DNA from: a virus
Length of the DNA: 36,719 bases
Reading direction: 5' to 3' (one strand)
Virus record (IMG/VR): IMGVR_UViG_3300006810_000148
Location: 1-36,719 of that record
Both the position numbers and the translations under genes were made by a program. The notes below the pieces were generated by a model that did no database searches, was not told the origin of the DNA, and was given only the letters and a program-made list of their open reading frames with translations. The stretch's first letter is position 1; each line of letters begins with the position of its first letter. Below are positions 1 through 36,719 of this stretch, in pieces.

Positions 1-3000
1 TACATCTTCCGACTGATTCATTATATTTACAATAGCATCAAAAGCTGGAGATGGACTAAACTTACCTCCACGAACCCAAGCCTTGTCAGTTAATATATCT
101 CCAAAGTATGATATTAATTGACCCGCTATAAATACACCATTAAGTGAGCCTATAGATGCAGCTCTCATCAAGTCCTTTTCGTCTTCTTCATCCCAATCGG
201 TCAACAACCCTGGTAATCCACTTGCTACATATTGGAAAACAAGGGGTAATACAAAATGATATATTGTAAATCTCTTTACAGCATTCCTCATTAGTTTTTT
301 GTCACCAAATTTGTATCCTTTTACAAAATCTCTTGCAGACTTTCTCTCTTGCCTAAAGTATGACATTGGAGATGTCATATACATTGTAAATAACTTTCCT
401 AATGAACCCATTCTTTGGAATTGAGACAAGTCTTCTATGTTTATAGACTGCTGTGAAAGCTTTGTAGCTTCTTCAAATTTAGATAGTGCTATTTTTTTAG
501 ACTCTCCAATTGACTTGCCTTCAGCTCTTGATTTGTCAAAGTGGTATTTGTAGACACTGTATCCACCCATCAATATTGCACCCTTATCTCCCCACTTAAT
601 TAAGAACATCATTTTGTTCTTTAAGTTGCTAGTACCTTTTAACATATTGTCGTAGTCCCCCTTCATACCTTCAAGGTCTCTTTCAAAACCATCCTTATAC
701 CTTCTTTGCATATACTCACTCTCCATAAGTATGTCGTGAACCTTTTTAGGGTTCCTTGCGAATGCACCTAATCCAGATATAAATTTAGAAATTGGTATGT
801 CTGATGCGTATGCAGGAATAGATGTCAACTGTTTTATTGTTACTGTTGGAGCTAACGCTAAAGAAGCAATCGTTACATTACCCCTTATTTTATCTAGCAA
901 AGCAATTCTTTGACCCATATTCGATGAATTATTAGCTATTCCCTCTATAAATCCATCTATTGCTTTTAAGGTTTCTGGAGAATTAAACTCTCGTATTGCA
1001 TTCCTAACGTCTTTATTCTTAAATACTACGTTTAGCCTCTTTACTGGCTTTGCGAAAGCAATATACCTATTCATTCCCTCTACATACTCCATTAGCTTTT
1101 CATTGCCATCCTTAGTCATATCGAATGGAGCCTTACTACTTTGTCTTTGCTTTAAAGATTTATATGTTGATTGAGGGTTTCCGAATGTTATTTCATCTAC
1201 ACCAACTTCTTTTTCGTTAAATCCCTCTAAATTTCTAATTATAGGTACATATATCTTCTGCTTAGGCAAATCAATGTCGTTCATATCCTTGTACACCGCA
1301 TTAATTTGGTCGTAATACTTAGGGAAGAACTCAGACATCTGCCAATCAGCCCACTCCTTAACCTCTGGAGTTAAAAAGTCTTCTACAGCTTGTAGCATCT
1401 CGTCTGTAAAACCCATCGCTTCAAATGTCGCCATATTAGATGGGTCTTGCATATACTGGTATAGAGGATATGCTTGATTTTGAGATAAAAATAACTTTAC
1501 TTCGTTACCTTTTCTGTCAGTGAAAGTACCTAACTTTTTAGGTCTTTGGTTATCCCTTAATGCTTTCTTTTTCTTTTTACCGTATATCTTAGTAAGCTTA
1601 TCAGAAAGTTCATTTATTTTTGATGTATCTAGACTGTCTTTCTCTCTTCTTCCGTCAGCTACAGGTTCGTATAGTTCTTTATCAATAACTCCTCCGTAAC
1701 CACTTTCATCTCTTTGTGCCGTTCTGTCTATCTTATCTAAAAGAGTTCTAAGACCCTCTCCATAATCTAAAAATCCACTTAACTTTTCTCTTATTCCTTC
1801 AGTTAGTGGTCTTCTTTTTGCACCTTGTTCAAGCTTCCCAAATTGGTCAGTTAGTTTTTTACCCCCTGTTATTGCAGGTAATGATTCAATAACTAGTCTT
1901 TCATACTCAGTAGCTCTTTTTTGAATATCTTCTCGATACTTAGATTTTCCATCTTTAATTAGTGCTTCTATTTTAGCTTCTGCTTCCAAAGTCTTTTTCA
2001 AATCTCCAGAAAGAAGATTATTGGATATTTTTGCAACCTGTAAAAGAAATATTTCTTTTTCACTTAATTTAATTCCTTGCGCTTGTTTATTTTCTAATTC
2101 ATCAATTGAATTTTTCAATGACTCAACATTATCTTCCTTTATGGCATTGCGTATAGATGACAACACCTTTCCTTCATAATTAGCTATCTTACCTTTTAGT
2201 ACTCCACCAACCGTCTTTTTTAATTTCTTAGGAGCGATGTTACGTATTACTCGCTTTAATATATCCTTTCTTACATTATCTTCAGTCATCTGCTCTAATT
2301 TAGCAGCGTAGTCAATGAATTTATCTAAGCTTTCAGGTTTTGAGGAACTTACCTCTAAAGCTCTTCTAGTCAATGCTATTACTTTTGATGGAGTTAGGTT
2401 GCCAAATAACTTAAAATTATCAGATATTAATTTATTAACTTTTTTCTTAAAGTTTGATTGGTCTTTATACGCCTCCCTTACACCACGAGCAAAGTCACGA
2501 ATTTGTTTGTTCAATGCCTGCTTTTCAGACATACTAACTTTCTTTTCCTTAGGCTTTCCTAAAACCTTACTTACAGATGGAGATGGCTTAATAGCCTTTC
2601 TTATCTCATCCTTAGTAAACCCAAGCTCTTGTAAAACCTCTATGGTTTCTTTTCTTGTAAGACCTTCTTGTTCAGCGTCTTTTATTACGTCTTGTATTGT
2701 GAAGTCGTCTTGTGCTTGCTGCTGACGGATAGATGGTGCGTCTGTTGTTTCTACATCTCTATATACATCAGAAATACTTTCGTATTCATTTATAACTTTT
2801 TTTAGTGTAGTTTTTGTAGGCTTTGCACCCCATTCTTCTACCTCATACATTTCACCATCTGTTAGATATATTGCAAAATGCCTAGGTGTAGACCTATCTC
2901 CAAAAGCAATAATATCTCCAGGCTTTAATATAGACTCAACTTCATCTATCTTATCATTTTGCTTGTATAAATTTTCTCCTTGACGGAATATGTCTGGTTG

Positions 3001-6000
3001 TTTATTAAATTCTTCCTTAAAAGATTTATTTCCTATAATTTTATTACAAAACCCTTCACAGTTTATGTATGGATTTTCTTTATTTATTTTTTCTACTTTA
3101 TCTATTATTTTTTCTACGGTAATTCCAGCTTTTTCTACTTTCTGCTGACGGGTCTGTTGGGCTGATTGTCTATTTTCCCATTCGTTTTTTAAGCTAGTAT
3201 TTTGACCAAAATCAACACTACCACTAATACTCTTCAATTTTCCCAAATCAGTTACTTGTGAGTTAGAAAAATTAGCATAACCACCAATACTTTCTAAGTT
3301 ACCTAAGTCAGTTACTTGTGAGTTAGAAAAATTAGCATAACCACCAATCCTTTCTAAGCTACCTAAATCAGATACTTGTGATTTCTGAAAATCAGCACTT
3401 CTACCAATACTTTCTAAGTTACCTAAGTCAGTTACTTTTGAATTAGTAAAATCAGCAGTTCCACCAATCCTTTCTAAGCTACCTAAATCAGATACTTGTG
3501 AGTTAGAAAAATTAGCAGGTCCACCAATACTCTCTAAGTTACCTAAGTTAGTTACTTGTGAAAACCCAAAAGAAGCCCTACCACCAATACTCTTCAGGTT
3601 ACCTAAGTTAGTTACTTGTGAAAACCCAAAAGAAGCCATACCACCAATACTCTTCAGGTTACCTAAGTCAGATACTTTTGAATCAGTAAAATCAGCAGTT
3701 CCACCAATCCTTTCTAAGCTACCTAAGTTAGTTACTTGTGAATTAGTAAAAACAATATTTCCACCAATATTTTTTAAGTTACCTAAATCAGATACTTGTG
3801 ATTTCTGAAAATCAGCACTTCTACCAATACTTTCTAAGTTACCTAAGTCAGTTACTTGTGAGCTATTAAAATAAGCCCTACCACCAATCCTTTCTAAGCT
3901 ACCTAAGTTAGTTACTTGTGAATTAGTAAAAACAGCAGTTCCACCAATATTTTTTAAGTTACCTAAATCAGATACTTGTGATTCCTTAAACTCAGTATAA
4001 CCACTAATACTTTCTAAGTTACCTAAGTCAGTTACTTGTGAGCTATTAAAATAAGCACTTCCACCAATACTTTTTAAGTTACCTAAGTCAGTTACTTGTG
4101 AGTTAGAAAAATAAGCATCTCCATAAATGTATTTAGGGAAAAAATCAGACGTTATTTCTGATGTAGGTTTGAAATTTCCAATATATAAAAAAGTGTTTGG
4201 TCTAAGTTCTCTTAAATTTCTTGCTACAGGAAAATCAAATTCAGAATCATCAAAAGTTCTTTTTAACTCTGTAACTAATCCATTCTCCCCATAATCAACT
4301 TTAAATTTATCAGCATCTTTTATAAGGTTAAAGTATTCTTTAAGTTTGATTTCATTTATTTTCTTACCTGATATTCTTTCTGTTAAATCTTTTACTTTAG
4401 TATTATACTCAATAGAATCCAACCATTTCTTTCCACTATTATTAGGTATGTTTTCTTTTAAAAACTTATCTGCAACAGGCATCATATCAGGCTCTAAGTC
4501 CTGCTTGCTAGAGGCATTACCCCTAACCTCTCCAACCTCGTCCCCCTTCATTCTTACGGCAATCCTAGATTCGTATTCTCCGTCTTTATTTTTAGTGGCG
4601 TAAACATAAAAGTCCCCACCATCAAGTTGACTCTTTGCATTAGTTTTTGTACACCAGTAAGTATTTTGGACAATCTGAGATAGCTTGTTGGCGTTCTCAA
4701 TCCTAACTTTATTGCTTACAGAAGGCCCTCCTTCAAACTTAACCCACTCTCCCTCTTTAGTTGATACGAAAGAAGATGATTCTACTACATTTAAAGAGTT
4801 TTTAGCTTGTATTTCTACATAATCTTTTAATAAAGATTTACTGTCAATTGCATAAAGAGCTGCCAATGTACCCGCATCAAAAGGTGTAAAGTTCCTTAGT
4901 GTTTTATTGGTTCTTTTTGAGTACTTATTTGTTTTAAAGTCGTAGTTGTTTGTTAGTACAGCATCTAAAATTAAATACTTAAATGAATCATTATAGTCAG
5001 ATTCAGATAGGTAAGACTTCCATTGGTCTAATGTTTCTTTTTGAGTTCCTTTATAATCATTTATAAAACTATCTCTAATACTCCCTGGATTAAAAGCTTG
5101 TTTTGCTTGTTCAATTTGAGCTTCTGAAGCTCCGTCATTAATAAGTGTATCTATTTCAAATTGAATAGCCCCATCTACAGCTTTACTGTCCTCTGACATA
5201 ATATAATTGTCAGAATCCTTTATAAGCTTATCAAACTCTTCTTTTACTTTGCCTTGTATCCCTTCCTTATTAAATTTAACCCCTTGTAGTCCTATTTGCT
5301 TTATAGCTTGAGACTCATATTGATTTTCTATACCAGCCCTAGCGTACTTTAAAACTTCTTGTTCTGAAAGAGTAATTAATCCTTTTTGCTGCCTAACTGA
5401 ATTAACTACCTCTCCTGGAGATTTATTTTCAAGTAAAGCAATATCGGACTGCTCAATAACTTCACCCCTTGCAACCTTACCAGATACAACATCTAAGAAC
5501 TCTAACACCTGCTTGTCGCTGTCTAGGATACCCTCTACTGGCACATTGAGAATCTTAGCAAGCTTTCTTAGCCAATCGTTTATCAAGTCCTTTACAGACT
5601 GCGGAGACGACTCGTAGTTCTCTGCTAATATACCAAAAAGTTGAGCCATACTTTCCTCAGATTGAAGCTCAGTTTTGTAATTTTTAGCAAAGTCATCAAG
5701 CTCTTTAAGTAACTTTTTAGATGCAACCTTCCGAACAGCATCTATCATATTTGACGTAATCTGTTGTGCTTTAGCGTTTGATATGCCGTCCTTTAGTAGT
5801 ATTGCATGGAATACTTCGTGTGCAACTGTTCTTGTGTTTGCTTTTTCTAAATTTATCCTTATTGTCTTTGTTCGTAATACATACTCACCTCTTGAAATAG
5901 GATTCCCTCCAGCAGCTTCAAACTCTTCTTTAGTATTGTACACCTCAATGGTAACGCCCTTGGCAATCTTTGATAAAGCTTTTCTAGCATTTTCTACTTG

Positions 6001-8559
6001 CTTTCTAACTTTATTTTTTACTCTACCTTTTCCAAACTTGCTAAGGACTCTTTCTTTCGCAGTAGGTTTTGTAGTTTCTGTTGGAGCAGCCTTTGTTTTT
6101 GGTGCAGCTTTTGTAGTTTCTTTTGGCTTGGGTACTTCTACTTTTTCTTCGCCAACAAACTCAATGTACGTTTCTTCAAATATTTGCTCGTCATACTCAG
6201 GCTGTTTCATTTGCTCTAACTCAAACTCTTGAGCAATAGCAGGGTCTTTTACTGTTACTTGCTTTCCTTCAGACATTGGAAATGTCACACTTGCAGGGTT
6301 GTTATTTTCGTCAAAATTAACAACTCCATCAGAGAATGCTTTATCTCTTCTTCCGAGTATAACTTTAGCATCGTTAGCCTGCTCTATTACATAATAATCT
6401 CTACCGTCAGGGCCTTCTTGTATTATTATACTACCTCTCCCTCCTGCTCCTTTGTTATCAGAATATGTGGCCTTTTTCCCTACAAAGTCTTTTTCCCTTT
6501 TTGGGCTTGTTTTTCTTGGAGTCTTTTTAACAGTTCGTACTGTTTTTTCTTCGGCAATTTTTCTAGTTTGAGTCTCTGTGATATTGTCATAATTTTCTAA
6601 TTTTTCTATTTCATCTTCAACTAAAGAACGCATTATTTCAGCATCCTCTGACTTGTCATTTTCTATTTCAGAAAGGTAATCGTAAGCCTCATTGATAGAG
6701 TCTTCTAACTCAACTTCGTTGATTGACTCGCCTTTAGATACGGATATTGTTGCATTATTAAATTTTTCTGGTACCTTTATTTCCGCAGGTGCAGTTTCTA
6801 CACTCACTGGCTTTTCTGGGGTTGGTGGGACACCAGTCTCCTCCTCTGTCGATGGTTTTTCTTCTGATACTACTTCTTCTTTAGGGTTACTAATTTCTTC
6901 TAATCTAGTTTGTACTTGTTTAAGTCTCTCTGATTCCGTCTTAGTCAATGCTGCATTGTCAACATCTTTTATTTTTTCTTTTAGCCTACCTTCTTCTATT
7001 AAAAGCTCTACCGCCTCTGTTTTATTTTCAGGAGTTAATCTATCTATTTTATTAGCAGTATTTACAGCTCCTTGAGTGTCTCTAAAATTTAATTTTATAG
7101 CATCTGACTCCTCTTCTGTCATTCTTCCATTAGCAACTTCTATTTCAACCTGCTCGTCTACAATGTTTGATGTGTTCTTTTTAGAAGATAACTCAATCGT
7201 TGTTTCGTCTATTTTAGTGTCAGGCTTAAATACTGAAGCCACATTTTCATATCCACCTTCCTTGGCTTTTTTAGTGGCATCAACCCTGCCACTTACAGTG
7301 TTTATATTTTTTATTGCAGTTGGAAGAACGGTTAATGGAGCAGAGCCTAGTCCAGCAAACCCCTCAAAACCAATTTCTTTTACATCCATCTCTTGGCCAG
7401 CAGCTAATCTACCTGCAACTTCACCTGTAGAGCCACCAACAACCTCTACAGCACCACCAGCTAATGGAGCTGCTGCCTTTCTTGCCGCCCTACCTGCAAC
7501 CGATTTGCCTTTCTTAACTGCACCAGCTACTGCTTTTGTAGCCTTACCAGCCAATCCAGCCGATAAAGCCTCTACTGCTCCAATGGCTGCACCCCTACCA
7601 ACCGCTTTCCTCCTAAGTTCTGAAAGCTTTTCTGGGTCTTGCAATATTTTTTGTACTTTATCTATTGTAATTTCACCGTCTATTTCCTCTTGTAAAAGCT
7701 CAGAAAAAGTAAGTCCAGCTTCCATAGCAGTTGCCAATCCAGCAAACCCACCACCTAATGCTCCTGTAGCCGTACCTATTAATGGTATTGAAGACCCAAC
7801 TACAGCTCCTGTTCCCGCACCAGCAGCAGCAGATGCAGCAACTTCTTCAGACGCAAGAGAGCCTATCTGAGTAGCCATAGAGCTTACGAATAGGCTAGGC
7901 AAGACCGTTGGACTTTCTAAAACACCCATTAAAAACCCCATAGCACCGCCACCACTTTCTTCAAATACTCTGTTAAAGTCCTTCATTTCATCAGACTCAG
8001 CAGAACCCTTTTGTATTCTTTTTTGAGTTTGAACATAATTGTATAAATCTTGAACGGAAGCATCTTCTCCTGCTGTCATTATGTCTATTGATGGGTCTAC
8101 AGATTCGGCCTGCAAAAACCCCTGCTTACCTGCTCTATATATGTCTCCAAAGAAATCAGTAAATTCATTCTTCCCGAAGGTTCTTTCAAGCCAAGTGTCT
8201 TCTTCTTGTGATTCCGATAAACCATCTTCCGATACTAAATCCATATCTCTTGCTGCCGCAGAATCCTCGACAGCCACTTGCTTTCCCAGGCCATCTACTT
8301 TTGTAAGTATACCTTGCTCCACATAGTCGTCAAAATCATCAGGATACAAGTCCCTAAGTGAAGACTCTGGATAGGATACTCCCTCGTACTCGTATAAAGA
8401 CTCTTCTTGAGTATCTTCAACTTCAACAGGTTCTTCATCTCCTAACTTTTTCAATATACCTTGTTCAACGTATTCATCGAAAGTTTCAGGATATATCTCT
8501 CTAAGTGCAGATTCTGGGTAAGATACTCCTTCGTATTCAAATAGATTTTCTTCTTCCAT
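1..8559 (-). CDS. Giant polyvalent virion-type protein (partial, 3' end beyond window): metallopeptidase + 20-aa solenoid repeats + NlpC/P60 + hydrophobic C-terminal region
   Basis: An open frame of 2853 codons starts at ATG 8559 and leaves the window at position 1 without a stop. In order I see: a duplicated 35-residue motif (residues 6-40 and 55-89); a Gly/Ala-rich hydrophobic stretch (about 200-400); an acidic coiled linker; a small SH3-like beta segment (about 690-770); a metallopeptidase-like domain with HEVFH at 914-918 and a later ESMAQLFGILAE helix; a domain with YWCTKTNA and GGDFYVYA (about 1180-1470); 20-residue repeats (1474-1790); an NlpC/P60-like domain with NCEGF (Cys1834) and RHFAIYL (His1894); a long helical region; and hydrophobic segments near 2550-2580, 2755-2775 and 2795-2830. 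The combination matches the polyvalent proteins of phages, which are thought to be packaged and injected with the DNA. It follows the 777 aa gene after 6 bases, so it belongs to the ejected-protein block. Its role (anti-host protease, wall passage, DNA entry) is inference. Confidence 0.85.
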   Translation of the reverse strand, partial: MEEENLFEYEGVSYPESALREIYPETFDEYVEQGILKKLGDEEPVEVEDTQEESLYEYEGVSYPESSLRDLYPDDFDDYVEQGILTKVDGLGKQVAVEDSAAARDMDLVSEDGLSESQEEDTWLERTFGKNEFTDFFGDIYRAGKQGFLQAESVDPSIDIMTAGEDASVQDLYNYVQTQKRIQKGSAESDEMKDFNRVFEESGGGAMGFLMGVLESPTVLPSLFVSSMATQIGSLASEEVAASAAAGAGTGAVVGSSIPLIGTATGALGGGFAGLATAMEAGLTFSELLQEEIDGEITIDKVQKILQDPEKLSELRRKAVGRGAAIGAVEALSAGLAGKATKAVAGAVKKGKSVAGRAARKAAAPLAGGAVEVVGGSTGEVAGRLAAGQEMDVKEIGFEGFAGLGSAPLTVLPTAIKNINTVSGRVDATKKAKEGGYENVASVFKPDTKIDETTIELSSKKNTSNIVDEQVEIEVANGRMTEEESDAIKLNFRDTQGAVNTANKIDRLTPENKTEAVELLIEEGRLKEKIKDVDNAALTKTESERLKQVQTRLEEISNPKEEVVSEEKPSTEEETGVPPTPEKPVSVETAPAEIKVPEKFNNATISVSKGESINEVELEDSINEAYDYLSEIENDKSEDAEIMRSLVEDEIEKLENYDNITETQTRKIAEEKTVRTVKKTPRKTSPKREKDFVGKKATYSDNKGAGGRGSIIIQEGPDGRDYYVIEQANDAKVILGRRDKAFSDGVVNFDENNNPASVTFPMSEGKQVTVKDPAIAQEFELEQMKQPEYDEQIFEETYIEFVGEEKVEVPKPKETTKAAPKTKAAPTETTKPTAKERVLSKFGKGRVKNKVRKQVENARKALSKIAKGVTIEVYNTKEEFEAAGGNPISRGEYVLRTKTIRINLEKANTRTVAHEVFHAILLKDGISNAKAQQITSNMIDAVRKVASKKLLKELDDFAKNYKTELQSEESMAQLFGILAENYESSPQSVKDLINDWLRKLAKILNVPVEGILDSDKQVLEFLDVVSGKVARGEVIEQSDIALLENKSPGEVVNSVRQQKGLITLSEQEVLKYARAGIENQYESQAIKQIGLQGVKFNKEGIQGKVKEEFDKLIKDSDNYIMSEDSKAVDGAIQFEIDTLINDGASEAQIEQAKQAFNPGSIRDSFINDYKGTQKETLDQWKSYLSESDYNDSFKYLILDAVLTNNYDFKTNKYSKRTNKTLRNFTPFDAGTLAALYAIDSKSLLKDYVEIQAKNSLNVVESSSFVSTKEGEWVKFEGGPSVSNKVRIENANKLSQIVQNTYWCTKTNAKSQLDGGDFYVYATKNKDGEYESRIAVRMKGDEVGEVRGNASSKQDLEPDMMPVADKFLKENIPNNSGKKWLDSIEYNTKVKDLTERISGKKINEIKLKEYFNLIKDADKFKVDYGENGLVTELKRTFDDSEFDFPVARNLRELRPNTFLYIGNFKPTSEITSDFFPKYIYGDAYFSNSQVTDLGNLKSIGGSAYFNSSQVTDLGNLESISGYTEFKESQVSDLGNLKNIGGTAVFTNSQVTNLGSLERIGGRAYFNSSQVTDLGNLESIGRSADFQKSQVSDLGNLKNIGGNIVFTNSQVTNLGSLERIGGTADFTDSKVSDLGNLKSIGGMASFGFSQVTNLGNLKSIGGRASFGFSQVTNLGNLESIGGPANFSNSQVSDLGSLERIGGTADFTNSKVTDLGNLESIGRSADFQKSQVSDLGSLERIGGYANFSNSQVTDLGNLESIGGYANFSNSQVTDLGKLKSISGSVDFGQNTSLKNEWENRQSAQQTRQQKVEKAGITVEKIIDKVEKINKENPYINCEGFCNKIIGNKSFKEEFNKQPDIFRQGENLYKQNDKIDEVESILKPGDIIAFGDRSTPRHFAIYLTDGEMYEVEEWGAKPTKTTLKKVINEYESISDVYRDVETTDAPSIRQQQAQDDFTIQDVIKDAEQEGLTRKETIEVLQELGFTKDEIRKAIKPSPSVSKVLGKPKEKKVSMSEKQALNKQIRDFARGVREAYKDQSNFKKKVNKLISDNFKLFGNLTPSKVIALTRRALEVSSSKPESLDKFIDYAAKLEQMTEDNVRKDILKRVIRNIAPKKLKKTVGGVLKGKIANYEGKVLSSIRNAIKEDNVESLKNSIDELENKQAQGIKLSEKEIFLLQVAKISNNLLSGDLKKTLEAEAKIEALIKDGKSKYREDIQKRATEYERLVIESLPAITGGKKLTDQFGKLEQGAKRRPLTEGIREKLSGFLDYGEGLRTLLDKIDRTAQRDESGYGGVIDKELYEPVADGRREKDSLDTSKINELSDKLTKIYGKKKKKALRDNQRPKKLGTFTDRKGNEVKLFLSQNQAYPLYQYMQDPSNMATFEAMGFTDEMLQAVEDFLTPEVKEWADWQMSEFFPKYYDQINAVYKDMNDIDLPKQKIYVPIIRNLEGFNEKEVGVDEITFGNPQSTYKSLKQRQSSKAPFDMTKDGNEKLMEYVEGMNRYIAFAKPVKRLNVVFKNKDVRNAIREFNSPETLKAIDGFIEGIANNSSNMGQRIALLDKIRGNVTIASLALAPTVTIKQLTSIPAYASDIPISKFISGLGAFARNPKKVHDILMESEYMQRRYKDGFERDLEGMKGDYDNMLKGTSNLKNKMMFLIKWGDKGAILMGGYSVYKYHFDKSRAEGKSIGESKKIALSKFEEATKLSQQSINIEDLSQFQRMGSLGKLFTMYMTSPMSYFRQERKSARDFVKGYKFGDKKLMRNAVKRFTIYHFVLPLVFQYVASGLPGLLTDWDEEDEKDLMRAASIGSLNGVFIAGQLISYFGDILTDKAWVRGGKFSPSPAFDAIVNIMNQSEDV
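3181..4140 (-). repeat. Tandem array of 60-bp (20-residue) repeats inside the giant protein gene
   Basis: Fifteen consecutive 60-base units run from 4140 to 3241, followed by a degenerate capping unit at 3240-3181. The period is exactly 60 bases with no indels. The protein consensus is N-L-E-S-I-G-G-x-A-x-F-x-x-S-Q-V-T-D-L-G, an LRR-like solenoid pattern. The units at 3361-3420 and 3781-3840 are identical over 60 bases, and those at 3541-3600 and 3601-3660 differ at one base. This shows recent homogenisation or unequal crossing-over. The first unit (4140-4081) has a divergent N-cap. Confidence 0.97.
8293..8544 (-). repeat. Duplicated N-terminal motif of the giant protein
   Basis: Residues 6-40 and 55-89 are two copies of a motif of the form (F/Y)EYEGVSYPES(A/S)LR, followed by YP, a DEYVEQGIL-like segment and a short linker. 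The period is 49 residues (147 bases). The motif contains no membrane segment or enzyme signature. Its position at the extreme N-terminus of an ejected-type protein suggests a docking or packaging tag, which is inference. Confidence 0.9.
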
Positions 8560-8565
8560 AGTATT

Positions 8566-10899
8566 TTATTTCGAGAACTTGTTATAGTATTCAGTTAAAG
8601 ATGTTCCTAGTTCGTCTGATGGATTTACTTTACCTTCTGACTCCAACCACTTCTTCATTCCTTCTTTGCCACCTAAGTGAGCTATAGCTCTTAATCCATC
8701 TCTATCATACCCCTCTGCTAAGTCTCCTAATTGGTCTATGTATTTATCAATATCATTAATATGCCAAAGACCAACTTTTGATTGTAAGCTTGGATTTTCT
8801 TGAAACTCATCTAAAGTGAATGTAGCTCCAGTAGAATTTTTGTAATCGTTTAATCTCGCCTCACCAAACTGTAATTCACCAACGTATCTCTCTCCAGATT
8901 TATTTACTCTTGAAGCCGTTGAGTCGTTAGATGATTCACTTTGCTTTAGTTTATTGTAAAATGTTAGCAAATCTAAGGTAGGTTTTCCACCTTCACTACC
9001 CTCTTGCTTTTTAGGTTTACTAATAAATTGCTTGTATGAAGGACTCATTAAAATAGCACCCTTCATATTCCTTTCAAATTTATCTTTCCATCCATCTTCT
9101 TCTAAGTCAACCTCAACCTCTTCCCCATTAGGTTTTGTCATTAGAATTACATCAGAACCAATGCTAGTTTCCTCTAAACCAATTCCTAACTGAGACATCT
9201 TTTTGAGGTAGTCATCTGACAATGAATCCATAAAGTTTTCTTCTGTTATGTCATCTTTGAAGTTCTTTACTGGGTCAGTTAAGTCCGTAACAATAGAAGG
9301 TAATTTAATTTTTGATTGTGGCTTAATTATTCCCTTTGCTTCAGGGTCAATTATATTTAGTAGTGCTCTTTCAGTATTAGACGAATTACTCAAGTCGATT
9401 TCCTCCAATACTTTCCTACCTTCCTTCCCTGGTCTATCATAAACAAGTAAAGTGGATGGGTCTCCTGGTGCTAGCTCATATTGATACCCTTTTAATCCAT
9501 TTAGTATAGAAAAGTCAACCTCGTCAAAATCTCCTCCAGAAAGAAGGTCGTAATTTGAGGAAACAACATTTGAAACAAGATTAGCTTGTTCACTTCTAGG
9601 TTTTGGTAGCATACTAGCAGGGGCTGCCTTTGTTGTTTCAATAGGGGCATTTAAAGCACCAGTTCTTTTTAGTGCATCATCCAACCCTATTTTCTGAACA
9701 GCTCTTATCACATCGTCACTATATCCAGTTTTACCAAACTCTTCATAGTTTCTATTTGCTAACTCGTTTTCAGATATTAGGATTTCTTCTCCACGCTTTA
9801 CATCTCCATTCTTATCTCTACCTTCAACTGGTTTGTGAGCAAAATAAGTTTTTCCGTCAATCTCAACTTTTTTGGAGTTAGTTCTAACGTAGTCGTAAAT
9901 TTCATTTCCACTGAATCCAAGCAAGGTGTTAATTCTTGCATTTGTAGATGTTTGAAGCATTGCTGATGCAGCATCTATGTCAATAGCTCTTTTGTTGGCT
10001 ATAACTGGAACCTTTCCATAACCCTCTATTGACTCAGACTTCATATATGTCCCATAGTCCTTAACATATTCATCAGTAAAGTTTCCATCTCTACCTAAAA
10101 CCCCTTCTTCTTTAAGAGACTTTGTTAAATCTGGAACTCCCTCTACATCTCCACCCATAATAGTTGGATTTAATGACCAGTAACCAAAGCTGTATGGACT
10201 AGCTCCTGGAGCTAGAGTTTGGTTAAGTAAATTGTTTGCAGACATAGTGTACGAATTCCCATCTATTCCTAGCGATTTATTTAACTCTTCTATTGCCTTA
10301 CCTTCAGTAATTAACAATATGTCTGTACCGCTTCCTGTATTAACAAGCTCATACCTAATAGATGCATCTATATTATTGTTTGGGTTTTGAGCTTCTGCAA
10401 AAACCTGGAAGCGAGGGTCAGTACTGGTTGAACTTACAGAACCACCCTTACCATCCATACCATTATTAAGAATAGATTCATTATACGAATCGGTAATTGA
10501 AGTAACAGCCCCAAGTTGCTGTTCTAACCCAGCACTCAAAAACATTTCAGTAGAATTTATAAAAGCTTGGTCATCATCCATTCCATCATAGTAACTTGAT
10601 GAGGAATTATATCTCATCTTAGCTTGAGCTAATTTATCGACAGTTGATTGAACTCCATCAATAAGGCTTTGGGAGTTAACATTGTTTTTGACAGCAACCT
10701 TAGCTATGCCCTTACTAATATCTGATTTGTATTGATTTGCTTTTTTAATTAGCTCAAAGTTCTTCTCTCTATTTTTCTTAGCTACTTCAGCATAGTTTAC
10801 AGTAGTTTGGGTGATACTTTGTTCTATGTCTTTAACATAGTCAACAAATGCATCACCTAGTCTTGTGTCTACTACTAATCTTGGATTTCTATAACTCAT
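8566..10899 (-). CDS. Large internal/ejected virion protein with lysozyme-like (SLT-type) C-terminal domain, 777 aa
   Basis: The first 16 residues, MSYRNPRLVVDTRLGD, are nearly repeated at the start of the 119 aa protein at 29887-30246. The body is mostly helical and charged with no signal peptide. The last 140 residues look like a transglycosylase/lysozyme-like fold: SESSND (candidate catalytic Glu655), then YVGELQFG (equivalent to the G-x-x-Q-F/I motif of SLT domains) and LRAIAHLGGKEGMKKWL, which matches the A-x-x-N/H-x-G motif of that fold. In T7-like particles an internal core protein with a similar domain (gp16) opens the wall during DNA entry. The position here, between a small Ala-rich protein and the giant polyvalent protein, supports that role. 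Lytic activity is predicted from motifs only. Confidence 0.75.
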   Translation of the reverse strand: MSYRNPRLVVDTRLGDAFVDYVKDIEQSITQTTVNYAEVAKKNREKNFELIKKANQYKSDISKGIAKVAVKNNVNSQSLIDGVQSTVDKLAQAKMRYNSSSSYYDGMDDDQAFINSTEMFLSAGLEQQLGAVTSITDSYNESILNNGMDGKGGSVSSTSTDPRFQVFAEAQNPNNNIDASIRYELVNTGSGTDILLITEGKAIEELNKSLGIDGNSYTMSANNLLNQTLAPGASPYSFGYWSLNPTIMGGDVEGVPDLTKSLKEEGVLGRDGNFTDEYVKDYGTYMKSESIEGYGKVPVIANKRAIDIDAASAMLQTSTNARINTLLGFSGNEIYDYVRTNSKKVEIDGKTYFAHKPVEGRDKNGDVKRGEEILISENELANRNYEEFGKTGYSDDVIRAVQKIGLDDALKRTGALNAPIETTKAAPASMLPKPRSEQANLVSNVVSSNYDLLSGGDFDEVDFSILNGLKGYQYELAPGDPSTLLVYDRPGKEGRKVLEEIDLSNSSNTERALLNIIDPEAKGIIKPQSKIKLPSIVTDLTDPVKNFKDDITEENFMDSLSDDYLKKMSQLGIGLEETSIGSDVILMTKPNGEEVEVDLEEDGWKDKFERNMKGAILMSPSYKQFISKPKKQEGSEGGKPTLDLLTFYNKLKQSESSNDSTASRVNKSGERYVGELQFGEARLNDYKNSTGATFTLDEFQENPSLQSKVGLWHINDIDKYIDQLGDLAEGYDRDGLRAIAHLGGKEGMKKWLESEGKVNPSDELGTSLTEYYNKFSK
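10850..10899 (-). repeat. Copy A of the duplicated 50-bp 'MSYR..LVVDTRLGD' coding segment
   Basis: These 50 bases, coding for the first 16 residues of the 777 aa protein, match 30197-30246 at 43 of 50 positions by direct comparison. Copy B starts the 119 aa gene 19 kb away. Confidence 0.9.
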
Positions 10900-10909
10900 T
10901 TCTTATTGT

Positions 10910-11596
10910 TTATTCTTTATTACCTCCAAACAGACCGCCTAATCCACCACCATCTTTACCACCAACGCTACTTAATCCATAAGCTCCTGCCATAAGTCCT
11001 GTCGCCCCTAAGTCATACATACTTTGTCTAGCTAAAACTTGGTTTGCCTGAGATGCTCTTGATTGCGCCCTTGCTTGGTCAGACAATGCTGCATACCTGT
11101 CAAGTTGTGCTTCTTCTCTCCTCTCTCTAGCAGAAAATTGTCTCTGCTGTTCTGCCAATGTTTGAGCTTCTAAATATTGCTGACCTTGCGCTCTTAGTTT
11201 TTCATTCTGAACCTCTTGTTGCTCAATATTTGCAGAAACATTTTTCTTACTTTGTAGTGCAGCTTGTGCTAATGCAGTTGCGCCACCAGCAGCAGCACCT
11301 GTTGCTCTAATCGTGTCTAACGTATTTGCCAATGCAATATCAGTTTGCTCTATTTGAATATCAGTAGCTTGCGTGGCAACACCAAGGTTTGCGTAAGGGT
11401 TGCTTAAGTTCTTACTCAAGTCTGTTATGTCTTGCCTATTATTTTCTATCTGAGTTAACTTATTACGCATCTCTGTTGCATAAGTTGCATCTGCTGATGC
11501 CTGCTTTCTTAAAGACTCATAAGTCTTCTTAGCTCCAAAGAGTTTGACACCTATTGACGCCAGACCTAGCCCTGCTGAAACTGCTCCTAATCCCAT
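10910..11596 (-). CDS. Small Ala/Gln-rich internal virion protein (T7 gp14-like position), 228 aa
   Basis: The N-terminus MGLGAVSAGLGLASIGVKLF is hydrophobic and glycine-rich. A long Ala/Gln/Arg-rich coiled-coil region follows (about residues 25-190), and the protein ends in a second glycine-rich hydrophobic tail (LMAGAYGLSSVGG, GGGLGGLFGG). Small proteins of this composition directly upstream of lysozyme-domain core proteins are typical of podovirus ejection proteins such as T7 gp14, which enters the outer membrane. The homology itself is not demonstrable by eye, so the function is inferred from composition and order. It is 10 bases from the 777 aa gene and 10 bases from the tail gene upstream. 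Confidence 0.65.
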   Translation of the reverse strand: MGLGAVSAGLGLASIGVKLFGAKKTYESLRKQASADATYATEMRNKLTQIENNRQDITDLSKNLSNPYANLGVATQATDIQIEQTDIALANTLDTIRATGAAAGGATALAQAALQSKKNVSANIEQQEVQNEKLRAQGQQYLEAQTLAEQQRQFSARERREEAQLDRYAALSDQARAQSRASQANQVLARQSMYDLGATGLMAGAYGLSSVGGKDGGGLGGLFGGNKE

Positions 11597-11606
11597 TATT
11601 TATTTT

Positions 11607-13295
11607 TTAAGATTTTACAAAATTTGATGACACTGCAAATAAGTTTTTAGCTCCGCCTAAATCTGTTGTGTCATCCGTACTTAATTTAACTGTAGCAAAA
11701 AATCCTTTTATTCCACTCATACTTGCTCCTGGAACAACCTGTCCTGGCATTCCAAATGCAATAGTATTATTACCGTTAGCTTGAACTCCTTTGTTTACTA
11801 AGTTAGCAAAATATTTATTATCTTTTATATTAAATCCAACTCTGTATGTAACCCCTGATTCAGTATAAGAACCTTCGTCATAGCTGTATATAAATGACGA
11901 TTCGTCTTTATAGTTATTACCTTGTAAGTTTCCCGTAGGGTCTGATAAAAAGAAATCAACCTGCCATCCGTTTGTTCCTTCGTAGTTTACTGTATTAAAG
12001 TTTTTAGATACAGATACCATTGGGTTGAAAGATAACGTAACAGATGTTGGGTAGTAAGTTCCATAGAAAGTCCCCCTATTATTAATTACACTTTCATCGT
12101 AATGTTTCCATATAGAACCACCTTTTGTTGTATAATATACATTGTCTAATGTCCCCCCAAAGCTTGGGTCGTAATCCCAAAAACTAGTCCAACCGTTATT
12201 ACTATCGTTGAATGATGCGGTGTCATAAGTTTCTAGTTCAGCCTGCTGCATAGATACAACATACTTGTCGTAGTAATTGTCATATGCCCCAACAATTTTA
12301 TCTTTAACATTTTTATAGAAAGATATGTCAGCTCCAGGATTATACAATTGAACAATGTCATTAAATGTTACAATTTTAGTATTAGGTAGCGGTCCGTTTC
12401 CTACATTAACAACATATAGGCCCTCTGGAAATAAGCTACCTGACAATGCTTGCATTCCAAGCTCTAGGTTTTCAACGGTGTTTACAGCTGAATCAGTAAA
12501 ATAAAGATAATTATTAAAGCCTTCAGGCTGTTGTATGTTTAATGTTAAAGATACTTGAAAGCTTTGTGGACGTTCAGAAATATTTGCTAACGTATCACGG
12601 AAGTAATCCCTCATACCGTACCTACTTATCTCAGTAAGGCCATCTCTTGAAAGCCTCATTATTGCTCCTCTATTTTTATCAGAAAAATACATTCTGTAAC
12701 CTTTAAATGCAAAAGATTCAGGATTATCGCTTATACCATACTCTCCAGCATATTGATTTATTTGACCTAATACAAGCTGAGATGCAGTAAGTGTTGGATT
12801 TCCATCAGCACTATATATTGCATCTTTGTCTATTAAAGCATTACTTACTTTGTCTTCTTGAAATATTATTAAGTTTGTATCTGTTGTATATAGTTTTTGT
12901 ATCTCACCATATCTAGGGTCAAGTTCTTTGGTTATGTTTTCACCTACTGAGAATACATTGGTTTCGTTAACACCCGTTCTTGAGTTATATAAGCCAGAAT
13001 ATATAATGCCATTAGATAGCGTAAGCTCAGTATCCTCTGATTCAGTTATGAATGCTTTAACGCCAAGGTCAACAATTGTATTGTTATACCCCCCACGTAT
13101 ACGAGCTTCTTCAATATACCAGTCGAATAGCACATGGTCCTCATTAGTTGATGCCTCTAAAGGGAATCTAGGGTATCCAGTGGGGTTCCAAGGGAATGAT
13201 GGCCAAGTTGCTTTACCTGGTCCAGCAAGCCCGTCATCTACTACTTTTTTGGCTAAAAAGCAATTAAAATATTCTATTTCTTTAATTAATCCCAT
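11607..13295 (-). CDS. Tail tube/muzzle-associated structural protein, 562 aa
   Basis: The protein is rich in aromatic residues, Asn and Gly, with many short beta segments and no membrane helix. Stretches such as FDWYIEEARIRGGYNN, YGISDNPESFAFKGYRMYF and DKNRGAIMRLSRDGLTEISR recall the tail stabilisation or muzzle proteins of crAss-like and related environmental podoviruses. In some relatives these patterns sit in one large polypeptide, so this protein and the 1316 aa protein just upstream could be a split pair; that is inference. It starts at ATG 13295, six bases after the stop of the 1316 aa gene. No enzymatic motif was found. Confidence 0.65.
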   Translation of the reverse strand: MGLIKEIEYFNCFLAKKVVDDGLAGPGKATWPSFPWNPTGYPRFPLEASTNEDHVLFDWYIEEARIRGGYNNTIVDLGVKAFITESEDTELTLSNGIIYSGLYNSRTGVNETNVFSVGENITKELDPRYGEIQKLYTTDTNLIIFQEDKVSNALIDKDAIYSADGNPTLTASQLVLGQINQYAGEYGISDNPESFAFKGYRMYFSDKNRGAIMRLSRDGLTEISRYGMRDYFRDTLANISERPQSFQVSLTLNIQQPEGFNNYLYFTDSAVNTVENLELGMQALSGSLFPEGLYVVNVGNGPLPNTKIVTFNDIVQLYNPGADISFYKNVKDKIVGAYDNYYDKYVVSMQQAELETYDTASFNDSNNGWTSFWDYDPSFGGTLDNVYYTTKGGSIWKHYDESVINNRGTFYGTYYPTSVTLSFNPMVSVSKNFNTVNYEGTNGWQVDFFLSDPTGNLQGNNYKDESSFIYSYDEGSYTESGVTYRVGFNIKDNKYFANLVNKGVQANGNNTIAFGMPGQVVPGASMSGIKGFFATVKLSTDDTTDLGGAKNLFAVSSNFVKS

Positions 13296-13301
13296 TATAT
13301 G

Positions 13302-16300
13302 TTAATTATTTCTTTTCATTGTAAAATATACATAAAACTGTCCAAGATAGGTTGAACCCCTTACATTCAAAGCTCCACTACCTTCGTTAGCATCATATAC
13401 ATCAGCTAAAAACCTATATTGGGTATCTGTTCTTTGTAAAAAATCACCAACATTTTGATTAGACCCTGAAATAAAATTCGGCCAGTTTGTCCCATTAACA
13501 TTTAAACAAGTGAGACTACCTTTAAATTCAAGATTCTCATTTACTCCATATGAATTTGTTTGTAACCGCAACACATCGGATGCATATAAGCCGTAACTTT
13601 CCCAGTCTGCACCACCAGGTTTTCCCACCCAATAAAATTGCAAGAAAGAGTCTTTCTGAAACTTCCATACCATACCCTCTTTAGCTTTGCTTATATTAGG
13701 GTTATTAGTTCCATTTCTGGAATCAAAATTATACAGCGGAAAATATTGGTTAAATATGTTCGTTCCAGATGCCTCCGTTGGCCAATTTGCGGATGGAATA
13801 TTATACTCAACTACAGGGTTTGTAGTTAACCCAACAATTGTAGGTTTTACGTTTACTAATTTATTGTTGTACCCGTTATACCCTATAGCAATTTCATTGA
13901 CTTCATTTGGCTTTTGTAAACTGCTCCTATCTACAGTGCATCTAAATATAAATCGATACTCGTCAAAGGAAGCACTTGTTTCCGTATAGGTAAAGTAAGA
14001 ACCAGAAGTTGTTCTTAACTTAAACCTATTAGGACTAGATGGGTCAGTATATATTTCAAAAATATTGTCATTTGTTATATCTTGTTCTATTCTTGTAGGA
14101 GATGTCAGAACTATTTTAAAAACTTGTAATAGTTCTACGCTTACTTTACCTGGAAACTTAGTAGTTAAACTAGTACCTACTGAGTTTGTAACATCAAAGA
14201 AAGATGTACTAACAAAGTCTCCTGGAGCTGTAGATTCTTTTAGGTCCCACGTCCAACCTACTATTTTTGCTGGAAAATCACTTCCAATATTTGATAATAT
14301 ACTTTGATTTAATTCAGATATAAGCCCTGAACTACCCGTTTCATAAAATATATCTAAACTAGATTCAAATGGTTCTGTTTCATATACGTTTAATCTTAAA
14401 TCTTTATAGCTTATGTCGCTACCAATAACTTCGTTACCCCCAGGAGTGCCAACCGCCTTCTGTGTGCTAAGTTTAGCTATGTATGGATTTGCCCCTAAGT
14501 TTAATTCTCCAGTTATTGGAGGAGTAACATTAGGTTGTGCTTGTACTTGGGCTTTTGGTATTCCATAAAAAGGGGACACATTGTAGTCTAAACCATTAAC
14601 ATCTAAATTAACTCCTATTTCATCTCTTGTCCCTATTAAAACTACTTTATCAGGAGTTGGAGATGTTTCAAATTGTTGATTAGTTGCCTCATTAAATATT
14701 ACCCCATTGTTATTTACCCTAGGGTATAAGTTTACAGAGCTTGAAAATTGAAGGTCTTGAGGCCCTACTTCTTTTAGGTCTCTTGGCACTTTGTTTATAT
14801 TATCTGAAAACAAAGTTAAAAAAGCAACTTCTTCAGATAAAGGACTTACGCTTATTGGTACAGTCATTGTCGCACCAAGTACTGAACTTGACACCGTTAT
14901 TGTGCTACCAGTAGGATACCTACCATTTCCTGGGTCTGTTATAGTAACTGACTGTACAGTACCATCCGCATTTATTATAACTTGTAATACTAATCCTACC
15001 CCAGCAGGTGCACCAACAATAGTCCAGCCTGAGGTAACACCAACTTCTCCACTATATTGACCCGCATTATATCCACTATTAGGGGTAAAACTAAGTGATG
15101 GGGCAGTACCTGGGTAGTTATTTAAAACTGTTGGTAGGTATACATTGTAATAATCTTGTTCTTTTTGTTGAACAACTACTTTATAGCTATACCATCCCGT
15201 AGGGTTCTCTTCCGAGTACAATCCAGCATATCCAGGATTTCCTATCTGAGATGGAATTAAACCATTAAATTGTATTTTTAAAGAGTCACCTCTATATACT
15301 TTTGTAGAAGTTAAAAATGTAGATGATTTAGAAAGGTAAGGATTGTAAATTGTTGAAAGTTCAGATGAGATAACATCGGATTGCCTGCCAAATTTATCAA
15401 CTAAAACAAATCCAACCTTATAAGACCTGTTCTGCTTTAGCGAATGGTTGGGGTATTCTATTTCACTTACGGAATCAAACTTTCCCGCTTTTGGTTTTTC
15501 CCCAGCAAATACTGAGAATGGTAAATTTGAAGGTCTTGATGTCCTTACTAAATAGTTGCCATACATAACTCTATTTCCAGATAGCTCTTGAGCTTTTGCC
15601 CTAATTGGCACTTTGTCTGAAACTCTAGTAGTTTCGATAGATTGAAGTGTTTGTATTGGAATTTGAGATGTGTATTGATATAAAAATTCTGTATTTCCAT
15701 TAGACTTCAAATCAGCCGTAGGTATGGTTTCAATAATTTTTATAGCATTAGAGTCAGACTCTTTATATAATATATCTATTTCTTTTACTTTTAGGTAAGA
15801 ACTTAAGCTAGACACCGTGGAAACTCCTTCTGGCATATCCATTAATAAACCAATTGAATTTACTTTGTTTTCAAAAAAACTTATTATAGTGCTTTCTATA
15901 GCTCTGTTTTCGTCTGAGTTTGCTTCTGAATCTTGAGTGTTATTAGGAATTGAATCTTCTAAAAAATAACCGTCTTGTCTTGGTATAAAGGCAACTTGTG
16001 AAAATGGAGCGATTAAAGAATATTCGTCATCATCATACTTAAATCTATAACTGAATCTAACAAATCTATCTGTCAAGTAATCAACATCGCCACCAAAGGT
16101 TGCATCATAGTAAGGGTTTGCCCCTATTGTAACTGTGTCAGAAGTATTAATTACCACATTGTTTTCAAGAGTAATAGTAGTTCCATTTATTTCTGTAACC
16201 TTTATGTTATCTGAAACAGTAATTAATTCAACATTGTTACTATTAACCGATGTTACAGTTGCACCAACCCAATTTAAACTTATACTTTTGTCGGCTGTAA

Positions 16301-17252
16301 ATTGGTTTGTACCTCCAGCAATAGCTTCAACAACTTCAGTTTTAGGTAAATTTTTAGAAATAACATCCTTCATAGTGGAGTCTTGATTTAAGTTATTCCT
16401 AGTTAAAGTTATAACTAAATCTTCCGTACTTCCTAATTCCGCCGCAAGTATAGTTATTGTATCACCTACTGCAAACCCAGTCCCTAATAAAGAAATATCA
16501 TCAGATACAATAACCGATTCAACAAGACCATCACTTACTAAAACTGTTATAGTCCCACCATCGCCTGCCCCAGACGTTATAAAATTACCAGTGCCTATAA
16601 CACCAGTATAAGAGCCATCTTCGCCATCATCTATATTTGTTGTTATATTTAAAAAAGCAGAAGGAAACAAATCCCCATTCCCTGTCAGCTTAGATAATTT
16701 TAATGGCTTCCAAGGATAATACTTTGCTACAGAAATATCCTCTTCTTTTGAATAATAGGATGGATTTGACAATGCCGTAGTCACATTTATCTTTCTTGGC
16801 TGATTCCTATTGTCCGTAAAAAATAATAAATCTTCTATTAAGTTTATTCCTAAAATAGGGTTTAGTTTAGCAAAGTTTAAAAAATTACCACTAACTAAAA
16901 CAGAACCAAAATTATTTATTGTATCATATACGCATATGTAATGATTAGATTGTGTTGGTGCAAAATTGGATAATCCATCATTAGAAACATCATTCCAATC
17001 AGTTATAAATGCAAACAGCCTATTATTAGCTGTATCTATGTAAAACCCTATTATTTCAAGATTTACCCCTGTTAACCCAAAGTCAGTTAGCAAAGTATTT
17101 CCACTAACATTTTGAAGTAAGCCAGAATCACTACCCTCAGAATTTATTATTGCCGCATTTCTTGCGTCTATGTAATCTTGGTTTGAAATCATCCTTGGGT
17201 TAAGGTCTTTGTTCATCTTAGCCCCAACAAATATATTTTTAACTTCTGGCAT
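13302..17252 (-). CDS. Large tail tube/muzzle (stabilisation-like) protein with inserted beta modules, 1316 aa
   Basis: The start (KNIFVGAKMNKDLNPRMI, then residues 22-52 with NSEGSDSGLLQNVSGN) is a recurrent N-terminal pattern of crAss-like and related tail proteins, likely a beta-propeller lining the DNA exit channel. DNRNQPRKINV at about 147-157 fits a propeller blade. Two internal modules (about 213-288 and 725-800) carry a GTGF/GNGRY..GDTITI-type pattern also present in the 351 aa ring protein; they look like added beta-sandwich insertions. The length suits the distal tail (muzzle) of podoviruses. Neighbours are ring proteins upstream and the 562 aa tail protein downstream. The exact structural position is inferred. 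Confidence 0.7.
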   Translation of the reverse strand: MPEVKNIFVGAKMNKDLNPRMISNQDYIDARNAAIINSEGSDSGLLQNVSGNTLLTDFGLTGVNLEIIGFYIDTANNRLFAFITDWNDVSNDGLSNFAPTQSNHYICVYDTINNFGSVLVSGNFLNFAKLNPILGINLIEDLLFFTDNRNQPRKINVTTALSNPSYYSKEEDISVAKYYPWKPLKLSKLTGNGDLFPSAFLNITTNIDDGEDGSYTGVIGTGNFITSGAGDGGTITVLVSDGLVESVIVSDDISLLGTGFAVGDTITILAAELGSTEDLVITLTRNNLNQDSTMKDVISKNLPKTEVVEAIAGGTNQFTADKSISLNWVGATVTSVNSNNVELITVSDNIKVTEINGTTITLENNVVINTSDTVTIGANPYYDATFGGDVDYLTDRFVRFSYRFKYDDDEYSLIAPFSQVAFIPRQDGYFLEDSIPNNTQDSEANSDENRAIESTIISFFENKVNSIGLLMDMPEGVSTVSSLSSYLKVKEIDILYKESDSNAIKIIETIPTADLKSNGNTEFLYQYTSQIPIQTLQSIETTRVSDKVPIRAKAQELSGNRVMYGNYLVRTSRPSNLPFSVFAGEKPKAGKFDSVSEIEYPNHSLKQNRSYKVGFVLVDKFGRQSDVISSELSTIYNPYLSKSSTFLTSTKVYRGDSLKIQFNGLIPSQIGNPGYAGLYSEENPTGWYSYKVVVQQKEQDYYNVYLPTVLNNYPGTAPSLSFTPNSGYNAGQYSGEVGVTSGWTIVGAPAGVGLVLQVIINADGTVQSVTITDPGNGRYPTGSTITVSSSVLGATMTVPISVSPLSEEVAFLTLFSDNINKVPRDLKEVGPQDLQFSSSVNLYPRVNNNGVIFNEATNQQFETSPTPDKVVLIGTRDEIGVNLDVNGLDYNVSPFYGIPKAQVQAQPNVTPPITGELNLGANPYIAKLSTQKAVGTPGGNEVIGSDISYKDLRLNVYETEPFESSLDIFYETGSSGLISELNQSILSNIGSDFPAKIVGWTWDLKESTAPGDFVSTSFFDVTNSVGTSLTTKFPGKVSVELLQVFKIVLTSPTRIEQDITNDNIFEIYTDPSSPNRFKLRTTSGSYFTYTETSASFDEYRFIFRCTVDRSSLQKPNEVNEIAIGYNGYNNKLVNVKPTIVGLTTNPVVEYNIPSANWPTEASGTNIFNQYFPLYNFDSRNGTNNPNISKAKEGMVWKFQKDSFLQFYWVGKPGGADWESYGLYASDVLRLQTNSYGVNENLEFKGSLTCLNVNGTNWPNFISGSNQNVGDFLQRTDTQYRFLADVYDANEGSGALNVRGSTYLGQFYVYFTMKRNN

Positions 17253-17258
17253 ATTATA

Positions 17259-18443
17259 TTATTTTATCCACTTAGATTTACCTCTCATAAGCTGCGTAAG
17301 CTCACCAATTTTAATGTTCGATAACCTTATCTTAGCGTTTCTTAACTTTGCACTCCTCTCTCTTTTTAATCTATTAACGATGTACTCAGGTTGGTTAATT
17401 CTACTTGCTATAATAGCGTGGCTTATATGGGCGTACATAGCGTCTTCTATCATCTTTGGGACTCTAGTATCCAAGTCGTACGCTAAACCGTCTGAGATGT
17501 ACTCTATGACAATCAGACAACCTTTTAAATTGCTTGAGAATGTAAATACCCCTCTTTTATCGTCAATACCAAACCAGCCATTGTTTTGAGTTAGCACAGG
17601 GTCTTCCCCATATCTTTGTCCGTAAAAACCTCCCCAATAGTAATTGTCAAGATACATATCGTCTACACTGTATCCTTCGTTTACTGAATCTTCAAAATAT
17701 AAACCTGTTATCTTTTTAGTGTCTGCTGCTCTCCATCTTTCCACCGTTTGAGATGGGTTTGTGTCTACATTTTCTTCAAGATTGTCTTGAACTATTTGAC
17801 CTGTTGAGTCTTGCTCAGGAGCTTCTGCTGGGTTTATCGTAAGGTTTGTATTTGGGTATATAATTCTTTTTACACCTAAGTCGTCAATCCAAGATAGTCT
17901 CACATAGTTCACATAGTCCTGTGGTATTACTGCTGTAAGGCTTGGAGATATTGTAAGCTCTTGAGATTTAACAGACTTCAATGTGTCATAGCTAAACTCT
18001 TGCATACCTCTCTTGGCGTGAAATATCACATCAGTTCTTTTAACGCTTGGTATTAGTTTTCCTGCGCCAACATATGCAACAATAAAATTGTTAATAATAT
18101 CATTTAAAGATGTATACTGATAGCCACCGTAGTTGCTTTCTTTTGCGGTCTCAATAAGACTTACAACTATATCTGAGCCAGCAGGTGGTATTATAACTCC
18201 TCCCCCAAAAATATTAAATCTTATAGTGTTCTTTGGCGTAGATAATAGAGTGTAGTTGGTTGCTATTACTCCATCTACTGTTACAGAAAAGTTTGTATTA
18301 GAAACCCCTGCTACCGTTGCAACTAAATCAGTATTAAACGTGCAAGTGAAGTCTGCCGTTACACCATCTCCTTTAAAAGATTGCTGTCCAGCGTAGTATT
18401 GTGCATTAGTTTCGGTGATTAAACCACCATTTGGATTTGGCAT
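17259..18443 (-). CDS. Tail ring/connector protein with N-terminal Ig-like insertion, 394 aa
   Basis: Residues about 20-105 form an all-beta module beginning FKGDGVTADFTCTF, the GDG-x-T-x-x-F pattern frequent in phage tail domains. The core begins at YTSLNDIINNFIVAYVGAGK (about 110-130) and continues through IPQDYVNYVRLSWID, a pattern I associate with ring proteins between portal and muzzle in crAss-like podoviruses (analogous in position to T7 tail tubular protein A). The C-terminus is basic and helical (RLKRERSAKLRNAKIRL). It lies 6 bases from both neighbours in the neck-tail gene run. The family assignment is from memory. Confidence 0.65.
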   Translation of the reverse strand: MPNPNGGLITETNAQYYAGQQSFKGDGVTADFTCTFNTDLVATVAGVSNTNFSVTVDGVIATNYTLLSTPKNTIRFNIFGGGVIIPPAGSDIVVSLIETAKESNYGGYQYTSLNDIINNFIVAYVGAGKLIPSVKRTDVIFHAKRGMQEFSYDTLKSVKSQELTISPSLTAVIPQDYVNYVRLSWIDDLGVKRIIYPNTNLTINPAEAPEQDSTGQIVQDNLEENVDTNPSQTVERWRAADTKKITGLYFEDSVNEGYSVDDMYLDNYYWGGFYGQRYGEDPVLTQNNGWFGIDDKRGVFTFSSNLKGCLIVIEYISDGLAYDLDTRVPKMIEDAMYAHISHAIIASRINQPEYIVNRLKRERSAKLRNAKIRLSNIKIGELTQLMRGKSKWIK

Positions 18444-18449
18444 ATCTTA

Positions 18450-19505
18450 TTAGCTTTTTTCGTTTATTTCATCTCTCTGTACTTGACTTGCAGCTACTTG
18501 AATAATTTGTGGGTCTTTCACAACAACGCCAAAGTAGAACAATACCCTTAGTATAAACTCTGTTTGCTCAGATACATCAAGCTCTATTTGTGTAGAGCCG
18601 TATGTGCTATTAGCATTAAAGTTAGCGGCTGTTAGAGTTATTACTAAGTCACCCCCAACTCCCCCACCAAAACTAGCTCCAGCAAAAGTAACCGTATCTC
18701 CAGAAATGTAGCCTGTTCCAGCACTAGTAACATCTATAGTTGTAACATTTGCTGAACCATTAACTCCTGAAGTAGTAATTGTCACAGTTAATCCAGTCCC
18801 CAAACCAGATGTAGCACTTTGTACAACTCCAGTCGATATTGTTACGTTTTTATCCGATGGATTTGTACTAATGCTAGATGTTAAAGTTCCAGTTCCTGTG
18901 TTTATTAAGCTTTCTCCATAAACGGTTGAGTCGTAAACAAACTGTCCAACAGAACCAATAGAGTACCCCCATCTAGGGTCTAGTGGCTTTCTTAAGAAGT
19001 TTACACCTATATTACTTGTAATGCTGTCAGGCTTTACAAATAGCTTTTCATTCTCAAACAAATAAGTTGGGAAAGATTCTGTAGATTTAGTTAATGGAGA
19101 TTTTTGTATGTTGTAGAACTCCATTCTTTGAAGTCTTTGCAACTCAGTTGTATCCTTGTGTACAACAGCCCCTAACCGATAAAACTCTACCGTATTACCG
19201 TATATATCGGTTGTTGGTAGAGTAAAGTAAGGATTACTTGGTACAGTCGCTGCATCGTATGTAGCTGTACCGAATGTCTTGAATATGGCAAGCTTCTCAT
19301 CAATATTAGCTACCCTATCAGCGTAGTCATTATCGCTTTGAGGCACTCTAAGTTGTTGATTTAGGTCTTGACTGTACTGCTCAAAAATCTCTAATTGAAC
19401 TTGGGCGGAAATCTTATTGAACTCATCAGGAGTTACATACCCTCGTTCTTCTTTGTTAAGTATAAGCAACACAGTTTTGTATACTGTATTTACATTTATT
19501 GCCAT
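18450..19505 (-). CDS. Neck/tail ring protein carrying a GTGY-type insert domain, 351 aa
   Basis: The N-terminal third is helical (VYKTVLLILNKEERGYVTPD, then SAQVQLEIFEQYSQDLNQQL), as in connector and ring proteins that sit under the portal. A Ser/Thr/Gly-rich module at about 205-296 (LGTGLTVTIT, AGTGYISGDTVTFAG, GGDLVITLT) interrupts the core, which resumes at STYGSTQIELDVSEQTEFIL and ends in a helical tail. The inserted module matches two modules in the 1316 aa tail protein. The start ATG 19505 follows a hairpin-containing gap. A structural role is supported by context; the precise ring position is unknown. Confidence 0.6.
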   Translation of the reverse strand: MAINVNTVYKTVLLILNKEERGYVTPDEFNKISAQVQLEIFEQYSQDLNQQLRVPQSDNDYADRVANIDEKLAIFKTFGTATYDAATVPSNPYFTLPTTDIYGNTVEFYRLGAVVHKDTTELQRLQRMEFYNIQKSPLTKSTESFPTYLFENEKLFVKPDSITSNIGVNFLRKPLDPRWGYSIGSVGQFVYDSTVYGESLINTGTGTLTSSISTNPSDKNVTISTGVVQSATSGLGTGLTVTITTSGVNGSANVTTIDVTSAGTGYISGDTVTFAGASFGGGVGGDLVITLTAANFNANSTYGSTQIELDVSEQTEFILRVLFYFGVVVKDPQIIQVAASQVQRDEINEKS

Positions 19506-19530
19506 ATTAATATTTCTTTTTATTTATAAA

Positions 19531-19560
19531 GGATAGGTCAACAATTAAGCTAACCTACCC
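19531..19560 (-). terminator. Intergenic hairpin upstream of the ring-protein gene (weak terminator or leader structure)
   Basis: Read on the minus strand, GGGTAGGT pairs with ACCTATCC (8 bp including one G-U) around a 14-base loop. The sequence after it is TTTATAAATAAAAAG, not a clean T-run, and the ATG of the 351 aa gene follows 25 bases later. It could be a weak terminator or an mRNA leader/processing stem. Confidence 0.4.
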
Positions 19561-19580
19561 CTTACAAATATATTTACACA

Positions 19581-20348
19581 TTAAGAGAATTTTTTCTCTA
19601 TGCTTTGATACACTGCCATACCTTCATCAGTCTTAAACCAACTTGCTAGTGCAGAGTATGGATGCTCGTCAAAAGGAACCTCCATTAGTTTTCTACCATT
19701 GACAGCCCAAGAGAATGTTCTTTGGTCTGGTGATAGCTTGATAATTCCAGCCTCTACTGCTCTAATACCAAAACTTCTAAGCTCTACATTTTCGTCTTGT
19801 GCAAGACTGATAAATAGTGCAGGATTGTTTTTGGCAAGTAGCATCAAGTCTCTCTTGAGTTCCTTAGTTGTCATCTTAGAAACAGCACTGCCAACTTCCG
19901 TTCTTAGTATCGCCTCAGCGTGGTCAACATCTAATTCCCTTGCTAGGTTGAGTGCGTCAATTTCAAGTTCTATATTATCCAATTCATTTACGGCTTCAGC
20001 AACTTGGTCTTGCTCTGTATAAACTAAATTTCTTTGAGGATGATATAGAGATAAAAGTTTTTGTAAGTTTTGTTTTTCTTTAGGAACCATTAACACTCCA
20101 TTTTTAAAAACAATGTGTGCCAATGTTACAGGCCCGTTCTGCTCATCAACAAATGGAGATACTTGGTTTGTTGCATACCTTAGTTCTCTTTCGTATCCTA
20201 AATCTGCATCAAAATACATAAGGGGATACCTCTGTGAGTGCTTTGATGCCAATGTAAATGTTAATGGTGATAATCCGTTTTTTAGATAGTATCGTCTATC
20301 TTTAACCTCCCACTTAGTAGAAGATTTTTCTTTTGCTTTTGTAGCCAT
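19581..20348 (-). CDS. Head-associated protein downstream of the capsid gene, 255 aa
   Basis: The first gene after the capsid terminator. The N-terminal half is a beta-rich domain (YYLKNGLSPLTFTLASKHSQ, FDADLGYERELRYATNQVSP, IVFKNGVLMVPKEKQNL); the C-terminal half is helical with a repeated-looking acidic pattern (AVNELDNIELEIDALNLARE). No membrane segment or catalytic motif is visible. In crAss-like genomes the gene after the capsid gene often encodes an auxiliary capsid or head-neck protein, and the same is suggested here from position. I do not recognise a named family. The start ATG 20348 has an A/T-only leader. Confidence 0.55.
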   Translation of the reverse strand: MATKAKEKSSTKWEVKDRRYYLKNGLSPLTFTLASKHSQRYPLMYFDADLGYERELRYATNQVSPFVDEQNGPVTLAHIVFKNGVLMVPKEKQNLQKLLSLYHPQRNLVYTEQDQVAEAVNELDNIELEIDALNLARELDVDHAEAILRTEVGSAVSKMTTKELKRDLMLLAKNNPALFISLAQDENVELRSFGIRAVEAGIIKLSPDQRTFSWAVNGRKLMEVPFDEHPYSALASWFKTDEGMAVYQSIEKKFS

Positions 20349-20362
20349 AATATATAATAAAA

Positions 20363-20413
20363 TTTAATAAAAAAAATAAATAAAACTTGGAGCCGCACTA
20401 AGCGACCCCAAGT
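20363..20413 (-). terminator. Strong intrinsic terminator after the major capsid gene
   Basis: On the minus strand ACTTGGGGTCGC pairs with GCGGCTCCAAGT (12 bp with two G-U pairs) around the 5-base loop TTAGT at 20397-20401. It is followed immediately by TTTTATTTATTTTTTTTATT. The stem starts 19 bases past the capsid stop codon at 20432. It is by far the clearest terminator in the window. Confidence 0.9.
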
Positions 20414-20431
20414 AATATTTGTTGTTTGCAA

Positions 20432-21910
20432 TTATGCAGCTGTAAACAATACGAAGTTGTTAGCAGCCTGAGTTACTAAACATCTTTCAGACAAGAAGTT
20501 CACGGTCATTGCATCTAAATCAGAAGTGTAAGCACCTCCAACAGACCCAGTAATCCAAGACTTCATTCTTCTGTCGTCAGCTTCAGAAGCTCTGTAGCGT
20601 ACGTGCAAGAATGGTCTTCTGATGTTAGTTCCCAACATTTGGTCGTAAACTGTACTTGTTCCAGCAGGAACCAATACACCTTCGATGTTGTCAATTAAAC
20701 CACGAGTGGTAGCATCGTTTAGGTATTTCCAGTCAGTTTTGTAGAAGTCATAAGAACCTCTTCTAAAACCAGCAAATCCTAAGTTTAATGCCATTTCCTC
20801 AGAGTTTTCAAATACACCGAAAGAAGAACCACCAGCTCCGTAAGAGTTCTGAGCAGCTAACATATCATCAAAGTCTAAAGAAGTAGCTCTATCTAAGAAT
20901 AACATATTCTCTTCAATAGCTCCTTGCTTGTCAAGGTTCTGAAGAATTAAATCAAAGTCACCCAATGCACTTCTAGTTCCACCACCAGAGCCAGAACCAC
21001 TTGCATAGTTTTGGTATACGTTACCTCTTGCTGTAATAGCAGCAAAAAGACCTTCAGTACCAGCAGTGGTAATTCCAGTAGCAAGACCTTCTTGAGTAGC
21101 AACACCAGATGTAGCAGTAGCAAGTTCGCCTTCAACTACAGCCATTTCTAAGTAATCTTGGAAACGTAGTCTAGTTTCTCCTTCAGATTTCAAATACCAT
21201 AGGTATCCGTTTGTTCCATCTTCAGCAGCAACTTCAACCCATCCAATTTGTGCAGCATCAGAACCACTAATTTCATAGGTGTCTTTGATGATGATTGGCT
21301 TGTTGTTGTACTGTGTGAAAGAAGCTTCCAAAGAACCTGACATTCCGTTTTGTCCTTTAGCAAATTCAGAACCGTAAACAAATACATTTACTTGTCCGTT
21401 TGCAATGCTGCTTAAGTCAGCAGTAGTGTAAGACAATACTGTAATAGCAGTGTCAGTTACACCAGATACATAACACTTTAGTGTAATCAAACCAGTAGCA
21501 GCATCTGCAACAACAATAGTGTTACCAATTCTTACAGAATGTTTTCCACCTTCTAAGTGGCCAGCACCAAATGTAATAGTTGAACCAGTAGCAGTGTTAT
21601 TACCACTCAATGTTACTGTAAGGTTCCCAGCACCAGATTCATATCCAATGTGTAGTCTGTTTTGCTCAGACCATACAACTTGGTCAGAAGTCATTGGCAT
21701 TTCAGCACCTACCATTCTTAAGAATCCTGATAGAGTTCTGTTACCATAACGCTCTACTTCCATTTCATAAAGCTCTGGCAAGTATTGTTGAGCAAAGTCA
21801 TTACCAGCTCCGCTAGTAAAATCTAAATAGTTTTCAGCCAACGCTGATTTTGTTGGCATCGGTTTTAGGCTAAATGAGCCTAAAGGGTCATTAGTTGAGA
21901 ATGTTCCCAT
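20432..21910 (-). CDS. Major capsid protein (HK97-fold type), 492 aa
   Basis: The N-terminus (KSALAENYLDF, then FAQQYLPELYEMEVERYGNR, then GFLRMVGAEMPMTSDQVVW) matches the recalled pattern of major capsid proteins from environmental and crAss-like-type phages. A Gly/Thr/Ser-rich beta insertion follows (about residues 95-180). The gene sits directly after a scaffold-like protein (4-base gap) and is followed by a strong terminator, the expected arrangement for the most highly expressed virion gene. The C-terminus (SDLDAMTVNFLSERCLVTQA) is the typical end of the shell domain. There is no obvious protease cleavage domain. HK97 fold is inferred from family, not visible by eye. Confidence 0.8.
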   Translation of the reverse strand: MGTFSTNDPLGSFSLKPMPTKSALAENYLDFTSGAGNDFAQQYLPELYEMEVERYGNRTLSGFLRMVGAEMPMTSDQVVWSEQNRLHIGYESGAGNLTVTLSGNNTATGSTITFGAGHLEGGKHSVRIGNTIVVADAATGLITLKCYVSGVTDTAITVLSYTTADLSSIANGQVNVFVYGSEFAKGQNGMSGSLEASFTQYNNKPIIIKDTYEISGSDAAQIGWVEVAAEDGTNGYLWYLKSEGETRLRFQDYLEMAVVEGELATATSGVATQEGLATGITTAGTEGLFAAITARGNVYQNYASGSGSGGGTRSALGDFDLILQNLDKQGAIEENMLFLDRATSLDFDDMLAAQNSYGAGGSSFGVFENSEEMALNLGFAGFRRGSYDFYKTDWKYLNDATTRGLIDNIEGVLVPAGTSTVYDQMLGTNIRRPFLHVRYRASEADDRRMKSWITGSVGGAYTSDLDAMTVNFLSERCLVTQAANNFVLFTAA

Positions 21911-21914
21911 TTTT

Positions 21915-23108
21915 TTAATTTTTAAAGTTTGTTTTTTTAATTTTTAATTTTGAAGAATCCACTCCACTTATAGCTTTAACCTTCAACCCATTTATGTACA
22001 CGCTATCGCCAGCAGTTTTTCTTGGTTCGTCAGATAAATTCTTAGATTTATTGACTACCTCCTTAACTGCATCGGCTTTACCTTGCTCATAAAAGTGAGT
22101 TGCAATCTTGTCCATATTTGAAGCAGCATACATCGCTTTGTGATAACCTTTGTGGTCTTTAATCTCTCCATTTTCTCCCAGAAACTTTCCGATGACATTA
22201 GAGATATCTGACTGTTTTTCAGCAAGACTGTTCGGATTGTTAACGCCATACCTGAATTTCTTTTCACCAACGGTAAAATCAAAACCTTTGAAGTCGTTGT
22301 TGAACATTTCAGTTGTAGCTTTTTTAAACCTGTCGTGCTTTTGTTGGTTCAAAGCTTGTTCTTCGTTATATCGATTAAAGAAGTCCATTGCTTTTTGTTG
22401 CTCTTGAGTTACGCCTGGTCTTAACTTAATCTCATCGTAATATTTACCCTTTAAGTCTTCCAAAAAGTTTTTGGCTTCTGAAACCTCTTCTTTAAACGCA
22501 AGCTTCTTCTTGCGTATGTCTCTTTCTTCATCTAAATCTTCATCATATGAAAACTTATCTTCTAAAAGGAAATTAATCTCATCATCATCTAGATGAGGTT
22601 TACTTTTTCTGTAGTACTCCTTTAGTAAGGTGTTGTTGTCCACATTGCTGTAGTCTGCATTTAACCTTACATAGTCCTCTACAGTTCCACCTGTTTCTTC
22701 CATAAATGAAACAAGCTTTTCTATATTTTCAGGAAGCGGCTTACCAGTCGATGCGGATTCGTTAATTGCATCTGACATCTGTTGAGTTGTAGCCTCTACC
22801 TCTTCCTCTTCTGTTATTTCTTGTATTGTGACTGGCTCTTCATCTTGAACGGAGCTTTCCCCTGATGATACTTCTTCAACCACTTCTTGTACAGCTTCGG
22901 TTGGTTTATCTGTAACCACATCTGTTGCTTCTTGCTCTTTATTGGCATTGTCTTGTTTTAATTCAACCTTAGTAACTTGTTCTTCGACATCTTCTTTTTT
23001 GGAAGATAGATTCACCTTTACAGGCTCACTAGTTTTCCCAAGGTTTTTCATTTTGGGTTTACTTTTAATTTTAAAGTCACCCTCTTGTTGCACTTTTTTT
23101 TCTGACAT
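21915..23108 (-). CDS. Capsid scaffold-like assembly protein, 397 aa
   Basis: A highly charged protein: Lys-rich first 25 residues, a long Glu/Val/Thr-rich disordered stretch (about 35-110), then helical segments (VSFMEETGGTVEDYVRLNAD, AKNFLEDLKGKYYDEI, FFNRYNEEQALNQQKH) and a basic C-terminus (DSSKLKIKKTNF). The absence of globular or membrane features, the composition, and the position immediately upstream of the capsid gene and downstream of the portal fit a scaffolding protein. In related phages this slot is filled by similar proteins. No protease motif was seen, so maturation would have to rely on another factor. Function is inferred. Confidence 0.65.
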   Translation of the reverse strand: MSEKKVQQEGDFKIKSKPKMKNLGKTSEPVKVNLSSKKEDVEEQVTKVELKQDNANKEQEATDVVTDKPTEAVQEVVEEVSSGESSVQDEEPVTIQEITEEEEVEATTQQMSDAINESASTGKPLPENIEKLVSFMEETGGTVEDYVRLNADYSNVDNNTLLKEYYRKSKPHLDDDEINFLLEDKFSYDEDLDEERDIRKKKLAFKEEVSEAKNFLEDLKGKYYDEIKLRPGVTQEQQKAMDFFNRYNEEQALNQQKHDRFKKATTEMFNNDFKGFDFTVGEKKFRYGVNNPNSLAEKQSDISNVIGKFLGENGEIKDHKGYHKAMYAASNMDKIATHFYEQGKADAVKEVVNKSKNLSDEPRKTAGDSVYINGLKVKAISGVDSSKLKIKKTNFKN

Positions 23109-23140
23109 AATATAATATAATATGAATTAAAAAATTCTAT

Positions 23141-25546
23141 TTAGCTAGGCTCAAACCTATCTATACCAACCCCTCCTAATACATCATTACCTGAACTTTC
23201 AAAGTTTTTCGGTAATAAGTTATTTTTTCTTTGGTCGATTAGCTCTGATTGTACAGTTCCCTGCACCTTTATTCTTTCATCCTTTCTATCTTCAATCTCT
23301 TGCTCTTTTTGTATTTCAGCAATACCTTTGGCTTGTGCGAGCTGTACATTGTAATTAAACTCTTCAGCCATCAACTCTCTTTTAACTTGAGCTTCCGCTT
23401 GAAGTCTTTGTATCTCAAACTCAGTCTTAGCTTTCTCAAGGCTTACTTTTTCGGCAGTTATAACCTGTTGTTTTTGTGCCTCTGCCAATGCAGCCTTTTC
23501 AGATGCTTCAGCATTCGCCTGAGCTTGTGCTTGAATGTTTTGCAGTTGAGCTTGTCTAGCAGCTTCTTGTTTCTTTCTTCTCCTGTCTTTCAACATCTCA
23601 TTTGCAAGCTGAAGATTTTTTACTCTTCGTATATCAATAGCATCCTCAAGGTCTATACCTCCTGATTGCAACGCTACTTGTATGTTTTGTTCTAACTGTG
23701 CCTTCTCTTCTTCATCTGGCTCTAACTCTAAAAAGATTCCAAAGTCGTGCAAGTTTAATTGAGACATCTCCTGCATTGTAGCAGTATTGAATTTAGTAAT
23801 GCTATTTTGAAGAGAGTTTGCGGTCAAAGCAAAGTCCAACGAGTCGGCAATCCTTCTAGAGATGTTTTCGCAAGCTCTAAGCGTCAAATAACAACTCGCC
23901 TGTAGTATGTGTCGTGTAGCTACATTAGATTGATTAGCGGCAATCTTTTGAAGTCCTACGAGTGCATTCTTGTCAGGAGTTGAGCCGTCTCTTGCTTCAT
24001 TAAGTCCTGTTACATCTCTTATCATCTGTAAGTAGTACTGATACGTCTGTATCAACGATGCAATTTTAGCACCCCCACTTGATGATTGAAGTTCTTGAAT
24101 TGGAACCTTACCTCTATTTAATTCCCCATCCTGTGTTAAAGACCTACCCAATACACTACCAGTTTGGAAGTACATATTAAGAGCCTCTGCTGGACTGTAT
24201 GTTGTTCCGTTTCCTAAGTCAACTTCTGCAAGACCATCTACATCCAAAAATACACCATCAGGAACCATCTTGGTCATAACCTGCTGTAACTTCAAGTGCG
24301 TAATCTGAATCATATCAGCAAAACCAGTAATTCTATTTACAACAGAGTCAATTCTTCCGTTATACATTCTTGGTGCACACAATACATAGTTCATTTCTAC
24401 CTTTGTAGTGTCTGCAAATGGTCTTGTCATATTTTCACACAAATCCCATTTTAGCATTGTATTTGTTCCAAGAACCTTAGCACCACTATAAAGAACCTCT
24501 ATACTTCGAGACACTTTACTAAATGTATCGTTTTCTGGTGGATTAAAGTCATCAGACTTTTCAATAGCTTTTTCTAATCCGTTTGGTCCTTTCTTAATTT
24601 TAAATACCTGGTTGTTATATGTCTTGTATTCAAAGTACAATACTTGAACTGTGTTTTCATCATACCCTTTCCACCCAGTTAAGTACTCTCTATTGCCAGG
24701 CATATCCTCAATCCTCTTCAATTCGTCTTGAGGTATATTTGGAAACTGCTTCTTAAGCTCTGGTATTGTTACGGCTTTTACTTCTCCGACATAGTATATG
24801 TCTTCAAAGTTAGGGTCTTCTGTATATGAATAAACTAAGTTTGCTGGGTCGCAGTATTCAACTCTTACGCCATTAGCTTTATTCCAATTTGTTTTTACGG
24901 CACCTATCCCAAGAACAGTTAAATCGTAGTTAAATCTTTTCCTTACTTCATCAAACTTATTCTTAGCCAACACTTGATTGATTGCCTCTTCCTCTGCAAT
25001 CTCTATTGACTGCTTGTAGTCCAACTGCATATGCAAAGAAAGCTCCTCTTTTGTTTGAGGCAACTCCTCTGGATTGCTAGTTTTAAAAGCATCTATACCC
25101 AAAGATTCTTTTAGTTGCATTAACTGTTCTTTTACAACCATATCTCGCATTATAGCTTCGGCATAGTTAGTTCTTTGTTTTATTGCCTCTGGGTCTTGTG
25201 CATAAGCATTTATCTCATACTTCTTTTCTGTTATTCCATTTGCTACAATGTCAACAAACTTAGATACAACAGGTACAGGCTTCCAATCTAAATTCAAATA
25301 AGACAGGTCGCCATTGATAGCGAGTTCATCTTTGTATTTTTGAACAGGTTGCTCACCTCTTGCATAAAGCCTAAGGGTGTGGAAGTGGTTGTAATTAGTA
25401 GCGAACCTATTTCCATAACCACCTTGATTGAACCACTCAGATTCTATGGCTTGGGCAACTTGCCTGCCATACTCTGCGCTATTCTTTTCCTCGTTGCTAA
25501 CAACTTGGCTAGGAAATACGCTATTTGGATTTGCAACTACATTCAT
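23141..25546 (-). CDS. Portal protein, 801 aa
   Basis: The start ATG 25546 overlaps the terminase stop in an ATGA arrangement, typical of translational coupling. The N-terminal two thirds contain portal-like elements: WKPVPVVSKFVDIVANGITE, a long helical stem region, and QTYQYYLQMIRDVTGLNEAR followed by NALVGLQKIAANQS, as in crAss-like portal proteins. Residues 652-775 form a continuous Ala/Gln/Lys/Glu-rich coiled coil, which suggests a long C-terminal barrel projecting into the head, as in P22-type portals. The dodecameric portal is the channel for DNA packaging and release. Length fits the family (roughly 700-850 aa). Confidence 0.82.
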   Translation of the reverse strand: MNVVANPNSVFPSQVVSNEEKNSAEYGRQVAQAIESEWFNQGGYGNRFATNYNHFHTLRLYARGEQPVQKYKDELAINGDLSYLNLDWKPVPVVSKFVDIVANGITEKKYEINAYAQDPEAIKQRTNYAEAIMRDMVVKEQLMQLKESLGIDAFKTSNPEELPQTKEELSLHMQLDYKQSIEIAEEEAINQVLAKNKFDEVRKRFNYDLTVLGIGAVKTNWNKANGVRVEYCDPANLVYSYTEDPNFEDIYYVGEVKAVTIPELKKQFPNIPQDELKRIEDMPGNREYLTGWKGYDENTVQVLYFEYKTYNNQVFKIKKGPNGLEKAIEKSDDFNPPENDTFSKVSRSIEVLYSGAKVLGTNTMLKWDLCENMTRPFADTTKVEMNYVLCAPRMYNGRIDSVVNRITGFADMIQITHLKLQQVMTKMVPDGVFLDVDGLAEVDLGNGTTYSPAEALNMYFQTGSVLGRSLTQDGELNRGKVPIQELQSSSGGAKIASLIQTYQYYLQMIRDVTGLNEARDGSTPDKNALVGLQKIAANQSNVATRHILQASCYLTLRACENISRRIADSLDFALTANSLQNSITKFNTATMQEMSQLNLHDFGIFLELEPDEEEKAQLEQNIQVALQSGGIDLEDAIDIRRVKNLQLANEMLKDRRRKKQEAARQAQLQNIQAQAQANAEASEKAALAEAQKQQVITAEKVSLEKAKTEFEIQRLQAEAQVKRELMAEEFNYNVQLAQAKGIAEIQKEQEIEDRKDERIKVQGTVQSELIDQRKNNLLPKNFESSGNDVLGGVGIDRFEPS

Positions 25547-27789
25547 CTATTAATTATTTTTGAAACATTCCCAGTATTATCATATCTTAATAATCCTAGG
25601 TTTATATTCTTTCTTACTACTTTATTTACAGGCGCATACCTGTTTCTATTACAAGCCATAATGGCTAATCCTGAACTTATAGAAGCATCGTGAGATGTCC
25701 TGTTATTTATATTAAATCTTGCCCAATCTTCCAATGTTCTTTGGAAGTACACATCCCCCATTTCATCGTCACCTAAAATACCAACTAACTCCTCTATATA
25801 TGTTTCTATTGCGGCAGCGTGTGCCTGCTTTATATCTTCACTTGAGTTTGGTATTCCACCTATCTCTCTTTCTGTTGCTGATAGCTTTGTATATGTCTTA
25901 TCTGGTCTATTCATTGAAAAGCCTCTATAGCCCCTATTTTTAAAGTGATATAAAAGTCTCGGCTTGTTGTTCTCTGCAAGTATTGGCATACCATAAAAAA
26001 CGCAAGCCATCAATATATCTTCAAAAAATATCTCAGCAGTTTGAGGTCTTGCAATGTATTCTAAAAAGAAATGATTGCTTGGGGCATCTTCCATACTAAA
26101 CTTTGTTAGTCCGTGTGCTGAACCATTTGAACCTCTTTTATCTACTGTCCCAGATATATCGTAAGGGTCACATCCAAATGCTCCTAAATGTTCGTTACCT
26201 GGATACTTAGTTCCATTCTTAACTACAATTCTATTTTGTAAGCTAACAGGCGGAATCCAAGTTATATAGAATCTTCCTTTTGGGTTTGGCATAAACACAA
26301 CCCTTGTATCTATTATGCCATTTTCCCACTGAAAGCCTCCTCTTGTTATCAGTGAACTTGACCGCATACCTTCGTTGTGGTCTATCTGCTGATATATCTT
26401 TGTTAAATTAAATATAGACTCTTTTGCTTCGTCTCTAAATGCGTGTTGCTCAGTTCTTGGAAACTGTCTATAAAATTCATTCAACCCATCTTGGTCATTC
26501 TTAAGACCTTCAACTTCATTTTCCCAATACTCTATTACGCCTTGCTTAATAAATCCTCCATAAGGGTCTTTAACTGGCTCTTCTGGCGTATCGAATACAG
26601 GTAATCCATAAGAATCAATGTATCCCTCGTAGTTCCATTCCATAGGTATGAACAAAGAATATAGTCCAGAAGAAGTCTGTCCGTTGCTATTTCTGTTCGT
26701 AACGTCTGATGCATAGTACAGTTTTTTAAAGTTCTCTCCTCCTTTATCTAAAGCGTTAGACGTAGAACCCATCATACACTTACCTATTATTCTGCTACCT
26801 AATCTCAAACAGGTTTTTGTTACTCTCCAGTTATTAAGTATGTTATTTGGTCTTTCCCATTTCCCAGACTCATCGTGTACAAGTAACTTTAGTTTTTCTC
26901 CATCATAGGAGTTGTCGCCTGTATTCTTCCAATCAATAGTAGTATCCAACCCTTTGATATCTTCTTGCTTTTCGTTAATATCAAGTTTCCTTCTCGTAAA
27001 TTTCGATGCTGGTACTCTATATGCAAGTTCAGTCTTGGGTCTGTCCATTCCATCTTGTATAGGTTTAAAGAAGAATGGGTAGTTGACTGAGATTGGTACA
27101 ACCTTGTCGGTAAACATCTTTTTTGCATCAGGCCCTGACTTTGATAGTATTCCATATCTTGAGTCAACCGATATTGTAGCAAGATTGACTGTCTCTCCAG
27201 ACGACATAAAGGAGAATCCACTCCGTCTATTTTTAAGGTAGCACATTCCAAAGCACCTTGTGTCTGCCTTGCAAGCCTCCCAGAATATATAGAAGAGTCT
27301 GTTTGACTCCCTAAAGTCTGGCTGTCCAACGTCAATCTTTGACCATTGCAAGTACATATAATGAGAGCCAGTAATATAAGTAGGATTACCCTTATTATTA
27401 AACCAAAATCCGTTTTCCCTTCTTTCAAATTCTTTTTCAATGTAATCGTACCATTTTTCTTTAAATTCTTCTGGATATTCTTTCCAGTCAAATATTGTTT
27501 TTATTCTCTGAAGCTCCTTTGGATATTCTATCTGTTTCCATTTATTATCCTTGAACTTATAAGTATCAACTTCTTTTGGTAATGCAATCTTTAGGTTTTG
27601 TATTTCGTACACCTCACCTATTTGACCTGTATTGCTAATTACAATTACATCAAACTCTTCATCATAACCATATTTCCAAGACTTATTTCTGTTCTTTTTC
27701 TTTATGGTGGAAGGCTTTATGTGGTCATCTAGCACCCTATATAATGTCTGGGTGTATGACTTACTTTGAGTTAGCTCTTCCTTCTGCAA
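25543..27789 (-). CDS. terL: Terminase large subunit (packaging ATPase/nuclease), 748 aa, TTG start
   Basis: The ATPase domain has a deviant Walker A-like loop RRSGFSF (188-194) and a Walker B LLVHDES (302-308, Asp306-Glu307). GKCMMGSTSN (337-346) fits the coupling motif. The nuclease domain shows FGCDPYD (Asp541), ILAENN (about 603-608) and TSHDAS (Asp701), the acidic triad of RNase H-like terminase nucleases. FYIFWEACKADTRCFGM is characteristic of crAss-like terminases. The frame opens after a stop 24 bases upstream and contains no ATG before residue 145; TTG at 27789 is the only early start that keeps the whole N-terminal region. The gene overlaps the TerS-like gene by 29 bases and the portal by 4. 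Confidence 0.92.
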   Translation of the reverse strand: MQKEELTQSKSYTQTLYRVLDDHIKPSTIKKKNRNKSWKYGYDEEFDVIVISNTGQIGEVYEIQNLKIALPKEVDTYKFKDNKWKQIEYPKELQRIKTIFDWKEYPEEFKEKWYDYIEKEFERRENGFWFNNKGNPTYITGSHYMYLQWSKIDVGQPDFRESNRLFYIFWEACKADTRCFGMCYLKNRRSGFSFMSSGETVNLATISVDSRYGILSKSGPDAKKMFTDKVVPISVNYPFFFKPIQDGMDRPKTELAYRVPASKFTRRKLDINEKQEDIKGLDTTIDWKNTGDNSYDGEKLKLLVHDESGKWERPNNILNNWRVTKTCLRLGSRIIGKCMMGSTSNALDKGGENFKKLYYASDVTNRNSNGQTSSGLYSLFIPMEWNYEGYIDSYGLPVFDTPEEPVKDPYGGFIKQGVIEYWENEVEGLKNDQDGLNEFYRQFPRTEQHAFRDEAKESIFNLTKIYQQIDHNEGMRSSSLITRGGFQWENGIIDTRVVFMPNPKGRFYITWIPPVSLQNRIVVKNGTKYPGNEHLGAFGCDPYDISGTVDKRGSNGSAHGLTKFSMEDAPSNHFFLEYIARPQTAEIFFEDILMACVFYGMPILAENNKPRLLYHFKNRGYRGFSMNRPDKTYTKLSATEREIGGIPNSSEDIKQAHAAAIETYIEELVGILGDDEMGDVYFQRTLEDWARFNINNRTSHDASISSGLAIMACNRNRYAPVNKVVRKNINLGLLRYDNTGNVSKIINR

Positions 27790-28042
27790 AACCTTTAAAT
27801 TCTTTTTTCTTTACTTCCTCTTTAGGCTTGTCGTTCATAATATCTTCTTCATCTTGGATGCGCTGAAGTATTTCAAATGCATCAAATATAGCAAGTTTTT
27901 TTGTAGCTGCTGCGTTCTTCAATCTATCAGCAGATAGGTCATCACCTGAATCTATTATAGCTTCTTCTGCAACTTTGATAAGCTCATCAACAGCTCTTCG
28001 CCCAGCTTGGATTATATTCCTCTTCGTTTCCTTTATATTCAT
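27761..28042 (-). CDS. Small helical protein, terminase small subunit-like by position, 93 aa
   Basis: ATG 28042 is preferred to an upstream in-frame TTG at 28051. The protein is almost entirely helical: IKETKRNIIQAGRRAVDELI, then DLSADRLKNAAATKKLAIFD and AFEILQRIQDEEDIMN, ending in a basic, Lys-rich tail. It overlaps the GroES-like gene upstream by 56 bases and terL by 29. Small helical proteins in this slot are conserved beside crAss-like terminases and are plausible terminase small subunits (DNA recognition), but no helix-turn-helix can be defined by eye, so this is positional inference. Confidence 0.6.
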   Translation of the reverse strand: MNIKETKRNIIQAGRRAVDELIKVAEEAIIDSGDDLSADRLKNAAATKKLAIFDAFEILQRIQDEEDIMNDKPKEEVKKKEFKGFAEGRANSK

Positions 28043-28583
28043 AGGTAGCAACGATGTTAATTAATTTCATACAATATAATAGTTCCCCATCTATAACAAA
28101 CTCAAACTCTGATGTTGGCCTAAAGGAAACAAGGTCTCCTTCGTTCACACCAAGCTCAACTAGCTCTTTGTTACCATACTTTAAAACACCCATAAGTGGC
28201 TTCTCTTTCTCTAAAGAAAATATGCTATCACTTAGTATTGGTTTTACAAAACAATAATCGAGATGAGTGTTATTTGCTCCGTACATATATATCTGCTCAG
28301 GGGAGCAAGCATACATATCTTCCTTTATAAAGCTTCTACTGTTTTTTTCATTGCCTCTAATGTCATAAAACCTTCTAAACACATTGTGGTGAACAACAAC
28401 CTTGTCGCCAACCTTTATATCAGTTTCTATAGCTAATGGCAATGCAACCACTTCTGCTAACTTGTTTACGCTTTTAAACTCTTCAAGCCTTGTGTTTACA
28501 ATAAGGTCAACATCGTCAACCTTAACAGTATTATTGTATCGACCCTCTATGGGTTTTACGATAAAATCGTGGATACTTTTCAT
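27987..28583 (-). CDS. Tandem GroES-like (co-chaperonin-like) protein, 198 aa
   Basis: Two successive GroES-like beta-barrel halves are visible. Half one (about 5-100) has LIVNTRLEEFKSVNKLAEVV, VGDKVVVHHNVF and DIRG. Half two (about 108-185) has CFVKPI, MGVLKYGNKELVEL, VNEGDLVSFRPTSEFEFVID and GELLYCMK. The V-x-x-G-D-x-V and I-D-G-E-x-L-Y elements are the usual GroES strand signatures. The region where GroES carries its mobile loop lacks the Gly-Gly-hydrophobic tripeptide, so binding to GroEL is doubtful. I recall similar proteins annotated as co-chaperonins beside terminases in environmental phages. Its ATG overlaps the upstream stop (TAATG). Confidence 0.65.
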   Translation of the reverse strand: MKSIHDFIVKPIEGRYNNTVKVDDVDLIVNTRLEEFKSVNKLAEVVALPLAIETDIKVGDKVVVHHNVFRRFYDIRGNEKNSRSFIKEDMYACSPEQIYMYGANNTHLDYCFVKPILSDSIFSLEKEKPLMGVLKYGNKELVELGVNEGDLVSFRPTSEFEFVIDGELLYCMKLINIVATYEYKGNEEEYNPSWAKSC

Positions 28584-28810
28584 TAATACTGCAAGTCATA
28601 TTCAACAGATATTGCCATATTAGAATTAAACTTTTTCCAAGGCAATGTTTCTTTTTCTTTTTGAATATAGATGTTATAAGAGTTATCTTTCTCATTGAAG
28701 AGAATATCAGATATTTCGTGACCACCATACACCTGCTGTCCAACAGAGTAGTGCATAGCGTCATTTTTGTAATCAGACCCTATGCTGATTTTTCTTATAA
28801 CATTACTCAT
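28583..28810 (-). CDS. Conserved small protein, 75 aa, unknown function
   Basis: A compact beta-rich protein with no membrane helix (ISIGSDYKNDAMHYSVGQQV, SDILFNEKDNSYNIYIQKEK). It is joined to both neighbours by TAATG overlaps (28810 and 28583), so it is almost certainly translated with them. I recall similar short proteins beside terminase genes of related phages but know no function. The pattern of short strands ending in a Lys/Glu hairpin could be a small barrel. Confidence 0.7.
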   Translation of the reverse strand: MSNVIRKISIGSDYKNDAMHYSVGQQVYGGHEISDILFNEKDNSYNIYIQKEKETLPWKKFNSNMAISVEYDLQY

Positions 28811-29049
28811 TATTCCTTAGTTATATCTTCAACCTCAGAGTAACTTCCATCGTCAAGATTAATATTTACACGACCATACTTTTCTTCAAGTGTGATTTTT
28901 GTTTTTTCGACTTCTTGATTTACATCAAGCATTACGCCCATAACCTCGTGCTTCCTAAGTTCTAGTGTTCCGATGTCTTGTTTAATTTGAGCAATTTTTG
29001 TTTGTTGCTCTCTGATAAGCTCTAGCTCTTCATCTGTAATTCTATTCAT
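28810..29049 (-). CDS. Small coiled-coil protein, 79 aa, unknown function
   Basis: Residues 5-55 form one uninterrupted coiled coil (DEELELIREQQTKIAQIKQD, then TLELRKHEVMGVMLDVNQEV). It is followed by EEKYGRVNINLDDGSYSEVE, a short conserved-looking tail. Proteins of this form (coiled coil plus 'YG-x-V-x-I-N-L-x-D-G') occur in many marine phages, by recollection, without assigned function. It shares a TAATG junction with the 75 aa gene. The leader before ATG 29049 is A/T-rich. Confidence 0.7.
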   Translation of the reverse strand: MNRITDEELELIREQQTKIAQIKQDIGTLELRKHEVMGVMLDVNQEVEKTKITLEEKYGRVNINLDDGSYSEVEDITKE

Positions 29050-29097
29050 ATTAAATTAAATTTGATTCTTACTCTTTTTATAATTACTTACTTTTTA

Positions 29098-29541
29098 TTA
29101 TTTTTCTGCTGATGTCCCATAATAGTAGGCAAATATGTTTGAAATTACCACACCTTCAACCATACCCATTAAATGTACAAAGAGTTCGTTATGTAAAACT
29201 CCTTCCTCGTAAACTACTGCGTATATGATAAATAAGAAAGAAACTAACCCAACGATACCTGTAAGCATCATCATAGTATCTTTCCCACCTGCCTTTTTAA
29301 CTTCAACCTCTCTATTTCTAGCAGATTCTCTATCCTTTACTTCTAACTCATACATTTCTTTAGTTTGAGCTAAAGCTTCTTTTTTGTCTTCTGGGCTAAT
29401 CTTTTCGTCTTTCTCTACAAGGTTTTTAACAATACCTAAAACACCTGCGTCTGGTAATAAGTCTCCAGCTATATCTAATATATGTGGAGCAGTCTTACCT
29501 AAAAACTTACCTAACTTTGTATCTTTAAATTTCTTAGACAT
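29098..29541 (-). CDS. Holin-like two-helix membrane protein, 147 aa
   Basis: An amphipathic N-terminus (GKFLGKTAPHILDIAGDLLP) and a charged linker (KDRESARNREVEVKK) precede two membrane segments, about 89-111 (MMMLTGIVGLVSFLFIIYAV) and 121-141 (FVHLMGMVEGVVISNIFAYY), ending YYGTSAEK. The ESARNRE linker and the G-x-x-x-S-x-x-x-Y-Y-x-G-x-S end are the pattern of the GTA/3TM-type holin family. It would form inner-membrane lesions that release the endolysin. The M15 endolysin lies 1 kb upstream in the same strand run. It overlaps the zincin gene by 8 bases. Confidence 0.7.
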   Translation of the reverse strand: MSKKFKDTKLGKFLGKTAPHILDIAGDLLPDAGVLGIVKNLVEKDEKISPEDKKEALAQTKEMYELEVKDRESARNREVEVKKAGGKDTMMMLTGIVGLVSFLFIIYAVVYEEGVLHNELFVHLMGMVEGVVISNIFAYYYGTSAEK

Positions 29542-29884
29542 TGTATTTTTTATCTTTATATTTAGTTTTAGATTTCTTATAAGCCTCTGCTTCCCAAGGA
29601 GAGTTTTTAGGGCTAGCCATTGCTACACCCTTTGAACTTTTTGAATATGCCTTACCCTTCCAATAAATGTTCTTGTCATCATAATCTAAGTCACCTCGTG
29701 ACATTTGGTTAATGTGAACCATTTCATGTCTTATGACTTCATTATGAAATTTAGGGTCAAGCTTTTCATTAAGCACAATAGTTCCATTCCTGTTGCTTTG
29801 ACCAAGAACACCAGGCCCTAAGTCTGCGTGATACACAGATACAGGTTCCTTTTTGTATGGAGGGTTAGACAGTTTAAATGCCAT
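29534..29884 (-). CDS. Small predicted zinc metallopeptidase (HEMVH zincin), 116 aa
   Basis: RHEMVHINQ places HExxH at residues 53-57. A later SPWEAEAYKK (Glu98 or Glu100) is a good candidate for the third zinc ligand in a gluzincin-like arrangement. The N-terminal third is beta-rich (VSVYHADLGPGVLGQSNRNG, TIVLNEKLDP), as in compact phage zincins, and the C-terminus is Lys/Tyr-rich. There is no signal peptide. It starts 2 bases after the stop of the 119 aa gene and overlaps the holin-like gene. Possible roles are processing of virion proteins or lysis; neither is shown. It is much shorter than most peptidase families and could be a minimal domain. Confidence 0.7.
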   Translation of the reverse strand: MAFKLSNPPYKKEPVSVYHADLGPGVLGQSNRNGTIVLNEKLDPKFHNEVIRHEMVHINQMSRGDLDYDDKNIYWKGKAYSKSSKGVAMASPKNSPWEAEAYKKSKTKYKDKKYNV

Positions 29885-29886
29885 TG

Positions 29887-30246
29887 TTACTTACAAGACT
29901 TTTTACCCATCATTGCAGCACCTCTGCCACCCATATGCTTAGAAATTTGGCAACCTGACTTCATCATAGGTTTATCGTATCCACCTTTCATCATAGGTTT
30001 ATCGTATCCACCCATCATAGGCTTGTCGTAAGAACCCATAGAAGTTCCTGCCATATTAATTCCAGACCTCATATCAACGCTCCCTTCGTCAGATTCTTCA
30101 TCTTTTTTATCTTCAGAATCTTCATTTTTTGATTTTTCTTTTTTAGTAAGAGTTTTCTGAATTTGTTTTTGGCTATCTTTCATTGAAGAAATTAAACCAT
30201 CACCTAATCTTGTATCTACTACTAATTTTGCATCTCTGTAACTCAT
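29887..30246 (-). CDS. Small Met-rich protein sharing its N-terminus with the 777 aa virion protein, 119 aa
   Basis: The first 16 residues, MSYRDAKLVVDTRLGD, match MSYRNPRLVVDTRLGD of the protein at 8566-10899 (13 of 16 identical). A Lys/Glu/Asp-rich disordered stretch follows (30-57), then three copies of a GGYDKPMM-type repeat (about 71-96) and a Gly/Met/Cys/Lys end. There is no membrane segment. The shared N-terminus suggests a common targeting or docking peptide, for example packaging into the same head or tail site. The protein lies in a run of small genes between the endolysin and the holin-like gene. Function unknown. Confidence 0.75.
   Translation of the reverse strand: MSYRDAKLVVDTRLGDGLISSMKDSQKQIQKTLTKKEKSKNEDSEDKKDEESDEGSVDMRSGINMAGTSMGSYDKPMMGGYDKPMMKGGYDKPMMKSGCQISKHMGGRGAAMMGKKSCK
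29962..30030 (-). repeat. Short tandem repeat coding for GGYDKPMM units
   Basis: Near-identical units begin at 29962, 29989 and 30013 (plus-strand text catcataggtttatcgtat), with spacings of 27 and 24 bases. They encode YDKPMM repeats separated by GG or KGG. The third is truncated and slightly diverged. The pattern indicates slippage-driven growth. Confidence 0.85.
30197..30246 (-). repeat. Copy B of the duplicated 50-bp 'MSYR..LVVDTRLGD' coding segment
   Basis: Matches 10850-10899 at 43 of 50 positions and encodes the start of the 119 aa protein. Confidence 0.9.
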
Positions 30247-30263
30247 TTTTTATTTATTTATGT

Positions 30264-30539
30264 TTACCATTTAACTTTATCTGCCCAGTAAGCAGCAGAC
30301 ATTTTACCTTTAGCTATATTCTTTCCGTGTCTAGCCTTAAAACTTTTTCTCTTAGCCTTCATCTTATCAGACTCCCCATCTTTTGGCTTTCCTGCCGTAC
30401 TAGCACCCTGCTGACCAAACCTAATTATTTTTTCTTTTCCACCCTCACAAGCCTTTACAACGTGTGACTTCTTAGGGTGGCTTGGTGTTCTTTTAGGCTT
30501 ATTACAAGCCATATCTTTCTTACTTACCTTCTTTGCCAT
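30264..30539 (-). CDS. Small basic protein of a conserved phage family (DUF5872-like by recollection), 91 aa
   Basis: ATG 30539 (MAKKVSKKDM) is chosen over an upstream GTG at 30590 because it gives a TAATG junction with the endolysin stop. The protein is strongly basic, with an N-terminal Cys (KKDMACNKPKR), a KIIRFGQQGASTAGK motif and a C-terminal block RKSFKARHGKNIAKGKMSAA, then YWADKVKW. That C-terminal block is very conserved in marine and other phages, as I recall, possibly as a DNA- or virion-associated protein; I believe the family is DUF5872 but cannot verify it. No function is established. Confidence 0.75.
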   Translation of the reverse strand: MAKKVSKKDMACNKPKRTPSHPKKSHVVKACEGGKEKIIRFGQQGASTAGKPKDGESDKMKAKRKSFKARHGKNIAKGKMSAAYWADKVKW

Positions 30540-31000
30540 TATATTACAATATAAACAGTTCTTCCATTTTCCTTTACAGCTCTTAAACACCTGTTTCTAT
30601 TTTTATCTTCTGATACATAAGAAACGTGCACCCAATCAGGATTCTCATCGTCACCAAATTCCCATATCATTTGGTCGAAGTCTAAGTTGTCTTTTATGTA
30701 TTTAAACATATCTGCGTTTGACATATGACCGTAAGAGTCATCTAAGTCAAAAGCTTCTCCTTTACAGTGCTGAGACGTACCACTTCCACCTACTGCTTTA
30801 TTTAGTTCCTTAGACCTAAAGAAGCTATTAATGCGTATAGGGCCATTTACAGCCTCTCTAAGAGGTTCAAATACATTTTTGGATATAGACTTCATTCTCT
30901 TCAAATCAAACTCAGTGGGGGTGTTCTCTATGCCTAATCTTTTAGCAGTAGAACTTCTAACAGCCTCCTTGTATGATATGTGTTTACTAATTTTTTCCAT
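30539..31000 (-). CDS. Endolysin: peptidase M15 family (D-Ala-D-Ala carboxypeptidase/L-Ala-D-Glu type), 153 aa
   Basis: The M15 zinc site is visible: SQHCKGEAFDLD gives His78 and Asp85, and DWVHVSY gives His125 as the third ligand; Glu114 in MIWEFGD is the likely catalytic base. INSFFRSKELNKAVGG upstream is the usual substrate-loop segment (SGYRS-like). The length, 153 aa, is normal for single-domain phage M15 lysins, which cut peptidoglycan cross-links. No signal peptide is present, so release would need a holin. Its start overlaps a 54 aa one-helix membrane gene by 14 bases, a holin-endolysin arrangement. Confidence 0.9.
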   Translation of the reverse strand: MEKISKHISYKEAVRSSTAKRLGIENTPTEFDLKRMKSISKNVFEPLREAVNGPIRINSFFRSKELNKAVGGSGTSQHCKGEAFDLDDSYGHMSNADMFKYIKDNLDFDQMIWEFGDDENPDWVHVSYVSEDKNRNRCLRAVKENGRTVYIVI

Positions 31001-31151
31001 CTTTATATTTTTTAATAGCAGATAGCCACTTAAAAATAGTGTAACCTATTGTGACAACTAATAAAAGTATTTTAAGTATGACCTCTATGTCTGACATAGT
31101 TATCATCATTACCAATGCATTAGCAACGTAGAGCTTTAAGTCTGCCGCCAT
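30987..31151 (-). CDS. One-helix holin-like small membrane protein, 54 aa
   Basis: A short frame from ATG 31151 to TAG 30987. After MAADLKLYVANALVMMITM comes DIEVILKILLLVVTIGYTIF (about 21-40), a single membrane helix, then a basic tail (KWLSAIKKYKDGKN). It starts 3 bases after the stop of the 69 aa gene and ends 14 bases inside the endolysin gene. The size, single helix, charged C-terminus and linkage to the M15 endolysin fit a small (class III-like) holin. The frame is the only one filling this 154-base interval. Function is inferred from topology and context. Confidence 0.7.
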   Translation of the reverse strand: MAADLKLYVANALVMMITMSDIEVILKILLLVVTIGYTIFKWLSAIKKYKDGKN

Positions 31152-31154
31152 TAC

Positions 31155-31364
31155 TTAAAACTTGAATCCCTTTGCTTTTTCTGTAATAGGTCCTGGCTGG
31201 TATGCTGGCATATTTTTAGCTAGTAACTGAATACCCTTACATCCACTACTTGAGCCATACCCTCTTGGCATATTATCCATATTTAATGGACCATTCCAAA
31301 TTGCGTCAAACCCTTGCTCTTCTGCATAAGGTCTTTTTGTTTCTACCATTTTTTTACTTTTCAT
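31155..31364 (-). CDS. Small protein, 69 aa, unknown function
   Basis: A short Gly/Pro/Lys-rich protein (FDAIWNGPLNMDNMPRGYGS, then SGCKGIQLLAKNMPAYQPGP). No membrane helix, no recognised motif; a later in-frame Met (residue 6) could be the true start. It sits 3 bases before the holin-like gene and 10 bases after the 83 aa gene. Composition resembles the other small low-complexity proteins here, which may be minor virion components. Not recognised. Confidence 0.6.
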   Translation of the reverse strand: MKSKKMVETKRPYAEEQGFDAIWNGPLNMDNMPRGYGSSSGCKGIQLLAKNMPAYQPGPITEKAKGFKF

Positions 31365-31374
31365 AGTTTTATTT

Positions 31375-31626
31375 TTAGTAACCTCTAGCTACATCACTAC
31401 CATAAATGTAGTCAGCAGCAGATTTGGTTGTTGGTGAAAAATTATTAGCCGTTGGCACTACTGGTGGAATTACAGCAGGGTCTGTTGTTGGAATCATAGG
31501 ATTATTAGCCATAAAACCTTGAACAGCAGGACCCATAGGATTCATACCTAGTGCTTGCATTTCTTGTGGGGTTGCCCCTTCTAAGTTAGATGCTGTAGCA
31601 CCTAGTTGATTAAGTATATTTTTCAT
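31375..31626 (-). CDS. Small Pro/Met/Asn-rich protein, 83 aa, unknown function
   Basis: ATG 31626 is chosen because it lies one base after the stop of the 401 aa gene; an ATG at 31674 would overlap that gene and add 16 unlike residues. The protein is low complexity: TPQEMQALGMNPMGPAVQGF, then MIPTTDPAVIPPVVPTANNF, ending SAADYIYGSDVARGY. No membrane segment or enzyme motif. It looks disordered and may be a virion accessory protein. Not recognised. Confidence 0.6.
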   Translation of the reverse strand: MKNILNQLGATASNLEGATPQEMQALGMNPMGPAVQGFMANNPMIPTTDPAVIPPVVPTANNFSPTTKSAADYIYGSDVARGY

Positions 31627-31627
31627 A

Positions 31628-32833
31628 TTACTTTTTGTATTTGTTTTTTCTTGACATTCCTTTATTAAATCCATCTCCTGTCATTTGTAGTCCTACTATT
31701 TTTTTCGCCGCTTCTATTTCTGCCTGCTTTTGCGACTCTATTTTTTTTGCTTTCTCTTGGTTTGCTTGTTTTAGATTAGCGTCAAAATTAGCAGCTTCAC
31801 TTTTGGATACACTCAACCAAGAAGGAATTTTCGTCCCAGTTCTTTTTTCGTCTTCAGCCATTTGTTGTTTATTATAAGCTTCTCTTACCACTTTAGCTTC
31901 AAGAGGCATTCCTAAAAGCTTATAAGCTCTTTCTATTTTATTTAAATTATCAGACGTTATACCTACAGCATTATTTGTTTTGCTTTTAGGAATTTTTAAA
32001 TCATCTTTACTAATGTCTTCACGTCCTTCTGACCTTGTAAATGACATGAACCCTTCTTTACTTGTAGGTGATTGTTCAGTTTTTTTCAATCTTTTTGTTT
32101 CTTCGTTTTTTTGTTGATTATATGCGTTCATACTTTCATCAACTTTTTTAAACAATGCTTTGTTTCCTCTTTTTAATCTTTCTGCTCTTTCTGCTCTTTC
32201 TGCTTTTAAAGTGTCTGGAGTTGTAGGAAGTGTTTTAAATTCATCTGTCTTTTTAGGAACTCTAATTTCCGCCTTAGACGATGATGGGGTAGGAGATGTG
32301 CTTTGTATTTTCTTAACTCCTTTTCTCTCAATAGATTTTGCATCTCTACCTTCAGAAAGCATTTCTCTTTTTAAAGAAAGCATTTCTCTTTTAGCAGCTT
32401 TCCTTGCTTTTCGCTTTTCTGCTCCTCTACTAGCTAAATTCTCAGCAGTAGCAGCCATTAAAGAAAAGTAGTCACTACCCATAGGTGTTGCCTTTACAAA
32501 ATCAACCTCAGCGTTTTTAGCGGCTTCTTTACCTGCTTTTCTAATCTGCTTTTTTTCATCTCTACCTGCCTTTCTAATCTGCTTTTTTTCATCTCTTTCT
32601 CTATCCGTATCCTTTTGATTCCTCAATGGCAGATAACTCATAATTTGAGCCTTAATAATCTCAGGAGTTGTAAACTTTTCAGTAACTTTTGCGATAGACT
32701 TACCTTTGTTACTCGGTTTTACTACCTCTGAATCACCATCAGTAAATTTGTTAAGTTCTTGCTTTAAGTAATAGTTTGCACTTAAACCAGTTCCTGATGT
32801 CTGCTTAAGCATTGATTTTATTTTATAAGCCAT
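31628..32833 (-). CDS. Lys/Arg-rich repeat-containing protein, 401 aa, unknown function
   Basis: Strongly charged with little globular sequence. An 11-residue unit RDEKKQIRKAG occurs twice in tandem (80-90, 91-101), KREMLS twice (about 147-160), and AERAER once. The C-terminal third is helical with KIERAYKLLGMPLEAKVVRE and a coiled-coil Lys/Gln/Glu stretch. No membrane helix or catalytic motif. It overlaps the winged-helix gene by 11 bases and is followed after one base by the 83 aa gene. It may be an internal DNA-associated or scaffold-like virion protein, but this is only a guess from charge and neighbourhood. Confidence 0.65.
   Translation of the reverse strand: MAYKIKSMLKQTSGTGLSANYYLKQELNKFTDGDSEVVKPSNKGKSIAKVTEKFTTPEIIKAQIMSYLPLRNQKDTDRERDEKKQIRKAGRDEKKQIRKAGKEAAKNAEVDFVKATPMGSDYFSLMAATAENLASRGAEKRKARKAAKREMLSLKREMLSEGRDAKSIERKGVKKIQSTSPTPSSSKAEIRVPKKTDEFKTLPTTPDTLKAERAERAERLKRGNKALFKKVDESMNAYNQQKNEETKRLKKTEQSPTSKEGFMSFTRSEGREDISKDDLKIPKSKTNNAVGITSDNLNKIERAYKLLGMPLEAKVVREAYNKQQMAEDEKRTGTKIPSWLSVSKSEAANFDANLKQANQEKAKKIESQKQAEIEAAKKIVGLQMTGDGFNKGMSRKNKYKK
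32531..32596 (-). repeat. 33-bp tandem duplication coding for RDEKKQIRKAG twice
   Basis: 32531-32563 and 32564-32596 agree at 32 of 33 bases. This is a recent in-frame slippage event in the 401 aa gene. Confidence 0.93.
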
Positions 32834-33287
32834 TGTTTATTGTTTTATCTTTGTTTACGTCTAATATTGATTTTTTTAAAACCTTATCGGTGTATGTTTC
32901 ACCCTTCATTATCTTGTTGCGCCTCTTGCTTGTTGGTATGTCTTCCTCTCCAACCATTATCTTGTAGATTCTATTGATGAGGTTCTTACCCTTGAATGAT
33001 ACCTTGTAGATATTCTTCTTAGTGTTAACTCTATCTCTCTTTGAGAATACTGTCAACCAACCACCATCCATAAGCCTAGACCACCTTGCACTGTCCCAAC
33101 TGTGTGAGTACTGACCATCTATAAAGTCTAACCTATTAAATAGACCAACGCAGTCTAAGTATATTAGTATCTCTAAGTCTGTTGTACTAATATCATTATT
33201 CTTCGCTGCCCACTTTCTAATAACTCTGTAGTGCTTAAGTATGCTTAAGTCTCTTAAGTCGGAGTACTCTAACTTTCCACCTCTCAT
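32823..33287 (-). CDS. Predicted winged-helix (MarR-like) DNA-binding protein, 154 aa
   Basis: The order ISTTDLEILIYLDCVGLFNR (helices), then HSWDSARWSRLMDGGWLTVF (recognition-helix position and wing) and RVNTKKNIYKVSFKGKNLIN (strand pair), resembles a MarR-type winged helix. The N-terminus (KHYRVIRKWAAKNND) and C-terminus are basic. The start at 33287 overlaps the GroES stop (TAATG), so it is coupled to the chaperonin genes. It could regulate late transcription or be a structural DNA-binding protein. The fold call is by eye and moderate. Confidence 0.55.
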   Translation of the reverse strand: MRGGKLEYSDLRDLSILKHYRVIRKWAAKNNDISTTDLEILIYLDCVGLFNRLDFIDGQYSHSWDSARWSRLMDGGWLTVFSKRDRVNTKKNIYKVSFKGKNLINRIYKIMVGEEDIPTSKRRNKIMKGETYTDKVLKKSILDVNKDKTINNGL

Positions 33288-33547
33288 TATAAAACAACTA
33301 CTACGTCAAACTCCTTGATTACTTTGTAAATTACCTTGTCAATCTCCATATCAAACCCTGCGTGTCTGTCGTAGTAAATGGTATCTCCATCTTGTACTCC
33401 TTCAACTAAGGTTCCAATGGTCTTTACTTTAGCCTTTCTGTATCTTATATCTTCTCTGTGACTCTCTCCTAAAATTAAACCACCTTTTGTAGATACTTCG
33501 TTTTCCTTTACAGGCTCTATCAACATATACTTTCCTACTGCCTTCAT
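33287..33547 (-). CDS. groES: Phage GroES co-chaperonin, 86 aa
   Basis: A canonical GroES plan: MKAVGKYMLIEPVKENEVST, then the mobile loop TKGGLILGESHRED (GGLIL at 22-26 corresponds to the GroEL-binding GGIVL), then KVKTIGTLVEG, VQDGDTIYYDRHAGFDMEID and a final strand ending VVVVL. It is about ten residues shorter than bacterial GroES. The gene starts on the last base of the GroEL stop (TAATG) and overlaps the next gene the same way. The intact loop argues it works with the phage GroEL. Confidence 0.92.
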   Translation of the reverse strand: MKAVGKYMLIEPVKENEVSTKGGLILGESHREDIRYRKAKVKTIGTLVEGVQDGDTIYYDRHAGFDMEIDKVIYKVIKEFDVVVVL

Positions 33548-35085
33548 TATGCTCTTAAGTTATTAATTACACAATCAGTTGCAAGTATCGTATTAGCTAC
33601 AGATGCCGCATTTTTTAATGCACTTTTAGTAACAAGTAGTGGGTCAATAATTCCTGCCTTAATCATATTAACTACTTCTTCTGTAACTACATTGTACCCA
33701 CGTCCTTTTTTAGTAGGGTATTCAAACTTAGTGATACCAGCATTGGACATTATAACTTCAAATGGAGCTTGAATAGCTTTTAGAAGTATTTCTTCTCCTA
33801 TGTTAGATGGGGTTACCTTACCACTAGCGTTAAGTAATGCAATTCCACCACCTGGAAGTATACCTTCTTTAATAGCCGCTTTAGTGGCACAGATAGAATC
33901 CTCTACTCTGTCAGCCTTCTCCTTTAACTCAACCTCTGAGTTTGCACCAACTTTAATTACACCAACCTTACCAGCTAGTCTTGACAACCTTCTTTCAAGC
34001 AAGTGTTTCTTACCATTAATCTTTGTTGTCTTAAGTTCTTTTTTAATATGCTTGATTAGAGCCTTTGTGTCGTCATTAATCTCCTCTACTTGGATGATAG
34101 TATCATCTTGTGTAGTAACAGCCTTTAAACACGTTCCTAGGTGGCTTACGTCAATTAAATCCATATCGTCACCTAAGTCCTCATTTATTACAGTTGCTCC
34201 AGTCAATGCAGCAAAGTCTTGTAATGTTTGCTTTTTATTAATACCGTAGTCAGGTGCGTCAATGATATTAGCTTTAATGTTACCCTTAGATACGTTCATT
34301 GAAATCGCTGTAACTAGCTGTTCATCGGCATCTCCGATAATTAGTAGTTCCTTGTTGTTCTTAATGACGTACTCAAGAATACTTTGTACCTTTCTTACGT
34401 TAGGTATTTTGCTTTCTACAATTAATACAAGTGGGTTATTTAACTCACAAGTACCTTTCTCTTTGTTATTAATAAAGTGGTGATTCTTTAATCCTTTATC
34501 AATTGAAGCTCCATCAACTATTTCTGCCGATGTTTCCTCGTCATTAGATATTTCCATACTAACAACACCATTCTCTCCTACATCCTCAAAAGCCTTAGCT
34601 ATAATTTTACCTAAGCTAGAGTCGTTGTTAGAAGATATTGTGGCAACCTGCTTTAGCATATCACCACTAACTTCAACTGATTCGCCCTCTAAGTACTTAA
34701 CGACCTTTTCAACTGCTGAGTTAATACCATCTCTGATTTCTCTTGAGTTGTAGTTGTCTGTTGCAAATGCCTCTTTTAATATAGAGTGTGCTAGTACTGT
34801 AGCAGTAGTTGTTCCATCCCCTGCTTCTTTAACAGTTTGTCTAGCTGCTTCCTTTAAAAGCGTTGCACCCATATTTTCAACAGGGTCTAGAAGTATAACT
34901 GAGTTAGCTACTGTCACCCCATCCTTTGTGATTAGTGGTTTGCCAGATGAGTCCTCAAGCATTACACACTTACCGCTAGCTCCTAATGTGGAACTAACGG
35001 CTCGTGTTAATTTTGATACACCTTCAAACACTTTATTTTTACCTTCGTCTCCGAAGTTTAAGTTCTTAACGATTTCGTTAGACAT
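33547..35085 (-). CDS. groEL: Phage GroEL chaperonin, 512 aa
   Basis: A nearly full-length group I chaperonin. GDGTTTATVL (89-98, Asp90 equivalent to E. coli Asp87) and RVEDSICATKAAIKEGILPG (Asp396 equivalent to Asp398) supply the ATPase residues; DKGLKNHHFINN marks the apical domain. By hand alignment, binding positions differ: E. coli Tyr199, Tyr203, Leu234 and Val263 are Leu, His, Gln and Ser here, while Phe204 and Leu237 are kept. The GGM-rich C-terminal tail is missing; the protein ends at INNLRA. The gene order is EL then ES, the reverse of most bacterial operons. It lies between structural and lysis genes, suggesting late expression to fold phage virion proteins. Confidence 0.95.
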   Translation of the reverse strand: MSNEIVKNLNFGDEGKNKVFEGVSKLTRAVSSTLGASGKCVMLEDSSGKPLITKDGVTVANSVILLDPVENMGATLLKEAARQTVKEAGDGTTTATVLAHSILKEAFATDNYNSREIRDGINSAVEKVVKYLEGESVEVSGDMLKQVATISSNNDSSLGKIIAKAFEDVGENGVVSMEISNDEETSAEIVDGASIDKGLKNHHFINNKEKGTCELNNPLVLIVESKIPNVRKVQSILEYVIKNNKELLIIGDADEQLVTAISMNVSKGNIKANIIDAPDYGINKKQTLQDFAALTGATVINEDLGDDMDLIDVSHLGTCLKAVTTQDDTIIQVEEINDDTKALIKHIKKELKTTKINGKKHLLERRLSRLAGKVGVIKVGANSEVELKEKADRVEDSICATKAAIKEGILPGGGIALLNASGKVTPSNIGEEILLKAIQAPFEVIMSNAGITKFEYPTKKGRGYNVVTEEVVNMIKAGIIDPLLVTKSALKNAASVANTILATDCVINNLRA

Positions 35086-35144
35086 AATTATATTGAATTA
35101 AATTAAATTAGATTGTTACTCCTTTGACCTGGAGTTAAGGTTTA

Positions 35145-35441
35145 TTATGCTGCTAATGCCACATTTACCCAAATTGCGTCATTATTGCCAACTCCGTTAG
35201 TAAAAGTTTCTGAAGATACACATAGGTAAAGTATCGCAGCATCTTCTCCATTAGTAGTAAACACCATATCTCCTTTTACTCCAGCTGCTGCTGTTGGGGC
35301 GGCAGATACAATTTTACCAAATCCTGCGATGTCATTGATTTTTACACCTTGGTTGTTTGTTCTTGTGTTTTTTGGTTGTAAGTCTGTTCCACTATCGAAA
35401 CCACTAAATACCGTGTCTAAGTTAATTACTTCGTTTGCCAT
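35145..35441 (-). CDS. Small structural-looking protein, 98 aa (possible head or tail decoration)
   Basis: A Thr/Asn/Gly/Ala-rich protein without membrane helix or charge clusters (INLDTVFSGFDSGTDLQPKN, GVKGDMVFTTNGEDAAILYL, CVSSETFTNGVGNNDAIWVN). The C-terminal half resembles short beta decoration modules in phage fibre and head proteins ('G-D-x-V-F-T-T ... LYLCVS'). It lies 59 bases upstream of groEL, in the late run after the tail adhesin. Not recognised by name; structural role is inference. Confidence 0.55.
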   Translation of the reverse strand: MANEVINLDTVFSGFDSGTDLQPKNTRTNNQGVKINDIAGFGKIVSAAPTAAAGVKGDMVFTTNGEDAAILYLCVSSETFTNGVGNNDAIWVNVALAA

Positions 35442-35485
35442 TTTTTTATTTGTTATTTTTGTTACTATTATTATTACTTATTTTT

Positions 35486-35746
35486 TTACTTTTTTACTCT
35501 ATTCTTTGCAACGTGCAGCATTCTTTCTTCTAATTTAGATACCCTTATCGTTAACTCAAGTATAGTTTGATTAGCTTCTTTCAGCTCATCCTCTAGTTCT
35601 TCTATTCTTTTTTGCTTGTAGCTATTATGGCTTGAGGACACAGAGTGGTTTATATCCATCTTCTTTTTTATGATGTTCCAAACCTCTTTAATCCCAAACG
35701 CACCAGCTAAACCACTTACTATTAATATAAGGCTCTCGCTATCCAT
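35486..35746 (-). CDS. Membrane-anchored coiled-coil protein, 86 aa
   Basis: An N-terminal hydrophobic helix (SLILIVSGLAGAFGIKEVWN, about 4-23) is followed by a basic-polar linker (IKKKMDINHSVSSSHNSYKQ) and a coiled coil (about 45-80, RIEELEDELKEANQTILELT). The topology of one anchor plus a periplasm-length coil resembles an inner-membrane spanin or a minor anchor protein; in Bacteroidota phages such genes are often unannotated. No lipobox partner was found. Function is inferred from topology only. Confidence 0.55.
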   Translation of the reverse strand: MDSESLILIVSGLAGAFGIKEVWNIIKKKMDINHSVSSSHNSYKQKRIEELEDELKEANQTILELTIRVSKLEERMLHVAKNRVKK

Positions 35747-35810
35747 ATGCTTTTGTTTTTATTGTTTATGTCATAGAGTAGATTTAATTAGATAAAGTTG
35801 CTTTGTTGTT

Positions 35811-36008
35811 TTATAGTTCTTCGTTGACTATTGGCATAGCTTCCACCTCTTCCATTTCTGAAAGGTAATTACTATTTTTTACAATATACCAAAATCCATC
35901 TACTTCATAAGGCTCTGCCCATTGAGTAGTTGTTCCGATATAATTCTGTCCTGCTGTTACAAATGCGTTGTAAGCATCGCACTCTGCTTGTGTTCCTTTA
36001 TAATACAT
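35811..36008 (-). CDS. Small protein downstream of the tail adhesin, 65 aa
   Basis: MYYKGTQAECDAYNAFVTAG, then NYIGTTTQWAEPYEVDGFWY, ending in an acidic tail. Short proteins with this 'YYKGTQAECDAYN' start are common directly after tail-fibre genes in Bacteroidota phages, as I recall; they may help fibre assembly or form an accessory part. It shares a TAATG junction with the adhesin gene (36008). No motif or membrane helix. Confidence 0.65.
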   Translation of the reverse strand: MYYKGTQAECDAYNAFVTAGQNYIGTTTQWAEPYEVDGFWYIVKNSNYLSEMEEVEAMPIVNEEL

Positions 36009-36719
36009 TATGGATAAATTGTGTAATAGTTATTTATGTTAGTTTCAATTGCTTCTCTGTTTGTGCTTTGGTCGGATGGGTAAAGAATTATTTCTGAAAC
36101 CTGCCCAACTAAAGTCCAAACATTTGCATATCTTGCAAAAACATTTATTCTTGAAGTTCCTGTTTGAGGAATAAATCCTGTAACTCCTCCACCTGAAACC
36201 CCATTGAGAAAAACCTCTGAGTTTGTGCTATTCAATAATGACGTAAAAACTACATCGCTATTCGCTGTGTAAGGTGCAGTTGCATTAGATGCAGGGTCAT
36301 TATTTCTTGAAAAAGCAATTCCAGTATTAAACGCAATAGGAAAAAATAAATTTGTACCCCCATCTACATAACTTATTGCTACTTGTAGACCTGACGAACT
36401 TGAGTTTAAAACAGAAAAAGATGACCTTTCCCCTAAATCTCCAACCACAGGAACGCTATTGCTAGCTGTGTACATCGCTTTACCAACAGAACTCAATATT
36501 GTAGGTTTTCCATTCAATGTAACTACTGAACCTAAATCAACAATTTGTGGCTGTTGGGCGGCAAATGGTTGTAATGAGTCATATCCACCACCACTTTGGT
36601 CATACCATTTCGCAACAAAAACATCTCCTCCATCTGCAAATGTAAGTAAAGATTCTGTATCTAAACTACCATCATAAAGGAAACCAATATCTTGAACAGC
36701 ATCATCAGAACTTCTTCTA
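36008..36719 (-). CDS. Tail adhesin/fibre with GH54-like (arabinofuranosidase catalytic-like, lectin-fold) domain, partial at right edge
   Basis: The frame is open to the window edge; 236 residues are visible. RRSSDDAVQDIGFLYDGSLD and VFVAKWYDQSGGGYDSLQPF are the signature strands of the GH54-type arabinofuranosidase catalytic-like (concanavalin-type) domain that Bacteroidota phage fibres often carry. The rest (EVFLNGVSGGG, VWTLVGQVSEIILYPSD, NYYTIYP) is the expected end of a lectin-like beta sandwich. It is likely a carbohydrate-binding or -cleaving receptor module. The catalytic residues cannot be judged here. A TTG at 36517 is not the start; it is internal. Confidence 0.7.
   Translation of the reverse strand, partial: RRSSDDAVQDIGFLYDGSLDTESLLTFADGGDVFVAKWYDQSGGGYDSLQPFAAQQPQIVDLGSVVTLNGKPTILSSVGKAMYTASNSVPVVGDLGERSSFSVLNSSSSGLQVAISYVDGGTNLFFPIAFNTGIAFSRNNDPASNATAPYTANSDVVFTSLLNSTNSEVFLNGVSGGGVTGFIPQTGTSRINVFARYANVWTLVGQVSEIILYPSDQSTNREAIETNINNYYTIYP

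Follow-up and report, generated by a model that had tools for sequence, protein, structure and literature searches.

Why should one phage begin two otherwise different proteins, the first large and carrying a lysozyme-type domain, the second small and rich in methionine, with the same short peptide? This question is raised by the IMG/VR record IMGVR_UViG_3300006810_000148, a stretch of 36,719 nucleotides that was analysed over its whole length and is referred to below as the window. The phages bearing this N-terminal peptide are a group of marine phages, and the capsid protein, portal and terminase of the window affiliate it with the flavobacterial podovirus group that includes Cellulophaga phage phi38:1 (Pervagoviridae), the Flavobacterium elemo phages and Maribacter phage Panino. 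The window also encodes GroEL, a short GroES and a second, longer GroES-like protein next to the terminase (27987-28583 and 33287-35085, minus strand). The features relevant to the question are as follows:

1-8559, minus strand: giant protein at the T7 gp16 position, 2853 aa in the window and open at the window edge
8566-10899, minus strand: 777-aa protein with the tag, at a T7 gp15-like position, with a C-terminal lysozyme/endolysin-like domain
10852-10899, minus strand: 16-codon tag MSYRNPRLVVDTRLGD, start of the 777-aa protein; weak similarity to the second copy continues to approximately 10819
10910-11596, minus strand: 228-aa protein at the T7 gp14 position, directly upstream of the 777-aa gene, its middle strongly conserved
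29534-29884, minus strand: 116-aa HExxH metallopeptidase-like protein (p116), directly downstream of the Met-rich gene
29887-30246, minus strand: 119-aa Met-rich protein with the second tag
29890-30069, minus strand: constant C-terminal part of the Met-rich family (INMAGTSMG..KPMM..GCQISKHMGG)
30199-30246, minus strand: 16-codon tag MSYRDAKLVVDTRLGD, start of the 119-aa protein; weak similarity to the other copy continues to approximately 30166

A peptide shared by two genes of one phage

The shared N-terminal tag described in the original prediction was recovered on both proteins, whose reading frames lie on the minus strand and have ATG starts. MSYRNPRLVVDTRLGD and MSYRDAKLVVDTRLGD are identical at 13 of 16 residues and, as had been stated, 43 of their first 50 coding bases agree. 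Among the N-termini of the 52 ORFs in the window this pair is the best scoring (62, against a peak of 32 in 200 residue-shuffled sets), and a tblastn search of the window with the 119-aa protein matches the 777-aa gene at an E-value of ~1e-7. The accompanying statement that the rest of the two proteins is unrelated holds past approximately codon 27, where similarity stops, but not immediately beyond the 16 residues, where weak similarity continues (15/24 identical, with hydrophobic residues similarly spaced). Because similarity persists to about codon 27, the shared unit appears from its sequence to be a motif of 12 to 16 residues together with the start of a helix.

Conservation of the motif at the gp15 position

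The 777-aa gene is located downstream of the head genes, between the genes for the 228-aa and giant proteins, which is the order of T7 genes 14, 15 and 16 and is kept in relatives and in phi38:1 (gp099-gp100-gp101). In phi38:1 the protein at the corresponding position, gp100, carries a structural annotation by similarity. Because of this synteny we infer that the 777-aa protein is a large, ejection-protein-like component of the virion; the 119-aa Met-rich protein would likewise be placed in the particle by synteny. The lysozyme-type domain previously assigned to the 777-aa protein was corroborated by a PHROG endolysin match over residues 664-773 (E 6e-9). The likeness to T7 gp15 is a positional analogy, comprising a small, a large and a giant gene in succession and, in the large protein, an N-terminal segment that precedes a largely helical body, whereas sequence similarity is undetectable (for the 777-aa protein, no Pfam match and nothing credible in a PDB profile search) and the lysozyme-type domain is found here on the gp15-position protein. 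T7 gp15 is the tunnel protein, and its residues 67-91, near the N-terminus, move on ejection and are thought to associate with gp14 (PMC8954989). By inference, the 228-aa protein is a candidate binding partner of the peptide studied here. AlphaFold modelling of the 777-aa protein (mean pLDDT 58) predicts residues 1-12 to be unstructured and a long helix to begin at residue 13, at low confidence, and such an unstructured stretch ahead of a helix is what would be expected of a linear motif. Two other observations concern the neighbours of this gene. The 562- and 1316-aa proteins (11607-17252, minus strand) match separate parts of phrog_14478 (profile positions 935-1097 and 1-182), which suggests a split or shuffled structural gene. 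The giant protein (1-8559, minus strand) opens with a unit of ~45 residues present twice (EYEGVSYPES.LR..YP..FD.YVEQGIL.K), and short tandem units, different ones, also open the giant proteins of the related contig G050, MW202828 and phi38:1.

A search of IMG/VR with a degenerate DNA pattern encoding M-x-Y-[RK]-N-P...V-D...G recovered 30 stretches, nearly all of them encoding gp15-position proteins that start like MSYRNPQQVVDTQSGQ. For a sample independent of this pattern, N-termini were taken from the gene following the 228-aa homologue, giving 33 distinct sequences, none of which had been fetched by the tag pattern alone. The motif [S/T]Y-x-x-P, in the form M(S/GT/ST)Y-x-x-P, opens 22 of the 33, with proline at position 6 in all 22, while 11 have other starts; the consensus reads [S/T]-Y-x-x-P-x(4)-(V/I)-D-x(3)-G and is followed by the start of the helix. 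An alignment of seven gp15-position proteins has eight invariant columns (M1, Y3, P6, D11, G15, N72, G153 and N207), five of them within the first 15 residues, and the motif is kept even in relatives (G035, G038, G048 and G039) where tblastn with the 777-aa protein finds its first 72-92 residues only. In G057 and G006 the gp15-position protein is without the motif. As judged from these alignments, the peptide is a feature of the gp15-position family and the best-conserved part of these fast-evolving proteins. Synonymous codons differ among the gp15-type relatives at conserved positions (S2 AGT/AGC/TCA, N5 AAT/AAC, P6 CCA/CCT, D11 GAC/GAT, T12 ACA/ACT/ACG), indicating that selection acts on the peptide and ruling out purely RNA-level conservation of the gp15-type copy. 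That the tag is peculiar to this phage is also ruled out, as relatives carry it, and the observation is real and both stronger and more general than originally described. A search of the cultured-phage collection with the tag returned no relative at E-values up to 10, and inspection by eye for covariation between the tag and the aligned 228-aa protein gave no clear signal. Assembly signals of phage ejection proteins are hard to find as the proteins diverge fast; here a short motif persists while the remainder of the gp15-position protein turns unrecognisable.

The Met-rich protein and its exchangeable N-terminus

Homologues of the 119-aa protein have a C-terminal part in common (MAGTSMGS..KPMM..GCQISKHMGG) but not an N-terminus, and it is this constant part, rather than the N-terminus, that defines the Met-rich family. 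The gene for the HExxH metallopeptidase-like p116 adjoins the Met-rich gene on its downstream side in nearly all relatives. With this conserved gene as an anchor, the ORF upstream of it was surveyed in about 80 contigs, revealing at least five N-terminal types (MK[DN]KSMI, MNKYKQ, MDKSRK, M[NK]K[AS]EKYD and the tag). Nearly all Met-rich relatives are without the tag, and the N-termini of L003, L005 and L181 differ from that of the window, yet the adjacent p116 is 95-96% identical. The number of types and the differing ends beside near-identical p116 genes therefore indicate frequent exchange of the N-terminus in this slot, and the tag is dispensable there because most relatives carry other N-termini. 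In the available data the tag on the Met-rich protein is confined to two lineages, window/L180 and L182/L183. Most relatives keep only one copy, an outcome that the original prediction had named as speaking against it; the exception is the L182, L183/G050 lineage. An N-terminal scan of all fetched loci found the tag on these two kinds of protein only, bar weak matches at chance level. A further tagged protein in G032 (MDYKNPLKMIDPLTG) was set aside as probably due to chance, its DPxTG part belonging to a family of its own, and the one match from a scan of genome contigs for the tag was also judged to be chance.

The Met-rich proteins of L182 and L183 start MSYSKPKL[S/F]VDNRLAEGYIKNSEK, after which the Met-rich part follows. 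G050, the 56-kb contig of L183, includes a gp15-position gene (MSYTKPRLVIDNRLGEAYIESVKK), and its tagged pair consists of MSYTKPRLVIDNRLGEAYI (870 aa, gp15-position) and MSYSKPKLFVDNRLAEGYI (178 aa, Met-rich). Common to both G050 copies are K5, N12, E16, Y18, K24 and G26, as well as T/S at position 4, and common to the window pair are R4, T12, D16 and D24. Over 27 codons (81 coding bases), 11 parsimony sites unite the two copies of one genome, 2 unite the copies of one protein and none is crossed. Phylogenetically, on terminase, portal and capsid proteins, the window, G030, G036 and G057 fall in a clade with G050 as its sister, and the Met-rich proteins of G030, G036 and G057 are untagged. With the sites grouping in this way (11:2:0), the start of the gp15-position gene, a segment of about 27 codons and perhaps a little of the leader, was copied onto the Met-rich gene either twice, or once and then overwritten from the gp15-type gene of the same genome, and a single old duplication with the copies evolving independently is disfavoured. 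Because the residues K7 and G17 are common to the two Met-rich copies alone, a single origin followed by gene conversion retains some plausibility. Such natural transfer onto a second protein amounts to an evolutionary fusion experiment.

When the Met-rich gene of L182 is compared with that of G050, 3 synonymous and 2 nonsynonymous differences fall in codons 1-38, against 0 and 8, respectively, in the adjoining linker (the next 9 codons). For this single pair of sequences (n=1), the pattern points to constraint on the tag and the helix following it. The Met-rich copies also depart from the gp15-type motif: the window copy has alanine at position 6, which is proline in all tag-like N-termini of gp15-position proteins, and the G050 copy has alanine at position 15, where glycine is invariant in the seven-member alignment. 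Given these substitutions, the Met-rich copies may not bind in the same way as the original.

Proposed docking role and alternatives

The original prediction interpreted the tag as a targeting signal. What stands of this is a conserved, portable N-terminal unit present on an unrelated second protein in two lineages and, in one of them, under constraint, which would suit a docking or packaging role. The reading we favour, to which we assign a probability of roughly 0.5, is that the peptide serves the gp15-position ejection protein as a short motif for docking or packaging at its N-terminus, and that the Met-rich protein has borrowed it. The free N-terminus of the gp15-position protein would bind an internal site at head assembly (the portal, the 228-aa gp14-type protein or a scaffold), and this docking would bring the ejection protein into the particle. 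A Met-rich protein with the borrowed motif would reach the same site and be co-packaged. It is conceivable, but we hold it only tentatively, that the virion-entry motif [S/T]YxxP....(V/I)D...G and its helix act more broadly as a cargo tag, passed twice within a genome, so that a new payload would be taken on at the ejection machinery and might then reach the host.

The original prediction knew of no described signal of this kind, but the T4 capsid targeting sequence (CTS) is a precedent (PMC3012670; PMC7411985). It is described as the one stretch conserved among internal proteins that differ widely elsewhere (PMC3012670), and it is cut off by the gp21 protease (PMC7411985). In T4, as in the window and G050 pairs, a short conserved N-terminal peptide stands on otherwise unrelated proteins of one phage, and the remainder of the carriers is free to diversify. 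The carriers of the CTS are IPI, IPII, IPIII and Alt, whereas the peptide of these phages has a large ejection-type protein as its first carrier and an occasionally acquired place on the second, and packaging is putative. Sequence and phage group also differ, and neither a prohead protease nor a conserved cleavage site was recognised here. The peptide is best read as working similarly to the CTS, a likeness in arrangement that carries no claim to membership of the CTS class; the motif itself appears to be new, and it is the kind of signal that has a precedent. In the portion available of the crAss001 account, gp45 and gp46 are described as cargo proteins, internal and ejected, that short segments hold at the portal and tail (PMC10172136). 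These are likewise internal ejected proteins in a phage of Bacteroidota, but the virus groups differ and that portion reports no shared N-terminal peptide. Phage tail fibre anchors also combine a constant N-terminal attachment part with otherwise different proteins, but fibres are adhesins on the outside of the particle whose homologous N-terminal domains are longer, and the tag carriers here are not fibre-like. Pairs with a fibre-type constant N-terminus seem to be present in these genomes too (G067, G035).

Instead of a docking motif, the Met-rich gene may have borrowed a translation start: through recombination it would have acquired the leader and opening codons from a late gene that is expressed well, gaining in expression level or timing while the peptide itself stays idle. 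We consider this unlikely, although similarity of the leaders 5' of the ATG is raised in both pairs, at 12/18 positions in the window, which 6% of window gene pairs equal, and at 13/18 in G050, within the top 1.1% of gene pairs. A slot that swaps its N-termini often might also accept any in-frame start, and an idle peptide would be compatible with the way the copies have lost conserved gp15-type positions (A6 in the window copy, A15 in that of G050). However, leaders in these AT-rich genomes are alike in general (a mean of 7/18), the similarity to about codon 27 is longer than a start region requires, and the mostly silent change of the first 38 codons between L182 and G050, not continued in the next 9, argues for a constrained product. 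We regard as no less improbable a neutral recombination product, in which recombination at a hot spot happened to join the two segments in frame and the fusion was retained without benefit. Such an origin would accord with the restriction of the tagged Met-rich protein to two lineages, with its absence from close relatives as judged by p116, and with the variety of N-terminal types in the slot, but not readily with the fact that in two lineages one and the same donor end became joined in frame to the Met-rich gene at its start codon, nor with a reading frame that is intact and constrained in L182/G050.

The T4 gp21 protease cleaves at L-x-E, and P22 gp7 has N-terminal residues removed. A prepeptide by which both proteins would enter the prohead, and which a phage protease would then cleave near G15, as in T4, would be in line with these examples, with the L-G-E or L-A-E ending of the G050 and G054 tags (L271:3212-5821, L272:4341-4877; LGD in the window) and with the HExxH protein p116 encoded beside the Met-rich gene, but it is improbable, as position 14 varies across the family between L, S, A and T and position 16 between D, E, Q and K (LGD, LGE, SGQ, SGK, LGK). 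A search of eight related records for a prohead protease of the Peptidase_S78 or ClpP type gave no match, and in a search for S77 proteases the records and the control alike gave none. The suggestion of processing at LGD is accordingly not upheld, given the variable positions 14 and 16 and the lack of a Peptidase_S78/ClpP-type match in the eight records searched.

Should the motif prove to be a loading signal, many uncultured marine phages would gain a sequence handle from which their virion cargo could be predicted, and a loading tag open to testing would be at hand outside T4; should it not, the exchange of N-termini in a small phage gene is clearly documented all the same. A second N-terminal tag is a candidate in the same phages. 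The 401-aa protein of the window (31628-32833, minus strand) and its counterparts of 181-410 aa (L008, L010, L013, L195, L202, L204 and L277) have only the short N-terminus M[AG]YK[TI]KSM[IL] in common. A second protein of G057 (L277), of 144 aa, begins in the same way, and the untagged Met-rich start MK[DN]KSMI resembles it.
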